Source of the DNA: Tolypothrix sp. PCC 7910
Lineage (GTDB): Bacteria > Cyanobacteriota > Cyanobacteriia > Cyanobacteriales > Nostocaceae
Length of the DNA stretch: 64,000 bases
Direction: 5' to 3'
Assembly (NCBI RefSeq): GCF_011769525.1
Contig: NZ_CP050440.1
Location: 559,501 to 623,500, forward strand
A program made the position numbers and the translations under genes. Under the pieces are notes generated by a model that saw only the letters and a program-made list of their open reading frames with translations, had not been told where the DNA came from and did not search any database. Positions 1 to 64,000 of this stretch are shown here, in pieces (within the stretch, counting starts at the first letter, position 1; each line of letters begins with the position of its first letter).

Positions 1-1220
1 AAAGATTCTGAAATTGTTCTTGCTTGTGTATCCCTAGTATTGATAATTTCTTTTTGGAATTGATCGCCAATATTGGTTAGCTTCTTAAACTCTGGTTCTA
101 CAGACTCAATTCTTTCTTTCAATTCATCAACATCTTTATCCAGTAATGGTAAGCGTCTTTCTATAGCTTCGCGGGTATGATTACAAGTTTGTCTCGCCAA
201 AGTTCTGACTTGTCGTAATTCTGCGATCGCACGTTCTCTAGTCAGGAAAGTATTTAATGCTCCCATAAACTCTGGAAAGCCAGTTCCTTGTAAATCCGCT
301 TGCGGATTCTTCAATCTTTTTCTCAGTGCTTGAATTGAGGAAAGCTCAAAAACTCGCTCGCTATAAATATTCTGTCCATCTACATTACAATATTCTGCCA
401 AATTCGCTTGAAATACTTGCCGTAATCTGTTCTCTGCTGCATTTAACTCTTCTGTATCATCTGGATCTATCAAAGATTCCCGCACCTGATCCCATGCATT
501 GACTAAGAAGAATACCGTTAAGCCTCGACCTTTAATGTAATTTTCTAAGTACCGACGTTCACCTAAAGTACATGGTTGTGATGCCCTCATTACAAACAAG
601 ATAGCATGACAGTTATTTACATAACCCAAAGACAATTCGTTACGCGCTTCCGTATCATTTAACCCTGGACTATCAACAATTTCAATCCCCTTTTCTAATA
701 GCATTAAGGGATACTCAACTACTGCATAATCAACATCAGGAAATGCTTGTTTCTTCTCTTGTTCTAGTTTCTTGGCTTCAGCAGGGTCAATAGTATATTT
801 ATATTTAAAGCTTTGAAAATCTAATTCTTGAGGACTTTTCCCATCATTAAAATAAATTGTGACTTTTTTCTCTGGCCCGTAGCGCAAGATAGTTAAGACT
901 GCTGTACAGGGATTAACATCACTAGGTAATAAATTCTCCCCAATTAAAGCATTGAGAAACGTACTTTTACCCCGTTTCATATCGCCTAAAACTAATAGAC
1001 GAAATACACCTTGCTTGAGATTTTTACTGGCTGCTGCAATATCTTCAATATCTCGTTCTAGGCTAAGTTTTCCTGAAGAAAATTCGCCAACCAATTCAGC
1101 TTGATTAATTGTATCTGCAAGTTTGCCTAAACAATCAGCCATCCGCGATCGCACTTGTGCAACCCGTTCTAAATCATTGATAAATTGATCAGTTGCAACT
1201 TGATTACTCATCAGATTCAT
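1..1220 (-). CDS. Dynamin-family GTPase (partial, C-terminus outside window)
   Basis: Membrane-remodelling GTPase of the bacterial dynamin-like type, truncated by the window edge after about 406 residues. The motifs are visible on the minus strand. The G1 P-loop GDMKRGKST is near residue 78. The switch threonine lies in PCTAVLT near 103. G3 is VDSPG near 180. NAWD near 239 takes the place of the G4 (N/T)KxD motif. Two in-frame ATG codons (1220 and 1211) can start it. The next gene upstream ends only 7 bp away, so the two are probably co-transcribed. Bacterial dynamins bind and deform membranes, and the neighbour is a small membrane protein, which suggests a pair acting at a membrane. Family assignment is firm; substrate and role are unknown. 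Confidence 0.85.
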   Translation of the reverse strand, partial: MNLMSNQVATDQFINDLERVAQVRSRMADCLGKLADTINQAELVGEFSSGKLSLERDIEDIAAASKNLKQGVFRLLVLGDMKRGKSTFLNALIGENLLPSDVNPCTAVLTILRYGPEKKVTIYFNDGKSPQELDFQSFKYKYTIDPAEAKKLEQEKKQAFPDVDYAVVEYPLMLLEKGIEIVDSPGLNDTEARNELSLGYVNNCHAILFVMRASQPCTLGERRYLENYIKGRGLTVFFLVNAWDQVRESLIDPDDTEELNAAENRLRQVFQANLAEYCNVDGQNIYSERVFELSSIQALRKRLKNPQADLQGTGFPEFMGALNTFLTRERAIAELRQVRTLARQTCNHTREAIERRLPLLDKDVDELKERIESVEPEFKKLTNIGDQFQKEIINTRDTQARTISES

Positions 1221-1227
1221 ACCCTAA

Positions 1228-1587
1228 TTAAGGTTGATTTTTAGAAGATTCCAGAAACAGCTTGTAAGCTAGCCACACCAGCGCCGCAAACATAATCATC
1301 CCCGCCAAAGCTGCGGCGATTCTCACCGCCACCAGCACCGCCACAGCAACAGCAAACAACTTTGCACCCAGCATGATATTTTTCATCAACGGCTGAGATA
1401 GCTTTTCCGGCTGATGCTTAACAGTTTTATAAACAGGTGGATTAATTTCTGCTTCCATTTCCCGGAGTCTTAATTCTACTTCTCGTTGTCGAAGTTCACG
1501 TTCGCGCTGTTCCAGTTCTTGATTGCGTTCTGCGCTTCTCTGCGAGACGCTCCGCGAACGCAGCAGCGCTTCGTTATCGCTTTCCAT
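1228..1587 (-). CDS. Small coiled-coil membrane protein upstream of dynamin gene
   Basis: A 119-residue protein I do not recognise as a named family. Residues about 20-48 are a run of Glu/Arg/Gln (ELEQRERELRQREVELRLRE) with coiled-coil character. Residues about 73-110 are hydrophobic and form one or two membrane segments, followed by a short charged tail. It ends 7 bp before the dynamin-like GTPase on the same strand, so an operon is likely and it could be a membrane anchor or partner. The N-terminal RSRSVSQRSA stretch is encoded by a dispersed cyanobacterial repeat, so the amino terminus may be recently altered or the true start may lie further in. Confidence 0.6.
   Translation of the reverse strand: MESDNEALLRSRSVSQRSAERNQELEQRERELRQREVELRLREMEAEINPPVYKTVKHQPEKLSQPLMKNIMLGAKLFAVAVAVLVAVRIAAALAGMIMFAALVWLAYKLFLESSKNQP
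1537..1566. repeat. Dispersed GC-rich repeat inside a coding sequence
   Basis: The stretch around CTGCGAGACGCTCCGCGAAC is a palindrome-rich repeat of a kind often scattered in Nostocales genomes. Here it lies inside the 5' end of the small coiled-coil membrane protein gene and keeps the frame open. Confidence 0.4.
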
Positions 1588-1844
1588 TACTGTCCACTCC
1601 GTCTAGGACAATGACATGATTTAAGTAATCATGGCACATAAATGTATTTTATTTTACTAAAATTTATAAAGCCTCAGTATAATCGCTATTTTGCTGGGGA
1701 TTGGGGACTAAAGATTGGGGACTGGGAAAAGTTTCAAATAGGATTGCAAGCTAAAATTAGATATGGAAGGCTTAAAAAAACTATAAATACTGCCGCCAGT
1801 ATACGCCAAAATTTTTATAGAAAATAATTTAGGTACGGTCAAAT
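1588..1844. other. Intergenic region with GGGGATT/GGGGACT heptamers
   Basis: Divergent promoter region between the minus-strand dynamin operon and cysteine synthase. It holds a short heptamer array (about 1696-1726). The 61-codon open frame here runs through the repeat and has no ribosome-binding site or family signature, so I do not call it a gene. Confidence 0.5.
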
Positions 1845-2819
1845 ATGGATATCAAACATGGCTTCGTAGGCACAGTGGGTAACACACCTCTGATTCGCCT
1901 CAACAGCTTTAGTGAAGAAACGGGGTGCGAAATTTTAGCTAAAGCCGAATTTCTTAATCCTGGTGGTTCCGTTAAAGACCGGGCTGCACTGTATATTATT
2001 GAAGACGCAGAAAAGAAAGGTTTACTCAAACCTGGTGGTACAGTAGTTGAAGGTACGGCTGGTAATACTGGCATCGGCTTGGCGCATATTTGCAATGCCA
2101 AAGGTTACAAATGCCTAATTATTATTCCTAATACCCAATCCCAAGAAAAGATAGACGCACTCACAACACTAGGTGCAGAAGTTCGTCCGGTTCCCGCTGT
2201 TCCCTACAAAGACCCCAACAACTACGTTAGGCTATCAGGCAGAATTGCGGCGGAGTTAGACAACGCAATTTGGGCAAACCAGTTTGATAATTTAGCTAAC
2301 CGCAATTCCCATTACGAAACCACAGGGCCAGAAATTTGGGTACAAACAGAAGGTAAGATTGATGGCTGGGTAGCTGCAACTGGTACTGGTGGGACATTTG
2401 CTGGTGTCGCACTTTACCTAAAAGAAAAAAATCCAGCGGTGAAGTGCGTTGTTGCTGACCCCCTTGGTAGCGGACTTTACAGCTACATTAAAACTGGTGA
2501 AATCAAGATGGAAGGTAATTCCATCACCGAAGGTATTGGAAACAGTCGCATCACAGCCAATATGGAAGGCGCACCCGCCGATGATGCAATCCAGATAGAT
2601 GACCCAGAAGCTTTGCGAGTAGTTTACCAATTGCTGAGAAAAGATGGTTTGTTAATGGGTGGTTCCACAGGGATTAATGTGGCTGCGGCTGTTGCATTAG
2701 CCAAGCAGTTAGGCTCAGGACACACCATCGTTACCATTCTCTGTGACAGCGGTTCTCGCTATCAGTCCCGCATATTCAACCGCGAATGGCTGGCCTCTAA
2801 AGGGCTTTCTGTAGATTAG
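1845..2819 (+). CDS. cysK: Cysteine synthase (O-acetylserine sulfhydrylase family)
   Basis: PLP-dependent enzyme that forms L-cysteine from O-acetylserine and sulfide, cytosolic, last step of cysteine synthesis. The 324-residue length fits the family. The PLP lysine is K44 in [10 protein letters not shown]. The substrate loop is EGTAGNTG (about 69-76), with TAGNT where classical CysK has TSGNT. The phosphate-binding loop [10 protein letters not shown] is near 180, and GGSTGIN near 272 is the C-terminal serine region that contacts the pyridine nitrogen. The TAGNT variant suggests a separate subfamily of cysteine synthases, so the exact substrate preference is uncertain. Palindromic repeats follow the stop codon directly and may act as a transcript end. 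Confidence 0.9.
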
Positions 2820-2830
2820 CCAAAAATTGA

Positions 2831-2913
2831 AGAGACGCGATTCATCGCGTCTGTTGGAGAGATGCGATTCATCGCGTCTGTTGGAGAGATGCGATTCATC
2901 GCGTCTGTACAAG
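2831..2913. repeat. Three tandem palindromic short repeats (STRR-like)
   Basis: Three tandem copies of a unit of about 27 bp whose core GACGCGATTCATCGCGTC is a palindrome apart from its centre (second and third copies begin GATGCG). It sits 12 bp after the cysteine synthase stop and can form stem-loops. A single related unit lies after the DUF5331 gene. Confidence 0.8.
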
Positions 2914-2935
2914 AGTCAAAAATAATTAATTATCT

Positions 2936-2974
2936 TCCCAATCCCCAATCCCTAATCCCCAATCCCCAGTCCCC
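2936..2974. repeat. CCCCAAT heptamer array ending at a start codon
   Basis: Five or so degenerate copies of the 7-bp unit CCCCAAT/CCCCAGT, ending directly against the ATG of the [2Fe-2S] protein gene, so no normal ribosome-binding site is present there. Confidence 0.8.
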
Positions 2975-3304
2975 ATGTCAAATACTACTCAACCACAGTT
3001 CCCGACAATAGATCCTGTTGCTGTGCCAAAATGCGTGCGGGTGTGCCAAAACCGCACTTGTAAAAAACAAGGCGCAGCAGATGTGTTAGCGGCTTTTGCG
3101 GCTTTACCCGTTCCCGGTGTCATCGTTACACCTAGCAGCTGTTTGGGACAATGTGGTAGTGGGCCGATGGTACTGGTATTACCTGAGATGGTCTGGTATA
3201 GCCGAGTTCAACCAAGCGAAGTACCTCTATTGGTAGAACAACATTTAATTGGTGATCAAAGAGTCCAGCAGATGCTTTATTATCGGTTTCATCCCCAGGT
3301 ATAA
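2975..3304 (+). CDS. (2Fe-2S) ferredoxin domain protein, thioredoxin-like fold
   Basis: Small soluble redox protein of 109 residues. The cluster ligands are C24 and C29 (CQNRTC) and C56 and C60 (CLGQC), giving the C-x4-C...C-x3-C pattern of thioredoxin-like [2Fe-2S] ferredoxins related to NuoE/HoxE. A further cysteine, C20, lies just upstream. No NADH-dehydrogenase or hydrogenase genes are nearby, so it is a stand-alone electron carrier of unknown partner. The start codon is abutted by a heptamer repeat array rather than a Shine-Dalgarno sequence, so translation may be leaderless-like or weak. Confidence 0.85.
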   Translation: MSNTTQPQFPTIDPVAVPKCVRVCQNRTCKKQGAADVLAAFAALPVPGVIVTPSSCLGQCGSGPMVLVLPEMVWYSRVQPSEVPLLVEQHLIGDQRVQQMLYYRFHPQV

Positions 3305-3359
3305 ATCTGTTTTAAAAATATCAAGTCTGCACTCTTTGTTGACTTAAGTGAGGAAGCCA

Positions 3360-4190
3360 ATGAACATTCAGCAGCTACGTCAATCATTGAAAATGAAGTG
3401 GCTGAGTTATTACGAACAAAACCGGCCCTGGTTAGTAAAAATGCGGATTTGGGCTACTTATGATGGTCTGCGCCGACCTTCATCTGGTTTTATGTTGGCT
3501 ACTCTGTCTGTGTTAGAACCAGAGTTTGATCAGATACTTGGTTTTATTATGGAGCTAAATAATAACCCTGATCAAATAATTAGGGCATTGGGTCTTAACT
3601 TCAATCCTGATGAAGAATTAGATTTAATTAATCAAGAGGATTATATTGTTTCTGACCAATTTTCTGCTGAACCTTTAGAGGAAATTCAGGATAAATTGCA
3701 GCCTGTATTATTAGCTACTGATAATTTAGAAGTGACTTCCGAATCTCCTACAAGGGTATTAAATTCCGAACCGTTCCTGAGCGATCGCACCCCAACCAGA
3801 ATTGCTGTACCATCTTTTACGGTAACTAATGGCGTAGTTCGCGATCGCCAACCGGAATCATCAGTTGCAGTGGCTACGGCGGTGAGTCGAGAATCAACCG
3901 CGACAACGCTAGTTGCTAAAAAACCCACGGATGAGATTTTACAACCACAGCAAATAGAGCCGCTAGCCCAGCCTACCGAAGTATCTGTCAATGAAAAAAC
4001 ACTGCAATCTCTTGGTCTCAATATCAAGCGTCCTAGCAATGGTAATTCCCTAAAGGTGCAATTACCACCCATACCTAAGAAAATAAAACTTTCGCATACA
4101 AGTAATGCCAGTACTGTATCTTCTTGGGTAGATGAGTTCTGTCAAGGTGCTGATTGGAACCCAGAAGAAGCTATTTTTATTCATTTTTGA
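3360..4190 (+). CDS. DUF5331-type cyanobacterial protein
   Basis: A 276-residue protein. The first 90 residues (LKMKWLSYYEQNRPWL, then GLRRPSSGFMLATLSVLEP, then LGLNFNPDEEL) match what I know of the cyanobacterial DUF5331 domain. The rest is low-complexity and probably disordered, rich in Ser, Thr, Val and Pro, with a short ordered C-terminus (WVDEFCQGADWNPEEAIF). I chose ATG 3360, which has GAGGAA 4-9 bases before it, over an in-frame GTG at 3348. HIP1 sites occur inside the linker. Function unknown; no catalytic motif is visible. Confidence 0.75.
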   Translation: MNIQQLRQSLKMKWLSYYEQNRPWLVKMRIWATYDGLRRPSSGFMLATLSVLEPEFDQILGFIMELNNNPDQIIRALGLNFNPDEELDLINQEDYIVSDQFSAEPLEEIQDKLQPVLLATDNLEVTSESPTRVLNSEPFLSDRTPTRIAVPSFTVTNGVVRDRQPESSVAVATAVSRESTATTLVAKKPTDEILQPQQIEPLAQPTEVSVNEKTLQSLGLNIKRPSNGNSLKVQLPPIPKKIKLSHTSNASTVSSWVDEFCQGADWNPEEAIFIHF

Positions 4191-4200
4191 AAAGAGTCAA

Positions 4201-4229
4201 AGAGACGCGATTAATCGCGTCTGTACAAG
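4201..4229. repeat. Single palindromic short repeat (STRR-like)
   Basis: Core GACGCGATTAATCGCGTC is a perfect palindrome followed by TGTACAAG, the same family as the three units after cysteine synthase. It lies 11 bp after the DUF5331 stop and may serve as its transcript end. Confidence 0.75.
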
Positions 4230-4393
4230 GGAGACGACAATCCCCACAATAAAAGCCAAAGGAATAGTCACCAGTCCAGGATTTTTAAAGGGGAAAGGTG
4301 CTGTCGCGTGCTTGAGGATTGTGACTTGGATGGTGGGAGAGAAATAAATCAGCACTAAAGTAATACCTTAGCCAAAAAACGAGTATGAAGAGA

Positions 4394-4434
4394 TAGTCCA
4401 GGTATAGCACTAATCGTTGCTATACCCGGACTAT
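4394..4434 (-). terminator. Hairpin overlapping the stop codon of the hybrid kinase gene
   Basis: Read on the minus strand, the stem is ATAGTCCGGGTATAGC pairing with GCTATACCTGGACTAT across a 10-base loop: 16 pairs including one G-U. The kinase TAG stop lies inside the first arm. No strong U-run follows directly (a T6 occurs about 15 bases on), so it may be a terminator, an mRNA-stabilising stem or both. Confidence 0.5.
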
Positions 4435-6552
4435 AGTTAAAATAGCCTGTATTAGTACCTCTGGCTCAATTGGTTTAGAAATATGCTCTTGAAATCCGGC
4501 GGATAGTGCAAGTTTTTGATCAAGATCTCCTGCATAAGCAGTAAGGGCGATCGCCGGAATTTCTCCACTCTGGTCACGCGACTGCTTTCTAATTTGACGA
4601 ATTAGTGCATAGCCATCCATATCGGGCATCCCAATATCACTGATGAGCAAATCAAATTTTGCTTGCCCCAAACTGCTTAGAGCATCATGTGCTGATTGCG
4701 CTTGAGTAACTTGCGCCCCGTACTGTTCTAGCAGCAAAGCAATGAACTCCCGCGAATCTCTGTCATCATTTACAAGCAGCGTTTGCAATCCATTCAGATT
4801 GAAGTCTGAGCGATTATGAAACGCAGTATCATTTTGATTCAGTTGTGCGGCAGCGAGCAGTGGAAACTTGACTGTAAACGTTGCTCCTTTTCCAACTCCT
4901 GGGCTTGCTGCCTGAACGGTTCCTCCATGCAGTTCAACCAAATGACGCACGATCGCCAACCCTAAACCTAATCCGCCAAATCTTCGGGTCGTTGTCCCAT
5001 CAGCTTGGCGGAAGTAGTCAAAGACATAGGGCAGAAAGTCACTGGAGATTCCCATGCCAGTATCGCTGACAGTGATTTGAGTATATTCCGCAGCATGAGT
5101 ATCTACTTCATTGAAAGCGGCGGGAAACTCCATCTCCTTGTGGGTGGAGAGGGACGACCGCCCCGCCGCATGGGGCATAGGGCATTGGGCATTGGTGGCT
5201 TCTTCCCCATGCCCCATGCCCAATTCCCCATGCCCAAAAACTCCATCCCCTTGTGGGTGGAGTTTTTCATTCTTCATCCTTTCTAACCGCACCTCGACTC
5301 GACCACCCTGTGAGGTAAATTTAATCGCGTTGGCAAGTAGATTGCAAACAACCTGTTGCAGACGACCAGAATCACCCAACACTTGCCCAACGTTCGGTTC
5401 AAATACTGTTTGAGTCTGAATGGATTTAGCTTCAGCAGCGAGCCGCATAGTTTCCAAGGCTGCTTTGATAATAAAACTTAGGTTAACTGGAACTTTATTC
5501 AAACTCAACTTGCCTTGAAGAATGCGCGACACATTCAGCAGATCTTCAATCAGTTGCGCTTGTAGTTTAGCGTTGCGCTCGATAGTTGCAAGTGCATACT
5601 GAGTTTTGGTTACGTCCTGTTGGCTCGTTTGCAAAATTTTTGTCCATCCCAAAATAGGATTCAGGGGCGATCGCAATTCATGAGACAGCACTGCCAGAAA
5701 CTCATCTTTGATCCGGTTGGCTTGTTGTGCTTGTTCAGTTTGTTGTTGCAAAGAGACCATCAGCCGATTTAGGCGCTCGTTCTGCTCTTGCAGCAAGACT
5801 TCTGCTTGTTTGCGCTCGGTGATATCGGACAGGATGAAAACCGCACCTGTGAGTGTCCCCAGCCGATCAAATACCGGGTCGATGGTTTTGGCAAACCACC
5901 GTCCTTGGGACTGAAATTCTAGAACTTGCCGTTGGTGAGTTTCTTTAGCACGGCGAAAACAGGTGCCGTCACCCATTCCCAATTCTGCGTTGATCAACTC
6001 ATGGTAAAGACGACCCAAAATTTCGCTCTTATGCTTGCAAACAAGCTGTATCATGGCTCGATTACAGCGGCGAATTATACCTTCTCGGTCTACCAGACAT
6101 ACGCCGTCGTTGATCGAGTCAAAGGTGGTTTGCCACTCTCGCGCTGAGGACAAAGCAGCTTCCTCCGCTCGGCGAATTCGCAGTAGCGATCGCACCGTTG
6201 CCAGCAGTTCAATGGGTTCAACAGGTTGCGCTAGATAGGCATCGGCACCACTGTCTAAGCCTTCTGCTTTATCCTGGCTTTCGACAAAAGTTGCAGAAAG
6301 GTGAAGCACGGGAATAAAAGCAGTTTCGGGATTTACCTTCATTTGGCGACAGACTTCAAAGCCGCTGATATCTGGTAATTTGACATCCAAAATCACCAGA
6401 GCAGGCTGATACTCAGCAACTGCCTTTAATCCTGCTGCTCCAGTTGCTGCTTCCACAACAGCAAAGCCCGCATTTTGCAAAATCCGGGACACAACGTAAC
6501 GATTGGCTTCGTTATCGTCAACATGCAGAATCGTCACCCGTGGCTTAGACAT
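4420..6552 (-). CDS. Hybrid sensor histidine kinase: REC-PAS-HisKA-HATPase-REC
   Basis: Cytosolic two-component kinase with no membrane segment. Domain order: an N-terminal receiver with the phosphoacceptor Asp in VILDVKLPD (about residue 56), a PAS domain (about 130-250), a short coiled coil, a HisKA with the phospho-His in LSHELRSPLNP (about 290), a HATPase with N-box NLLANAIKF and G-box DTGMGI/GGLGLGLAI, and a C-terminal receiver with Asp in LLISDIGMPDMDG. I use ATG 6552 (MSKPRV), which overlaps the preceding kinase gene by 8 bp; an ATG at 6570 is possible. The overlap implies translational coupling. Between the N-box and G-box, about 45 residues are repeat-derived and rich in Gly, His, Met and Pro, which is abnormal for this fold. 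The receiver-first layout suggests it takes phosphate or signal from the upstream kinase. Confidence 0.9.
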   Translation of the reverse strand: MSKPRVTILHVDDNEANRYVVSRILQNAGFAVVEAATGAAGLKAVAEYQPALVILDVKLPDISGFEVCRQMKVNPETAFIPVLHLSATFVESQDKAEGLDSGADAYLAQPVEPIELLATVRSLLRIRRAEEAALSSAREWQTTFDSINDGVCLVDREGIIRRCNRAMIQLVCKHKSEILGRLYHELINAELGMGDGTCFRRAKETHQRQVLEFQSQGRWFAKTIDPVFDRLGTLTGAVFILSDITERKQAEVLLQEQNERLNRLMVSLQQQTEQAQQANRIKDEFLAVLSHELRSPLNPILGWTKILQTSQQDVTKTQYALATIERNAKLQAQLIEDLLNVSRILQGKLSLNKVPVNLSFIIKAALETMRLAAEAKSIQTQTVFEPNVGQVLGDSGRLQQVVCNLLANAIKFTSQGGRVEVRLERMKNEKLHPQGDGVFGHGELGMGHGEEATNAQCPMPHAAGRSSLSTHKEMEFPAAFNEVDTHAAEYTQITVSDTGMGISSDFLPYVFDYFRQADGTTTRRFGGLGLGLAIVRHLVELHGGTVQAASPGVGKGATFTVKFPLLAAAQLNQNDTAFHNRSDFNLNGLQTLLVNDDRDSREFIALLLEQYGAQVTQAQSAHDALSSLGQAKFDLLISDIGMPDMDGYALIRQIRKQSRDQSGEIPAIALTAYAGDLDQKLALSAGFQEHISKPIEPEVLIQAILTIVRV
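5117..5265. repeat. Repeat insertion inside the kinase HATPase domain
   Basis: About 150 bp of nested repeats within the coding sequence. Inverted arms GCGGCGGG (5117-5124) and CCCGCCGC (5162-5169) flank one copy of an imperfect hairpin CTCCATCTCCTTGTGGGTGG. GGGCAT/CCCATGCC heptamer-like units follow, then a second copy of the hairpin near 5243. The open frame is maintained through it. Related GGGGCATTGGGCAT units lie near 56375 and 55160. Confidence 0.75.
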
Positions 6553-8695
6553 AACTTTGCTCGCAAGCATCTAGAACGAGTCCAGCTTGGATCAGAGCAT
6601 CTTGGAGTTGGTCGAGCGTGGTCGTTTGACAACCTATTTCTTTAGAAAGAATGGCGATGCTTTTTTTTGCTAATTGGCTGTGCGCTTCTGTATCCAGCTG
6701 TGCAGATGAGTAGATAATCACAGGAATCGACTGAGTTACAGGATTGCTTTTAAGTTCTTTGAGTACATCAAATCCGCTCAACTCTGGCATCTCCAAGTCA
6801 AGGACGATCGCACTTGGTTGCTCGCGTTGTGCCAAATTTAATCCTTCCCGTCCGTTCATGGCTTCTAAAATACTCAACTGTGTATTTCCCAACAACTGCT
6901 TTACTAAATACCGATAGGCGGGGTCATCATCAATTAATAAGATTTTTTGAGGCTGGTTCTGATTAATTAGCGTATTAAGTTTTTTTAATAGCGGCAATCT
7001 GTCTACTGGCTTAATTAGAAAACTGTTGGCTCCTAGTGCTAGTGCCTGCTTTTCGTTATCAATGATGGTAATAACGATTATAGGAATGCTGCGAGTTGTT
7101 TCATCTCCTTTGAGTTCTCGCAAGAACGTCCAGCCGTTTTGTCCTTCTAGCATAATATCTAGCATAATCGCCGCTGGTCTAAGTTGTTGTAATACTTGCC
7201 TTGCCTGAGCTAAGGTACGGGTGGCAATTAATTGATAGATTGAATCTTGAAGGTGCTTTTCGTAAATAAATAGCGTTTCTGGATGATCTTCAACCGCCAG
7301 AATGGGCAGGCGAGTTGACTCAAGTGATGCGATCGGTTGCGGTAGGGTAGGAAATTCGGTCGCATATGGGTAGACGATCGGAATCGATGCCGTAAATGTA
7401 GAACCTTGGCCCAGCTTACTTGTAACTGAAATACTGCCGCCGAGTAGCTCCGTTAGCTTGCACGATAATGGCAATCCTAACCCAGTTCCCTTCACCTGCT
7501 TTTGCAGAGAAGACTCAATTTGGACAAAATCCTCAAAAATGCGGTCTTGGTCAACAGTCGCAATGCCGATACCTGTATCGGACACGGAGAAGGTCACGGT
7601 ATGACCTCTTTGCACAGCGCTTACACGCACTTCTCCCTGCTCTGTAAATTTAAGCGCATTCGAGACAAAGTTTCTCAGAATTTGCGCGACTTTACCCTCA
7701 TCGCTATATATCTGCTCAATGCCCTCAGCTTCTTCGACAATTAGCGCCACAGAGGAGCCTTGAATTAATAACGGGCGCAGCATTCCTCGCAGCGTGGCAA
7801 ATAATTCACTGACTTCAAAGTAACTAGGACGCACTTCAATTTTTCCAGCTTCCACTTTTGCCAAATCCAGCAAGTCGTTGACCAGTTCTGATAATCCGCT
7901 CGCCGCCTTTTGGATGAATGTCACCTGCTTTTCTTGCTCGGCGCTCAAATCGCCATCCATCCGTGCCAGCAGCATCCGAGATAGGGACAGAATAGAATTG
8001 AGCGGTGTGCGAAACTCATGACTCATGTTCGAGAGAAAGCGGGTTTTTAGCTCGTTTGCTTTTTGCAGAGAATCTGCCTTCTCATCCAGTTCTGCGTAGA
8101 GAGCAAGCACACCGCGATTAGTATCTTCTAGTTCCCGGTTGAGTTGGGTTAGTTCCTCTTCTCGCTTGCGTAGCTCTGCCATTGCCCGTAGTAATTCCTG
8201 GTTTTGGCGCTGAATTTCTTCATAGGGATTCAGGGGCGATCGCTCCATCACAATTTCCCGAATCTGCTGCAATTGCGAATCGGTGAAAGTAGGTGTGCGC
8301 TTCGACAATTTTTTGCTCATCACCACCGTTGTTCCCTGTCCCGGCTGCGATTCCATCTCAAAGAAATCCATCAGTCTGCGGCTGCCCATGATGCCTAACC
8401 CCATTCCCGTATTTGAGGTGAAGCGTCCTGCCAAAACCTCTGCCAGATGAGGAATGCCCCCACCCCGATCCTGAATCCGAATCACAAACGTCTGCGGCTC
8501 TCCTGCCACAGAAAATTCAACTGTTCCACCTCTAGCGTACTGAAAAGCGTTGCGGGCAATTTCTGAAACTGCCGTTGCCAAGCGTGTCTGATCTTGAGTA
8601 TCAAAACCCAATTGCTCGGCAATCTCACGAGTTCGTTGCCGAGCTTGGACAACATCTTGTTCGTAGTGGATTTCGAGCGTGAAAACAATTGTCAC
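6545..8695 (-). CDS. Hybrid histidine kinase with N-terminal RsbT-like ATPase: HATPase-HisKA-HATPase-REC-REC
   Basis: A 716-residue soluble kinase. Residues about 1-135 are a GHKL ATPase of the RsbT/RsbW anti-sigma type (SEIARNAFQYA, QDRGGGI, TGMGLGIMGSRR). A coiled coil follows, then a HisKA with phospho-His in NMSHEFRTPLNS (about 229), a second HATPase (NFVSNALKF, DTGIGI, GTGLGLPL), and two receivers with Asp in IMLDIMLEG and IVLDLEMPE. The GTG start has GGAG 10 bases upstream. It overlaps the next hybrid kinase by 8 bp. The RsbT-like front end fits the neighbouring stressosome genes and suggests it senses stressosome output by binding the same STAS partners. That link is inference. Confidence 0.9.
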   Translation of the reverse strand: MTIVFTLEIHYEQDVVQARQRTREIAEQLGFDTQDQTRLATAVSEIARNAFQYARGGTVEFSVAGEPQTFVIRIQDRGGGIPHLAEVLAGRFTSNTGMGLGIMGSRRLMDFFEMESQPGQGTTVVMSKKLSKRTPTFTDSQLQQIREIVMERSPLNPYEEIQRQNQELLRAMAELRKREEELTQLNRELEDTNRGVLALYAELDEKADSLQKANELKTRFLSNMSHEFRTPLNSILSLSRMLLARMDGDLSAEQEKQVTFIQKAASGLSELVNDLLDLAKVEAGKIEVRPSYFEVSELFATLRGMLRPLLIQGSSVALIVEEAEGIEQIYSDEGKVAQILRNFVSNALKFTEQGEVRVSAVQRGHTVTFSVSDTGIGIATVDQDRIFEDFVQIESSLQKQVKGTGLGLPLSCKLTELLGGSISVTSKLGQGSTFTASIPIVYPYATEFPTLPQPIASLESTRLPILAVEDHPETLFIYEKHLQDSIYQLIATRTLAQARQVLQQLRPAAIMLDIMLEGQNGWTFLRELKGDETTRSIPIIVITIIDNEKQALALGANSFLIKPVDRLPLLKKLNTLINQNQPQKILLIDDDPAYRYLVKQLLGNTQLSILEAMNGREGLNLAQREQPSAIVLDLEMPELSGFDVLKELKSNPVTQSIPVIIYSSAQLDTEAHSQLAKKSIAILSKEIGCQTTTLDQLQDALIQAGLVLDACEQSYV

Positions 8696-8783
8696 GTCGC
8701 TTTGCTCCAGTTCAAAATAGCACTTTCTTTAGGGCTTGTAACCACCACCTAGAGGTCTGTCTCATTAATTTTGCGGGGTTGCG

Positions 8784-8815
8784 AGATATCCGACTTCTTT
8801 AAAAAGTCGGGTATC
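8784..8815. terminator. Hairpin repeat between stressosome genes and kinases
   Basis: AGATATCCGACTT pairs with AAGTCGGGTATCT around a short AT loop. Related hairpins with GACTTCTT...AAGTCGG are common in this lineage (another lies after the Rieske oxidoreductase gene near 17097). No T-run follows, so terminator function is uncertain. Confidence 0.4.
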
Positions 8816-8942
8816 TGAACACCTTAACCTTTCCGAAATTAATGACATGAACCACACTAGAAGCACTACTGAATTTTAATTGATTATTCCTTGTGAGTGC
8901 TGCTCATGGAGTCTCTTGCAGAAAGAATACAATCTCAAGGTG

Positions 8943-9014
8943 GAAGCTCTTACAAGCTGCGCGAAACACGGAAACGTGAAGACAGAAGCTCTTACAGGGA
9001 AGGCAGAAGCTCTT
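8943..9014. repeat. Three direct copies of GAAGCTCTTA
   Basis: The decamer GAAGCTCTTA occurs at 8943, 8985 and 9005. The open frame of 67 codons across it has no family signature and is not called as a gene. The following GACTTCCAGAAAATAAATTA stretch has a relative near 30195. Confidence 0.5.
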
Positions 9015-9092
9015 AGGGACTTCCAGAAAATAAATTATCCCATTTACTCAGATAATATTTTTCTTTCTCCCCCTGCCCCCTGATTTGTAATA

Positions 9093-9172
9093 CCAATTTG
9101 AAAAAAGAATGCGACAGTAGGGGCAAGGCATTGCCTTGTCCTCTAGAATAATTGATGTGTCGCAAACACTAT
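9093..9172. mobile_element. MITE-like element, copy 1 (right end degenerate)
   Basis: It starts CCAATTTGAAAAAAGAATGC next to TA, runs through a GGGGCAAGGCATTGCC hairpin and ends in TGTGTCGCAAACA, but lacks the final TATTTGAATTGG seen in the complete copy at 9666. It is an accessory repeat with no coding capacity. Confidence 0.65.
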
Positions 9173-9245
9173 AGCGGTTATCGGTTGAGTCCACACACTC
9201 TTAAGGGCACGGCAGTGCCGATGCCCCTACAATCTGTCTGACATT

Positions 9246-9653
9246 GTGTAATTAATTTTGTGTAACTACTTATTCACCTGCGTAGGCGTTGGCGTAGCCT
9301 CTCGTAGAGAAGCCCGCCGTAGGCATCGCAAACTCGCCAACAACAGAAGCCACTATCGTTAAGACAGTAGCGGCTATTCTCAACTCAGTAGTGGCTATTC
9401 TCAACTCAGTAGCGGCTTTCCTCAACTCAATAGTGGCTATTCTCAACTCAATAGTGGCTTTCCTCAACTCAATAGTGCCTATTCTCAACTCAATAGTGGC
9501 TTTCCTCAACTCAGTAGTGCCTATTCTCAACTTAATAGTGGCTATTCTCAACTCAATAGTGGTTTTCCTCAACTCAATAGCGGCTTTCCTCAACTCAATA
9601 GCGGCTTTCCTGATGTTTCCTACCTCTTGTTTTTGCCTGTCGCCTTCTTAAGA
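9246..9653. repeat. Composite repeat carrying 21-bp tandem units, copy A
   Basis: About 400 bp, also present in inverted orientation near 34175-34565. It begins TAATTTTGTGTAACTACTTA, contains a GTAGGCGTTGGCGTAGCC segment, then eleven 21-bp units (9367-9597) of the form GTGGCTATTCTCAACTCA, and ends CCTCTTGTTTTTGCC. Because 21 is a multiple of 3, several frames stay open. One plus frame reads A(I/F)LNS(I/V)(V/A) heptads and one minus frame reads TIELR(I/K)A heptads. I do not call either a proven gene. Confidence 0.75.
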
Positions 9654-9665
9654 TGAGTAATTATA

Positions 9666-9755
9666 CCAATTTGAAAAAAGAATGCGACAGTAGGGGCAAG
9701 GCAATGCCTTGCCCTCGAGAATATATTGATGTGTCGCAAACATTATTTGAATTGG
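9666..9755. mobile_element. MITE-like element, copy 2 (complete, 90 bp)
   Basis: A complete copy flanked on both sides by TA. The left end CCAATTTGAAAAAAGAATGC and the reverse of the right end CCAATTCAAATAATGTTTGC form an imperfect terminal inverted repeat that converges on TGCGACA. The centre is the hairpin GGGCAAGGCAATGCCTTGCC. There is no coding capacity. CCAATT ends beside TA are also seen on the IS630-type element at 59200. Confidence 0.75.
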
Positions 9756-9840
9756 TATAAGTAGGGAACTCTTAACAGGGAACAGGCAAGAACCATATAC
9801 TTATATGCATAGCGGTGAAAATTTTTTCATTGGGACTGCC

Positions 9841-10845
9841 TTAACTGCCCATTCCTTTAGCTACTAACACCGTCACATCATCCCGCTCTCGGTTAAAGTC
9901 TCGGTATAAGACACCTGCAATCAGGCTGGGATGTTTTTGACTCAAGCCAGGATAGCGATCAAGCTGCCACTTACTATCTAATCCATCAGAATGCATAATT
10001 AAAAGTCCGTTGGCATACCAAGGGTAGCTAAACTCTTGAATTTTGCGGATTTCATGTCCGACAGTGCCGTTGCGAGACAGCAGATGGTGGCGGTTAGTCA
10101 AGGAGAAAATGCTGGCGGCGATATTGCCAATTCCGGCAAAGCGGACAGACTGTTGCTCAAAGTCAATTTCGGCAATGGCGAGTGCCGCTCCTCGCGTACT
10201 TCGCAAGGCGGCGTGGGCAGCTTGGACGATCGCACCAGGAGAGTGATCGTGTTCTTGAAAAATTCTTACGGCTTTTGCAGCAGCAGTGGCTGCCGCAGGC
10301 CCATGCCCTAAGCCATCGGCTACTAACAACAGGCTGCGGCAATTATCCATTTGACATGCCCAGGCATCTCCGGAAACGTCCTCCCCGCGTTTGGGCAAAC
10401 AGATCGCCCCAATTTCTAAGGTCTTTTGGGGCAAATGAGGTGTCGAATCTGACCAGAGGTGAGCGAGGAGCGCCGTCCCTTTGTTGGGAATCGAGTAAAT
10501 TTCAAATAAACCAGACAGGCGGCGAATTGCGCCCAGTCCATTGCCTAAGGTTCCGGCTGTGGAAAAGCCATCTTGCAAACACTCATCCACATCGACCATT
10601 CCCCGTCCTTTATCTAGTGACAAGACTTCAATACCGATGACTGAATTGTGTTCGATCAATCTTAACAACAATACTCCACCCTGACCGTGCTGGATCAGAT
10701 TACTCGCAATCTCTGTCACCACAATGCCAACTCTGCCCCGTTCCGTATCCTGAAAACCGAGGCGAGTTGCTAAAGCGATCGCTATGCGTCGGGCTTCGCC
10801 GGTCTGGCTAGATTCAGTAATCGAAATGGCAACAGATTCTAGCAT
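9841..10845 (-). CDS. ATPase-SpoIIE fusion, RsbX-like phosphatase of stressosome module
   Basis: A 334-residue protein. Residues about 1-130 are a GHKL ATPase of the anti-sigma type (VTEIASNLIQHG, DKGRGM, LGNGLGAIRR). Residues about 140-334 are a PP2C/SpoIIE-type Ser/Thr phosphatase with metal-binding aspartates in EDVSGDAW, LLVADGLGHG, MHSDGL and RDDVTVLV. In stressosome systems RsbX removes phosphate from RsbS and RsbR and resets the complex; the fused ATPase may dock it. The start is ATG 10845, one base after the preceding rsbT stop, indicating coupling. An in-frame upstream extension of 42 residues lies within rsbT and looks like shadow sequence. Confidence 0.85.
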   Translation of the reverse strand: MLESVAISITESSQTGEARRIAIALATRLGFQDTERGRVGIVVTEIASNLIQHGQGGVLLLRLIEHNSVIGIEVLSLDKGRGMVDVDECLQDGFSTAGTLGNGLGAIRRLSGLFEIYSIPNKGTALLAHLWSDSTPHLPQKTLEIGAICLPKRGEDVSGDAWACQMDNCRSLLLVADGLGHGPAAATAAAKAVRIFQEHDHSPGAIVQAAHAALRSTRGAALAIAEIDFEQQSVRFAGIGNIAASIFSLTNRHHLLSRNGTVGHEIRKIQEFSYPWYANGLLIMHSDGLDSKWQLDRYPGLSQKHPSLIAGVLYRDFNRERDDVTVLVAKGMGS

Positions 10846-10846
10846 T

Positions 10847-11251
10847 TTATTTCCATCGTACAATTGTGACGCGCGTTCCTTCTCCCACCACAGACTGAAT
10901 CTCAAACTCGTTGGCAAGTCGTTTGGCACCGCCCAGCCCCATACCCAACCCGCTGCCTGTGGTGAACCCATCCTTCAGCGCCAGAGCAATATCGGCAATT
11001 CCCGGCCCCCGATCTTCAAAGGTCAGCCTCAGTCCTCGTCGTCTTCCTTCTTCAAGCGTTTCTAGCTTGACTGTGCCACCTCCCCCATATTCTAGGGTAT
11101 TGCGGGCTAACTCACTGGCGGCGGTCACAAATTTAGTTTGGTCTACTAAGCTAAAGCCAATCTCCACGCTCATTTGGCGCACGGCTTGCCGAACTAAGAC
11201 TATATCTGTAGAAGATTGAATTTTGAGCGTTTCAGTCTTCTCCATTGTCAT
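10847..11251 (-). CDS. rsbT: RsbT-type serine/threonine kinase (anti-sigma regulatory factor)
   Basis: A GHKL-fold protein kinase. In the family it phosphorylates the STAS proteins RsbS and RsbR on stress, leaves the stressosome and then acts on a downstream partner. Visible motifs: ASELARNTLEY (N-box), FEDRGPGI (G1) and GSGLGMGLGGAKR (G2). From ATG 11251 it is 134 residues, the usual RsbT length. An ATG at 11293 would overlap rsbS by 62 bp and lacks a ribosome-binding site, and an ATG at 11245 is also possible. It overlaps the end of rsbS and lies one base before the phosphatase gene, so the four genes are one operon. Confidence 0.88.
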   Translation of the reverse strand: MTMEKTETLKIQSSTDIVLVRQAVRQMSVEIGFSLVDQTKFVTAASELARNTLEYGGGGTVKLETLEEGRRRGLRLTFEDRGPGIADIALALKDGFTTGSGLGMGLGGAKRLANEFEIQSVVGEGTRVTIVRWK

Positions 11252-11645
11252 CTGCACTGCATTTGGTGGCAGTGACCTGATTTGTGGTTTCATTGACTGA
11301 CGATCGCAACAGTGCCATGCCTTTTTCTACGTTTAGGGCAGTGCGAATGCCCGTCAGCGATAGCCCCAATTCCACTAGAGTAATTGCCACAGCAGGCTGC
11401 ATCCCAACGACAACTGTTTGAGCATCCAGCACTTGTGACATTCTGGCTATGTTGCCTAAAATCCTCCCAATGAAGGAATCAACAATCTCTAATGCAGAAA
11501 TATCGATCAAGACACCTTGAGCGAGAGTTTCAGCGATGCGGTTGGTCAAGTCATCCTGTAGCGTCATGGCCAGGCGATCATGCATATCTACTTGAATCGT
11601 CACAAGCAGGAAATTGCCCATTTTGAGTATGGGAATGCGTTCCAT
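11232..11645 (-). CDS. rsbS: RsbS-type STAS antagonist
   Basis: A single STAS-domain protein of 137 residues that forms the stressosome scaffold with RsbR and holds RsbT until phosphorylated. The phosphorylatable serine is S57 in EIVDSFIGR. The fold features IPILKMGNFLLV and QTVVVGMQPAVA are as expected. It is about 15 residues longer than typical because of a polar C-terminal tail. The start is well supported by AGGAG seven bases before ATG 11645, and the preceding rsbR stop is 17 bp upstream. Confidence 0.9.
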   Translation of the reverse strand: MERIPILKMGNFLLVTIQVDMHDRLAMTLQDDLTNRIAETLAQGVLIDISALEIVDSFIGRILGNIARMSQVLDAQTVVVGMQPAVAITLVELGLSLTGIRTALNVEKGMALLRSSVNETTNQVTATKCSADDNGED

Positions 11646-11662
11646 GAAGTTCTCCTGTCCAT

Positions 11663-12514
11663 TTATTTCGGTTGAGAGCGGGTGATGGTCACTCCCAACC
11701 GTTTTAGCGCCATTAGAAAAGCATCGGCTAAGGTTGCCTTGGTTGTGATATCACTCAAATCAATGCCGAGATAAACAATTGTTTGAGCAATTTGCGGACG
11801 AATGCCACTAATCATACAATCAGCTCCCATGAGTCGGGCGGCAGTAACGGTCTTAAGCAGATGTTGAGCAGTGAGGGTATCGACCGTAGGAACCCCGGTA
11901 ATGTCAATAATGGCAACTTCTGACCCTGTATCGACAATCTGCTGCAATAACGATTCCATCATCATTTGAGTGCGGGCACTATCCAGGGTGCCGATAATGG
12001 GCAATGCCAAAATTCCTTCCCAGAGTTTAATTACTGGGGTAGACAGCTCCATCAACTCTTCCTGCTGCCGCAAAATCAATTCTTCCCGCGTCTTCTGATA
12101 TACTTCCATTGTCAGCAATCCCAGCTGATCCAGTAAGTTTGTAGCTAGCCAGATTTCTTCACCTAACTCAATGGGGTCTTTCAATTGCTGACGCATCCGG
12201 TTGAAGAGGGGTTGCTTGAACGAAAAGACGAATGTAGCTGTTTCCGACGGTGTAAAGCCTTGTTGCGATCGCGATCGTGAAATACTTGTCAGTATCTCCC
12301 GCACATCCTGCCAGTCCGCTGCTTGAATATTGGTCAACTTGCCCTGCCCAACGGCAATCCGAAACAAGCTCAGGAATTCTCGGCACTCCTCTTTTAGCTC
12401 AGCTTCTTTAATCAAGCCTCTGCGAATATTGACAGTAGCTAACTCCTGAGTCCACTCCGACAGCAGGTCTGCCTCGAAGGTTTCCAGGATCTCTGGTATT
12501 TTACTTTTGCTCAT
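11663..12514 (-). CDS. rsbR: RsbR-type stressosome sensor (RsbRD N-terminal domain + STAS)
   Basis: A stressosome co-scaffold. Residues about 1-140 are an all-helical RsbRD-type sensor domain with no obvious cofactor motif. Residues about 155-275 are a STAS domain (STPVIKLWEGILALPIIGTL). The threonines in PTVDT and DSARTQ correspond to the RsbT target sites of RsbR proteins. I use ATG 12514 (MSKSKIP). ATG 12541 adds nine residues and neither has a strong ribosome-binding site. It is the first gene of the R-S-T-phosphatase operon. The upstream 230 bp should carry the promoter, but no clear sigma site was found by eye. Confidence 0.85.
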   Translation of the reverse strand: MSKSKIPEILETFEADLLSEWTQELATVNIRRGLIKEAELKEECREFLSLFRIAVGQGKLTNIQAADWQDVREILTSISRSRSQQGFTPSETATFVFSFKQPLFNRMRQQLKDPIELGEEIWLATNLLDQLGLLTMEVYQKTREELILRQQEELMELSTPVIKLWEGILALPIIGTLDSARTQMMMESLLQQIVDTGSEVAIIDITGVPTVDTLTAQHLLKTVTAARLMGADCMISGIRPQIAQTIVYLGIDLSDITTKATLADAFLMALKRLGVTITRSQPK

Positions 12515-12772
12515 CGTTAGTATAAAGGGAACGGCTTTCATTAGTCCAAAATCAGTGTATGACGATTCAGCCCAACGTCAAAGCTGAAGTTGGAGAGTGA
12601 TTTTTTTCACAGAGATGGGCAACATCTCCATAGTAGTTTTCGATATTTGCCTGACAAAATAACATTTTCTCTAAGTGCAATCACGCAAGAAAATCCCATA
12701 ATACCTATCTCACTTCAGTAATCTTGACATTGGATTTCATAGCCTTGCGTAGTTACGCTGAAGGCATAATTT

Positions 12773-13333
12773 TTGCCAAAAGATACTGATACTGTGTTTG
12801 ATCTGGAAGCCTTTTTTCACCTTTCTCCTGACCTATTCTGTATCATTGCAGCGGATGGTTCTTACCAAAAAGTCAATTCTGCATGGGAACAAATGTTGGG
12901 GTGGAAATCGGCAGACTTAATCGGGCATTCTTGGTTAGAGTTAGTACATCCACATGATATTGCGATCGCGCATTTGCCAGATGCACAGCAAAATTTGCAT
13001 TTAGAAATTCGTTATCTGCATCGAGATGGTAGTTATCGCTGGTTATCTTGGAGTTTATCAACCTCCCCAGAGGGATTGACATATGCAGTAGGTAAAGATT
13101 TCACTACACAACAGCAACAAATCACAGCACTTTCCACAGAAAGGAATAGCTTATATAATCTCCTCGATCAGCTACCAGCTTTTCTGTATCTCCAACCGCA
13201 GGATTATGGAGTCGGCTTTTATAACCAACGCTTCCGGGAAGTTTTTGGCGATCCCACAGGGAAACCCTCCTGTAGCGCTGGTCTCACCGCACGTGACTGG
13301 CTCCCCTGGACAAACCCAAAGCGTAAGTCCTAA
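12773..13333 (+). CDS. PAS-domain protein, probable truncated sensor remnant
   Basis: A 186-residue open frame that starts at TTG with AAGG eight bases upstream. Residues about 10-115 are a complete PAS domain plus PAC-like end (FHLSPDLFCIIAADGSYQKV; RDGSYRWLSWSLS). A second PAS begins near 125 (LLDQLPAFLYLQPQDYGVGF) but loses similarity after GDPTGKP and ends in an unrelated 20-residue tail. This looks like the front of a multi-PAS histidine kinase whose remainder was deleted. It ends 6 bp from the convergent lysyltransferase-like gene. It could still make a short sensor protein. Confidence 0.55.
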   Translation: MPKDTDTVFDLEAFFHLSPDLFCIIAADGSYQKVNSAWEQMLGWKSADLIGHSWLELVHPHDIAIAHLPDAQQNLHLEIRYLHRDGSYRWLSWSLSTSPEGLTYAVGKDFTTQQQQITALSTERNSLYNLLDQLPAFLYLQPQDYGVGFYNQRFREVFGDPTGKPSCSAGLTARDWLPWTNPKRKS

Positions 13334-13339
13334 ACAATT

Positions 13340-15010
13340 TTAAGCGCCAGGTTTGAAATAATCGAGAAGGCGATCGCCTGAATCAGCGCGAATTAATGCT
13401 ACAACTACATCGGGTAAACTTCTCAAACTGGGATAAACCAAATAACGTGGTTCCCAACGGGGACGAAACTTTTCTTTGTAGGCGTGTAAACCCTTGAAGT
13501 TGTAGAAGCGATTTAAATGTTCGTAGAGATAGCCTAAGACTTTTTCTAAGCGACGTGATTCTGGGGTTTCACCTACACCAGCTAAAGCAGAAAGTGCAAA
13601 ATTAAAACTATCGTAATTTTTCTCTTTAAAATACTGGAGCATGGAACTAAATAAAAAGTCCATTGTGCCATTTTCCATTTCTGGACGATGGCGCATCATA
13701 TCCAAAGTAACTTCATTATGTTGATACTCTGGCACAATATTGGCAAAGGCAGTAATTTTTCCTTGGGGTTCGTAAACTACAGCAATTACACAATCTCGCA
13801 AATAGGTTTCATCAAACCAACCCAAAGAAAACTTTTTCTCTGAGCCTTGTACCATCTTTAACCATTCATCACTTATAGGTTTCAGTTGACGTAATAATTC
13901 ATCAGGAATTGGTGGTTGGTAAAACTTGACTTCATAGCTTAGTTTTGTCAATTTATTAATTGCAGAGCGAAACTTTTGACCAGCTTTACCTTGTAAAGTA
14001 AAAGCGTTGAGATCTACTATCGCTTCTTCACCAATTTTAAGTACCCGAAAACCGAGAGAAATGTAAATATCCAAATCATCGGGTAAGGTTTGGTAAAAAG
14101 CGGGATACCAGTCGTTACGCTGACAAAATTCGCCAAAAGCGGCTATTACCTCTTGACGTTCTTCTATGGGGCCAATCGGATCTCCCAAAGCGATCGCACC
14201 CCTCCCTTTGGGGACATAAGCGACTATACTGCGACCTGAAGGACTAAAATAATAACTTTTATCACTTAATAAGGTGTAAGCTGCTAAAGAAGAATGTCCA
14301 TATTTTTCGACAATTTCTTTAGCTTTACGGCGTTCGTTTATGGTGGCTGAATCACGCAGAAAAACTGGTTGTAATAGCATTACCAATGCATAGATAAAAG
14401 TACAAGCTGCTATTACATAAATTGAATCAGCAAAAAAATTGCCAAATCGGGTTTTGGGTTGCAATCCAGCATTATCTTCTGTAAAAAACATGGCGAGAGT
14501 TTGAAATATCGCGTCTTGCCAATCAAAATTCACCGAAAATTTGCCATCAAGCAAGTAAAATCCAATTGTGCCGTATGCCAAAGTAAATAGTAAAGCGCCT
14601 AATAATACCCTAACTCCCCGTGCAATTGAAGGACGGTCTGACTGAGCAGTAAATACGTGGCGGATGGAGATTAATTGCACCAACAATACACCAGAAAGTA
14701 TACTTTCTTCATAGTCCCAACCCTTGATTAAATGGCTAATAATAGAAATTACTAATAAACCAATTGTGAGTAACCAGGCGATACGTTTCCGCCGCAATAA
14801 ATTTGTTGCCAAGGCTAGCAATGCAAACCCAGTCAAAGCCGCAAATATATGTCCACTAGCACGAATTTCAAAGGGTAATAATTGCTTTAACCAGTGAGTG
14901 CGTTCAGGTAATGTAGGCGTAACTGCGGAAACCAAGTTGACTAATCCGACTAAAGCTGTGAGAAAAGCTGCAATCCTCAGTCCGATTTTGGTTTTTAATT
15001 TAGAAGTCAT
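13340..15010 (-). CDS. MprF-like membrane protein with DUF2156 (phosphatidylglycerol lysyltransferase) domain
   Basis: A 556-residue protein. Residues about 10-235 contain five or six membrane segments. Residues about 240-545 are a DUF2156 GNAT-like domain (YGHSSLAAYTLLSDKSYYFS, VAYVPKGRGAIALGDPIG, and NFALSALAGVGETPESR). In the MprF family this domain moves lysine or alanine from aminoacyl-tRNA to phosphatidylglycerol and alters membrane charge. The flippase half is much shorter than in full MprF, so the substrate is uncertain. No partner gene is adjacent; the next gene upstream on the strand is a secreted esterase. Confidence 0.8.
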   Translation of the reverse strand: MTSKLKTKIGLRIAAFLTALVGLVNLVSAVTPTLPERTHWLKQLLPFEIRASGHIFAALTGFALLALATNLLRRKRIAWLLTIGLLVISIISHLIKGWDYEESILSGVLLVQLISIRHVFTAQSDRPSIARGVRVLLGALLFTLAYGTIGFYLLDGKFSVNFDWQDAIFQTLAMFFTEDNAGLQPKTRFGNFFADSIYVIAACTFIYALVMLLQPVFLRDSATINERRKAKEIVEKYGHSSLAAYTLLSDKSYYFSPSGRSIVAYVPKGRGAIALGDPIGPIEERQEVIAAFGEFCQRNDWYPAFYQTLPDDLDIYISLGFRVLKIGEEAIVDLNAFTLQGKAGQKFRSAINKLTKLSYEVKFYQPPIPDELLRQLKPISDEWLKMVQGSEKKFSLGWFDETYLRDCVIAVVYEPQGKITAFANIVPEYQHNEVTLDMMRHRPEMENGTMDFLFSSMLQYFKEKNYDSFNFALSALAGVGETPESRRLEKVLGYLYEHLNRFYNFKGLHAYKEKFRPRWEPRYLVYPSLRSLPDVVVALIRADSGDRLLDYFKPGA

Positions 15011-15028
15011 TTTTCATTGATGATGAGT

Positions 15029-15074
15029 TAAGTAGGTCGGCGAAATTAATGGTAAGCATTTCAAGCCTATTTAT
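15029..15074. repeat. Dispersed repeat, copy 1 (intact)
   Basis: A 46-bp repeat reading TAAGTAGGTCGGCGAAATTA then GGTAAGCATTTCAAGCCTAT. Its reverse complement occurs at 33145-33233, where it is split by about 45 bp. Confidence 0.65.
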
Positions 15075-15140
15075 GTTTCTTAACTTAGTTTGCTGCAATT
15101 ACCGACTTACTTAGTGATAATTGCTTGTTAAGGTATTTCT

Positions 15141-16055
15141 TTATTTGGCGTTCTTAACTTTTGCATTATCAAACTGTTTTCCTACATACGAAAGTGAATC
15201 TCTCAAATGTTTGTGAAAATAGTTCCAGCCAAAATCTGCTCCAGATACACCATGTCCGCCAGGAAAGGCATAGAATACATTAGCAACACCTAATTTATTT
15301 AAAGTCTTGTGAAAAGCTTGAGTGGAAGCTAAGAATTCCACATCGCTACGTCCGGAATCAAGATATACGCGCAATCGCTTTTTATCAGGAATGGCTAATT
15401 TTTGCACCATCTGGTCAGGGCTATTTTGGGGGCCGCTATTATCTGTAAAATAACCACAATGGCTAAACAGAACATTGAAGTTATTTAGATAGCGTAACCC
15501 GATGTTAAATGCGCCCCATCCTCCAGAAGATACACCTCCCATCGCCCAAAATTGAGGATTATCTAAAGTGCGATAATTTGACTTGACAACTTTGACTAAT
15601 TCTGAACCAATTAAAGTACCAATTTTGCCATTAGAGCCATCAAAATAATCTGGATCATATAAAGGGCTAGAACCACGATTGTCATTACCATCGGGCGTAA
15701 TTACAATTGATGGAGCTAATTTTTTACTTTGATACAGTTCATGCAGTACGGCTAAAAGTGCATATTTGTCAGTAAAAGCACGTTCGTTATCATGTCCGCC
15801 ATGTAATAAAAAGATAACAGGATAGCGCTTTTGGGGATTTTGGCGATAGTCAGGCGGTAAAATTAGCCCATAGCTGCGGACTTGTCCCATTGCTTGGGAG
15901 TTAAAACTTTGTAGCTGAAACTCCAACCCTGTATTTGCTTGTGCTTTCGGTGCATCTAATTGCGGCGCGCCTAAAATAAACACGTAGCTGTAACCTACTG
16001 CTGTTAAAAAAGCGATCGCACTTGCTAAACCAATTACAACGCGAGAGATTTTCAT
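15141..16055 (-). CDS. Exported alpha/beta-hydrolase, esterase D / feruloyl-esterase type
   Basis: A 304-residue serine hydrolase. The N-terminal hydrophobic stretch (about 5-25) is a signal peptide or anchor, so it acts outside the cytoplasmic membrane. The fold markers are VIFLLHGGHDN, the nucleophile elbow GGVSSGGWG (GxSxG), an Asp in YLDSGRSD and the His in FPGGHGVSGADFGWNYF. This family covers S-formylglutathione hydrolase, mycolyltransferase-like and feruloyl esterases; the actual ester is not predictable. The 15011-15140 gap upstream of the lysyltransferase-like gene contains a dispersed repeat. Confidence 0.8.
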   Translation of the reverse strand: MKISRVVIGLASAIAFLTAVGYSYVFILGAPQLDAPKAQANTGLEFQLQSFNSQAMGQVRSYGLILPPDYRQNPQKRYPVIFLLHGGHDNERAFTDKYALLAVLHELYQSKKLAPSIVITPDGNDNRGSSPLYDPDYFDGSNGKIGTLIGSELVKVVKSNYRTLDNPQFWAMGGVSSGGWGAFNIGLRYLNNFNVLFSHCGYFTDNSGPQNSPDQMVQKLAIPDKKRLRVYLDSGRSDVEFLASTQAFHKTLNKLGVANVFYAFPGGHGVSGADFGWNYFHKHLRDSLSYVGKQFDNAKVKNAK

Positions 16056-16337
16056 ACTTATTTATCTCCACCTTCAGATACATAGCACAACCCAAATAAT
16101 TATATCTTGGTCAAAGAAACTGCAAATATATAGTATTCCTATTGAGTTTTTAAAATATACCTACAGCAGTCAATGATTACGCTACACTACTTGATATTTA
16201 ATTGCTACAAGTATCTTGATACAGACAAATTTATGTAATTACTCACAATATTTTTACTTATTGATTTTTATCTTTTTAGTAGAGATAATAAAAGGCTCTT
16301 ATTTATTATCCAGCCTCACCCAGCCTTTATTATCAAT

Positions 16338-16658
16338 ATGTCAATTAGTTGGTTTTACTTGATTGGAGCAATAATTTTTGAAGTTGTAGGTACAACTTGT
16401 ATGAAGCTGTCCCAAGGATTTACTAACATCATTCCTTCGGTATTAATATTTATATGTTATGGACTTTGTTTTACTTGTATGACTCTGTGTCTGCAAAAAA
16501 TTGATGTTAGTGTTGCTTATGCTTTCTGGGCTGGTTTAGGAACTACACTTATTGCACTTATTGGTATTATTTTCTTTCGCGAATCTGTTAGTACTATTAA
16601 ACTTATATCTATGGCGTTGATAATTATCGGGGTGATTGGTTTAAATTCCGCTAAATAG
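16338..16658 (+). CDS. Small multidrug resistance (SMR/EmrE) family transporter
   Basis: A 106-residue inner-membrane protein with four hydrophobic helices, the full SMR length. The essential membrane-embedded glutamate is E15 in IIFEVVGT, and AYAFWAGLGT near 61-70 is the conserved SMR helix-3 signature. The family works as an antiparallel dimer exchanging protons for cationic compounds or guanidinium. No second SMR gene is adjacent, so a homodimer is likely. The substrate is unknown. A MITE-like element with a nested insertion lies directly downstream. Confidence 0.88.
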   Translation: MSISWFYLIGAIIFEVVGTTCMKLSQGFTNIIPSVLIFICYGLCFTCMTLCLQKIDVSVAYAFWAGLGTTLIALIGIIFFRESVSTIKLISMALIIIGVIGLNSAK

Positions 16659-16691
16659 ATATAGTCCTAAATCATGACTGCAAAATTTATA

Positions 16692-17092
16692 CCAATTTGA
16701 AAAAAAAATGTGACAGATTGTAGGCGTAAAGCATTGCCTTGGACTCTAGAATATATAGCAATACGGTTGGGTTAAGCTCATTAGCGATTGATTTGTCACT
16801 TATATAAAGAAGCCAGCTCAATTGGGGGATTCTCCCCCAAACCCCCGATTGGGTGACGGTTGCGTCCCCCAAACCCCCTCCAAAATTATTGTTCTGTTTT
16901 TTTGTTAAGTAATTAGTACAGCATGGCGTAAATAAACAGACAACTCAAAATTAACAGAAAGCTTACTCTGTCTTAATTTTGAATTTTTAATTCCGCCTTG
17001 CGGTACTAGTTTTTTGGTTTTGTTATCAATTAATTTTCTTAACTGAACTGTATTTGAATATATTGATGTGTCGCAAACATTATTTGAATTGG
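16692..17092. mobile_element. MITE-like element, copy 3, interrupted by a nested element
   Basis: The left end CCAATTTGAAAAAAAAATGT beside TA (16690) and the right end TGTGTCGCAAACATTATTTG...AATTGG beside TA (17093) match the complete copy at 9666. The body is split by 299 bp. Without the insert and one copy of the duplicated target it is about 94 bp, close to the normal size. Confidence 0.75.
16757..17055. mobile_element. Nested element with 8-bp target duplication
   Basis: 299 bp flanked by direct repeats GAATATAT (16749-16756 and 17056-17063). The ends are imperfect inverted repeats: left CAATACGGTTGGGTTAAG, right (reversed) AAATACAGTTCAGTTAAG, 14 of 18 matching. The core GGGGGATTCTCCCCCAAACC and CCCCCAAACCCCCTCC is shared with an inverted copy at 20361-20547. 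About 105 bp near 16917-17021 with a TCAAAATTAA hairpin is absent from that copy and may be a third insertion. Confidence 0.65.
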
Positions 17093-17096
17093 TATT

Positions 17097-17129
17097 AGAT
17101 TCCCTAATTCTCAAAGAAGTCGGGAATCT
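17097..17129 (-). terminator. Hairpin after the Rieske oxidoreductase gene
   Basis: AGATTCCC pairs with GGGAATCT about 30 bp past the minus-strand stop; it is the same hairpin family as 8784. There is no clear U-run. Confidence 0.35.
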
Positions 17130-17156
17130 AGACACCGCAAAATTTCACAAATCAAC

Positions 17157-19097
17157 TTAAATTTGCAGTAAACCCTCTGGATTCACAGATAAAAGCGATC
17201 GCTTCTGCAAACCCTCACGGGATACAATTTCATTGGCTGCTAATAAACCGCTACTTACAGCGCGTTCCATTAACCCACAAGGGAAAGGCATTTTTACCCA
17301 ATCACCAGCAAAAATTAAATTAGCAATATCTGTGCTAGTTTCGGGACGTTCTGCATAACTATTGGGTGGATATCCAGAAAAGTTATGCTGATTGACTAAT
17401 TCTCGATGCAATATTTTAGCTTGTTGTAATTCTGGGACAATTTCGTATAATTCCTGTTCAAAAGTAGTCAATAATGCTTCTTGAGTAGGAAATTCCTTTT
17501 CTTTATAGCAGTAGGCGTGTAACTCTACCACACTACCACCAGTACGTTTTGCCCAGTCAATAAATTGTTCTTGAATGCGGTGATATAGGGTAATACTATC
17601 AGTTAGCTGGTAGCCAGATAGAGAAGTAAAATTACTTTGTTCCCAATCAAAATCACGATCAAACCAAAAACGACACACCGCGAATGGATCGGCTATGCTT
17701 AAATTTGCAACTTGCGATCGCACTTTCTCATCGACATTCCCGTTCATCCGTTTAAATAGTTGCTGTACTCCCGGTACATCAGTAGCAAATACATAATAAT
17801 CGGCTGTAATTGTTTCTGGGGAAGATGATTCTTGATTTGCTGCTATCAGTTGTAATTCTGTATCTTGCTTTTGGATTATTTTAAACTTAGCTAAATCTCT
17901 TTGTGCTGGCCCTTTTAAAACTTTACCATCAGCCGCAAATACTGCACCATGACAAGGGCAATGAAATTTACCATCATCAGCTTTTTTCACAGTACAACCT
18001 TGATGGGTACAGGTAAGGGAAATTGCTTCTTCACTCCCAATGCTTGCAGCAAATACTTCATCAGCCGCACCGAAATATTCTATCTTTTCATCAGCAACAA
18101 CTGAGTTCCGTTTCACCCAAAAAGGAACATTGTTATTATTACCACCCACAAAATATTTGAGTAAGTCTACTTTACCTTCAACAGCAGCAATTTCACTCAC
18201 TGTTGCACCCGTAATTATTTTACCACCTTTACTTAAAATTGCCTTGGCTATAGGTTGAACTAAACTAGTTCCCATATCGTCTTTAGTACCATTAAAAGCT
18301 AACCCTTCAGGATTACCAAAAAAATAAAAGTGGAAGAATTGCATCAGTTCTCCCACACTCATTAAATCTGGAGCATTCAAACTAGATTTAGCAAAAGGTA
18401 GAAAATATAAATCGTATAAACCTCGAGGAAATTCAGATTCTACCCACTCAGCAACAGATATATTATCGAAGCGTTGGTAATTCTTTTCTCGCTCAAAACC
18501 CGTAATTGCCTGAAAGACTTGCAGGTGTTTAAAATTGACTAAATTAATCCCCCATTGCAAACGGTTGGGAGAAGCGATCGCTAAATCTATAATATTCCAA
18601 GGAAAAGCCGAACGACTGGGGCGAAATATCTCCGGTTTATATTTGCGATCGCGGTAAACTACTGCATAAAAATTTAATGATTGAAAATGATCCTTAATTC
18701 CCAATTCTGTAACTAAACCATTCAGGTTATAGTATTGGGGGAAAAAGCCATGAAAACCATGTTCCATCATAAATTTTTCACCAACGGCTTCAATTTGCCA
18801 ACTAGCAATTTTGCCGCCGAGTTGAGGGGACTTCTCTAAAAGTGTCACAGCAAATCCTCGCTGACTCAATTCGTATGCACAGGCTAAACCTGCTAAGCCA
18901 CCCCCAATTACTACCACACTTTTTGCTTGATTTAGTATTCTTGGTAACGTCAGGGTATCTGTTTGAAAAACAGTTGGTTGTGGCTTACTGAAACGAGAGT
19001 ATCCAGTTACTCCAGCGATACCACCAATACCGAACCACTTGAGCAGTGTGCGGCGGGAAATAGGCGATGATTCTGGCGAATTCGATAATTGGCTCAT
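17157..19097 (-). CDS. FAD-dependent carotenoid-desaturase-like oxidoreductase with internal Rieske domain
   Basis: A 646-residue protein. The N-terminus carries a twin-arginine-like signal (SRRTLLKWFG, residues 14-23). An FAD dinucleotide fold VVVIGGGLAGLACAYE lies near 62-77 and a desaturase-like core (MEHGFHGFFPQYYNL) follows. A Rieske [2Fe-2S] centre is inserted at about 360-385 (CTHQGC and CPCHGA), and a C-terminal amine-oxidase/desaturase segment ends in FAGDWVKMPFPCGLMERAV. Cyanobacterial proteins of this architecture, including I believe Synechocystis sll0254, have been linked to carotenoid modification. The exact reaction here is not known. It is divergent from a TetR regulator with a shared 304-bp promoter region. 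Confidence 0.8.
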   Translation of the reverse strand: MSQLSNSPESSPISRRTLLKWFGIGGIAGVTGYSRFSKPQPTVFQTDTLTLPRILNQAKSVVVIGGGLAGLACAYELSQRGFAVTLLEKSPQLGGKIASWQIEAVGEKFMMEHGFHGFFPQYYNLNGLVTELGIKDHFQSLNFYAVVYRDRKYKPEIFRPSRSAFPWNIIDLAIASPNRLQWGINLVNFKHLQVFQAITGFEREKNYQRFDNISVAEWVESEFPRGLYDLYFLPFAKSSLNAPDLMSVGELMQFFHFYFFGNPEGLAFNGTKDDMGTSLVQPIAKAILSKGGKIITGATVSEIAAVEGKVDLLKYFVGGNNNNVPFWVKRNSVVADEKIEYFGAADEVFAASIGSEEAISLTCTHQGCTVKKADDGKFHCPCHGAVFAADGKVLKGPAQRDLAKFKIIQKQDTELQLIAANQESSSPETITADYYVFATDVPGVQQLFKRMNGNVDEKVRSQVANLSIADPFAVCRFWFDRDFDWEQSNFTSLSGYQLTDSITLYHRIQEQFIDWAKRTGGSVVELHAYCYKEKEFPTQEALLTTFEQELYEIVPELQQAKILHRELVNQHNFSGYPPNSYAERPETSTDIANLIFAGDWVKMPFPCGLMERAVSSGLLAANEIVSREGLQKRSLLSVNPEGLLQI

Positions 19098-19375
19098 TGA
19101 TTACAGAATTAACTCTTGATGATGAATTACTGGCATGAAATCATGGCTCAGGGTTAGCCTTGGTTGCGGAGTATTTTTCCCATTTCAGCGTTAATCCTCA
19201 AGGGATCTTTTGGGTAAGGAAAGGACAAACTAAGCTAAGAAAAATCTAGGTTGCATATTGACTGCTAAACACAAAAAAATCTGCAATTTAATAGTTGGGT
19301 AAATTCTTGACTTTAGCCTTCATACTTTACACTTCATCCTTCAGATGACAGTGTAATATAATATTTAAAAGTTGA

Positions 19376-19393
19376 CTACTAAACGTTAGGTAG
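19376..19393. promoter_or_regulatory. Candidate TetR operator (18-bp pseudo-palindrome)
   Basis: CTACTAAACGTTAGGTAG is symmetric at 14 of 18 positions around AACGTT. It lies directly upstream of, and overlaps, the ribosome-binding region of the TetR gene, in the region shared with the divergent oxidoreductase. An AT-rich TAATATAAT lies just upstream as a possible -10. Binding is inferred. Confidence 0.4.
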
Positions 19394-19401
19394 GTTTGGG
19401 A

Positions 19402-20004
19402 GTGCCAGAAGATCGCAACTCTCCAAAACAAGTCTCATCTAGTGGAAGAGAACGCATTCTTGATGAAGCAGAACACCTATTTCACACACGAGGCTACAAT
19501 CCAGTCACAATGAGGGATATTGCTCAAGCAGTAGGTATCCGTCAGGCTTCTTTGTACTATCATTTTCCCAGCAAAGAGCAACTTTTTGTAGCGGTCACCG
19601 AGCGAATGTTTGAACGCCATCGCATGGGTTTACAGCAAGCAATAAGTGGAAACGAGGATAATTTGCGATCGCAATTATCTGCAATTAGTGCATGGTTTAT
19701 CTCTCAGCCTCCCATCCATTTTTTGAGCATGGTACATACAGATATGCCTTTGTTAGATCAAGAAAATACTGCAAGGCTATCTGCTTGCTCATCTGAATGC
19801 ATTTTTGACCCGATTTGTCAAATATTTACCCAAGCACAGCAGCGAGGTGAAATTCGCAATGTACGTCCCCAATTACTAGCAGGATTCTTTCTGTCTGTCA
19901 TTGAAAGTCTGCCTTTTGTTACTACATTAGCTAATGCTGCACCAAAGGAATTTATTGTTAATGAAATGATTGCTGTTTTGTTAGATGGATTAATGAGAGA
20001 TTAA
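19402..20004 (+). CDS. TetR/AcrR family transcriptional regulator
   Basis: A 200-residue regulator. The N-terminal helix-turn-helix is typical: RILDEAEHLFHTRGY, MRDIAQAVGIRQASLYYHF, PSKEQLFVAV (about 15-62). The C-terminal ligand domain is diverged. I use GTG 19402, which has TAGG seven bases upstream; TTG 19398-region starts (from 19396) add two residues. The divergent FAD/Rieske gene is the likely target together with autoregulation. The inducer is unknown. Confidence 0.85.
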   Translation: MPEDRNSPKQVSSSGRERILDEAEHLFHTRGYNPVTMRDIAQAVGIRQASLYYHFPSKEQLFVAVTERMFERHRMGLQQAISGNEDNLRSQLSAISAWFISQPPIHFLSMVHTDMPLLDQENTARLSACSSECIFDPICQIFTQAQQRGEIRNVRPQLLAGFFLSVIESLPFVTTLANAAPKEFIVNEMIAVLLDGLMRD

Positions 20005-20617
20005 AAGGGATTGGGTAATGGGTAATCATCATAATTGAAAGCTTAGAAATTTTTATCAGCCTTTCCACAGAGTACGAATTTGTCAAACAATTTGAGATTT
20101 GGGATTTTTTGCCAATTTAAGTTATGTTCACGAGACATTAAATAATTCGTGAAAGTACAAAATTGTTGTGCGCCTACCTATTTTTCGCAATCTTTGTTAC
20201 GATTTGGATAAAAAAACCAAATTTTTATTTCTCTGTTCTTTCTCTACTCAAATTTCTGATTTTTATATATAGCATTTTGCAACTAAATAATATACACAAC
20301 TAGAGAATTACAGTACAGATAATTGTAAAGATAAGGCACTACTTTGCCCCTAACCATAGAAAATTAATTGCTAACAAAATCAAAAAACTAGTTACTCAAC
20401 AAAAAAACAGAACAATAATTTTGGAGGGGGTTTGGGGGACGCAACCGTCACCCAATCGGGGGTTTGGGGGAGAATCCCCCAATTGATCTGGCTTCTTGAA
20501 TAACTGACAAATCAATCACTAATGAGCTTAACCTAAGCGTATTGACCCATATACCTTATTTACCTGAAATAAGCTGTAAAGATAAACAATCTTATTTTCT
20601 ATCCTGCCTCCTGTCTA
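20005..20617. other. Intergenic region holding an inverted nested-element copy
   Basis: 613 bp, AT-rich. No gene was found. The only recognisable content is the repeat at 20361-20547. Confidence 0.5.
20361..20547. mobile_element. Second copy (inverted) of the element nested at 16757
   Basis: The reverse complement matches the 16759-16913 core almost base for base (CCCCCAAACCCCCGATTGGG, ACGGTTGCG) and continues into TAGTTTTTTGATTTTGTT. It lacks the 105-bp segment present in the other copy. The outer right end has diverged, and no clear target duplication is visible. Confidence 0.65.
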
Positions 20618-20785
20618 CTAACTATTTCCATCAGTACCCAAAAGCGCTTGGAAAATATTCCCTAATAACACGATAGCGCCTGCGATGAACAAGATGAGCA
20701 TTAAACCAGCAAGGGCAGCAAAGGGAGATGTCACGAACAAGAATAAGAATATAAACATTAAAATTGATATTAATATTCTCAACAT
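20618..20785 (-). CDS. Small hydrophobic membrane protein
   Basis: A 55-residue protein of mostly Leu, Ile, Phe and Ala forming two probable membrane helices, ending in the polar tail ALLGTDGNS. I use ATG 20785 (MLRILIS); an upstream TTG at 20815 adds ten residues. It lies about 100 bp from the MgtE gene on the same strand. I do not recognise a family. It may be a genuine small membrane protein, but the evidence is only composition and a clean start. Confidence 0.45.
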   Translation of the reverse strand: MLRILISILMFIFLFLFVTSPFAALAGLMLILFIAGAIVLLGNIFQALLGTDGNS

Positions 20786-20918
20786 TTTTGTCACTTTGAA
20801 ATCTACTGGTCTCAAGCTAACTTACTAACTTAGACAATACATATATCTAATAGAGGAAATCAGGTGTATTTCTTTAGTACAGTGCGACGAAAATTAATTT
20901 ACTATAATTACGCAAATT

Positions 20919-22319
20919 TTATAAATTTAAAATTACCCGCGCTAAGTTGAAATAGATTAAAACGCCTAAAACATCCACTGCTGTGGTGATAAATGGCGCA
21001 GACATTAAAGCGGGATCGAGACGGAGTAAGCGAAATAAAAATGGTAGCGCGGAACCAGAAATTGAAGCTAAAACAGAAATAGCTACCAAACTAGTTCCTA
21101 CTGCGATCGCAACTTCTAATTTTCCCTGTAGAAAGTAAGCCCAAACGGTGGCGACTGTTCCTAACATTACACCTAATAATCCACCAGCCATTGCTTCTCG
21201 GGCAATTACCTGCAATGGCCCCATCATCCGGATTTCTTCGGTGTTCATCCCTCTAATTACTACCGTGGAAGATTGCGCCCCTACATTCCCACCAGTACCA
21301 GTCAACAAGGGAATAAATGCTGTCAGGGTAACGACTTTTGCCAAAATATCTTCCTGAGACTTAATAATCGTTCCCGTTACGGTATTGGTGATTAATAAGA
21401 CAAATAACCACACAACCCGTTTGCGCGCCACTTCCATTAAATTCATCTGGAAGTAATTATCACCCCCTGACTGCACACCGCCACCCAAGGCGTAAATATC
21501 TTCAGTGGTTTCTTGTTGTAGAATATCAATTACATCATCAACAGTAATAATCCCCACCAGGCGCTGTTCGCGATCAACCACAGGTACAGCCAGAAAGTCA
21601 TATCGTTGAATCAACTTTGCGACTTCTTCTTGATCTGTATCGGTGTGGACAAATACCACATCACGGGTCATAATTTCGCCAATCGCTTCATCTGGTTGAG
21701 ATGTTACCAATTCCCGTAGTGAAACAATCCCCGTCAAATGTCTAGCAGCATCGGTGACGTAAAGGTAATAAATCATCTCGCTAGCCTTAGCGAGGCGGCG
21801 AATTCGCTCTATAGCTTGAGATACCGTAAAATTCTCTTTGAGAGAGATTAATTCTGGAGTCATGATCCGCCCAGCGGTATCAGCTTCATAACCTAATAGT
21901 TGCGCTGTAGCTGTACGTTCCGCCGGACTTAGTTGTTCTAGCAAGCGATTGACGACTTTTGCAGGGAGTTCATCAAATAACCTAGCGCGATCGTCTGGTG
22001 ACATTTTATCGACAATGTCGCGCACATCCTGACTTTTCAATTCCTCAAGTAGCTGTTCTTGAATACTGTAGTCGAGATATTCATAAACTGCGATCGCCTC
22101 ATCCTTAGAAAGCAAACGAAACGCTAAAGCGTGCATTGCTTCTGGTAAACCTTCTATAGCCTCAGCAATATCCGCCGGCTGTACAGGTACCAAAATGGCT
22201 TTAGCGCCTCGTAAATCTCCCTCTTCCAGCAGCATTTGTAACTGAGTTCGCACTAAATCTCGCAATTCTCGACGCGACATATCCTGAAGGTTAGAGGTTA
22301 AATGATTAGTCTCTGTCAC
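20919..22319 (-). CDS. mgtE: MgtE magnesium transporter
   Basis: A magnesium-selective channel of the cytoplasmic membrane. Domain order: an MgtE_N superhelical domain (about 25-130, LVPVQPADIAEAIEGLP), two CBS domains (about 135-260, TAGRIMTPELISL and IGEIMTRDVVFV) that sense cytosolic Mg2+, a plug helix, and a membrane domain of five helices (about 285-466) with the conserved PLLTGTGGNVGAQSSTVVIR selectivity region. Length fits the family. I prefer GTG 22319, with GGAAGG eight bases upstream, over GTG 22328. It is monocistronic by spacing. Confidence 0.93.
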   Translation of the reverse strand: MTETNHLTSNLQDMSRRELRDLVRTQLQMLLEEGDLRGAKAILVPVQPADIAEAIEGLPEAMHALAFRLLSKDEAIAVYEYLDYSIQEQLLEELKSQDVRDIVDKMSPDDRARLFDELPAKVVNRLLEQLSPAERTATAQLLGYEADTAGRIMTPELISLKENFTVSQAIERIRRLAKASEMIYYLYVTDAARHLTGIVSLRELVTSQPDEAIGEIMTRDVVFVHTDTDQEEVAKLIQRYDFLAVPVVDREQRLVGIITVDDVIDILQQETTEDIYALGGGVQSGGDNYFQMNLMEVARKRVVWLFVLLITNTVTGTIIKSQEDILAKVVTLTAFIPLLTGTGGNVGAQSSTVVIRGMNTEEIRMMGPLQVIAREAMAGGLLGVMLGTVATVWAYFLQGKLEVAIAVGTSLVAISVLASISGSALPFLFRLLRLDPALMSAPFITTAVDVLGVLIYFNLARVILNL

Positions 22320-23226
22320 AAAGTCCACCTTCCCAAGGCAGTTTGAACAAGTTTGCTGCCCTTAGTCTAAAAGATAGTGCGATATTCCACATCCAACTTA
22401 GGATTTTTCTTCTTGTTATCTGTATAACAGTTTTGGATTTGAGATTCTGTATCTTAAATTTTGCGGTCGTTGGGCATCCTGTCTACCCATATCATTTAAC
22501 TTCAATACCAATTAGCTACCAATTAATCAGAAAGCGATCGCTAATAATTTTGCTCTTACTTACCTTATATCAAGCATCATTTACAAAGACTATAAATAGC
22601 CTCATAAATATAAAGTTTATCTTGATATTTTCTTTTAAATAACTTTATATATGTAAAGTTTTTATCCTGCCTATATTTAATCTTGCTATTACCAATGATT
22701 AAATTTTACAAATAGCTAAATAATCTTTTCATTGTCCAAATTATTCATAAGATAGTCTGGTAATAAATATGTGTTTTTTCTAGGTCATTTGAGTCTATCT
22801 TCAAAAGAATTTAATTTTTCTAGTGAAAACTCAGCCCAAATGTGAATGTTTCAATAAAAGCTATCGCAAAAATTGACATCAAATATCAATATAGGTTCCA
22901 ATGATAATTACTTACTCAGTAGAAGGACTGAAATCACGATTCTCTAATTCATAAGTTAAATATCGTTGCTGCTGCGTATATCTACAAACACTATTTTTGC
23001 CAAATAGAAAAATCATAATTAGGTCTTACAGCCATGAAATGCATTCATATTCTGCAATATTGCATTGCAAATTATTTTTAAAATTCAGCCATAAATCAAA
23101 ATCCAACAATATAAAATTTCCCGATTTCCTGTATTAAACGCCATTCTCTATTGTAATTACTCAACGGCAATGAGTCCAAAAAAATAAATTATTTTTGGAC
23201 TCATTGAGGTTAGATTTACTAATAAA
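22320..23226. other. AT-rich intergenic region
   Basis: About 900 bp of low-GC sequence between MgtE and the DUF4347 protein. A 99-codon frame at its left end has no ribosome-binding site and unconvincing composition. Only one HIP1-like site was seen. The pairing CCAAAAAAATAAATTATTTTTGG (arms CCAAAAA and TTTTTGG) at about 23173-23195 forms a hairpin just before the giant gene. Confidence 0.4.
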
Positions 23227-26200
23227 ATGTTAAATTCTCTAAATATAGAGCCAAATTCTTTAGCTCAGGGAACATGCACTTCTTTAAATAATGATGCTGG
23301 CTTATCTAATAGCAAAAATTTAGTTTTTATTGATGCTGCTCTTGCTAACAATTCCAGCCTAACTCAAGGCTTTGGTAATGCACAGTTGTTTACACTCGAC
23401 CCTAACCGAGATGGTGTAGCACAAATTGCTGATGTTCTCGCGCATTATCAAAACGTTGCCAGTGTACATATTGTCTCCCACGGAAATGTAGGGAATGTGC
23501 TAATTGGCAATACAAATTTAAATTCCCAAAACATCAGCTTATACAGCGATACGCTCAAAAGTTGGAGTAATGCTTTTACTGCCGATACTGATGTATTATT
23601 CTACGGCTGTAATGTGGGCGCAGGTGCAGAAGGAGAGACTTTTATCCAACAGTTGAGTCAATTAACTGGTGCGGATATTGCTGCTTCCAATAACCTCACA
23701 GGTAGTTCAAAATTGGGAGGAGATTGGAATTTAGAAGTAGCAACTGGTAGCCTTGAAAGTCTTGATGTATTAAACCAAGCTGCTATTGCTAATTATGATG
23801 GTGCTAACCTCGCTATTGATGATGGTTTAGTTGCACGTTGGCAATTTGATGAACGTAGCGGTTTAACTGCAACTGATACTATTCAAAATAACAATGGCAC
23901 TCTGGTAAATAATCCTAATCCTCAATGGTCTACTGGCCAGGTTAACGGTGCTTTACGATTTGATGGTGTGGATGACTACGTTAGTGTACCAAGTAGCCCT
24001 AGCCTCAATCTCAACGGTGGGTCATTCACCCAATCTATATGGATTTATTCGCAAATTACAGACAATGGCTATCACGGTGTTATCGGTTATCAACCAACAA
24101 CCGACAATAGTCAACGCTACCCCGGTATTTGGGTTTACGACCAAAGAAAAATTCATGCTGGTTTTGGTGATGGAAGCAACTGGAACTCGTTTACTACAGG
24201 TGATGTACTTAAGCTAAATGCTTGGAATAATGTAGTCACATCATTTGACGGCACAACCTACAAAGCCTATGTCAATGGGCAAGAAGTTTATACTACTACT
24301 CAGTTTGCTGGACGTAAACCAGCCGCGACTCAACAGCTAAATATTGGGCGCGTTGATAATTATTTCCAAGGACAGATTGACGATGTGCGAATTTATAATC
24401 GCGCCCTGAGTGCAGCAGAGATTAGCACCCTTGCACAGCAAACTACATCCACACCCCCAACTCCTACCCCGGGTGTAATTAGTCTGCAAAATAATGCGAT
24501 CGCTGTCAATGAAGTTGATGGTACTGCTACTCTCACTGTACTGAGGCAACAGGGAAGTGATGGTACTGTCACCGTTGATTATCGTACAGTTAATGGCACT
24601 GCTACTGCTGGTACAGACTATACCAGTAAATCAGGCACACTGACCTTTGCTGCTGGTGAAACTAGCAACTCTATCACAATTCCAATTTTGGATGACACAC
24701 TGCCAGAAGCAAATGAAACTTTTAACTTTGTCATTGACAATATTACTGGTGGCGCAACATTATCAGCACCCCAAACCACGCAAATCACAATTATAGATAA
24801 TGAAAATAATCCAGGTTTGGTGGGCTATTGGAAGTTAGATGAAACTACTATTGGTGCAAGCGTCATTGATTCCTCTGGTTTTAACAATAACGGTAACCAT
24901 GTCAATATCGCCTCACCTAGCGGCCCATCTAGCAATGTTCCTAGCCTCAACTTTACAGATCCCAGCAGTTTAAGCTTTGATGGCGTAAATGACTATGTGA
25001 ATATAGGCAGCAATCCTAGCCTAAATTTAAGTGCGGGGAAATTCACCCAATCTGTGTGGATATATTCGCAAATTACAGATAATGGCTATCATGGCGTGAT
25101 TGGTTATCAGCCAGGCAACTCAAATTCTGACCGCTATCCCGGTATTTGGGTTTATGACCAAACAAAAATCCATGCTGGTTTTGGTGATGGCAGTAACTGG
25201 AACTCTTTTAGTACTGGCAATGTACTCAAACCCAATGCTTGGAATCATATAGTCACATCATTTGACGGTACAACCTATAAAGCCTATGTCAATGGGCAAG
25301 AAGTTTACTCCACTACTCAGTTTGCTGGACGTAAACCAGCCGCAACCCAACAACTAAATATTGGGCGCGTTGATAACTACTTCCAAGGGCAAATTGACGA
25401 TGTCAGAATTTATAATCGTGCCCTCAGTACCGCAGAGATTTCTAACCTCGCACAGCAAACTAAACCCACACCTCCCCCTCCTAACCCTACCCCCGGCCCT
25501 GGTGTCATTGGATTGGAAAGTAGTACTATCACCGTCAATGAAGGTAATGGCACTGCTACTGTCACCGTTCTCAGACAACAAGGAAGTGAGGGTACTGTCA
25601 CCGTTGACTATCAAACAGTTGACGGTTCCGCTACTCCCGGCGCAGACTACATCAGACAAACAGGGACGCTAATATTTGCTCCTGGTGAAACCCGCAAATC
25701 TATTGTCATTCCTATCTTGGAAGATAGTCTGGTAGAACCAAGTGAAACTTTTGGTTTAGCAATTGATAACATCACTGGTGGCGCAAGTTTATTAGCGCCT
25801 CGTACTGCCCAAATTACGATAGTAGACAATGAGAATATCTCGGGATTGGTAGGCTATTGGAAATTGGATGAGAGTACTATTGGTGCCACTGTCGTAGATT
25901 CATCCGGTTTTAATAACAACGGTAGTCACGTCAATATTGCCCCACCCACTGGCCCAACCACAAAAGTGCCTCTGTTGAACTTTGCTGACCCCAACAGTTT
26001 GAACTTTGACGGAATTAATGACTACGTAAATATAGAGAGTAGCCCTACCCTCAATTTGAGGAACGGCACATTTACACAATCAGTTTGGATCTATTCCAAC
26101 GTTGGCAATAATGGCTATTACGGTATTCTAGGATATCAGCCACCTGGTGCTGGTAACAACCAGCGTTATCCAGGGATTTGGATTTATAACCAAACACAAA

Positions 26201-27786
26201 TTCATGCTGGGTTTGGAGATGGTAATAGTTGGAACTCATTTACCACAGGCAATGTGTTGAGACTCAATGCCTGGAACCATGTAGTCACAAGCTTTGACGG
26301 TACCACATACAAGGCTTACGTCAATGGCCAGGAAGTGTACTCTACAAATGACTTTGCTGGACGTAAACCCTATGCAACGCAACAACTCAATATTGGCAGA
26401 GTTGACAACTACTTCCAAGGGCAAATTGACGATGTCCGAATTTATAATACGGCGTTAGGAGCAGCAGAAATCCAGCAACTATACCAAGCACAGCCGCTAC
26501 CAGATTCGCGTCAACTATATACAGATACTTTGATTGCTGGGTTGGCACAACCAACCGCAATAGACTGGACACCTGCTGGACAATTGCCTGGTGGACAGCT
26601 CATGTTTGTTGCAGAAAAGAGTGGAGTTGTCAAAGTCTTCAAAAATGGCTCTTTACTAGCAACTCCCTTTATCGATATCTCACGACAGGTAAATAATGTC
26701 AGAGACCGTGGCTTGTTAGATATTGCTGTTCATCCTGATTTTATTCACAATCCTTATGTTTACTTGGCCTTTACCTACGATCCCCCAGAAGTTTATCAAA
26801 ACGGTGGTTTAGGAGGGCCAGACCGAGAAGGTAATCGCGCCGCCCGCCTCATTCGAGTCACAGCTGATGCTAGTACCAACTACACCACCGCCATACCCGG
26901 TAGTGAAGTTGTCCTACTTGGTAAAAATAGTACCTGGAACAATTTCAATCCATTTGTTGACAGCACTGTAGACTTCAACGCAGCCCCAGCTGGTATTTTG
27001 CCGAATGGACAAAATCTCCAAGATTTCCTAGCTGCTGACAGCACAACCCACACCGTTGGGACAGTGAGATTTGGCCCAGATGGCGCACTCTATATCAGCA
27101 ATGGCGATGGAACTTCCTACAACCAAGTTGACTGGCGGACATATCGTGTCCAAGATATTGATAACCTATCTGGTAAAATTCTGCGGATTGACCCGATTAC
27201 TGGTGAAGGTTTAGCAGACAATCCCTTCTACGATGGCAATCCTAACAGTAACCGTTCTAAGGTTTACCAATATGGATTGCGGAACGCCTTCCGGTTTACC
27301 ATCTCTCCTGAATCTGGACAGATTTATATCGGTGACGTAGGTTGGACGCAATGGGAAGAAATCAATGCAGGTCGCCCCGGAGCAAACTATGGTTGGCCCC
27401 ACTATGAAGGTGGTAGTGGTATTAGCCTCCAGACCAGCGGCTACAAAGATTTACCCCAATCCCAAGCTTTTTATGCAAGTGGACAAACTACAACACCATC
27501 GATTTATGCCCTTAACCATAGCACTACTGGAATTAATGCGATCGTTATGGGTGATGTTTACAGTGGCACTGCATTTCCAGAAAAATATTGGGGAGACTTG
27601 TTCTTCAATGACTTAGGTCAAGGTATCGTCCGCAATATCAGCTTCGATTCCCTTGGCAATATCACATCAGTGGAAACCTTTGCTACGAATGCTCAAATCG
27701 TGGTGCAAATTAACACAGGCCCAGACGGTAACTTATACTTCGTTGATTTAGATAATGGTACAGTTGGACGCTGGCGCTTTGCTTAA
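23227..27786 (+). CDS. Giant surface/secreted protein: DUF4347-LamG-Calx-beta-LamG-Calx-beta-LamG-sugar dehydrogenase propeller
   Basis: 1,519 residues. Residues about 30-190 are a DUF4347 domain with His in HIVSHGN and Cys in LFYGCNVGAG, an arrangement recalling clan CD peptidases. Three LamG/concanavalin-like domains (about 200-400, 530-740 and 873-1088) alternate with two Calx-beta domains (415-527 and 758-868). The C-terminal 420 residues are a PQQ-type glucose/sorbosone dehydrogenase beta-propeller (RIDPITGEGL, YQYGLRNAFRF, GDVGWTQWEEIN). The LamG copies are very similar in DNA, so they arose by recent duplication. No Sec signal is present; such cyanobacterial proteins are often type I export substrates. 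The start ATG has no clear ribosome-binding site. The enzymatic substrate is unknown. Confidence 0.85.
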   Translation: MLNSLNIEPNSLAQGTCTSLNNDAGLSNSKNLVFIDAALANNSSLTQGFGNAQLFTLDPNRDGVAQIADVLAHYQNVASVHIVSHGNVGNVLIGNTNLNSQNISLYSDTLKSWSNAFTADTDVLFYGCNVGAGAEGETFIQQLSQLTGADIAASNNLTGSSKLGGDWNLEVATGSLESLDVLNQAAIANYDGANLAIDDGLVARWQFDERSGLTATDTIQNNNGTLVNNPNPQWSTGQVNGALRFDGVDDYVSVPSSPSLNLNGGSFTQSIWIYSQITDNGYHGVIGYQPTTDNSQRYPGIWVYDQRKIHAGFGDGSNWNSFTTGDVLKLNAWNNVVTSFDGTTYKAYVNGQEVYTTTQFAGRKPAATQQLNIGRVDNYFQGQIDDVRIYNRALSAAEISTLAQQTTSTPPTPTPGVISLQNNAIAVNEVDGTATLTVLRQQGSDGTVTVDYRTVNGTATAGTDYTSKSGTLTFAAGETSNSITIPILDDTLPEANETFNFVIDNITGGATLSAPQTTQITIIDNENNPGLVGYWKLDETTIGASVIDSSGFNNNGNHVNIASPSGPSSNVPSLNFTDPSSLSFDGVNDYVNIGSNPSLNLSAGKFTQSVWIYSQITDNGYHGVIGYQPGNSNSDRYPGIWVYDQTKIHAGFGDGSNWNSFSTGNVLKPNAWNHIVTSFDGTTYKAYVNGQEVYSTTQFAGRKPAATQQLNIGRVDNYFQGQIDDVRIYNRALSTAEISNLAQQTKPTPPPPNPTPGPGVIGLESSTITVNEGNGTATVTVLRQQGSEGTVTVDYQTVDGSATPGADYIRQTGTLIFAPGETRKSIVIPILEDSLVEPSETFGLAIDNITGGASLLAPRTAQITIVDNENISGLVGYWKLDESTIGATVVDSSGFNNNGSHVNIAPPTGPTTKVPLLNFADPNSLNFDGINDYVNIESSPTLNLRNGTFTQSVWIYSNVGNNGYYGILGYQPPGAGNNQRYPGIWIYNQTQIHAGFGDGNSWNSFTTGNVLRLNAWNHVVTSFDGTTYKAYVNGQEVYSTNDFAGRKPYATQQLNIGRVDNYFQGQIDDVRIYNTALGAAEIQQLYQAQPLPDSRQLYTDTLIAGLAQPTAIDWTPAGQLPGGQLMFVAEKSGVVKVFKNGSLLATPFIDISRQVNNVRDRGLLDIAVHPDFIHNPYVYLAFTYDPPEVYQNGGLGGPDREGNRAARLIRVTADASTNYTTAIPGSEVVLLGKNSTWNNFNPFVDSTVDFNAAPAGILPNGQNLQDFLAADSTTHTVGTVRFGPDGALYISNGDGTSYNQVDWRTYRVQDIDNLSGKILRIDPITGEGLADNPFYDGNPNSNRSKVYQYGLRNAFRFTISPESGQIYIGDVGWTQWEEINAGRPGANYGWPHYEGGSGISLQTSGYKDLPQSQAFYASGQTTTPSIYALNHSTTGINAIVMGDVYSGTAFPEKYWGDLFFNDLGQGIVRNISFDSLGNITSVETFATNAQIVVQINTGPDGNLYFVDLDNGTVGRWRFA

Positions 27787-27872
27787 AAGGAATGCCGGGG
27801 AAAGGGTAAAGGTTTTCCTCTCGCCCAACCTGCGCTGTTACCAACGTACACCGAATATAGTTGCTTGCTAAT

Positions 27873-27900
27873 CCTTAGCATTTTGCTAGGGATTTTTTTT
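27873..27900 (+). terminator. Rho-independent terminator after giant protein
   Basis: CCTTAGCA pairs with TGCTAGGG (one G-U) across a 3-base loop and is followed by A then a run of eight T. Confidence 0.85.
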
Positions 27901-28017
27901 GTTTACTTTTATAAATACCTTTTATGAGATGTATTAGTTTTTCTGTGTCAAGTCTTCTTGCGAATTTGTAACAATTCCGTTACATTAATTTACATAAGTT
28001 AACTAGCGCAAAAAACT

Positions 28018-28188
28018 ATGTACACAACCATTAACGAAGACGGCATTCTCAACAACTATGCAAATGAACCCCAAATCTACTATGCAGACTATCCCTCAAA
28101 TGAGGCACAACGTAGTTATAGTTTCCAGGCTGGAGTAGCTACTTTATTAGTCACTGCATTAGTTTTGGTTGCTTTCGGCGTTAGCTAA
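28018..28188 (+). CDS. ssl1498-family light-harvesting-like protein
   Basis: A 56-residue protein beginning MYTTINEDGILNNYANEP, which matches the opening of the cyanobacterial ssl1498 family (light-harvesting-like, HLIP-related). Residues about 36-55 form one membrane helix (GVATLLVTALVLVAFGV), and the middle has the YYADYPSNEAQRSY segment. It probably sits in the thylakoid membrane and may associate with chlorophyll proteins; this is inferred from the family. It is followed after 66 bp by another small conserved gene on the same strand, likely a co-transcribed pair. Confidence 0.75.
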   Translation: MYTTINEDGILNNYANEPQIYYADYPSNEAQRSYSFQAGVATLLVTALVLVAFGVS

Positions 28189-28254
28189 TCGCCACTGCAT
28201 ATATCCATACTCAAGCTATTTACAAATAACTTTGACAACAAGGAGAGACGAAAA

Positions 28255-28452
28255 ATGTTTGCACCATTAGTGATATTGTTCCGTGAATGGATGGGCAAAG
28301 CTAAATTTAATCAATTACGTGGCAAAGCTATTGGTTTACACGCCCAAACAATCACTAATTTTTGTAATCGCGTCGGAATCGAATCGAAGCAAAGACAAAA
28401 CCTCATTCGTTTAGCTAAAGACAACGGTAAAAAATTAGGTTTATTGGCTTAA
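28255..28452 (+). CDS. Small conserved cyanobacterial protein (65 aa)
   Basis: A basic 65-residue protein, MFAPLVILFREWMGKAKFN... with C-terminal DNGKKLGLLA. A strong GGAGAG lies seven bases before the ATG. I recall similar cyanobacterial proteins annotated loosely as electron transporters, but no cofactor motif is visible: only one cysteine (NFCNRVG) is present. It is likely soluble or peripheral. Its place after the ssl1498-type gene suggests a link to photosynthetic membranes or stress; function unknown. Confidence 0.7.
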   Translation: MFAPLVILFREWMGKAKFNQLRGKAIGLHAQTITNFCNRVGIESKQRQNLIRLAKDNGKKLGLLA

Positions 28453-28587
28453 ATCTCTGGTTTTTATCAATGTTAATTGTTGCAGAGATTAAGATATTCA
28501 CAAATATGGCAATTATTATTTAATGCTCTGTGATTTATATAAAACGAACCACAGAGGCACAGAGTACACAGAGAGAGTACTTGAAGG

Positions 28588-30135
28588 TTAAGACAATTTG
28601 GTGAGAAAACCTAAGAGACGTTTGGTATTTTCTGTCAACAACGTGCGCCGATAAGCATCAGCAGCTTTTTTAATCGCTTCTGCTTGGGTGGGATAGGGAT
28701 GAATGACACCGCTTAACTTGTTCAAACCTAACTTACCGACAATTGCTGTAGTCACTTCCGAAATCATTTCCCCTGCATGACGAGCGACAATAGTTGCACC
28801 GAGAATTTCATCAGAGCCTTTTTTGTGCAGAATTTTCAGGAATCCTGATTCTTCACCATCTGCGATCGCACGGTCTACACTACTAAAAGGAATTTTGATT
28901 GTCTCGACATTCCAGCCTTTGTCTTTGGCTTCTTGTTCTGACAACCCCACATGGGCAATTTCTGGGTCAGTATAGGTTACCCAAGGCATAACTAAACTGC
29001 TGAGTTTGCTACGGCTTAACCCAAAGGGCGAAAATAAGGTATTTTTAATGACAATGCGCGCGGCTGCATCAGCTGCATGGGTAAATTTCCAATTCATGCA
29101 GATATCCCCAGCTGCATAAATTTTGGGATTGGTCGTTTGCAGGTAATCATTGACCTTCACACCATGCTGCTTGTCGTACTCTACCCCAACTGCTTCTAAA
29201 TTTAACCCTTCGACATTAGGAGCGCGTCCCGCACCCACTAAAATTTCATCTACAGTCACAGAATCGCGATGACCGTTAGTAGAAAAGTACAGCCGCTTAC
29301 CTTCGGTGACGGTGACGACTTCTTCTAATTTGCAATTAAGTACTAAGCGAATTCCTTCTTTAATCAAAACCTTTTGCAGAATTTCCGCAGCTTCCGCATC
29401 TTCTTTATTAAGAACGTGAGAACTGCGATGGAAAAGCACCACCTCGGAACCCAAGCGTCGGAAAGCTTGCGCTAATTCACAACCAATCGGGCCACCCCCA
29501 ATCACGGCTAACCGTTCTGGTCGTTGAATGAGGGAAAAAACTGATTCATTTGTTAAATAACCAGCTTTTTCAATTCCTGTAATTCCTGGTTGCGCGGCTC
29601 TTGCTCCCGTAGCAATTACTGCTTTTTTAAACCGCAGAGTTTGGCCTTCAACTTCCACAGTATTTTTACTTGCGAATCGACCGCTACCTAAAAATATATC
29701 AACGCCTAATTTTTGAAAGCGTGCAGCCGAATCATGGGGACTAATACCAGCACGAATGCGGCGCATCCTCGCCATAACTGCGGGAAAATCAACGTCAATA
29801 TTTTTGGGAATATTTATTCCTAATTCTTTACCATCCCACAATTCCCCCACCACACGAGCCGAGCGAATAATAGTTTTTGAAGGAACACAACCCACATTTA
29901 AGCAATCTCCACCCATGAGATGCTTTTCAATTAATGCTACTTTTAAACCTAAATCTAAACCTGCCGCACCCGCCGCCACAACTAATCCCGCCGTTCCTGC
30001 ACCAATTACTACTAAGTCGTAAACATCAGCAGGTTGGGGATTTACCCAATCCGGTGGATGAACTTGCGATACCAAAGTTTGGTTATATTCATCCATTGGG
30101 CGGACTGTAACTCTTTCAAATTCTAAATTAGACAT
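28588..30135 (-). CDS. Mercuric-reductase-like FAD/NAD(P)H disulfide oxidoreductase
   Basis: A 515-residue class I pyridine nucleotide-disulfide oxidoreductase. FAD fold DLVVIGAGTAGLVVAAG near 41-57, redox disulfide GGDCLNVGCVPSKT near 75-88, NAD(P) fold LAVIGGGPIGCELA near 208-221, and C-terminal active-site His in HPYPTQAEA. It resembles MerA in core layout but lacks both the N-terminal heavy-metal domain and the C-terminal vicinal cysteines that MerA needs for Hg(II), so true mercuric reductase activity is unlikely. The gene upstream on the strand encodes a TVP38/TMEM64 membrane protein, a pairing seen in several cyanobacteria. Confidence 0.85.
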   Translation of the reverse strand: MSNLEFERVTVRPMDEYNQTLVSQVHPPDWVNPQPADVYDLVVIGAGTAGLVVAAGAAGLDLGLKVALIEKHLMGGDCLNVGCVPSKTIIRSARVVGELWDGKELGINIPKNIDVDFPAVMARMRRIRAGISPHDSAARFQKLGVDIFLGSGRFASKNTVEVEGQTLRFKKAVIATGARAAQPGITGIEKAGYLTNESVFSLIQRPERLAVIGGGPIGCELAQAFRRLGSEVVLFHRSSHVLNKEDAEAAEILQKVLIKEGIRLVLNCKLEEVVTVTEGKRLYFSTNGHRDSVTVDEILVGAGRAPNVEGLNLEAVGVEYDKQHGVKVNDYLQTTNPKIYAAGDICMNWKFTHAADAAARIVIKNTLFSPFGLSRSKLSSLVMPWVTYTDPEIAHVGLSEQEAKDKGWNVETIKIPFSSVDRAIADGEESGFLKILHKKGSDEILGATIVARHAGEMISEVTTAIVGKLGLNKLSGVIHPYPTQAEAIKKAADAYRRTLLTENTKRLLGFLTKLS

Positions 30136-30245
30136 TTGTTGGTTGTTGATAATTGACTGTTAACTGTTGACTGTTAACTCGCACTAAATTTTTAGGTACT
30201 TCCAGAAAAGAAATTATCTAATTCACCAGAGAGAATATTTTTTTA

Positions 30246-30977
30246 TTAATTATTACTTACCTCCTCCTCTAAAGCTTTCCTTGCTATCCTTGTCACATAA
30301 ATTGTGACTGCAACTGTAGCAATAAAACCAATTATGCGAATTGCCCATTGTATTGTTAAATTGGTAGGTTGAGTTTCACTGCCAATTCTCGCCAAATTAC
30401 CAGCTAAAGAACCAATATAAACGTACATAATGGTTCCAGGAATCATCCCTAGAGAACCAATAAAGTAATCCTGAAGAGAAACTCCTGTAATCCCAAAGGC
30501 ATAGTTTAATAAATTAAACGGAAATACTGGAGAAAGTCGCGTTAACAGGATAATTTTTAATCCGGCTTTACCCACACCATTATCGATAGCGACAAACTTT
30601 TGATTACCTGCAATTTTATTAGCAACCCAGCCTCTCGCTAAATAACGTCCTACAAGAAAAGCTGCAGTTGCTCCTAATGTTGCACCAATAAATACATACA
30701 GCGAACCCCAAACTACACCAAAAACAACACCAGCACCCAAGGTAAGAATCGAACCTGGTAAAAAAGCAACGGTAGCAATAATATATAGTGCAATAAAAGC
30801 GATCGCTCCTATAGAACCAAGGCTATCAATCCATTGCAAAGCATCTCGTAAAATTGCTTGGGGATTAAAGGTAGTAGATGCTTGTGCTAATGCTGTATCA
30901 TTGTTGAAAATAAAGGCAATATTGATTGCTAGAAATGTAAATAAAATTACTTTTTTGAAATAATGAGAATATATCAT
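30246..30977 (-). CDS. TVP38/TMEM64 (DedA-like, SNARE-associated) membrane protein
   Basis: A 243-residue protein with about six hydrophobic segments. The VTT-domain signature is clear: FLPGSILTLGAGVVFG, FLVGRYLARGWV, LLTRLSPVFPFNLLNYAFG and MIPGTIMYVYIGSLA. Family members are thought to move lipids or ions across the membrane. It is a close paralogue of the protein at 32349 in the same strand cluster, with an ABC binding protein gene between them. The N-terminus resembles a signal sequence ending in ALAQA. Confidence 0.85.
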   Translation of the reverse strand: MIYSHYFKKVILFTFLAINIAFIFNNDTALAQASTTFNPQAILRDALQWIDSLGSIGAIAFIALYIIATVAFLPGSILTLGAGVVFGVVWGSLYVFIGATLGATAAFLVGRYLARGWVANKIAGNQKFVAIDNGVGKAGLKIILLTRLSPVFPFNLLNYAFGITGVSLQDYFIGSLGMIPGTIMYVYIGSLAGNLARIGSETQPTNLTIQWAIRIIGFIATVAVTIYVTRIARKALEEEVSNN

Positions 30978-31063
30978 TTGGTTGAATAACCTGATTATAT
31001 AGGTAGATACATTAGCAAATCAATTGCTCAAATAGTATATTTTAAGTGAGTGAGATACTTGTT

Positions 31064-32287
31064 TTATTTAACGTTTAAAAACGCAAATTTGCCTTTTACT
31101 CCATTTTGTTCCATCTTCAGTTGAGCAACGTAAAAGTCTTTTTGAATAACATCACCTACTGGTGTAAAAGCAATTTCACCCAAAGGAGTTTGATAAGTTC
31201 CTTTGAGTAATTCTTGATTTAATGCTTTACGCAGTTGTGGTAATGAAAGTTGATTAATATTACCTTTTTTATCTAAAGATTGCAGCGCTTCTACATATAC
31301 CTGTAAAGCAGCAAAAGCTTGGGCGCTGACTTGGGGTGGTTCTCTACGATATTGCTCAAAATAAGCTTTGCGAAATGCAGTGTTAATTTCACTCTGATAT
31401 TCTGGACTATAAGCTTGAGCAATAATCACGCCATCACAAAGAGCTTTGCATACTGAAAATATATGAGATGTATTAAAACCATTACCACCAATAATGATTC
31501 CTTTATATCCAAGCTCTCGTAGTTGTTTGACTAAATTACCTCCATCAACAGCTAAACCAGAGATAATTGCTAAATCTGGTTTTAAATTAATTGCACTACT
31601 GGCTTGTGTTTGAAAATCTGTATCTGTAGTTTGAAATTTCTGAACTGTTACTAAGTTTAATCCTAAATCTTTAACTGTTTTCTGAAATATTTCTGTTTCT
31701 GATTTATTGAAAGCATCATTTTGAGCGTAGAATACAGCCACTCTTTTGATACTAGGATTTTGTTTGAGTGCTGCTTTCACTGCATAAGGTGCGACAACAG
31801 CAACCGAGGAAGAAACCCGAGCCACATAATCACCAATTTCGGGAATACCTTTAGCTGTATTTGATGCGCCGATAACTGGAACTTGATTGCGTTCGGCAAT
31901 TGGGTCAGCACTAAAAGCTTGTTGTGATAAAGTAGGGCCAATAATTCCCACAACTTTATTTTGATTAATTAAAGTTTGAAAAGCATTAACAGTTCCCACT
32001 TCATCGCCACCAGTATCTTGAAAGATTAATTTAATCGGTTTACCATTGATACCGCCTTTAGCATTAAAATATTTTTCGGCAATTTTTACACCATCACTTC
32101 CTTCTTGGCCGAGTAATGCTACATTACTTGTTTGAGCAAAAGCGATACCAATAGGAATTGCATTAGTAGTTTCTGATGTAGAATTAGTTGTGGAAGTTTT
32201 ATCCGTACTGCTACTTTTACCACAGCCTATCAGCAGTACAGAGCAGGTAAATAATAAGACAGTTTGACGTGCGATCGCATTTTTCAT
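31064..32287 (-). CDS. Branched-chain amino-acid-type ABC substrate-binding lipoprotein
   Basis: A 407-residue periplasmic binding protein of the Leu/Ile/Val (LivJ/LivK) type. The signal peptide ends in lipobox LLIGC (Cys near 22) followed by a Ser/Thr-rich linker. The fold markers are PIGIAFAQTSNVALLGQEG, YFNAKGGINGKPIKL, IGPTLSQQAF and IGGNGFNTS. No permease or ATPase genes of that transporter are nearby, so it either serves a transporter elsewhere or is a sensor. It lies between two TVP38/TMEM64 genes, which is unusual context. Confidence 0.85.
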   Translation of the reverse strand: MKNAIARQTVLLFTCSVLLIGCGKSSSTDKTSTTNSTSETTNAIPIGIAFAQTSNVALLGQEGSDGVKIAEKYFNAKGGINGKPIKLIFQDTGGDEVGTVNAFQTLINQNKVVGIIGPTLSQQAFSADPIAERNQVPVIGASNTAKGIPEIGDYVARVSSSVAVVAPYAVKAALKQNPSIKRVAVFYAQNDAFNKSETEIFQKTVKDLGLNLVTVQKFQTTDTDFQTQASSAINLKPDLAIISGLAVDGGNLVKQLRELGYKGIIIGGNGFNTSHIFSVCKALCDGVIIAQAYSPEYQSEINTAFRKAYFEQYRREPPQVSAQAFAALQVYVEALQSLDKKGNINQLSLPQLRKALNQELLKGTYQTPLGEIAFTPVGDVIQKDFYVAQLKMEQNGVKGKFAFLNVK

Positions 32288-32348
32288 GGCTATGTGTAAT
32301 TATAATAATTTAAATATATATAAGAGCGTAGTGATTTTGAATAACTCC

Positions 32349-33095
32349 TTACTTTTCGTTACTTCTATCATCAGTAATATCGACTGTTGCTACAGTTTGT
32401 TGGAGAGCTTTTTGAGCAACTTTGGTTATATATATAGTCACAGCCACCGTAGCAATTAACCCCACTATTTGTATCACCCATTCCCCAATTTGAGCTGGGG
32501 AATTTTGAGGATGATTGCTTGTATTCAGCATCGTCAGATTCGTCGCTAATGAGCCGATGTAAACGTACATCACACTTCCCGGAATGATGCCCATAGAGCC
32601 TAAGATATAATCTTTGAGGGAAACTTGTGTGACTCCAAATGCATAATTTAATAAATTAAAAGGAAAGATAGGAGATAGGCGAGTTAGTAGGACAATTTTC
32701 CATCCTGCTTGTGAGACAGCTAAATCAATCGCTTTAAATTTAGGATGTTTTTCTAGTTGTTTAGCTACCCAATCCCGTGAAAGATAGCGACCAATTAAGA
32801 AAGCTAAAGTAGCTCCAATAGTGGCAGCAATTATGACATAAATAGAACCCCAAAAGACACCAAATAAACAACCGCCCTTTAATGTCAAAATAGAACCTGG
32901 TATAAACAATAAAGTTGCTAAGTTGTAAATGGCGATAAAAGCAATCGGGCCAAAATAACCCAGGCTATTGACCCATGTTATTAATGTATGTAAGATTTCT
33001 TGGATGTTGAGATGTTGGCTAGCGATTATAAGTGTGGCAACTAGACAACTTAATAGTAAAAATTTTAGTTTAGGATACAATTGGCGCTTTGGCAT
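32349..33095 (-). CDS. TVP38/TMEM64 (DedA-like) membrane protein, second paralogue
   Basis: A 248-residue protein with the same VTT domain as the protein at 30246: FIPGSILTLKGGCLFG, FLIGRYLSRDWV, LLTRLSPIFPFNLLNYAFG and IIPGSVMYVYIGSLA. It begins MPKRQLYPKLKF with one N-terminal membrane helix. The shared signature blocks are nearly identical, so the pair arose by duplication or was acquired together. Substrate unknown. Confidence 0.85.
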   Translation of the reverse strand: MPKRQLYPKLKFLLLSCLVATLIIASQHLNIQEILHTLITWVNSLGYFGPIAFIAIYNLATLLFIPGSILTLKGGCLFGVFWGSIYVIIAATIGATLAFLIGRYLSRDWVAKQLEKHPKFKAIDLAVSQAGWKIVLLTRLSPIFPFNLLNYAFGVTQVSLKDYILGSMGIIPGSVMYVYIGSLATNLTMLNTSNHPQNSPAQIGEWVIQIVGLIATVAVTIYITKVAQKALQQTVATVDITDDRSNEK

Positions 33096-33144
33096 TTTCA
33101 GTTGAGTAAGTCAGTGGAAATAAACCAAACTATTTTAATAAACG

Positions 33145-33233
33145 TAAATAGGCTTGAAATCCTTACCAATGACCAAGGACAAATAACCAATGACAGCCTC
33201 AGCCAGTTATCTTTAATTTCGCCGACCTACTTA
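33145..33233. repeat. Dispersed repeat, copy 2 (split)
   Basis: AAATAGGCTTGAAATCCTTA and TTTAATTTCGCCGACCTACT match the reverse complement of 15029-15074 but are separated by about 45 extra bases (AATGACCAAGGACAAATAAC...), which themselves resemble a repeat near 54480. Confidence 0.6.
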
Positions 33234-33307
33234 TCAGTTATGAACCTGTTTACTGTCGAGCGTCTTGCTATCTACAACTAAAATATTCTACTTCCCTGAG
33301 AATCAGC

Positions 33308-34030
33308 TTAAATCTTTCTAAATTTTCCCTGGCGATACCAGATCCGAATTCGCTCAGGTGATACGCCCAGTAAATAAGCGATAATTACAACTTGATTAAT
33401 TAGGGTGGTTTGAAAAATTCCCTTTTTCAGCCATCGCCGCGCAGATGTGATAACAGGTACAGGAATAATTGTAATTTTACCAATGCGTTTTAAACGGCGA
33501 ATGAGTTCAAAGTCTTCCATAATCGGCAATTCAGGGAAACAGCCTATTTCCTGAAATATCGACTTAGTGATAAAAATAGCTTGATCGCCATAAGGCATTT
33601 GGAGAAAATGCGATCGCAAATTTACTCCCCATTCCACCAACCTAATACCCCAAGATGATGCATCAATCCGCAACTTAAATGCACCCGTCACTGTTTTTGG
33701 TGATTGTAGCGCAGTGCGAATCATTCCATCAAAGCCAGCAGGTAAGCGGGTATCTGCGTGGAGAAATAGCAGAATTTCACCACTAGCAGCTACAGCACCC
33801 GCATTCATTTGCACCGCCCGCCCAGGAGATGCGAAGATAACTTTTGCACCTAATGACTGAGCTATGGCTACAGTCTCATCTTGAGAGCCACCATCAACCA
33901 CAATGACTTCTGTATTTATACTGCCTTGAGTAGTGATAATTGCATCTGCAATATTTGCAGCCTCATTTAACGCGGGAATAATAATCGAAAGTTTAGGAAT
34001 GTTTATAGAGATAGTTTCATGATTTGACAA
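33308..34030 (-). CDS. GT2 glycosyltransferase, TIGR04283 (arsenosugar-type) family
   Basis: A 240-residue soluble family 2 glycosyltransferase. LSIIIPALNEAANI opens the GT-A fold, VIVVDGGSQDETV gives the nucleotide-sugar aspartate, LLFLHADTRLP contains the DxD-type metal site, and MPYGDQAIF and MEDFELIRRL are conserved later blocks. This matches the TIGR04283 family, which annotation ties to arsenosugar biosynthesis with a radical-SAM partner. No partner of that kind is in this window. It starts the minus-strand cluster of TVP38 and reductase genes. Confidence 0.8.
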   Translation of the reverse strand: MSNHETISINIPKLSIIIPALNEAANIADAIITTQGSINTEVIVVDGGSQDETVAIAQSLGAKVIFASPGRAVQMNAGAVAASGEILLFLHADTRLPAGFDGMIRTALQSPKTVTGAFKLRIDASSWGIRLVEWGVNLRSHFLQMPYGDQAIFITKSIFQEIGCFPELPIMEDFELIRRLKRIGKITIIPVPVITSARRWLKKGIFQTTLINQVVIIAYLLGVSPERIRIWYRQGKFRKI

Positions 34031-34106
34031 TTTTAGTCTTGCCCCTTCCTGAGCGCTTTCTTTTTTCTTAGAGTACTACCACGTTTCACTAAAATATAAA
34101 ATTTAT

Positions 34107-34127
34107 ACCAATTCAAATAATGTTTGC
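34107..34127. mobile_element. MITE-like element fragment (right end, inverted)
   Basis: CCAATTCAAATAATGTTTGC beside TA is the reverse complement of the right end of the complete copy at 9666. The remainder is missing. Confidence 0.55.
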
Positions 34128-34174
34128 GGGATATTGCTGTTTACGCTGCTTGATTGAATCAAAAATGGATAAAG

Positions 34175-34565
34175 TCGAGCTAAGAAGGCAAGAGGCAAAA
34201 ACAAGAGGTAGGAAATATTAGGAAAGTCACTACTGAGTTGAGCAAAGCCGCTACTGATTTGAGAATAGCCACTATTGAGTTGAGGATAGCCACTACTGAG
34301 TTGAGGATAGCCACTACTGAGTTGAGAATAGCCGCTACTGAGTTGAACATAGCCACTACTGAGTTGAGGATAGCCGCTACTGAGTTGAGAATAGCCGCTA
34401 CTGAGTTGAGCATAGCCACTATTGAGTTGAGAATAGCCGCTATTGACTTAACGATAGTGGCTTCTGTTGTTGGTGGGCGAGTGTGCGATGCCTACGGCGG
34501 GCTTCTCTACGAGAGGCTACGCCAACGCCTACGCAAATGAATAAGTAGTTACATAAAATTAATTA
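34175..34565. repeat. Composite repeat carrying 21-bp tandem units, copy B (inverted)
   Basis: The inverted counterpart of 9246-9653. Ten 21-bp units (34234-34443) of the form TGAGTTGAGAATAGCCACTA, with the same flanking segments (CCTACGGCGGGCTTCTCTAC and AATAAGTAGTTACATAAAAT). The minus frame reads AILNSVV heptads and ends FPTSCFCLLPS; copy A ends FPTSCFCLSPS. The plus frame reads TELRIAT heptads. Confidence 0.75.
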
Positions 34566-34567
34566 CA

Positions 34568-34610
34568 CCAGTTTGAAAAAAGAATGTGACAGATTGTAGG
34601 GGCACGGCAC
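34568..34610. mobile_element. MITE-like element fragment (left end)
   Basis: CCAGTTTGAAAAAAGAATGT followed by GACAGATTGTAGGGGCACGG matches MITE left ends but continues into unrelated sequence. Confidence 0.5.
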
Positions 34611-34745
34611 CAGTAAGATATTTGATATGTAAAAAGATGGTGGATGCCGTGCCCTGCCTATTTGCCATGTTATGTGTTCAAAATGCTATTCTTGAGTTCA
34701 GACATGATAATAACAGCTAATTGTTCTAATTTATGCATGAAAATA

Positions 34746-34768
34746 GGGACACAAATTATTTGTGTCCC
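34746..34768 (-). terminator. Perfect hairpin downstream of the malectin-domain gene
   Basis: GGGACACAAA and TTTGTGTCCC form a perfect 10-bp stem with a 3-base loop. Read on the minus strand it is followed by TATTTTC, consistent with a terminator for the 34896 gene, about 128 bp past its stop. Confidence 0.6.
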
Positions 34769-34895
34769 TGTAACATCTTAAAAACGATTTAGCACCACTA
34801 AATAGCACTCCTAAATCATTGATGCAATGTTCATACCTTATATTTCACAAATCAGATATGATTGCTATCAGCAACCAGTATCATTTTATGTTTTA

Positions 34896-37800
34896 TTAAA
34901 CAAAGATTGCACTGCCATTTAATGGTGCGAATGCATCTGTAATTACAGATAATTTACCATTACTATACACACTTACATCTAACAGTCCATCGCCATTGGA
35001 ATCACTGAATTGGTTTGTGGTAAAGTTGGGGAGAATTCCGGAAATTCTTTGGGATGAAACTGAAGTTAGTTTTGCAACTTGTCCGCCAATTGAAACTTCA
35101 GTATTTCCTAAGTTACCAAAGTTTTTACCGCCAATCACAAATGTATTACCACCTGCTGCTGGTGCCCTCCAAGGGAAGATATCATAAGCAGTAGTATCTA
35201 CTATGTAAAGATCATCCGGAATCGCAGCGGTAATTACATTATCAGCATAATCAATACCGAGAATCGCACCTCCAGGCCCAGTTACTACACTTAAACCATC
35301 TGCTACAGGAGAATCAGCATTGAGAACTGTATTTTTGATAACTTGTGTCCCATCTGCTGATAAAGTTACGCTGTAGAGTTTTTGATTCCATTGCTGTGCA
35401 ATTAAATTGCCACGCAATTGGCCTTGGAAGGTTGTTGCACGATATTCATCAATGCCATTAGTTGAAGAAGCAAAAGTTGTGAGTGGCGCTGTATAAACAC
35501 CAGGAATGCTTGGTTTATCTGGCCCATAAAAAACATTTTGGCGATCGTCAGTGCGTCCACGATTGCGGTTAGGAGAACCGTAGTATTCACCTTTTTTGAT
35601 CAGGTTTAGTTCATCTGGCGCACCGGGTGCAGGGATAGAAGTTGTAGCTGAGGTAGAAAGTTCTCCAAAGCCTGGGTTATGACCATTATCAGTAGCATAA
35701 AGCAATCCTTTGGTAGTAAAAACTGCGCCAAAGGGATTACGCAGCCCACTTGCATATACTGAAACGTCGCTACCCGGTACAACATTGGCAACATCACCAA
35801 ATGCTTGACTATCTGCGGGATTAAAAGTTAATCCTGATGGGATTTCATAACCTGGTGGTAGCGGATTTTGTAGAACATATTTGATAGCACCCTTGAAGCC
35901 AAGTTTGGAAATCTCCGCTTTTAAGATAGCCGCAGACAAAGGCGATTCTGGTAAACCACCTATATTGTCATTGGTAACCCCAGCATTAGTATTACTACCA
36001 ACATTGATGTATAAATCGCCTTTTTGATCGAATGTTAAAGCATTGATCCCGTGGTCTTGATTGGAAGTTGGTAGGCCTGTGACTAAAGCTGTCAAGTTGG
36101 AGAAATTCGGCCCATCTAATATGGAAACTTGACCGCTATAAAATGACTGTTCTGTTTTTGGAAATGCACCACCACCGTTGCCATAAAGCCTTGTATGGGC
36201 AACGTAAATACTGGGAGAACCAGATTGATCGTAAGGGTTAAAAGCAATACCCAATATGTTTGGTTTATTACCAGCTTTGTCCTTTATTGTGGTGATGATT
36301 TGGGTATTGGTAACATTGTACTTTTCATCAAAGGTATAAGCTCTGATTTCACCACTGTAAGTACCTACATACAATCTACCATCTGGCCCCCAAGCTGCGG
36401 TTGAGGGCGCACCTATTGACGCTACTGTTTTCTTAGTGAAGCTGATGGCAACAATATCATTATCGTTGACAGTGACAGGGAGTTCTGGAATGGTGAGATT
36501 TTGATAGTTGCTATCTGTGGTGGAGATAGTATGAGAAATAGTAAGGTTTTCGATACCTTGGGCTATTTTGTCATCAACTACATTGACAGTTACCGTTTGG
36601 GGAACATTCCAGTTAGCAGGAGTAAAGGTCAGGCTAGTCTTGTCTGTAACTAAGCGATCGCCTTTAACTACATTAATGGTGACATTTGTTGTCGGTTGTG
36701 TATTCAGAACTAATGAATAACTATCACCAGCACCTCCTTCTGTAACCTCAGTTCTACCTTGTGTTTGTTGCAAAATCACCTGAGGGCCAGTGAGTGGTAT
36801 GATTTCTAGCCCAGAGAGGAGAGCATTGTTAACGCTGGCATCCAAATTAAGATTCAGCTTGCCATCGCTAACACTCACAGTAGGCACAGATAGTACTAGC
36901 GCTGAGTTATTCCCCGTGAAGAACGCATTTTTAGATTGTTTAAAAATGTCTACGTCAGAGAATACCTTCTGACCTTCTATAGAAACATCAAAGATGCGGT
37001 CATTAAAGTCAGTGAAATAATTCTCAGCAAAGTGCAGATTTACTCTGTAGTTACCAGCGGCTACGGGAATCTCGTAAGCCAGGTTTTGTGCATATCGATC
37101 ATCTCGATATATAGGATCATCTTCTGTCTTACCAATTTCCGCAGTGGTGGTATAGATGTTACTGTCACCAACCACATATTGCGTTTGATCTGCATCCCAC
37201 TTGTTACCTTTGGTATCAGTGTAAGCTGGGCCACCTACATTGATCCGAATGGCTCCTGGTGTTGGGGTTGGGGTTGGCGTGGGTGTGGGTGTGGTGGCTG
37301 GAGTAATTTCAATCCCGTTGATGATGGCATTGTTGACACTGGCTAAGAAATCTAAATTCAGTGAGCCATCAGCGACTTTGACATTAAAGGACTGATCTAT
37401 AGCGATGTTCTTGCCACCTGCAGCTTTAAAAACATCTAAGTCGTCAATTTTTAGCTGATTTTCAGCACTTACATCAAAGACACGTTTTCCCGCTTCAGCC
37501 CAGTAGGTTTCGGAAAACTTGAGCTTAACTGTGTAGTCGCCGTTCTCAACGGGAATGGCATAGGAAAATTTATTTAACCAACGTAGGTCTTGATAAATAG
37601 GGTCTTCAACAGTATTAGCGATCGCAGATGTTATCTCATAGGTGTTACCGACATCAAAATAATTATCTGCACTCCAAACATTACCTTGGCTATCGGTATA
37701 AGCCTTACCACCTGCGTTAATGCGAATTGTCTTGCCTGTTGGCGTGGGTGTGGTGGCTGGAGTAATTTCAATCCCGTTGATGATGGCATTGTTGACACTG

Positions 37801-38672
37801 GCTAAGAAATCTAAATTCAGTGAGCCATCAGCGACTTTGACATTAAAGGACTGATCTATAGCGATGTTCTTGCCACCTGCAGCTTTAAAAACATCTAAGT
37901 CGTCAATTTTTAGCTGATTTTCAGCACTTACATCAAAGACACGTTTTCCCGCTTCAGCCCAGTAGGTTTCGGAAAACTTGAGCTTAACTGTGTAGTCGCC
38001 GTTCTCAACGGGAATGGCATAGGAAAATTTATTTAACCAACGTAGGTCTTGATAAATAGGGTCTTCAACAGTATTAGCGATCGCAGATGTTATCTCATAG
38101 GTGTTACCGACATCAAAATAATTATCTGCACTCCAAACATTACCTTGGCTATCGGTATAAGCCTTACCACCTGCGTTAATGCGAATTGTCTTGCCTGTTG
38201 GCGTGGGTGTGGGTGTAGGAGTTGTACCTACAGGAATGATTTCAATCCCGTCGATTTTGGCATTGTTGATACTAGCCAAGAAATCTAAATTCAGTGTGCC
38301 ATCAGTGACTTTAAGCTTAAAAGACTTGTCCAAGGCGATGTTAATACCGCCCGCTTCTTTAAAAATATCCAAGTCATCAATGACTAACTGATTTTCGGCT
38401 TTCACATCAAAGACGCGTTGTCCAGGTTCAGTCCAGAAGAGTTCGGAAAACTTGAGCTTAACTGTGTAGTCGCCGTTCTCAACAGGAATGGCATAGGAAA
38501 ATTTATCTAACCAACGTTCGTTTTGATAAAGAGGATCTTCAACAGTATTGGCGATCGCTGCAGTTGTACTATATACGTTACCGCCAGAAAAATAATTATC
38601 AGCTTCCCAGAGATTACCCTGGGTATCGGTGTAAGCTGCACCACCTGTATTGATTCTCCGGATGGTAACCAT
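34896..38672 (-). CDS. Giant surface/secreted protein: four malectin-like domains, Calx-beta-like, dehydrogenase-like propeller, TIG
   Basis: 1,258 residues. Four malectin-like carbohydrate-binding domains (about 1-150, 161-310, 314-465 and 478-630) share the pattern IRINAGGKAYTDSQGN...ADNYFDVGN. A Calx-beta-like segment (about 635-745) follows, then a six-bladed propeller of the glucose/sorbosone dehydrogenase type (about 750-1150; VYASGLRNPFGAVFTTKGLL), and a C-terminal IPT/TIG domain (about 1165-1250). Domains 2 and 3 are identical. Pro-Thr linkers join the malectins. There is no Sec signal; the first domain starts at the N-terminus. The relative at 23227 shares the propeller. A likely role is extracellular glycan binding or oxidation; the substrate is unknown. 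Confidence 0.82.
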   Translation of the reverse strand: MVTIRRINTGGAAYTDTQGNLWEADNYFSGGNVYSTTAAIANTVEDPLYQNERWLDKFSYAIPVENGDYTVKLKFSELFWTEPGQRVFDVKAENQLVIDDLDIFKEAGGINIALDKSFKLKVTDGTLNLDFLASINNAKIDGIEIIPVGTTPTPTPTPTGKTIRINAGGKAYTDSQGNVWSADNYFDVGNTYEITSAIANTVEDPIYQDLRWLNKFSYAIPVENGDYTVKLKFSETYWAEAGKRVFDVSAENQLKIDDLDVFKAAGGKNIAIDQSFNVKVADGSLNLDFLASVNNAIINGIEITPATTPTPTGKTIRINAGGKAYTDSQGNVWSADNYFDVGNTYEITSAIANTVEDPIYQDLRWLNKFSYAIPVENGDYTVKLKFSETYWAEAGKRVFDVSAENQLKIDDLDVFKAAGGKNIAIDQSFNVKVADGSLNLDFLASVNNAIINGIEITPATTPTPTPTPTPTPGAIRINVGGPAYTDTKGNKWDADQTQYVVGDSNIYTTTAEIGKTEDDPIYRDDRYAQNLAYEIPVAAGNYRVNLHFAENYFTDFNDRIFDVSIEGQKVFSDVDIFKQSKNAFFTGNNSALVLSVPTVSVSDGKLNLNLDASVNNALLSGLEIIPLTGPQVILQQTQGRTEVTEGGAGDSYSLVLNTQPTTNVTINVVKGDRLVTDKTSLTFTPANWNVPQTVTVNVVDDKIAQGIENLTISHTISTTDSNYQNLTIPELPVTVNDNDIVAISFTKKTVASIGAPSTAAWGPDGRLYVGTYSGEIRAYTFDEKYNVTNTQIITTIKDKAGNKPNILGIAFNPYDQSGSPSIYVAHTRLYGNGGGAFPKTEQSFYSGQVSILDGPNFSNLTALVTGLPTSNQDHGINALTFDQKGDLYINVGSNTNAGVTNDNIGGLPESPLSAAILKAEISKLGFKGAIKYVLQNPLPPGYEIPSGLTFNPADSQAFGDVANVVPGSDVSVYASGLRNPFGAVFTTKGLLYATDNGHNPGFGELSTSATTSIPAPGAPDELNLIKKGEYYGSPNRNRGRTDDRQNVFYGPDKPSIPGVYTAPLTTFASSTNGIDEYRATTFQGQLRGNLIAQQWNQKLYSVTLSADGTQVIKNTVLNADSPVADGLSVVTGPGGAILGIDYADNVITAAIPDDLYIVDTTAYDIFPWRAPAAGGNTFVIGGKNFGNLGNTEVSIGGQVAKLTSVSSQRISGILPNFTTNQFSDSNGDGLLDVSVYSNGKLSVITDAFAPLNGSAIFV
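37285..38212. repeat. Perfect tandem duplication within the malectin gene (459-bp period)
   Basis: Bases 37285-37753 and 37744-38212 read the same wherever compared, offset by 459 bp (153 codons). This duplicates one whole malectin domain plus its TTPTPTGKT linker. Confidence 0.85.
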
Positions 38673-39174
38673 TGCTGTTATTTATAAACACTTTCTTACT
38701 TAATCTCTCGGAAAAACTCAACCTAAAACAAGGTGCTATGTAAACTTTTTATGAGTTTTTTTTAAAGATTAAAACAAGTGCTACATTAGATGCTCATAAC
38801 TCTCCAAAGTTTATAAATTTTCTCTAAATACATCAGCGATAATTGATAAAGTTTAGATAAAGATATATATTTTACTGATAGGTATTATGCTGATCAAATA
38901 GAGTGAGTTATTAATTTCCACAATTCAGTAAGAACTCACACTGTTGTGATAATTAATCTGAACAGAGAACAGGCAACGGGCAAAAAAAACCCTGTTAGAA
39001 AATATATAAGGTCAAACTTTTGTTGCAACTTTCTCTTTCCTAGGTTTCCTCACCTTTCACTAAAATCCTGAAATAAATCAATCCCCCTGCTTACCTTGTA
39101 AATAAAGGGAACTGGGGGAAAGAATTAAAGATTAATCATTTTTATGAGTAATTTCGAGAAATGCTTTAAGTTTA
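38673..39174. other. Intergenic region between malectin gene and its decayed relative
   Basis: About 500 bp of AT-rich DNA. It should contain the promoter of the giant malectin gene. No gene or clear promoter box was seen. Confidence 0.4.
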
Positions 39175-39516
39175 TTACACTAATGTGGCAGATCCATATA
39201 GTGGTAAATATGCATCTACAATCGTTGAAAACTAACCATTACTGTTAACATTTACATCTAACAAGTCAATGGTATTTGTATTAGCAAATGATGGCAACAT
39301 TCCCTTTATTCTTTGGCTGCTAACTTCTGTCAGGATTGCAGTATTACCACCAATAACTACTTGAGTATTTGCCAGAGTACCGTATTCAACTTTATTGGCG
39401 ATCGCATATGTTGTTGAGTAGATATTTCCCCCATTAAAATATTGATCTGCAAGCCACAAATTACCGATGCTATCGGTGTAAGCCTGTCCACCAGCATTAA
39501 TCCTTATGGCAGCCAT
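39175..39516 (-). pseudogene. Decayed, internally deleted malectin-TIG paralogue
   Basis: Starting at ATG 39516, the first ~30 codons (MAAIRINAGGQAYTDSIGN...) match the start of a malectin domain. At YAIANKVEYGTLANTQVV it jumps straight into the TIG end of the 1,258-residue neighbour (GNTEVSIGGQVAKLTSVSSQ versus NTQVVIGGNTAILTEVSSQ). A TAG stop follows NSNG, yet reading on gives FSTIVDAYLPLYGSATLV, aligning with LSVITDAFAPLNGSAIFV of the intact gene, then TAA at 39177-39175. So about 1,150 codons were deleted and a nonsense mutation added. Confidence 0.8.
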
Positions 39517-39612
39517 AATTTTTTTGTCAAAAGTCCAAGCTGATCGCAAGTGCATGAGTATTATGGGCATGAAAGCAAGAAATTTTTGTTGTTAAACCTT
39601 GAGGTCTTAACT

Positions 39613-40194
39613 ATGGTTGCTTCACCTGAAATCTACCTCACCCCTGAACAATACCTGCAAATGGAGGAAAACAGCGACATCAAGCATGAATACATCGACG
39701 GCTACATTTACGCAATGGCTGAAGCGCTTGACCCTCATGTTACGATTGCTCTCAACCTTGCTACCCTTGTCCGTAATCATGTACGCGGTTCAGGCTGTCG
39801 TGTTTACATTGCTGATATGAAAGCACGCATCGAATCTCTGAATCGATATTACTATCCTGATGTGATTGTGACTTGCGACGAACGCGATCGCGAAACTCCT
39901 GCTGATAAAAAATTTCCCTGTTTAATTGTCGAAGTTTTATCTAACTCTACCGAAGCCTTTGACCGCGGAGATAAATTCGCTGATTACCAAACTTTAGAAA
40001 GTCTGCAAGAGTACGTTTTAATTAACACCAAACGTCAGCGAGTTGAGTGTTTCCGCCGCAATGAGCAAGGTTTATGGGTTTTACAGTCTTACACAGCCGC
40101 AGATCAATCATTTCAACTACAGAGTATTAAATTTGAAGGTACAATGGCTGACCTTTATGAAGATGTAGTATTTGAAACCCCTGAATCAGCCTGA
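39613..40194 (+). CDS. Uma2 family endonuclease-fold protein
   Basis: A 193-residue PD-(D/E)XK nuclease-fold protein of the Uma2 (DUF820) family, greatly expanded in cyanobacteria. The N-terminus LTPEQYLQMEE and the EYIDGYIYAMAEA block are typical. The catalytic-type residues are Asp in YYPDVIVTCD and Glu in LIVEVLSNSTEAFDRGDK. I use ATG 39613 rather than the earlier in-frame ATG at 39550, which extends into the upstream spacer. Natural function unsettled: transposon-derived nuclease or domesticated protein. Confidence 0.85.
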   Translation: MVASPEIYLTPEQYLQMEENSDIKHEYIDGYIYAMAEALDPHVTIALNLATLVRNHVRGSGCRVYIADMKARIESLNRYYYPDVIVTCDERDRETPADKKFPCLIVEVLSNSTEAFDRGDKFADYQTLESLQEYVLINTKRQRVECFRRNEQGLWVLQSYTAADQSFQLQSIKFEGTMADLYEDVVFETPESA

Positions 40195-40564
40195 TTTTAA
40201 ATCTAAAATCTAAAATTGGTATAAGCGATCGCTCTTGCAAGAAGAACTAAAAGAGGGATAGTGCATCAGCTAAAAGTCATCAAGCAGCAATCATTACAGC
40301 CGCTCAAGAAATCGCTGATTTCTACTCTGAGGTAATTTGGTAGCTTGTTGAAAGCAGGAGAAACACCCTCATGACATTTTCGACCCAACGCATAATACCA
40401 TGAAACTAACCACAGAACAAATTTTGAAAGGAGGCTGAAAGTTATTGCCATAAAGCAATTCCTAGAGCCTGAACTTTGACATTTACAAGAATATGGGTAG
40501 TTGAATTTTGATAAAAATATCCTCAGTTTATTGGAGTTAAATATAAAAATATCGGGTATTGGAT
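40195..40564. other. Intergenic region, no gene
   Basis: 370 bp. It contains an AAATCTAAAATCTAAAATTG short repeat, one HIP1 site and gene-like fragments with no intact frame (for example 12 codons from ATG 40399 preceding TGA). Possibly a decayed small gene. Confidence 0.35.
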
Positions 40565-43500
40565 TTATTTATTCTTTAGCAACTCCTCTACTTCCTCAGC
40601 TTTTTCCTGTAAATCCAAGTCTCGATAAATTTGCAGACTTTCAGTTAAAAATTGGGTAGCAATTGCGTCAGCATTAGCTTGATTTTGCTGTGTACGTTTT
40701 AGATATATTTCACCTAAAAGCTTCCTTGCTGATGCTTCCAGTGTGCGGCGGTTGTAATTTTGAAAAATTTGCAAACATTCTTGGGCAATTTCTTCGCTAC
40801 GTTCAATGTTTTCTATAACTTCCACCTCTAGGTAAGCACGGGCTTGTTCAAGAGCCTTATCTGCTCTATCTACTGTTTGTCCTAGTTCCTCAAAATAAGT
40901 TAAGCCCCTATTGTAGTATTCCTCGAATTTGATAATTTGTTCTTGTATTGATAAAGAATCGCTAGGTAAAATTCTTAGGCGTTGTGAATAGAGAAAGCCA
41001 AAAGTAGTATAGTCATAGGCAAGATTTTCTTTGTATTCGCCTACAGTATTTATTTCTATAGCTTGATAAATATTTTGTGTAGCTTGTACCAAGAAATTAG
41101 ATGTTTCTATTAAATTAGAAGTATCTTTTGCTAATAAAATTTGACAGTAAGCAAGTTGCCGATAACGTCTAGCTATAATTTCATCTTGATCTAGTTTTTG
41201 ATGTAAATCAAGACTTTGTTGGTAGTAGTTAATAGCTTCTTCATATTTACCCCAGTTTTGATATATCCTTCCTAATCGCCAGTAAGCACTAGCAATATTA
41301 ACTTGGTCATCTAACTGCTGCCGAATTGCTAATTCTTGATTTTGGTACTCAATTGCTTGCTGATACTTTCCCCATTCTCTATAGCAATCTACTAGCCAGG
41401 ATAACTGATTTGCTACATTTTTTTCTCGACCTAATTGTTGATAAAGTTCTCGACTTTGTTGGTAGTAGTTAATAGCTTCTTCATATTTACCCCAGCTTTG
41501 ATATATCCTTCCTAGCTGAAAGTAGGCACTGCCTATACTGACTTGGTCATCTAACTGCTGCCGAATTTCTAAATCTTGGTTTTCACTCTTAATTGCTTGT
41601 TGATATTTTCCCAATTCTCGATAACAACTAGCTAAGTTATACCACTGACTTGCTACATTTTGTTCTCGACCTAATTTTTGGTATTTTTCTCGGCTTTTTT
41701 GGTAGTAGTTGATAGCTTGTTCATATTTACCCCAGCTTTGATATATCCATCCTAGCTGAAAGTAGGCTCTAGCAAGATTAACTTGGTCATCTAACTGCTG
41801 CTGAATTGCTAATTCTTGATTTTGGTACTCAATTGCTTGCTGATATTTTCCCCATTCTCGGTAGCAATCAGCTAGGTTATACAACTGATTTGCTACATCT
41901 TTATCTTGACTTAATTGTTGATAAAGTTCCTGGCTTTGTTGATAATAGCTAATCGCTTGTTGGTATTTACTCCAGCTTTGATATATCCTTCCTAATCGCC
42001 AGTAAGCACTAGCAATATTAACTTGGTTATCCAACTGCTGCTGAATTGCTAATTCTTGATTTTGATACTCAATTGCTTGCTGATATTTTCCCCATTCTCG
42101 ATAGCAATCAGCTAGGTTATACCACTGATTTGCTACACTTTGTTCTCGACCTAATTGTTGGTAAAGCTCTCGGCTTTGTTGAAGGTAGTTAATCGCTTGT
42201 TGGTATTTTCCCCAGCTTTGATATATCCATCCTAGCTGAAAGTAGGCTCTAGCAAGATTAACTTGGTCATCTAACTGCTGCCTAATTGCTAATTCTTGAT
42301 TTTGGTACTCAATTGCTTGCTGATACTTTCCCCATTCTCGATAGCAGATGGCTAGGTTATACCACTGATTTGCTACACTTTGTTCTCGACCTAATTGTTG
42401 GTAAAGCTCTCGGCTTTGTTGAAGGTAGTTAATCGCTTGTTGGTATTTTCCCCAGCTTTGATATATCCATCCTAGCTGAAAGTAGGCTCTAGCAAGATTA
42501 ACTTGGTCATCTAACTGCTGCCTAATTGCTAATTCTTGATTTTGGTACTCAATTGCTTGCTGATACTTTCCCCATTCTCGGTAGCAATTAACTAGCCAGG
42601 ATAACTGAATTGCTACATTTTGTTCTCGACCTAATTGTTGGTAAAGTTCTCGGCTTTGTTGGTAGTAATTAACAGCTTGTTCGTATTTACCCCAGTTTTT
42701 ATAAATCAATCCTAGCTGAAAGTAGGCATCAGCAAGATTAACTTGGTCATCTAACTGCTGCCTAATTGCTAAATCTTGGTTTTCACAATCAATTGCTTGC
42801 TGATATTTTCCCCATTCTCGATAGCAAATGGCTAGGTTATACCACTGACTTGCTACACTTTGTTCTCGACCTAATTGTTGGTAAAGCTCTCGGCTTTGTT
42901 GATGGTAGTTAATCGCTTGTTGGTATTTTCCCCAGTTTTGATATATCCTTCCTAGCTGAAAGTAGGCTCTAGCAAGATTAACTTGGTCATCTAACTGCTG
43001 CCTAATTGCTAATTCTTGATTTTGGTACTCAATTGCTTGCTGATACTTTCCCCATTCTCGATAGCAATCAGCTAGGTTATACCACTGATTTGCTACACTT
43101 TGTTCTTGACCTAATTGTTGGTAAAGCTCTCGGCTTTGTTGAAGGTAGTTAATCGCTTGTTGGTATTTTCCCCAGCTTTGATATATCCATCCTAGCTGAA
43201 AGTAGGCTCTAGCAAGATTAACTTGGTCATCTAACTGCTGCCTAATTGCTAATTCTTGATTTTGGTACTCAATTGCTTGCTGATACTTTCCCCATTCTCG
43301 GTAGCAATTAACTAGCCAGGATAACTGAATTGCTACATTTTGTTCTCGACCTAATTTTTGATAAAGTTCTCGGCTTTGTTGGTAGTAATTAACAGCTTGT
43401 TCGTATTTACCCCAGTTTTTATAAATCAATCCTAGCTGAAAGTATGCACTAGCTATATTAACCTGGTCATCTGACTGCTGCCTAATTGCTAAATCTTGGT

Positions 43501-46500
43501 TTTCACAATCAATTGCTTGCTGATATTTTCCCCATTCTCGATAGCAATCAGCTAGGTTATACCACTGACTTGCTACACTTTGTTCTCGACCTAATTGTTG
43601 GTAAAGTTCTCGGCTTTGTTGATAATAGTTAATTGCTTGTTGGTATTTTCCCCAGCTTTGATATATCCATCCTAGCTGAAAGTAGGCTCTAGCAAGATTA
43701 ACTTGGTCATCTAACTGCTGCCTAATTGCTAATTCTTGATTTTGGTACTCAATTGCTTGCTGATACTTTCCCCATTCTCGGTAGCAGCTAGCTAGGTTAT
43801 ACCACTGACTTGCTACATCTTTATCTCGACCTAATTGTTGGTAAAGTTCTCGGCTTTGTTGATAATAGTTAATCGCTTCTTCATATTTACCCCAGCTTTG
43901 ATATATCCTTCCTAATCGCCAGTAGGCACTAGCAATATTAACTTGGTCATCTAACTGCTGCCTAATTGCTAATTCTTGATTTTGGTACTCAAGGGCTTGC
44001 TGATACTTTCCCCATTCTCGATAGCAATCAACTAGCCAGGATAACTGATTTGCTACACTTTTTTCTCGACCTAATTTTTGATAAAGTTCTCGACTTTGTT
44101 GATAGTAGTTAATAGCTTCTTCATATTTACCCCAGCTTTGATATATCCTTCCTAGCTGAAAGTAGGCACTGCCTATACTGACTTGGTCATCTAATTGCTG
44201 CCTAATTGCCAAATCTTGGTTTTCACACTCAACTGCATGCTGATATTTTCCCCATTCGCGATAGCAATCAGCTTGATTATACCACTGATTTGCTACATCT
44301 TTATCTTTACATAATTGTTGGTATCTCTCCCGGCTTTGTTTATAGTAATTTGTCGCTTGCTCATATTTCCCACATATCTGATAAGTGACACCTATATGAT
44401 ATAAAGCTAATGATTGTTTTTGAGGTTTATTAATCTCTCTACTAATAGCCAACATTCGCTGAAAACACTCTAAAGCTTGATCATACTTATTATTTAACCT
44501 GTGGCAAACACCTCGATTTTGCCAAAACATCAGAAAAGCAGATGGCTCAATATATCTAGTCAGTTTTTCAAAGCATTCTTGATAATAGTCTATTGCTTGT
44601 TCAAATGCCTCTTTCTCTTGATAACAGATAGCTAAAGACCAAGCTATATAAGCGCTGAAGTTACTATCTGGCTTATCTTTTATGTTCATAAACAGATCAA
44701 TAGCTTGATCATATTTATCTTTGCGAACATAAGACATTGCTATGAAAAAATTTAATGCTTTATGAAAACCTTGCTCAGTATTACTAAATTTACGACTGCT
44801 TTCAAGAGCAGGTGTTATTTCCTCTCCCAATTCTCTCACTAAATCTCTAATACTACAAAATAGTGTAGGTTCTAATTGCTCAATAATTTCGTTAACATAA
44901 TCAACTAATCCTGTGTATTCCCCACAAGCAATATAAAACATCGCTGTTTTTGCTTTGACACGTATTTCTTCAGAGAGTATTGAGTTATGAGCAGCTTCTT
45001 TTAATATGGCTATGACTTCAGATTTTTGATAAAAAGCTTCAATTTTGCGTAATATTCTCAAGAATTGCTTAGTGATGTCATCATCAAAATCAGCATCTAA
45101 AACGAGATAAGTAATCACTAACTTTTGAAGCAGCTTTTTCCGAATATTATTAACTTCAACTTCTGTAATTACCTGTCCTGCAAACAACAAATCTGTTAGA
45201 CTAAACTCACATTCTATCAAGTTATTTGCTGATTCAGATTCTGGCTTTAGGTAGATGATAATTTTATGCTCAGATGATGGATTTTTTATTTTTATTTTGC
45301 CATATCTTAGCTCAGGTTGATAATTATCTAAATTGCTGAATAGTTTTTCTAGTAGCTTCTTAACTTGTGCTGGAGAATGAATGCCGTAATAACCTAAAGC
45401 CAATAAAATTGGTTCATTCCAACGTGGCTCATGGAGATGTTTTTGAATCAATTGCAGAATCTCACTTTGCTCATTATCTGCAATATAACGAGCAGCAAAG
45501 TACTCTTCAAAGGTTAGATGCATAAAACCATAAACCCCAGGTGTTCTTTCTACAAATAAACCTGTGGTTTCTCGGACTTTACGCAAAAATTCTTCTACTG
45601 CCTGACGCACAGAATTTGATTCTGGTTCAGCATCATTCAGTTCCGCTAGCTTGGCTGCAAGTTTCTCTTCTACTTCTGCCTGTGTCACTAAACCAGAAGG
45701 CTTTTCTTCATGCATCCAGTAAGCCAAAGGTGCTAAAAGTAGCACTACCTCTGTTTCTTTAAGTACTACCTTTGGTGCATCAGGTAACTTTTTACTAAGC
45801 TGCCAATCTTCTGTTAAAGTTTGCACCGCTAACTCGTACAATTTCACTCGGCGATTTGGTAACCGTTCACCATTACGGTGAATCAAAGCCAATATTGTTA
45901 ACAGCAAGGGGTTTGCTGTTAAACGTTTTACACCCTCGTTGTCTTCAATAGCTTGAATAATACTCTGGGCTTGCTCATCTCCCCGTCTTTGCCATTGCTC
46001 CTCACTTGCATCTGGCTGCTGTGCTTTTTCCACCGTTCGACACCAACGATACAGGAACTTCTCTACCTGTTCGCTGTTCATATCTTCAATGGTAAACTCT
46101 GCAAAGCGACTGCTTAGTTGTACATCACGGTAGCCAGCAATGCGGCTTGTAATTACAAATTTATTGGCAGAAAATTGATCAACAAACTGATTAATGCGTT
46201 CTACAATCTGTCTGCGGCTTTCTTGATCAAATACTTCATCTAATCCATCTAGCAACATCAAGCACTGTCCTTGGTGCATTGCATCTAATAGCAATGCTAC
46301 TACCTCAGTTCCTATTTCTACCTGTGCTTGAAAATGTGCTTCCCACTGGCGATAGAATTGGCGTAGATATTCCAGTAAAGTTAACTCTGGTTGCTGTTTA
46401 AGCTTCTCTGCATAGTCAGCAATCCGGAAGAAAATTGGTAACAAAGTTTTACCTAATTCTTCATTTTCTTCGCCAACAATGACTATTTCTTGATTATCTC

Positions 46501-47434
46501 TTTTCGCTTGAGCAAAATGTAATGCTAAGTAGCGCAGTAGTGTAGTTTTACCCGCACCAGGAGCGCCTAAAATCACGCTATAGGCATTTTCCCGTACCGC
46601 CTGAGATAAATCCACTTTCTGCGTCACAGTTTTGCTAGTTGTCACAGATATTAAATTTTCTGTGATTGGTTCATAATAGTAGGGTTCATCCCAATCATCT
46701 AAAGTAAGACTTGTTTCCTTAAATTTAACGCGTTCACGAGATTGTAATATATTTACAGCTACTGTTTCGCGTTGACTACGTTCAGAAGTTTCTGTAACTT
46801 CTTGTCGCCATTGTGCCTGCAGGGATACATAAACTTGGTCTAAAAAAATATCAACTTGGCGATTAACCTGCATTACGCCACTCATTTTTAGATAAGAATT
46901 CTCGGCAATTAGCCACTCTAAATAAGAATAAAGTAAGGGATTACGAGTTTCAAACTGTACTACCTTTGCCCGCCAATCCCAAAAATCTGGTGCGCGGTTA
47001 CGAAATTCATCTAAAAATTGAATTGTATTAACCCAAAAAATTATGATTAAATTTCTACCAAATAGCTCTTCTCTACCTAAATTCAACCGCTGCATTTCTT
47101 TTACTAAGCGCGGTGTAGGTAATTGGTCAATGCCAAAAGCCATGACTAATTTGCGCTTAGCTTGGGAGTTTTGCAGCTGATTATTATCTAAACTGTAAAG
47201 AAAACTATGGAACGAATCATCACTATAAAAAAATGTGTAATGTGGCTGAACAATGTCTTCACTACTCTCTAAACACTCATTTAGCTTTCTAACAACGGGA
47301 TGTTGAGGGCTACTCTCTGGCGCAATAGCTAAAATAATTGTTGTGCCATTAGAAATTTCTAATACACTGACTAATTTCTCTAATTCTTCTTGGTCAGTTT
47401 CGCTCAGAGAATAGGGAGAGTCTTGAGAAATCAT
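40565..47434 (-). CDS. Giant STAND protein: FWxxAPDFWxWR N-terminal domain, NACHT NTPase, long TPR array
   Basis: 2,289 residues. Residues about 1-190 form an NTPase-like front domain ending in LIIIFWVNTI...RAPDFWDWRAKVV, a motif common in bacterial TPR proteins. A NACHT domain follows: Walker A GAPGAGKTT near 290, Walker B LMLLDGLDEV near 392, then VITSRIAGY and an alpha-helical winged/HEAT-like segment to about 900. Tetratricopeptide repeats (Y..AI.YY.QS...) fill about 900-2100; the inner 13 double units are almost identical. A short non-repeat tail closes it. STAND proteins switch on ATP hydrolysis when a ligand binds the repeats. The next gene upstream, 46 bp away, encodes a second P-loop ATPase, so the two probably act together, perhaps in defence or signalling. 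Confidence 0.85.
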   Translation of the reverse strand: MISQDSPYSLSETDQEELEKLVSVLEISNGTTIILAIAPESSPQHPVVRKLNECLESSEDIVQPHYTFFYSDDSFHSFLYSLDNNQLQNSQAKRKLVMAFGIDQLPTPRLVKEMQRLNLGREELFGRNLIIIFWVNTIQFLDEFRNRAPDFWDWRAKVVQFETRNPLLYSYLEWLIAENSYLKMSGVMQVNRQVDIFLDQVYVSLQAQWRQEVTETSERSQRETVAVNILQSRERVKFKETSLTLDDWDEPYYYEPITENLISVTTSKTVTQKVDLSQAVRENAYSVILGAPGAGKTTLLRYLALHFAQAKRDNQEIVIVGEENEELGKTLLPIFFRIADYAEKLKQQPELTLLEYLRQFYRQWEAHFQAQVEIGTEVVALLLDAMHQGQCLMLLDGLDEVFDQESRRQIVERINQFVDQFSANKFVITSRIAGYRDVQLSSRFAEFTIEDMNSEQVEKFLYRWCRTVEKAQQPDASEEQWQRRGDEQAQSIIQAIEDNEGVKRLTANPLLLTILALIHRNGERLPNRRVKLYELAVQTLTEDWQLSKKLPDAPKVVLKETEVVLLLAPLAYWMHEEKPSGLVTQAEVEEKLAAKLAELNDAEPESNSVRQAVEEFLRKVRETTGLFVERTPGVYGFMHLTFEEYFAARYIADNEQSEILQLIQKHLHEPRWNEPILLALGYYGIHSPAQVKKLLEKLFSNLDNYQPELRYGKIKIKNPSSEHKIIIYLKPESESANNLIECEFSLTDLLFAGQVITEVEVNNIRKKLLQKLVITYLVLDADFDDDITKQFLRILRKIEAFYQKSEVIAILKEAAHNSILSEEIRVKAKTAMFYIACGEYTGLVDYVNEIIEQLEPTLFCSIRDLVRELGEEITPALESSRKFSNTEQGFHKALNFFIAMSYVRKDKYDQAIDLFMNIKDKPDSNFSAYIAWSLAICYQEKEAFEQAIDYYQECFEKLTRYIEPSAFLMFWQNRGVCHRLNNKYDQALECFQRMLAISREINKPQKQSLALYHIGVTYQICGKYEQATNYYKQSRERYQQLCKDKDVANQWYNQADCYREWGKYQHAVECENQDLAIRQQLDDQVSIGSAYFQLGRIYQSWGKYEEAINYYQQSRELYQKLGREKSVANQLSWLVDCYREWGKYQQALEYQNQELAIRQQLDDQVNIASAYWRLGRIYQSWGKYEEAINYYQQSRELYQQLGRDKDVASQWYNLASCYREWGKYQQAIEYQNQELAIRQQLDDQVNLARAYFQLGWIYQSWGKYQQAINYYQQSRELYQQLGREQSVASQWYNLADCYREWGKYQQAIDCENQDLAIRQQSDDQVNIASAYFQLGLIYKNWGKYEQAVNYYQQSRELYQKLGREQNVAIQLSWLVNCYREWGKYQQAIEYQNQELAIRQQLDDQVNLARAYFQLGWIYQSWGKYQQAINYLQQSRELYQQLGQEQSVANQWYNLADCYREWGKYQQAIEYQNQELAIRQQLDDQVNLARAYFQLGRIYQNWGKYQQAINYHQQSRELYQQLGREQSVASQWYNLAICYREWGKYQQAIDCENQDLAIRQQLDDQVNLADAYFQLGLIYKNWGKYEQAVNYYQQSRELYQQLGREQNVAIQLSWLVNCYREWGKYQQAIEYQNQELAIRQQLDDQVNLARAYFQLGWIYQSWGKYQQAINYLQQSRELYQQLGREQSVANQWYNLAICYREWGKYQQAIEYQNQELAIRQQLDDQVNLARAYFQLGWIYQSWGKYQQAINYLQQSRELYQQLGREQSVANQWYNLADCYREWGKYQQAIEYQNQELAIQQQLDNQVNIASAYWRLGRIYQSWSKYQQAISYYQQSQELYQQLSQDKDVANQLYNLADCYREWGKYQQAIEYQNQELAIQQQLDDQVNLARAYFQLGWIYQSWGKYEQAINYYQKSREKYQKLGREQNVASQWYNLASCYRELGKYQQAIKSENQDLEIRQQLDDQVSIGSAYFQLGRIYQSWGKYEEAINYYQQSRELYQQLGREKNVANQLSWLVDCYREWGKYQQAIEYQNQELAIRQQLDDQVNIASAYWRLGRIYQNWGKYEEAINYYQQSLDLHQKLDQDEIIARRYRQLAYCQILLAKDTSNLIETSNFLVQATQNIYQAIEINTVGEYKENLAYDYTTFGFLYSQRLRILPSDSLSIQEQIIKFEEYYNRGLTYFEELGQTVDRADKALEQARAYLEVEVIENIERSEEIAQECLQIFQNYNRRTLEASARKLLGEIYLKRTQQNQANADAIATQFLTESLQIYRDLDLQEKAEEVEELLKNK
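41200..44350. repeat. 240-bp tandem repeat array encoding paired TPRs
   Basis: About 13 units with a constant 240-bp period (80 residues, two TPRs each). The minus strand reads GKYQQAIEYQNQELAIRQQL then AYFQLGWIYQSWGKYQQAIN. Several units (for example those starting near 42181, 42421 and 43141) are virtually identical. The exact copy number in an assembly should be treated with care. Confidence 0.9.
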
Positions 47435-47480
47435 ATAAAATCCCAGTGTATATATAAATAGTTGTTAATGAGATATATGG

Positions 47481-48782
47481 TTATGAAATATTATTAGCAG
47501 CTTGCCAGCGTCGTAAATCCTCTATAATAATCGGATTAACATCAAACCAAGGTTCCTGATCTGAATTGTAGTACCCCAAGACTAACTTATTTTGCAAAAG
47601 CTCATCACAAATAATAAATTCACCCCTGTTAGGTAAGCTATGGGTCTTGGTTGTTAACTTTCCATTGCGATGTACAAAATCAAGCTCAGGATAATGATAG
47701 TCATTTAAATTATATTCTCTACGAACTTCTTGCACTGCTTTTTTTGCAGTTTCTAAATCTATAAAAAGTAATTTCTTTTGTAAACCTATTTCACAAGCAG
47801 TACGCGCTAACCGTACTAAATCTCGCATCACACCACCGCTTTTTTCACACATGAGCGCTATAGCATCAGGGTTGATTAATCCTTTATAACTATCACCTAA
47901 TATAGAAAGACGTTTATTAACTACATTATTCAGGATATTTCTACCCTCTTGATGAGGTTCAGCGGTCGGGCGTAAATTTTCATCACATTGAAAAACAGGT
48001 GGATTATGTAAATCTAAACATTTCTGAAAACTTTCCATCGGCTGACGAAAGTTAGGTGAATATCGCAGAGATATAGGAATAGAATAAATAATATGACAGT
48101 TAATTTCTATCAACAACGGGCTAGAAAACATTTCTAAAGCGGTTACTATGTCATGCCTATCTAACCCATCAACAATAATCAGCATTTTTTTTCTTGTTTC
48201 TTTTTCAGCCGCTTCAATAATATTGTTAACTCGGCTAATAATTTCACTTAATAAAGGACGAACATTAATAGTTTTTGTAACTTCTCTTGTTAACCCACGT
48301 TTAAGAATTAATCCTGCCTTTTCTATAAATTCTGGCATCCCTAAACTTTCAGTCTGGCTACCTTTATCTTGATAAACTACTGTTTTTAGGCTATCTTTTA
48401 AAGCTGCTAATAACTTATCTTTATTAAATAACCAATTAGATTTAATCGCTTGACTAGCAATTTCTAACCCAATCAATACCACTACTTCTGCATAGCCTAT
48501 ATTGTAACGATCCAAGGCTGTTTGCGTATCAATCCAGATAACCTTATAGCTGTTGTTTAACTGTTGTTGTAGTCGCCGGAGTTCTGTTGTTTTCCCCCCA
48601 CCCCGATGACCTGCTAGCAAAAATTTTGCAGGATCATCTTCCATTTCTAGTAAACTGACAAGCTGATCTACAGGGCTATTATCTCTCGGCACATAAAAAT
48701 TTTGTAATTCTTCTGGGGTTGCAAGAGGTTCCTCTGGCTTGAATAACTGATAAGCAGTTTTCCAGAAATTTGTATTACTCAT
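47481..48782 (-). CDS. P-loop ATPase (AAA+/STAND-like) paired with the giant TPR protein
   Basis: A 433-residue ATPase. Walker A GHRGGGKTTELRRL near 58-71; Walker B MLIIVDGLDRHD near 202-213; later helical region ALMCEKSGGVMRDLVRLAR typical of AAA+/STAND lid domains. The N-terminus (FWKTAYQLFKPEEPL) and C-terminus (DLRRWQAANN) are conserved-looking but uncharacterised. No nuclease, TIR or membrane domain is visible. Its stop is 46 bp before the giant protein's start on the same strand, so the two are almost certainly one operon. It may prime or regulate the TPR protein. Role inferred. Confidence 0.8.
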   Translation of the reverse strand: MSNTNFWKTAYQLFKPEEPLATPEELQNFYVPRDNSPVDQLVSLLEMEDDPAKFLLAGHRGGGKTTELRRLQQQLNNSYKVIWIDTQTALDRYNIGYAEVVVLIGLEIASQAIKSNWLFNKDKLLAALKDSLKTVVYQDKGSQTESLGMPEFIEKAGLILKRGLTREVTKTINVRPLLSEIISRVNNIIEAAEKETRKKMLIIVDGLDRHDIVTALEMFSSPLLIEINCHIIYSIPISLRYSPNFRQPMESFQKCLDLHNPPVFQCDENLRPTAEPHQEGRNILNNVVNKRLSILGDSYKGLINPDAIALMCEKSGGVMRDLVRLARTACEIGLQKKLLFIDLETAKKAVQEVRREYNLNDYHYPELDFVHRNGKLTTKTHSLPNRGEFIICDELLQNKLVLGYYNSDQEPWFDVNPIIIEDLRRWQAANNIS

Positions 48783-48902
48783 ACTCTTAATAACCCAGAA
48801 GACGAGATTTTATGAAAATACTAAATTATTGTAGTATATCTGACTACTACTAAATTAGTTGGATTTACTTGATAAAGTAAATACTGGAAGCAGATATCAA
48901 CA

Positions 48903-50153
48903 TCATTCCATTGCCTGAATCTGCTGATTCGCTGCTGTTTGCGCTCTTATCATTGCTTGCTTTAATGGCTGCTGACCCAATAAAGCGCTAATAAATTGGT
49001 TATCAAAATTATTGACAATTGCTGCTGGATATTTGCCAGCTTGCCAAGGTGTAGCATAGGAGACACCACTAACGAAAGGCGATCGCAAGGGGTCTTTGTC
49101 ATAGCCTAATTTCTCAGCTACAGATTTCCGTGTGGGGAGTGCAAACCCTGTCCCAGTCCACTTTTGCATCCCTTGTTTACCTGTGAGATAAGAAATTAAT
49201 TCCCAAGCTTCAGCTTTATGTTTGGCTTGTTTATTCATTACATAGGCAACTGTAAACACCATAGTGTTATTTTTACCATTAATTGTAGGTATCTCTGCGG
49301 TGGCGAACTCTAGTTGAGGAAAGGTTTCTTGCAAATAAGGAATTGCCCAATTACCTTCAATTACCATTGCTACCTTACTCTGACCAAACATTTCACTACC
49401 GGAGTTTGTTCCCACATCAGATTTTTGAGCAGAGGAACGGTCTTTTTGATACTGATCTATGACTAACTGCAATCCTTGTAAGCCTGGTTCACTAGCAAAG
49501 GTTGCATAATCATTTTGATTAATAATTTGTCCACCAAAGGCTTTGATTTTATAAGCTTGACGCGCTAATTCTGGAATTTCCCCAAAGCCATATTTGTTGA
49601 GTTTACCTGTTAATTTCTCAGAATAGCTGCGTAATTCTTCCCAAGTGCTGGGAGGCTTACTCAAAGCAACCTCAGCAAAAGCTTTTTTGTTGTAAAACAG
49701 CGATAAAGTGGAATAATCTTTGGGAAAACCGTAAATTTGATTCTGGTACTTGAAGCTATTGAGTAGGTTAGGTTCAAAGTCTGCTAAATCAAATTCCGGA
49801 GTGATATAAGTATTTAAAGGTTCGAGGACGTTTTGACTCATAAAGAAAGGAGCCTCTAGCGCATCGAGATAGAAAACATCGGGTGCAGCTTCTCCCACCA
49901 AGCGGGTTTTGATAACGTCCATGTATTGGTCTGAAATGACCTCATACTTGACTTTAATCTTAGGGTGCTGTGCTTCAAAGTCTTTTAGTACCTGCTGTAG
50001 CAGCTTTTGTTCCACAGGATTACCTCCCCAACCACTAAGTTTGACAGTAACTCTTGTGGATGCGCTCGGTAGTGTTAGACTGTGGCAACTAATAATTGCG
50101 ATCGCGATCGCAATTACCAATCCCCAAAACTTGAACCAACTATTTCTAATCAC
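48903..50153 (-). CDS. ABC sugar-type extracellular solute-binding lipoprotein
   Basis: A family 1 solute-binding protein of about 416 residues from GTG 50153 (MIRNSWFKFWGLVIAIAIA). The signal peptide is followed by a lipobox-like IISC. Fold markers: VKLSGWGGNPVEQKLLQQVL, DVFYLDALEAPFF, GFPKDYSTLSLFYNKKAF, MVIEGNWAIPYLQ and ELISYLTGKQGMQKW. Substrates in the family are oligosaccharides or glycerol phosphates. Overlapping HIP1 sites (GCGATCGCGATCGC) encode the hydrophobic core of the signal peptide. The matching permease and ATPase genes are not in this window. An alternative TTG 50195 start extends into short tandem repeats and is unlikely. Confidence 0.85.
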   Translation of the reverse strand: MIRNSWFKFWGLVIAIAIAIISCHSLTLPSASTRVTVKLSGWGGNPVEQKLLQQVLKDFEAQHPKIKVKYEVISDQYMDVIKTRLVGEAAPDVFYLDALEAPFFMSQNVLEPLNTYITPEFDLADFEPNLLNSFKYQNQIYGFPKDYSTLSLFYNKKAFAEVALSKPPSTWEELRSYSEKLTGKLNKYGFGEIPELARQAYKIKAFGGQIINQNDYATFASEPGLQGLQLVIDQYQKDRSSAQKSDVGTNSGSEMFGQSKVAMVIEGNWAIPYLQETFPQLEFATAEIPTINGKNNTMVFTVAYVMNKQAKHKAEAWELISYLTGKQGMQKWTGTGFALPTRKSVAEKLGYDKDPLRSPFVSGVSYATPWQAGKYPAAIVNNFDNQFISALLGQQPLKQAMIRAQTAANQQIQAME

Positions 50154-50452
50154 TAAAAAGGATTCAGGATAAAGGATAAAGGATGAAAAAAACAATAAAT
50201 TGGTGATTATCTCTTAGATTTAGCAGTTGATAAAAATTGCTTAATCTGTATCCTATTATGAATGGCTTAAATTGATTTCTTATTTCATATTTCAGCCTTG
50301 AGTTGCTAATCTCTCTATTTCTACTTATATCGTCTCTAATTGATGCCTAATATTTCTAAATTTGAATTTTTATTGAGAAATGCAAGGTAGAATGACGAGA
50401 AATTATCGGCACAAAACTCATCTACGGGATCTCATCCGTAAAACTGTAATTT

Positions 50453-51865
50453 ATGACTTCTGTTCCGATTGAAACAGCTGCGCCTGTAACTCTGGAACTT
50501 ACCCAGATTACTACGCCGCAATTAACACTAACTTCTACCACCAAAAGCAATTCGCAACTTTATAAGGATGCAATTCGCACCAGTTTGAAGGCTTCAACCC
50601 TGGATGCTGTTTTTGCCACAGTTTTTGGCGTGGCGACAGGTGGTATTTTACTCAGCAATTTCCTGTTGGAATTGGGTGCTAGTCCGGTAGTTTTTGGAAT
50701 GCTGTCATCGATTCCCATGCTGGTGAACTTAGTTCAGCCATTGGGTGCGTACCTGTCAGAACGCAGCAGCAGCCGTTTCTACTATTCTTTGAGAACTCAT
50801 GGAATTGCTCGGTTACTGTGGCTAATTCTCGGCATTGGTATTATTAGCTCAAGCTGGTTAGGTCTGACTGCTTCCCAGTTAGTAGGATTAACGCTGTTAG
50901 TTGTGTTGTTCAGCAGTCTTTTAGGCGGACTAGGAAGCGCATCATGGCTGAGTTGGCTAGCGATGATTGTGCCTCGGCGGTTGCGCGGTAGATATTTTGG
51001 TATCCGCAATAGTGCAGCTAGCTTGACTAATTTGCTCTGCGTCCCTTTGGCGGGGATAGCTGTATCTCATTGGTATGGTGGAACTTTACAAGGTTACGGG
51101 GTAGTTCTGTTTGTAGGTATTGTGTTCGGGATTATCAGTTTGGGGTGTCAGTACTTTCAGATGGATATGAATCCTGCTTTGCAAAACAATAATCTTGTAA
51201 AGTACCAGCACATCAGTGAATCTGTTGCCATTCCCGAAGGAACTTGTGCGCTAAATCAAACCCTAAACAACGAGTTTGCTAGCATTTGGAGCAACTCTAA
51301 CTTTCTAAGGTTTCTGCTTTATTTCGGCTTCTGGATGCTGGCTGTGAATATCAGCGCACCTTTTTTCAACTTCTATATGCTAGATCGGCTGCATTTAGAT
51401 GTAAGTTGCGTGACGCTATACGGTAGCTTGCAAGCGGGAGCGAGTATGCTTTTAATTATCCTGTGGGGTAAATTGGCAGATAAAATCGGTAATCGCCGGA
51501 TTTTGATTGTAATTGGAATTTTGGTTGCACTTACACCTGTGTTGTGGATGGGTGTCAGTGCTAATAGTTGGAATATTTGGCTATGGTTACCGCTATTACA
51601 TATTTTTACAGGCGGCACATGTGCAGCAATTGATTTGTGCAATAACAATATGCAACTGGGGATAGTACCACTCAAAAACCAGTCTATTTATTTTGCGATC
51701 GCATCTGCTGTTGCTGGTGTGAGTGGTGCTTTAGGTACAACTATTGGTGGTTTCATCGCCCAATTTGCCGAACAAGGAGGCTTACTCGGCTTATTCGCTC
51801 TCTCTAGCGCCTGTCGCCTCCTAGCGATTTTACCCCTGATGTTTGTCAAAGAACCCCATCAATGA
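50453..51865 (+). CDS. MFS transporter
   Basis: A 470-residue membrane protein with about 12 hydrophobic segments. The first 45 residues are a polar Thr/Pro-rich tail. The region LGASPVVFGMLSSIPML, followed by GAYLSERSSSRFYY, is the loop 2-3 area of a major facilitator, and LWGKLADKIGNRRILI is the equivalent loop of the second half. A soluble stretch sits between halves (about 240-275). The exporter's substrate is unknown. It stands alone, divergent from the sugar-binding lipoprotein gene across about 300 bp. Confidence 0.82.
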   Translation: MTSVPIETAAPVTLELTQITTPQLTLTSTTKSNSQLYKDAIRTSLKASTLDAVFATVFGVATGGILLSNFLLELGASPVVFGMLSSIPMLVNLVQPLGAYLSERSSSRFYYSLRTHGIARLLWLILGIGIISSSWLGLTASQLVGLTLLVVLFSSLLGGLGSASWLSWLAMIVPRRLRGRYFGIRNSAASLTNLLCVPLAGIAVSHWYGGTLQGYGVVLFVGIVFGIISLGCQYFQMDMNPALQNNNLVKYQHISESVAIPEGTCALNQTLNNEFASIWSNSNFLRFLLYFGFWMLAVNISAPFFNFYMLDRLHLDVSCVTLYGSLQAGASMLLIILWGKLADKIGNRRILIVIGILVALTPVLWMGVSANSWNIWLWLPLLHIFTGGTCAAIDLCNNNMQLGIVPLKNQSIYFAIASAVAGVSGALGTTIGGFIAQFAEQGGLLGLFALSSACRLLAILPLMFVKEPHQ

Positions 51866-51975
51866 GAGGTAGGGAAGATGAGGGAGATGTAGACGCTTTG
51901 CGGCTTCCCGCAGGGTGGGAGATGGAGAAGTATTTCTTTTCCCCCTTTCCCCCTTTCCCCCTTTTTCCCTTTCCC

Positions 51976-52926
51976 CTATTCAGCAGCGCTAGAACTCAAA
52001 CTCATGGTTTCCCACAAAACCATGTTTGGGGCGGTGGGTACGGGCTGATGTAAGCCAATCAACTGTGATAGAGTATTCTTTAACTGCGTCCGGGGAACGA
52101 TTTCATCGACAAAGCCATGCTTGAGCAAATCTTCAGCGCTTTGGAAATCTTCGGGGAGTTTTTCACGGATGGTTTGCTCAATCACTCGCCGACCAGCAAA
52201 TCCAATAGTGGCTTTTGGTTCTGCGAGGATAATATCGCCCAACATGGCGAAACTTGCTGTGACACCCCCAGTGGTGGGATGAGTTAAAACGGGAATATAT
52301 AAAAGTTTGGCATCGCGATGGCGTTGTAGCGCTGCGGAGATTTTCGCCATCTGCATCAAAGAGAGCATTCCTTCTTGCATTCTGGCACCACCAGAAGTGC
52401 AGACAATTACTACAGGATAGCGGCGTTGGGTGGCTTGCTCAATTAAGCGGGTGAGTTTTTCGCCGACAACGGAACCCATACTACCACCCATGAAGCGGAA
52501 GTCCATGACTCCCAAAGCCACAGGTAAACCGTTGATTTCGCCTAAACCTGTTTTGACTGCATCGATTAAACCAATTTTGTCCTGCATTTCCCGCAGACGA
52601 TCGCTATAGGGTTTGCGATCGCGGAATCCCAGAGGATCGGTGGGACGCAGATGTTCGTCCATTGGTCTCCAGGTGTTTTGGTCAATCAATTGGCGAATGC
52701 GTTCATCGCTATCCACGCGATGGTGATGACCGCACTCCGCACAAACCATTTGATTTGCTCTCAGGTCTTTTGTATATGCCAATACACCACACTTAGCGCA
52801 TTTATGCCATAATCCATCAGCGATTTCGCGTTCTTGACGTTCCATGCTGGTGGTTCCGGATTTCCGTCGATTCGCAAACCAATCCAATAGAGACTTTAAA
52901 CCGCGTGATTCTTCGTTGTTTGCCAT
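51976..52926 (-). CDS. accD: Acetyl-CoA carboxylase carboxyltransferase subunit beta
   Basis: A 316-residue carboxyltransferase half of the multi-subunit acetyl-CoA carboxylase, making malonyl-CoA for fatty acid synthesis together with AccA, AccB and AccC, which are not in this window. The zinc ribbon is C43/C46 and C62/C65 (CAKC...CAEC). The crotonase-fold core shows [29 protein letters not shown] and [18 protein letters not shown] use ATG 52926 (MANNEESRG); the open frame extends 14 codons upstream without support. Length is normal for cyanobacteria. Confidence 0.95.
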
Positions 52927-53520
52927 TTTTATCTTATCAAGTGGGTAATGAGGTCGAAAACGGGCCAAGAAGCGATGGGGATTACAGGGTAAAAGTCCTC
53001 ATTTCAAAGTTATGATTTGGGACTAGAGAGGGGATGCGGAGGATTTGGTGGCTCCGCTAGGGGAAAGAAACACTTGTTCATCCCGTTTGGCTCTTGACTA
53101 TTGACTACATCGTCAAATTACGCTTGTAAGCAATTCAGACCTTATTTAGCATCTTTGGTTGCCAGCTTAACGAAAATGCTTATGCCAACACAAGTGTGTT
53201 GTTGGTTCGTTCTTGTGAAGGTATCCGCACAAGCGTTTGCATATTTACCCCTAAACCGGATGCTCTTTCCCAACCCCGCCAGGGTATACTTGCTCCCAAA
53301 TCAAGAATTAGTGTTATAAGGTGATGAGCAATCAGCTTTTTAAGAGGGTAATACAGGTCACAGGATGATATTACCAAAATCTCAAGGGGTGGTGGCGTAA
53401 TTGCGGTTACAGTCATAGGGGGTAGAAATTTCTTATGATGGTTTAATGGGTTGTTAAGGGAAGCTGGAGAAAATGAAATTTGATAATTTTGGATGCTAAA
53501 TTGGTTTTTGACTCCTCTAT
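52927..53520. other. Intergenic region with no recognisable gene
   Basis: About 590 bp between accD and the prepilin peptidase gene. Frames here lack ribosome-binding sites and family signatures. A short GGTGGCTCCGCTAGG repeat-like segment was noted near 53047. Confidence 0.4.
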
Positions 53521-54342
53521 TCACGTTACTGGAAAAAATAACCCCTGGTAAACAGATAAAATTGCTTCCCCGCCAAATAAAGCGATCGCAGCTCCCAAAG
53601 CGAGAAACGGGCCAAAGGGTATTTTCTGTCCAAAGCGTCGCTGTGACAGGGCGATAGCTACACCACCTACTAAAGCTCCCACAGCACAAGCCATAAAACC
53701 AGCTAAGAGTAAATATTTCCAACCTAGCCAGGCTCCCATCATCGCCGCTAATTTGGCATCTCCAGATCCCATTGCAGTTTTACCCAGAGCTATGGAACCA
53801 AAAAGAGCGATCGCATCAAATAGCCATAAGCCCAGCACAGCCCCCACAATCCCCATCATCAGGTGCTTGATTGCGCCCACAGAGCTACCTTCCGGAAAAA
53901 ACCCAATCACTATTTGAAATATCAGCCCCAAAACCAAACCCGACTGTGTAAGTTGGTTGGGTAGAGTCATCGTATCTAAATCTATTAGTGATAGGGCCAA
54001 TAACCAGCTACAAAAAGCCCAATAGCCAATTGTCAAAATAGAAACTTTAAATAGTAAAAAAACTAGTACAAAAATTATGCCCGTTATCGCTTCTACCACA
54101 GGATAACGGGCAGCAATTTTACTTTTACAATAACGACACCGACCTCTGAGCCACAGCCACCCGAAAACAGGCACATTATCGTAAGCTTTTAGCTGGTTGA
54201 GGCAATGGGGACAACGGGAGGGAGGCCAAAGAACCGACAACCCCGCCGGAAGCCGATAAACCACAACATTAATAAAGCTACCAATCGATGCACCCAATAT
54301 GAAGACGAGTAAACTCGCCGGGACAATCATCAAAATGTCCAT
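53521..54342 (-). CDS. pilD: Prepilin peptidase / N-methyltransferase (PilD type)
   Basis: A 273-residue inner-membrane aspartic peptidase that cleaves the prepilin leader and N-methylates pilin for type IV pili and natural transformation. The zinc-binding cysteines C44, C47, C69 and C72 are present (CPHC...CRYC), so both activities are likely. The catalytic aspartates are D121 or D123 in LSLIDLDTMTLPN and D195 in AMGSGDAKL. About eight membrane helices. No other pil genes are adjacent. The ribosome-binding AAGGA four bases before the ATG is the last unit of a GGACAAA heptamer array. Confidence 0.93.
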   Translation of the reverse strand: MDILMIVPASLLVFILGASIGSFINVVVYRLPAGLSVLWPPSRCPHCLNQLKAYDNVPVFGWLWLRGRCRYCKSKIAARYPVVEAITGIIFVLVFLLFKVSILTIGYWAFCSWLLALSLIDLDTMTLPNQLTQSGLVLGLIFQIVIGFFPEGSSVGAIKHLMMGIVGAVLGLWLFDAIALFGSIALGKTAMGSGDAKLAAMMGAWLGWKYLLLAGFMACAVGALVGGVAIALSQRRFGQKIPFGPFLALGAAIALFGGEAILSVYQGLFFPVT

Positions 54343-54346
54343 ATAG

Positions 54347-54520
54347 TCCTTTGTCAGTTGTCATTTGTCCTTTGTCCTTTGTCATTTGTCCTTTGTCAAG
54401 TGACTCAGGATGAATAACTAGTGACTAATGACCTTTGTCCTTTGTCCTTTGTCATTTGTTATTTGCCAAGTAACTCAGGATGACTAACTAATGACCAATG
54501 GCCAATGACCAATGACTAAT
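54347..54520. repeat. TTTGTCC heptamer arrays and a partly duplicated spacer
   Basis: Two clusters of TTTGTCC/TTTGTCA units (54347-54397 and 54433-54460), each followed by a similar segment AAGTGACTCAGGATGAATAA or AAGTAACTCAGGATGACTAA, then CCAATGACCAATGAC units. It lies directly upstream of the prepilin peptidase gene. Confidence 0.75.
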
Positions 54521-54785
54521 ACATATGAGATTCAATTTGATTTAGTGGTACAAAACATTCTTGTGGTAACAGCACTGGGCTGTTAGTAAAAACCACTTTA
54601 CCGCGATGGGTAGTGCGATTAATCGCTACTCCTGTGGCTTGTCCTGTTACTTCAGGATGCGCTTCACACAGAGTATAGTAAATCTGACCAGCAGCCCGGA
54701 TGACAGCCGGATCAACCAAAGGAGGCTGGGAATGCTGGTTTTTAGGAGCAGTATAGTTTTCGTATCCTTGTCGTAAAGCGTACAC
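54516..54785 (-). CDS. Hypothetical small protein (89 aa)
   Basis: I do not recognise this protein. It begins at GTG 54785 ([11 protein letters not shown]). The Pro/Gln-rich segment [10 protein letters not shown] is followed by an apparently folded part, [20 protein letters not shown], and a basic centre [13 protein letters not shown]. No signal peptide or membrane helix. The composition looks protein-like and it ends at the edge of the repeat array, which suggests a real conserved gene of unknown function. Confidence 0.5.
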
Positions 54786-54870
54786 TATTCAGTTATTTGC
54801 TTTCTAGATTTGTCTCTAGTTTATATGAAAGTTTCCGTATCGGTTGCCAAAATGGTCAAGTTTTATTTCA

Positions 54871-54992
54871 GGGACTGGGGATTGGGGATTGGGGACTGGG
54901 GATTGGGGACTGGGGATTGGGGACTGGGGATTGGGGACTGGGGATTGGGGACTGGGGATTGGGGACTGGGGATTGGGGACTGGGGATTGGGG
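54871..54992. repeat. GGGGATTGGGGACT tandem array
   Basis: About 8.5 copies of a 14-bp unit (two heptamers). G4 tracts every seven bases on one strand make it a strong G-quadruplex candidate. Confidence 0.9.
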
Positions 54993-55055
54993 AAAATAAT
55001 TATGCCAATTACCTATTAAGCTAATGCGCGTCTAAATTGCATAACTACTAATATG

Positions 55056-55111
55056 GGCTGTTAACGGTTAACGGTTAACGGTTAACGGTTAACGGTCAAC
55101 AGTCAACAGCC
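55056..55111. repeat. GGTTAAC tandem array with inverted ends
   Basis: Seven-base units GGTTAAC (five perfect, then GGTCAAC and AGTCAAC). The array begins GGCTGTTAAC and ends GTCAACAGCC, so the ends can pair. Confidence 0.8.
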
Positions 55112-55186
55112 CTAACGATGGATTGTGCAACTTAAAAGCAGAATAGCTTACCTATTACCAATGCCCAATGCCCAATGCCCCATACC

Positions 55187-56269
55187 CTACCCAATTGCCT
55201 TAATTAACGATTCGCCCATTGCGCGACAACCTAAAAGCTTGGTGCCGGGTGAGAGAATATCACCAGTGCGATCGCCTTGTTCTAATACTTGGAAGACGGC
55301 ATTTTCAATGGCATCTGCTGCGGCTGGTTGGTCTAAAGCATAACGCAACATCATAGCTGCACTCAATACCTGCGCTAGCGGATTGGCTTTATCCTGTCCA
55401 GCAATATCCGGGGCTGAACCATGTACTGGTTCAAATACACCAGGGCCAGAAGCACCTAAACTGGCTGAAGGTAACATCCCAATACTACCAGTGAGCATGG
55501 CAGCAGCATCGGAGAGAATATCGCCAAATAAATTACCCGTAACAATGGTATCGAACTGCTTAGGCGCGCGGACTAGCTGCATGGCTGCATTATCCACATA
55601 GAGGTGAGATAGTTCGACATCGGGGTATTCTTGGGAAAGTTTGGTGATGCGATCGCGCCACAGTTGCGATACTTCTAAAACGTTGGCTTTATCCACGGAG
55701 CAAAGTTTCTTACCTCGTTTGCGTGCGGCTTCAAAGGCGACTTTGCCAATGCGATCGATTTCTGATTCGGTGTAAACCATTGTATTTACACCGCGCTTTT
55801 CTCCAGTCTCAGTTTCAAAAATTCCTTTGGGTTTACCGAAGTAAATCCCCCCTGTGAGTTCGCGCACCACCATAATATCAACGCCTTCTACAACTTCCTT
55901 TTTCAAAGTTGAGGCATCTATTAATTGGGGCAAAATTTTCGCTGGGCGTAAATTCGCAAATAATCCCAAACCAGCGCGCAATCCTAACAAACCTGCTTCT
56001 GGGCGGAGATTGGATGGTAAGGTATCCCACTTATAACCACCAATAGCCGCAAGTAATACAGCATCGCTATTGCGGCAAGTATCTAAAGTAGCCGCTGGTA
56101 GCGGTTCCCCTGTAGCGTCAATTGCTGCACCACCAATGAGGGCTTCTTGGAAATCAAACTTTAAATCGAATTTCTGCCCTACGATTTTGAGCACATCTAC
56201 CGCTACAGCCATAATTTCGGGGCCGATGCCATCGCCGGGAAGTAGGGTAATGCGGTAGTTCTGGGTCAT
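55187..56269 (-). CDS. leuB: 3-isopropylmalate dehydrogenase
   Basis: A 360-residue cytosolic enzyme that oxidatively decarboxylates 3-isopropylmalate with NAD+ in leucine synthesis. Motifs: [14 protein letters not shown] at the N-terminus, substrate arginines in [31 protein letters not shown], metal-binding aspartates in [12 protein letters not shown], and [12 protein letters not shown] for NAD binding. Full length and all motifs intact. Other leu genes are absent here, as is usual in cyanobacteria where they are dispersed. The stop is preceded on the plus strand by repeat arrays. Confidence 0.95.
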
Positions 56270-56798
56270 AGCTGCTGTTTACTAAGTAGATGTTGAGTTG
56301 TGCAAAAATTGCTCACAGATTAAATATCATACCGAGCAATCTGCACTAATGGAGTTATCAATTTTTATTACAAGGGGCATGGGGCATTGGGCATGGGGCA
56401 TTGAGTCATAATTGTTCTTCCTCCACTCTCTGCGCCCTGCCCCTTGTCCTCTTTGTTGAGCATTACGGCTTTATTTTGCAGCAATAACCAGCGATTGAGG
56501 CTGAATCATTTGATACTTTATACTTTAGCCGCAGGCTATAAAAGAGTATTCATATTCTGTTAACAGGATTTGTGAATCAGAATTATTCAATTATCTTGAA
56601 TTTGCAAGTAACATTTGGGGATTAAAGATTACATTCACAACACTTTTATATTCAGTAAATATAACAACTTTTATAAAATGATTTTCTGTTTGGGCATACA
56701 TTCCAGCAAGAAAATTAAAAAAAAAGTATTTATAGACATTTTTGAGATAAAAAACTGTATGTTTGTTGTGTTTAAGAAGGCACAAACTACAAGAAATT
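56270..56798. other. Intergenic region with GGGGCAT repeat
   Basis: About 530 bp. GGGGCATGGGGCATTGGGCA at about 56374-56403 is the same family as the repeat inserted in the hybrid kinase. The rest is AT-rich; open frames on both strands near 56600 overlap each other and have no support. Confidence 0.5.
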
Positions 56799-57650
56799 AT
56801 GAATTTTAAGGAAATTGGTCAGGTTGCTTTGGCGTTGCTAACGCAGTTCGGCTTGAAGCTTGTAGGCGCTATCCTGTTGTGGGTTGTAGCTCAACGCTTG
56901 ATTGACTTTGGATTGAAGCTATTACGTCGTGCTTTCAAAGTTCAACATGTTGATCCAACACTGATTACCTACATTATCAATATCATTTCTGTCACCCTGA
57001 GAATTGTTCTAGTTGTGGCAATTCTCGGATTTTTTGGTATTGAAACCACCTCCTTTGCAGCTTTGTTAGCAGCAGCTGGTATTGCAATTGGTGCAGCATG
57101 GGGTGGACTGTTGGCGAACTTTGCAGCTGGTGCGTTTTTAGTGATTTTTCGCCCATTTAAAATTGGTGATTTCATCACTGCAGCAGGTGTTACGGGAACT
57201 GTCACAGAAATTGGGCTGTTCACAACTAATATCAATACGCCTGATAATGTGATGACAATTGTCGCCAATAATAAAATCTTTTCTGACAATATCCAGAATT
57301 ACTCTGCTAATCCCTACCGTCGGGTTGACCTACTAGCCCAACTACATCATTCTGTAGATCATCACGATGCGATCGCACGTTTGAAAGCTAAAATTAGCCA
57401 AATACCCAATGTTCTGCAAAGTCCTGCACCTGATGTAGAAATTATTGATTTCAATATGGCAGGCCCCGTACTAGCAGTACGTCCTTATTGCAATAATGAC
57501 CATTACTGGCAAGTTTACTTCGACACTAATAAAGTTATACGTGAAACCTTTGGCGAAGCTGGCTATCCGGTTCCCGAACATCGTTACTCAATCAGTGGTT
57601 CATCACCTAATGGAGTTGATCCTGTAGTCCCTGCATCAATCATGAGCTGA
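56799..57650 (+). CDS. Small-conductance mechanosensitive channel (MscS family)
   Basis: A 283-residue membrane channel that opens under membrane tension to release osmolytes. Three membrane helices: about 7-30, 50-75, and the pore helix 84-115 with the Gly/Ala pattern AAAGIAIGAAWGGLLANFAAG. The beta domain starts at FRPFKIGDFITAAGVTGTV and the alpha-beta C-terminal domain ends in AGYPVPEHRYS. I use ATG 56799 (MNFKEIGQ); an upstream in-frame start adds 12 unsupported residues. A hairpin terminator follows. Single-gene unit. Confidence 0.9.
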   Translation: MNFKEIGQVALALLTQFGLKLVGAILLWVVAQRLIDFGLKLLRRAFKVQHVDPTLITYIINIISVTLRIVLVVAILGFFGIETTSFAALLAAAGIAIGAAWGGLLANFAAGAFLVIFRPFKIGDFITAAGVTGTVTEIGLFTTNINTPDNVMTIVANNKIFSDNIQNYSANPYRRVDLLAQLHHSVDHHDAIARLKAKISQIPNVLQSPAPDVEIIDFNMAGPVLAVRPYCNNDHYWQVYFDTNKVIRETFGEAGYPVPEHRYSISGSSPNGVDPVVPASIMS

Positions 57651-57682
57651 TACTGACACAAACCTAAATAATACAAATGTAA

Positions 57683-57715
57683 AAGTAGGTAGGTAGGCAT
57701 CTGTCTTACCTACTT
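57683..57715 (+). terminator. Hairpin after MscS gene
   Basis: AAGTAGGTA pairs with TACCTACTT across about 15 bases and is followed by TATTATTTTAT. Confidence 0.6.
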
Positions 57716-58074
57716 TATTATTTTATGTCATGTTATATATAAAACAAAAGTTTTCTCAGTATCTTAGTTATACAAATGTAAATAAATAATGTGATGTAGG
57801 ATGTGTTAACGGCGAGAGTGCGGCACCTGTAGCAATGCTTTTCGTGCGTTAGTGTAAGTATACAGATATAGACAACTCTGCTAAATCAGTAAATCAGAAT
57901 AATGTAGTTATACTTTCTGTGAAAGGTAAACGTATGCAAAGCTATCTGATGTGAGCAAAGTTATTAGCTATCAAAGCAATTTTTGTTTACAATCTCTTAC
58001 TTAGTACGTAATTGGCCCTTATAAAGTATGTCTACCTTACCTTAGACATCCACAGTGGTTGAAGGAGAATTAAA
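57716..58074. other. Intergenic region, promoter of deacetylase gene expected
   Basis: About 360 bp without a gene. A good ribosome-binding site GAAGGAG precedes the GTG of the next gene. No clear operator was seen. Confidence 0.4.
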
Positions 58075-58977
58075 GTGGCAGATCAGAAATCTTCGGTTAG
58101 ACGAGGAATTATATTTATCCCATTAATTGCCGGAGTTTGTACTTTTGGCGCGGGATTGTATTGGCTGATGGGTCGAACAGACCATCAAATGCACATTCAT
58201 AAATCAAAGTCACTAACAGCCAAAGCATTAATTAATCAGCAAGATTTGGCATTGAATCGAGACGCTGTTGGTTCAACAGACAGCCACATATTTGAAGTGC
58301 CAAAGGCATTTCAAGGACAAGTAGTTCAGGAGTTACCAGTAACCGATAAAAATAAAGTGATTGCGTTGACTTTTGATGATGGCCCTGCGCCTAAATACAC
58401 AGAACAAATTTTAGCAATTCTGAAGAAAGAAAATATTAAAGCGACTTTCTTCTGTGTAGGGGAAATGGTGCATTATTTTCCTCAAATTGCTAAGGAGGAA
58501 GTAGCTGCTGGTAATGCAATTGGCAATCACACATGGCATCATTGGTATCGCAAGATGAACCCAACTATTGCACAGCGTGAGATTGAGTCCACTGCCACAC
58601 AGATATACGAAACTACGGGAGTTAAAACATCTCTATTTCGTCCTCCTTTTGGTATCCTTAACAATGGTGTAGCTGACTACGCTAAAAAGAATAATTACGC
58701 CATCTTAATGTGGTCAGATGACTCTGAAGATTATCGTCGTCCTCCCGTATCCAGACTAGTTAATAATGTCATCAAAGAAGCAAAACCAGGCGGCATGATA
58801 TTAATGCACGATGGTGGTGGAAATCGCTCCAATACAGTTAAAGCTTTACCAGAAATTATTGATACTCTGAAAAAGCGTGGCTATAGTTTTGTAACCGTAC
58901 CTGAATTGTTAGCAATACAAGCACAAAAACCCTTGGTAAAAATGGCAAAATTCCATCAACCCAACAAAGATATGTAA
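58075..58977 (+). CDS. Polysaccharide deacetylase (NodB/CE4 family)
   Basis: A 300-residue metal-dependent deacetylase acting on N-acetylated sugars of peptidoglycan or exopolysaccharide. One N-terminal membrane anchor (about 12-30) places it outside the membrane. The CE4 motifs are complete: TFDDGPAP (base and metal Asp), NHTWHHW (metal His pair), RPPFG, WSDDSEDY, and LMHDGGG near the C-terminus. The GTG start has AGGAGA eight bases upstream. It stands alone; no polysaccharide genes are adjacent, so the substrate is unknown. Confidence 0.92.
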   Translation: MADQKSSVRRGIIFIPLIAGVCTFGAGLYWLMGRTDHQMHIHKSKSLTAKALINQQDLALNRDAVGSTDSHIFEVPKAFQGQVVQELPVTDKNKVIALTFDDGPAPKYTEQILAILKKENIKATFFCVGEMVHYFPQIAKEEVAAGNAIGNHTWHHWYRKMNPTIAQREIESTATQIYETTGVKTSLFRPPFGILNNGVADYAKKNNYAILMWSDDSEDYRRPPVSRLVNNVIKEAKPGGMILMHDGGGNRSNTVKALPEIIDTLKKRGYSFVTVPELLAIQAQKPLVKMAKFHQPNKDM

Positions 58978-59199
58978 AATTTACTCAACTTCAATTAATA
59001 TATTTACCAAAAATATAACATTAGTAATTATTAGTTGTATTCGTGGATAATATCTGTGAATACAACTTTTTTGTGATTTGTGCAAACAAAGTACACAAAA
59101 ATCAGACTTATCTAAATATTTTTTGACACATCAATCATCTGTAGAGACATCAAATATTTGTGCTTACATCCCAAGTCTTTTGATGCATTACATCTAATA

Positions 59200-60324
59200 C
59201 CAATTTAATATGAAGCTGCATAGAAAAGAGCTTCTAAAATAAAGTTATAAGAAGAGATAGATATTACCTGCTCAAATGTTAATTGCTCAAATAGTTGTTG
59301 TATGCGATTGCGTAAGTCTTGTAAAGAAGAAAAAAGTTCATTATGAAGTGATTTTTTGAGATACTGCCATAGCCTTTCAATGGGATTGAGTTCCGGGGAA
59401 TGAGGTGGTTGAAGCAGGGGAATAATATTTTCAGGCCAATTAATTGCACTACTGATATGAGCAGGAGCTTGGTCTATTTGTAAAATTGCATAATCTTCAC
59501 CTAATTGCTGAGATAACCAGTCTAAAAACTGTTGAAAATATTCACCATTAAGTTTGGGGTATTCTTGCTGAAAATGTTGTCCTGTGAATGGTTCAATTGC
59601 GCCATAAATCCAAAAGTTTTTCCTTTGCCATTTCACGCATACAGTAGGTTTTACTCCAGAAGCAGTAATCACCTTTCCCGTTAAAGTTTTTAATCCCACC
59701 CTGGTCTCATCCTGACACAGATAATGAATACGCCTCCCTGGTGCTAGATGTTTTTCTAGGATATTGAGGATGATACCGAGTTTTTTTTAAACTCAGATAC
59801 TAACTTTTCATCCTGTTGATGGCTTTGAGGACGTGGTACTTTGAGTTTTGCTCCTAATTTATATCGAACTAATGCATAAACTGTTGCATACTCAACTTCC
59901 AGTCCATGTTTGAGTTTCAACCACTCAACTATTGCACCATAGCTACTAAAGCCTGTTCCTGTTTTTAACTCTTCGGTGAGTCCTGCGATCGCAAGCTCGT
60001 TAATTTTTCGTTTTGCTCCTGGAGCTTTTTTAATTTTTAATAATTCATCTAGCCCACCTGACCTATACTTTTGTATCCACCTTGTTACCGTTGAAGTATC
60101 TTTCGCCAAGCGTTTTCCAATGTCTTGCTGCTCCTGAACCTGACCACTTTTTATCCACCACAGCATCATCAGTTTTTCTTTCTGGTTCCCTATGTTTGCT
60201 GTTTGTAGACGTTTTTTAAGTTCTTCTTCGCTCTCTGCGATTTCAATCTTAAAAGGGCGGCTCATGGTTATTTTAATTTACCGAGTTTGCTTCCTCCATT
60301 ATATGCAGCTTCATATTAAATTGG
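59200..60324 (-). mobile_element. IS630-type insertion sequence (complete, 1,125 bp)
   Basis: Perfect 23-bp terminal inverted repeats beginning CCAATTTAATATGAAGC, flanked by TA on each side (59198-59199 and 60325-60326), the usual IS630/Tc1 TA target duplication. It carries one transposase read through a frameshift. Its C-terminus is encoded by the left inverted repeat. Intact ends and frame suggest recent insertion. Confidence 0.92.
59205..60265 (-). CDS. IS630 family transposase, expressed by -1 frameshift
   Basis: Two overlapping frames. The first (from ATG 60265, 169 codons) encodes the DNA-binding part with HTH motifs (DIGKRLAKDTSTVTRWIQKY) and ends soon after a run of eight A (read on the minus strand, 59781-59788). 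Slipping back one base gives EFKKKLGIILNILEKHLAPG and then CQDETRVG, the first catalytic Asp. The second frame supplies DQAPAH (second Asp) and NPIERLW (Glu), completing the DDE triad. It ends in the inverted repeat. The A8 slippery run means the product is probably functional, not broken. A GTG at 59699 is an alternative start for the second frame but would miss the first Asp. Confidence 0.88.
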
Positions 60325-60587
60325 TATAACGCCTAACACAACGCACTGACTCCACTACATGGTACTGAGATTTGTTCAGAAATAAAATTGGATTCCTAAT
60401 ATTATTCATCCGGTTACAGTAGAAAATATACTGAATATTAAATAAAAACAGTATTGATTGAGCGAAGTATTAATACTTAATAACATTAAGTTTGTGTAAA
60501 CCTGGTTTCCATTTCTGAAACGAACCTGGCAAATACTGTAGAGACAGGTTAGGTTAACTTATAATCACAAGCCGCACCAAAGCAGGT

Positions 60588-61538
60588 ATGGTAAAAGAAT
60601 TAGCAATTCGTACCTCTGGACTGACGAAGCAATTTGATCGCCATGTTGCGGTCAATGATGTTGATTTAGAGATCCAAGCAGGTGAAGTATACGGACTGAT
60701 TGGGCCGAATGGCGCAGGTAAAACAACTCTCATCCGAATGTTAGCAGCCGCAGAGGAGCCAACAACGGGTGAGATTTATATTAATGGCGATCGCTTGTTG
60801 CGTGACAAAAGTAATCCTACTCTTAAGCGTCGTCTAGGCTATTTACCCGATGACTACCCACTGTATGAGGATTTAACAGTTTGGGATTACCTAGATTATT
60901 TTGCGCGGCTATATCGCTTGCGGGAACCACGCCGCACTCAACGTCTGCATGAAGTATTAGAACTGATACAACTCGGTAACAAGCGTAATAGCTTAATTTC
61001 TACCCTATCGCGGGGGATGAAGCAGCGCTTAAGTTTAGCGCGCACAATTATTCATGAACCTATTTTACTGCTGTTAGATGAGCCTGTTTCTGGTCTTGAC
61101 CCCATCGCCAGGATGCAGTTCCGGGAAATCATCAAGGCTTTACAAGAAGCGGGAATGACAATCTTGATTTCTTCCCATGTTCTGAGTGATTTAGCCGAAC
61201 TCTGTACTTCTGTGGGAATTATGGAACTTGGCTTTTTAGTAGAAAGTGCTTCTCTGCAACAACTTTACCAGCGGCTATCCCGTCAACAAATTTTGTTGTC
61301 TACGCTAGGAGATTTAGAAACATTACTGCGGGAAATAAAACATCATCCTTTGGTGGAAGAATGGGAAGTAATATCTGGTAAAAACAGTGTCAGAATCAAC
61401 TTTTCAGGTAAGCAGGAAGATAGTGCTGAGTTATTGCGATCGCTAATTCAAGTTGGCATTCCGATTACTGATTTTCACTGCACCCAAGAAGATTTAGAAA
61501 CCATTTTCTTAAAGTTAGGGCACAAGCAAGCATCTTAA
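60588..61538 (+). CDS. ABC transporter ATP-binding protein
   Basis: A 316-residue ATPase of an ABC-2 type exporter. Walker A GPNGAGKTT near 39-47, signature LSRGMKQR near 137, Walker B ILLLLDEPVSGLDP near 158-171 and switch His in ISSHVLSD. The C-terminal ~90 residues resemble those of NatA/YhaQ-type exporters. The start is ATG 60588. It is followed after about 40 bp by a membrane component and then a paralogue of it. The substrate is unknown. Confidence 0.92.
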   Translation: MVKELAIRTSGLTKQFDRHVAVNDVDLEIQAGEVYGLIGPNGAGKTTLIRMLAAAEEPTTGEIYINGDRLLRDKSNPTLKRRLGYLPDDYPLYEDLTVWDYLDYFARLYRLREPRRTQRLHEVLELIQLGNKRNSLISTLSRGMKQRLSLARTIIHEPILLLLDEPVSGLDPIARMQFREIIKALQEAGMTILISSHVLSDLAELCTSVGIMELGFLVESASLQQLYQRLSRQQILLSTLGDLETLLREIKHHPLVEEWEVISGKNSVRINFSGKQEDSAELLRSLIQVGIPITDFHCTQEDLETIFLKLGHKQAS

Positions 61539-61580
61539 TTCCGCAATAATTCTTAATTCCTCTGTTTGGAGCTTTTATCT

Positions 61581-63482
61581 ATGATGCTCAAGTGGTTAGA
61601 CAAAATCGGTGATTGGAATCCGCAATTGTTGCGCGAACTAAAAGGCCGCCTGAAACCTGTAAATATTTTAATTGCCTTGGCAATATCCTTAGTCACTCAA
61701 CTAGGGACTTATATATATCAAATCAGCGATTTACCTGGCAAAACATATGCTATGTCAGGTATGTACTGCAATCTTGCTGACGGTTATCAAAAAAATCTTA
61801 CCTTTCTCAATCAAAGCCTTGAGCAGGTTAACTCCAAAATCAATAGTTATAGTGGGAGTCTAAACTCAGATTTATTAGCAAAAATCCCGGATTTAAAATT
61901 AGAACAAAAATCCCTGAAACAGCAAATCGACAATCTTAATAACATCTTATATCAAAGTTCTTGCCCAACCGAGCAAATAAATATGCAAATGTGGTGGCAA
62001 GACCATTGGAAATATATATTTATGACGCTGAGTGTGATGTTTATATTCACACTTTTAGTTGCTGGGACTTATTTGCTGATCAATAATTTAGGGCAAGAAG
62101 AACGTCGCGGCACATTAAATTTTTTACGTCTTAGTCCACAATCAGAAGCCAGTATTTTAACTGGCAAAATGTTAGGTGTGCCGATTCTGGTCTATCTCAC
62201 AGTTTTAGCGGCATTACCTTTACATTTATTGGCAGGTATTGCGGCGCAAATTCCCTTTACTTCGATTCTAGCTTTTTATATAGTGCTGGCTGCTAGTTGT
62301 GTTTTCTTCTACAGTAATGCATTACTATTTGGCTTAATTAGTCGTTGGTTTAGTGGTTTTCAACCTTGGTTAGGAAGTGGTTTAGTCCTCCTGTTCTTAT
62401 TCGTTACTTTGCAGACGTTATTTCATAGTGTAGATTTTCGCAATCTACTCGTTTGGTTAAGCTTATTAAATCCTGCAAGTATGCTGGGATATCTCACCCC
62501 CCGATATCAGGAACCGCATATACAAGAAATACAGTTTTTTTACTTACCACTTGGTAAAAGTCTTGTTGGTTTAGTTGCCCTGCATTTATTTAATTATGGC
62601 GTGGGCATTTACTGGGCTTGGAAAGGAATGAAACGCAGATTTCGTAATCCTGATGGCGCGATTATTAATAAAGTTCAGAGTTACTTGATGGTAGCGAGTT
62701 ATCAACTGATTTTTTGGGGATTTACTCTGCAATACTCTGATAATTACTGCCCAGATTACAGAGGTAGTCAATCTATTCCTTGTTATTATGATTTGAACTA
62801 TCAAATAGTTGAAAATTGGGGATTAATAGCATTTTTTAATATCATGCTATTACTTTCTTTACTGGTAATTTTGTCACCTCACAGACAAACTATCCAAGAT
62901 TGGGCAAGATATAGACATGAAAAAGTTGCCAATTTTAAGGGTTTTTGGCGAAAATTTGCGCTCAAAGATTGGCTGGTAGATGAAAAAAGTCCAGCGCTAT
63001 TGGCAATGTTGATTAATTTAGCGATCGCAACTACTCCACTAGTAGTTTGGATTGTCCTTGCACCGATGTTGAATACTCATCATAACAATGCCATAAACTG
63101 GGTAAATGAGATTGGCAGATTGAAGGCAATTTTGGCTGTGGCTTTCTTCATTAGCTTAATGATGATTTATGCAACATTAGCCCAATTAATGCTAATGATG
63201 AAAACTTCTAAGCGTTCAATGTGGGCAGTGGGGACTATAGTTGCGGCTATCTTCCTACCACCATTGTTTCTCGGAATCCTCAATATTAAACCCGCAGCTT
63301 ATCCAGTAGCATGGCTATTCTCTACTTTTCCTTGGGCTGGTTTAGAATATGCTGCCACAAGCACAGTTTTTAAGGCATTTATAGCTGAATTAACTGTCCT
63401 AATTTTGTTAAATATCAAATTAGCAAAGCAGATGAAATTAGCAGGAGAATCTGCTACAAAAGCCTTGTTAGCAAAACGTTAA
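61581..63482 (+). CDS. ABC-2 type transporter permease
   Basis: A membrane protein of 633 residues from ATG 61581, with GGAG nine bases upstream. The first part WLDKIGDWNPQLLRELKGRL is a conserved cytoplasmic head, followed by a membrane helix and a large external loop (about 50-145). Then membrane helices, including the EERRGTLNFLRLSPQSEASI loop typical of ABC-2 permeases of cyanobacteria. About ten helices in two groups. The downstream gene is a paralogue. The two probably make a heterodimeric exporter with the ATPase. Confidence 0.85.
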   Translation: MMLKWLDKIGDWNPQLLRELKGRLKPVNILIALAISLVTQLGTYIYQISDLPGKTYAMSGMYCNLADGYQKNLTFLNQSLEQVNSKINSYSGSLNSDLLAKIPDLKLEQKSLKQQIDNLNNILYQSSCPTEQINMQMWWQDHWKYIFMTLSVMFIFTLLVAGTYLLINNLGQEERRGTLNFLRLSPQSEASILTGKMLGVPILVYLTVLAALPLHLLAGIAAQIPFTSILAFYIVLAASCVFFYSNALLFGLISRWFSGFQPWLGSGLVLLFLFVTLQTLFHSVDFRNLLVWLSLLNPASMLGYLTPRYQEPHIQEIQFFYLPLGKSLVGLVALHLFNYGVGIYWAWKGMKRRFRNPDGAIINKVQSYLMVASYQLIFWGFTLQYSDNYCPDYRGSQSIPCYYDLNYQIVENWGLIAFFNIMLLLSLLVILSPHRQTIQDWARYRHEKVANFKGFWRKFALKDWLVDEKSPALLAMLINLAIATTPLVVWIVLAPMLNTHHNNAINWVNEIGRLKAILAVAFFISLMMIYATLAQLMLMMKTSKRSMWAVGTIVAAIFLPPLFLGILNIKPAAYPVAWLFSTFPWAGLEYAATSTVFKAFIAELTVLILLNIKLAKQMKLAGESATKALLAKR

Positions 63483-63551
63483 GAGGAAAAAGGGACAAGG
63501 AATAACAAAAGCCAAACACCCAACACCCAACACCAAAAGAGAGCTTTTAGT

Positions 63552-64000
63552 ATGAATCTAAATTGGATGAATCAAGTAGGAGACTGGAATCCTCAACTGT
63601 TGCGCGAACTTAAAGGAAGGCTAAAACCGCGCAACTTAATACTTTCTGGCGGTATCTCATTGCTGGGTCAATTTATCATATTTATGTATTTTCAAACCCA
63701 GCTACCTACAAAACTCGAAGTTGTATACAATTCCTTTAACCGATATTGCACAGGTAAACTCGAATATGATTCACGGCAATGCCTTTTAGATACATTTGGT
63801 AATTTAATTATCAACAGGCAATTGTGGTATTTAGATGTATTTACCTGGCTAGGTATTATTGGCTCTATTACACTTTTAGTTGCTGGTACTTACCTAATTA
63901 TTAATGATTTAGCTGCTGAAGAACGGCGTGAAACCCTCAATTTTATTCGCTTGAGTCCTCAAACGCCTCAAAGTATTTTATTAGGCAAAATGTTAGGGGT
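63552..64000 (+). CDS. ABC-2 type transporter permease, second paralogue (partial)
   Basis: The first 149 residues are in the window. They begin MNLNWMNQVGDWNPQLLREL and then KGRLKPRNLI, matching the preceding permease, with a shorter external loop and EERRETLNFIRLSPQTPQSI after the second helix. The start ATG 63552 follows AGAGAGC. It lies 69 bp past the first permease gene, separated by a CCAACACCCAACACC mini-repeat. The C-terminus is outside the window. Confidence 0.85.
   Translation, partial: MNLNWMNQVGDWNPQLLRELKGRLKPRNLILSGGISLLGQFIIFMYFQTQLPTKLEVVYNSFNRYCTGKLEYDSRQCLLDTFGNLIINRQLWYLDVFTWLGIIGSITLLVAGTYLIINDLAAEERRETLNFIRLSPQTPQSILLGKMLG

Follow-up and report, generated by a model that had tools for sequence, protein, structure and literature searches.

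Two adjacent genes of Tolypothrix sp. PCC 7910, lying within the 64,000-nucleotide stretch of DNA that was analysed here (the window), encode an ATPase with the motifs GHRGGGKTTE and LIIVDGLDRH and a giant NACHT-TPR protein (genes A and B, Table 1). The open reading frames and Pfam matches bore out a preliminary description of the two genes with regards to their sizes, spacing and domain contents, and the APDFWDWR motif that it had placed in the front domain of B, here called ND, could be located there. Pfam recognised a NACHT domain in B (PF05729, 42.4 bits at a cut-off of 26.7) together with many TPR families (TPR_12, E = 5.5e-197), so that B has the combination of NACHT domain and repeat array that defines a NACHT STAND protein, whereas PADLOC gave only a generic TPR match. 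No catalytic domain besides NACHT was found in the A-B pair using Pfam, and neither GT4 nor HEPN was seen on B at E ≤ 0.001 among the matches listed (25 of 27 families).

Table 1. Features at the locus of the A-B pair, numbered from the first nucleotide of the window
Feature	Position	Strand	Description
Gene A	47481..48782	-	433 aa; predicted AAA+ ATPase of the ORC/STAND type, winged-helix-like region at the C-terminus
Gene B	40565..47434	-	2289 aa, ATG start; ND-NACHT-TPR protein (ORF, Pfam)
A-B spacer	47435..47480	-	46 bp
Walker A of gene A	48585..48611	-	residues 58-66, GHRGGGKTT
ND	46940..47434	-	B residues 1-165; predicted AAA+ core lacking Walker A; putative adaptor
APDFWDWR motif in ND	46970..46993	-	B residues 148-155
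NACHT domain of B	46040..46579	-	residues 286-465, PF05729, E 8.2e-11
TPR region of B	40565..44557	-	residues about 960-2289 (Pfam)
Similar 240-bp (two-TPR) units	41214..44368	-	13.1 copies (Tandem Repeats Finder)
Segment with the A-B pair	40228..48904	n/a	absent at the corresponding site of close congeners
Probable remnant of PIN/VapC-like gene	40270..40343		read by eye; gene longer here in congener G002

The repeat array of B showed 86% matches between its units in Tandem Repeats Finder. When 13 units of the window were compared using a custom motif, their mean mutual identity was 79%, as against 57-71% to the units of six orthologues (eight orthologues were tried, two of which gave no units, and two of the other six had only two units each). 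Since the window units are more alike among themselves than they are to those of the orthologues, the array seems to have been renewed by duplication within the lineage.

Gene A gave weak Pfam matches to nSTAND_NTPase5, KAP_NTPase and AAA_16 (E values from 1.6e-6 to 3.6e-4) and weak, scattered matches with PADLOC. In an alignment of the A family the Walker A motif GxxxxGK[ST] was kept in 65 of 66 rows, with R291 invariant and R320 near-invariant, both being candidate arginine fingers by sequence. The predicted fold has an AAA+ core, a lid and a winged helix in the ORC/Cdc6-like arrangement, and is similar to structures of ORC and TnsC, some of which were solved with DNA. Judged from its conserved residues and modelled fold, A is predicted to be an active ORC/STAND-type AAA+ ATPase. 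The family was found in 6 of 72,556 plasmid records; the possibility of A being a phage gene was dismissed, as none of 50,697 phage records gave a match.

In the close congeners G003 and G004 the genes for Uma2 and a solute-binding protein, which flank the pair in the window, lie 73 bp apart. In G007 their distance is 120 bp, and the flanks share 93-96% identity with those of the window. Such empty sites between near-identical flanks show that the A-B pair was gained or lost as one segment. At the same spot G002 has a VapBC-like pair (by eye), the end of which persists in the window as a remnant, G005 and G006 have other genes, and G001 retains one flank only. A defence island around the pair could be rejected, as Pfam scans of 12 proteins flanking it in the window revealed no recognised defence system. 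These proteins belonged mostly to transport, carbohydrate and metabolic families; the nearest to defence was Uma2 ('putative restriction endonuclease'), and they also included an ABC ATPase that in addition matched AAA_21. MoxR and vWA domains were not found in A, B or these 12 proteins. Elsewhere in the window (34896-38672) lies a protein with malectin repeats and similarity to glucose/sorbosone dehydrogenases, with repeated congener matches that suggest a changing copy number.

Pairing of A with ND within and across genomes

Searching the own genome with A gave five further ATPase genes, each followed by a partner gene whose N-terminus aligned with the first 170 residues of B around the motif LNxxRE...W...APDFWxWR, despite differing bodies. 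With profile searches, all six ATPase genes of the genome were found to adjoin an ND gene, out of 10 ND genes in all; the four without an ATPase neighbour were two stand-alone versions (164 and 210 aa) and two genes of 1831 and 737 aa. The partner bodies were TPR only at two loci (L048, L051); at two others (L047, L050) they had WD40 and, judged by eye, a middle part resembling TPR and nSTAND1. Four of the six sets were uninterrupted, with insertion elements breaking the partner gene in L049 and the ATPase gene in L051. Three of the five loci with paralogues (among L047, L048, L049 and L051) share the same split transposase, which disrupts the L049 partner; the L051 ATPase gene is split by a different insertion.

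For comparison across genomes, loci were collected with the A alignment alone, using the best 80 of 467 relatives, which makes the collection no census. It covered cyanobacteria, Chloroflexi, ANME and other archaea, Acidobacteria, Phycisphaerales, Gammaproteobacteria, Lachnospiraceae and others. After exclusion of four loci at contig ends (L070, L090, L120, L128) and one with no intact ATPase frame (L102), an ND gene was found behind A on the same strand at 73 of the 75 testable loci. The distance from the end of A to the start of the ND gene was -128 to +1104 bp in these 73 loci from the best 80, many of the genes overlapping. The exceptions were L065, with its ND gene upstream of A, and L059, which has an in-frame stop in A and no B in the 2.2 kb up to the contig end. 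The ND model behind this count was partly trained on the same loci; an independent model, built from the window and L037-L056 only, gave linkage at 69 of the 75 loci at E ≤ 1e-5, 70 at 1e-3 and 58 at 1e-10, again within the best 80 of 467. At 1e-5 this independent model matched 73 of 1064 ORFs, 69 of them at the expected place behind A. The pairing of A with ND thus recurs elsewhere far beyond chance.

Co-occurrence pointed the same way. In 117 cyanobacterial genomes sampled evenly over the phylum, the own genome included, 32 had A (E ≤ 1e-15) and 33 had ND (E ≤ 1e-6); all 32 A-bearing genomes also had ND, and the one extra ND genome was 73% complete. The distances of A and ND were correlated over 52 loci (Mantel r 0.911, 0 of 2000 permutations as high), a figure to which shared descent contributes; this test was made without L065, L109 and L136, and a 53-locus version using the extra upstream ND of L109 gave r 0.906. 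The check on co-occurrence and gene order put forward in the preliminary description consequently identified a conserved unit. Close orthologues of A (at least 55% identity) were spread in a patchy manner, being present in 10 of 117 other relatives searched, eight of them with ND and NACHT behind A. The other two were L041, in which A is broken by a stop and lacks an adjacent B, and L046, located at the end of a contig, where A is split over two frames. As L041 and L059 are apparently one record, counts from the orthologue search and the 80-locus collection were not summed. A tandem arrangement was seen at G135:C20:3385-8015, having two A-family matches followed by two ND matches, the latter maybe in one 1258-aa frame.

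The ND domain and its exchangeable bodies

For an alignment of ND, 68 matches of at least 20 bits were reduced to 63 non-redundant sequences, from which L058, L065 and L084 were removed and to which the window was added, giving 61 rows. A Walker A motif was present in none of these 61 sequences. The predicted fold of ND is an AAA+ core with strand 5 at residues 155-160, and the best conserved positions included D150 (60/61), R121 (60/61) and A148 (59/61). R155, found in 45 of 61, opens strand 5, which is the place of the arginine finger in ORC-type ATPases, and it may have that role here. An acidic residue past strand 3, possibly a remnant of Walker B, was seen in 47 of 61, and we describe ND as being without Walker A, not as being without nucleotide binding. 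Profile comparison of ND with A gave no significant similarity (hhalign probability 4.6%), the sole alignment pairing the regions of Walker B and the next strand. When the 61 sequences were scanned with Pfam at E ≤ 0.1, no model covered ND and no described inactive-STAND family was matched; PADLOC matches were weak and scattered, and the best match in a sequence search of the PDB was a chain named PLZ2.3 (E 7.9e-5). Taken together, residues and model lead us to propose that ND is an AAA+ domain that lost its Walker A and serves as an adaptor.

The preliminary description had considered that an effector might reside in the N-terminal domain of the large protein. The structure predictions it advised were made, and returned AAA+ folds for both the N-terminus of B and the ATPase. 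ND as an effector enzyme was abandoned in view of that fold, with no Pfam family found in more than two, and no PADLOC family in more than one, of the 61 sequences. This bears on the alternative that B is an autonomous protein of the Avs or bNACHT kind, carrying its effector in ND, with A merely co-transcribed. Such a reading would agree with the layout of NACHT and repeat sensor in B and with the four ND genes of the own genome that have no ATPase neighbour, but it conflicts both with an ND that is predicted to be an AAA+ fold lacking Walker A and is not a recognised effector enzyme, and with the linkage at 73 of 75 loci (best 80 of 467 relatives) and co-occurrence in 32 of 32 genomes, and we regard it as very improbable.

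To sample the partner bodies, 15 proteins outside the subfamily of the window were picked for variety and scanned with Pfam. One was a TPR-CHAT fusion (L107, CHAT E 4.6e-43), one had the order DUF4062-NACHT-FGE (L116), two had WD40, and the other eleven had mainly TPR-type repeats among the matches listed. NACHT, emphasised in the preliminary description, can consequently not be the defining part, being listed for one of these 15 partners among at most 25 Pfam families per protein. That the same A-ND core occurs with TPR alone, WD40, CHAT or FGE suggests that ND acts as a plug. At the archaeal loci L073 and L074 a CHAT gene lies directly upstream of A. The L137 protein resembled an A-CHAT fusion by eye but is not counted as one, as neither Pfam nor NCBIfam detected CHAT there, the CHAT match being in a separate nearby gene (E 9.1e-16). 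In that locus (2457-9851) the A paralogue has a long, unassigned extension at its C-terminus, and its neighbours are genes that by eye look propeller-like and Hsp70-like, as well as the CHAT gene (Pfam).

A different association was found in the Nostoc sp. C057 plasmid p057_J (L176, NZ_CP040291.1, 6105-11278), in a VMAP-MoxR operon that includes an A orthologue. This orthologue, 70% identical and with Walker A intact, makes up the C-terminal half of a fusion protein that matches SAV_2336 N-terminal (NF041121, E 1.1e-161) and is vWA-like by eye. The fusion gene is preceded by genes for an ATPase annotated as MoxR and for VMAP-C (PF20028, E 1.1e-33). ND was not found in the 21 kb around the operon, A thus being without ND in this case. 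Further genes on this piece of the plasmid are annotated as CHAT, FGE and XcyI restriction genes. According to the passages of Kaur et al. (2020, PMC7159879) on such ternary systems, STAND NTPases, chiefly AP-ATPases, are among their domains.

The p057_J fusion, together with a fold like those of ORC and TnsC, some solved with DNA, and with the finding by Pfam of no catalytic domain other than NACHT in the window pair, is consistent with A itself being the output, in that an ATPase or nucleic-acid-binding activity freed by B would harm the cell or the invader. The position of A at the C-terminus of the SAV_2336-type protein might then reflect such an output, or else a decoy copy. We hold this possibility to be tentative, as the fusion is a single instance and both toxicity and DNA binding of A are putative; it could be combined with the switch that we favour below.

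Neighbouring genes gave a more varied picture, with no family common to all of 79 loci upon clustering and the largest clusters comprising 10 and 8 loci. Related genes, one example being kinase-like by eye, lie within 6 kb of A in eight of the 79 loci (L057, L058, L077, L078, L084, L087, L097, L105). In the Chloroflexi loci L106, L109 and L136 there are response-regulator-like genes (by eye) near the pair, with a 7TM histidine kinase (Pfam) in L136. These three also have an extra upstream ND gene and small MraZ-like genes (by eye), possibly as a two-component version. In L052, L053 and L055 a TPR-only paralogue lies at or near ndhCKJ-like genes (by eye), and one branch may be a housekeeping switch. 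MalT-type STANDs are regulators. All four observations, on response regulators and histidine kinase, kinase-like genes, ndhCKJ-like surroundings and MalT, are in line with the main alternative to our interpretation, namely that the module works as a general switch in signal transduction or regulation, for stress, development or metabolism instead of defence, with NACHT-TPR as one sensor among many. Weighing somewhat against it are the all-or-none presence of the window pair as a single segment, with flanks 93-96% identical on either side, its patchy spread over 10 of 117 other relatives, and the CHAT, FGE and VMAP-MoxR fusions, each of which is compatible with regulation too. We consider this alternative less probable, yet worth serious attention.

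Likeness to described systems

No description of the pair was found in the open-licence literature that was searched, although the clade of A may have been named earlier (Npun2340/2341 family, Leipe et al. 2004). The closest likeness in kind is to nSTAND2, presented in the relevant passages of Kaur, Burroughs and Aravind (2021, PMC8195603) as a predicted mobile two-gene system in which an active and an inactive ATPase form a hetero-multimer. Here, too, one active and one inactive STAND-type ATPase, as judged by Walker A and predicted folds, are encoded in adjacent genes. The inactive partner of nSTAND2 has variable domains, GT4 or HEPN being the commonest in those passages (PMC8195603), whereas the bodies found here are TPR, NACHT-TPR, WD40, CHAT and FGE. 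Arginine fingers are described for both nSTAND2 proteins; in the present pair R155 and R121 of ND and R291 and R320 of A are candidates by sequence. Membership in nSTAND2 was rejected, as PF20702 matched genome-wide only G000:C1:7713853-7714332, which is neither the pair nor any of its paralogues.

The same source counts at least three kinds of inactive STAND, and, as far as its passages and those of PMC12839542 go, iSTAND and iSTAND2 (MoxR-vWA) and BrxB/BrxF (BREX) similarly have inactive STAND- or ORC/Cdc6-type domains that serve in defence systems beside an active AAA+ protein. The partner here is a small ORC/STAND ATPase and not MoxR or BrxC, and ND heads repeat proteins. With Avs and other bacterial NACHT proteins, as treated in part of PMC10907252, B shares NACHT and a C-terminal repeat sensor, but it differs in having a separate ATPase gene instead of a recognised N-terminal effector. 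The ternary VMAP-MoxR systems, as outlined in parts of PMC7159879, are touched by the A orthologue ending the SAV_2336-type protein of one such operon, while no MoxR or VMAP gene was seen among the flanking window proteins scanned. The preliminary view of the pair as an undescribed defence or sensing system accordingly stands in part: the pair is a conserved unit with no match in the libraries and literature searched and has relatives tied to CHAT, FGE and VMAP-MoxR, but NACHT does not define it.

A putative ATP-dependent switch

We consider it rather probable that A and B form an ATP-dependent switch, with a heteromeric assembly of A and ND at its core and the TPR array of B as its sensor, likely sensing invasion or damage with cell fate as output. 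B would dock on A via ND in a physical complex. Because ND lacks Walker A but often has an arginine at the finger position, it could complete the ATP site of A, and that arginine would then act in trans within the hetero-oligomer, as in ORC or the predicted nSTAND2 pairs. The TPR array, renewed by tandem duplication, would sense a ligand, the binding of which would open NACHT and so drive assembly of the A-B complex. Invasion or damage sensed in this manner may finally be turned into a cell-fate decision; the case for a defence role of the pair is plausible but indirect.

More broadly, there may be an even chance that the pair represents a modular, inflammasome-like platform of bacteria and archaea, having a hetero-oligomeric core composed of the active ORC/STAND ATPase together with a dead, ORC-like adaptor, to which every genome would plug several different sensors and outputs such as TPR, NACHT-TPR, WD40, CHAT protease or FGE. 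If so, ND would be a further lineage of inactive STANDs besides iSTAND, iSTAND2 and the nSTAND2 partner. It is a domain having no Pfam model, found in 33 of the 117 sampled cyanobacteria and also at loci of archaea and of several further phyla. The pairing shows that there are long TPR and WD40 proteins which are members of a fixed pair with an ATPase, thereby turning annotations such as 'TPR repeat protein' into a testable switch, and the pair may offer a simple system for studying how dead ORC-like ATPases become reused as adaptors in immune-like machines.
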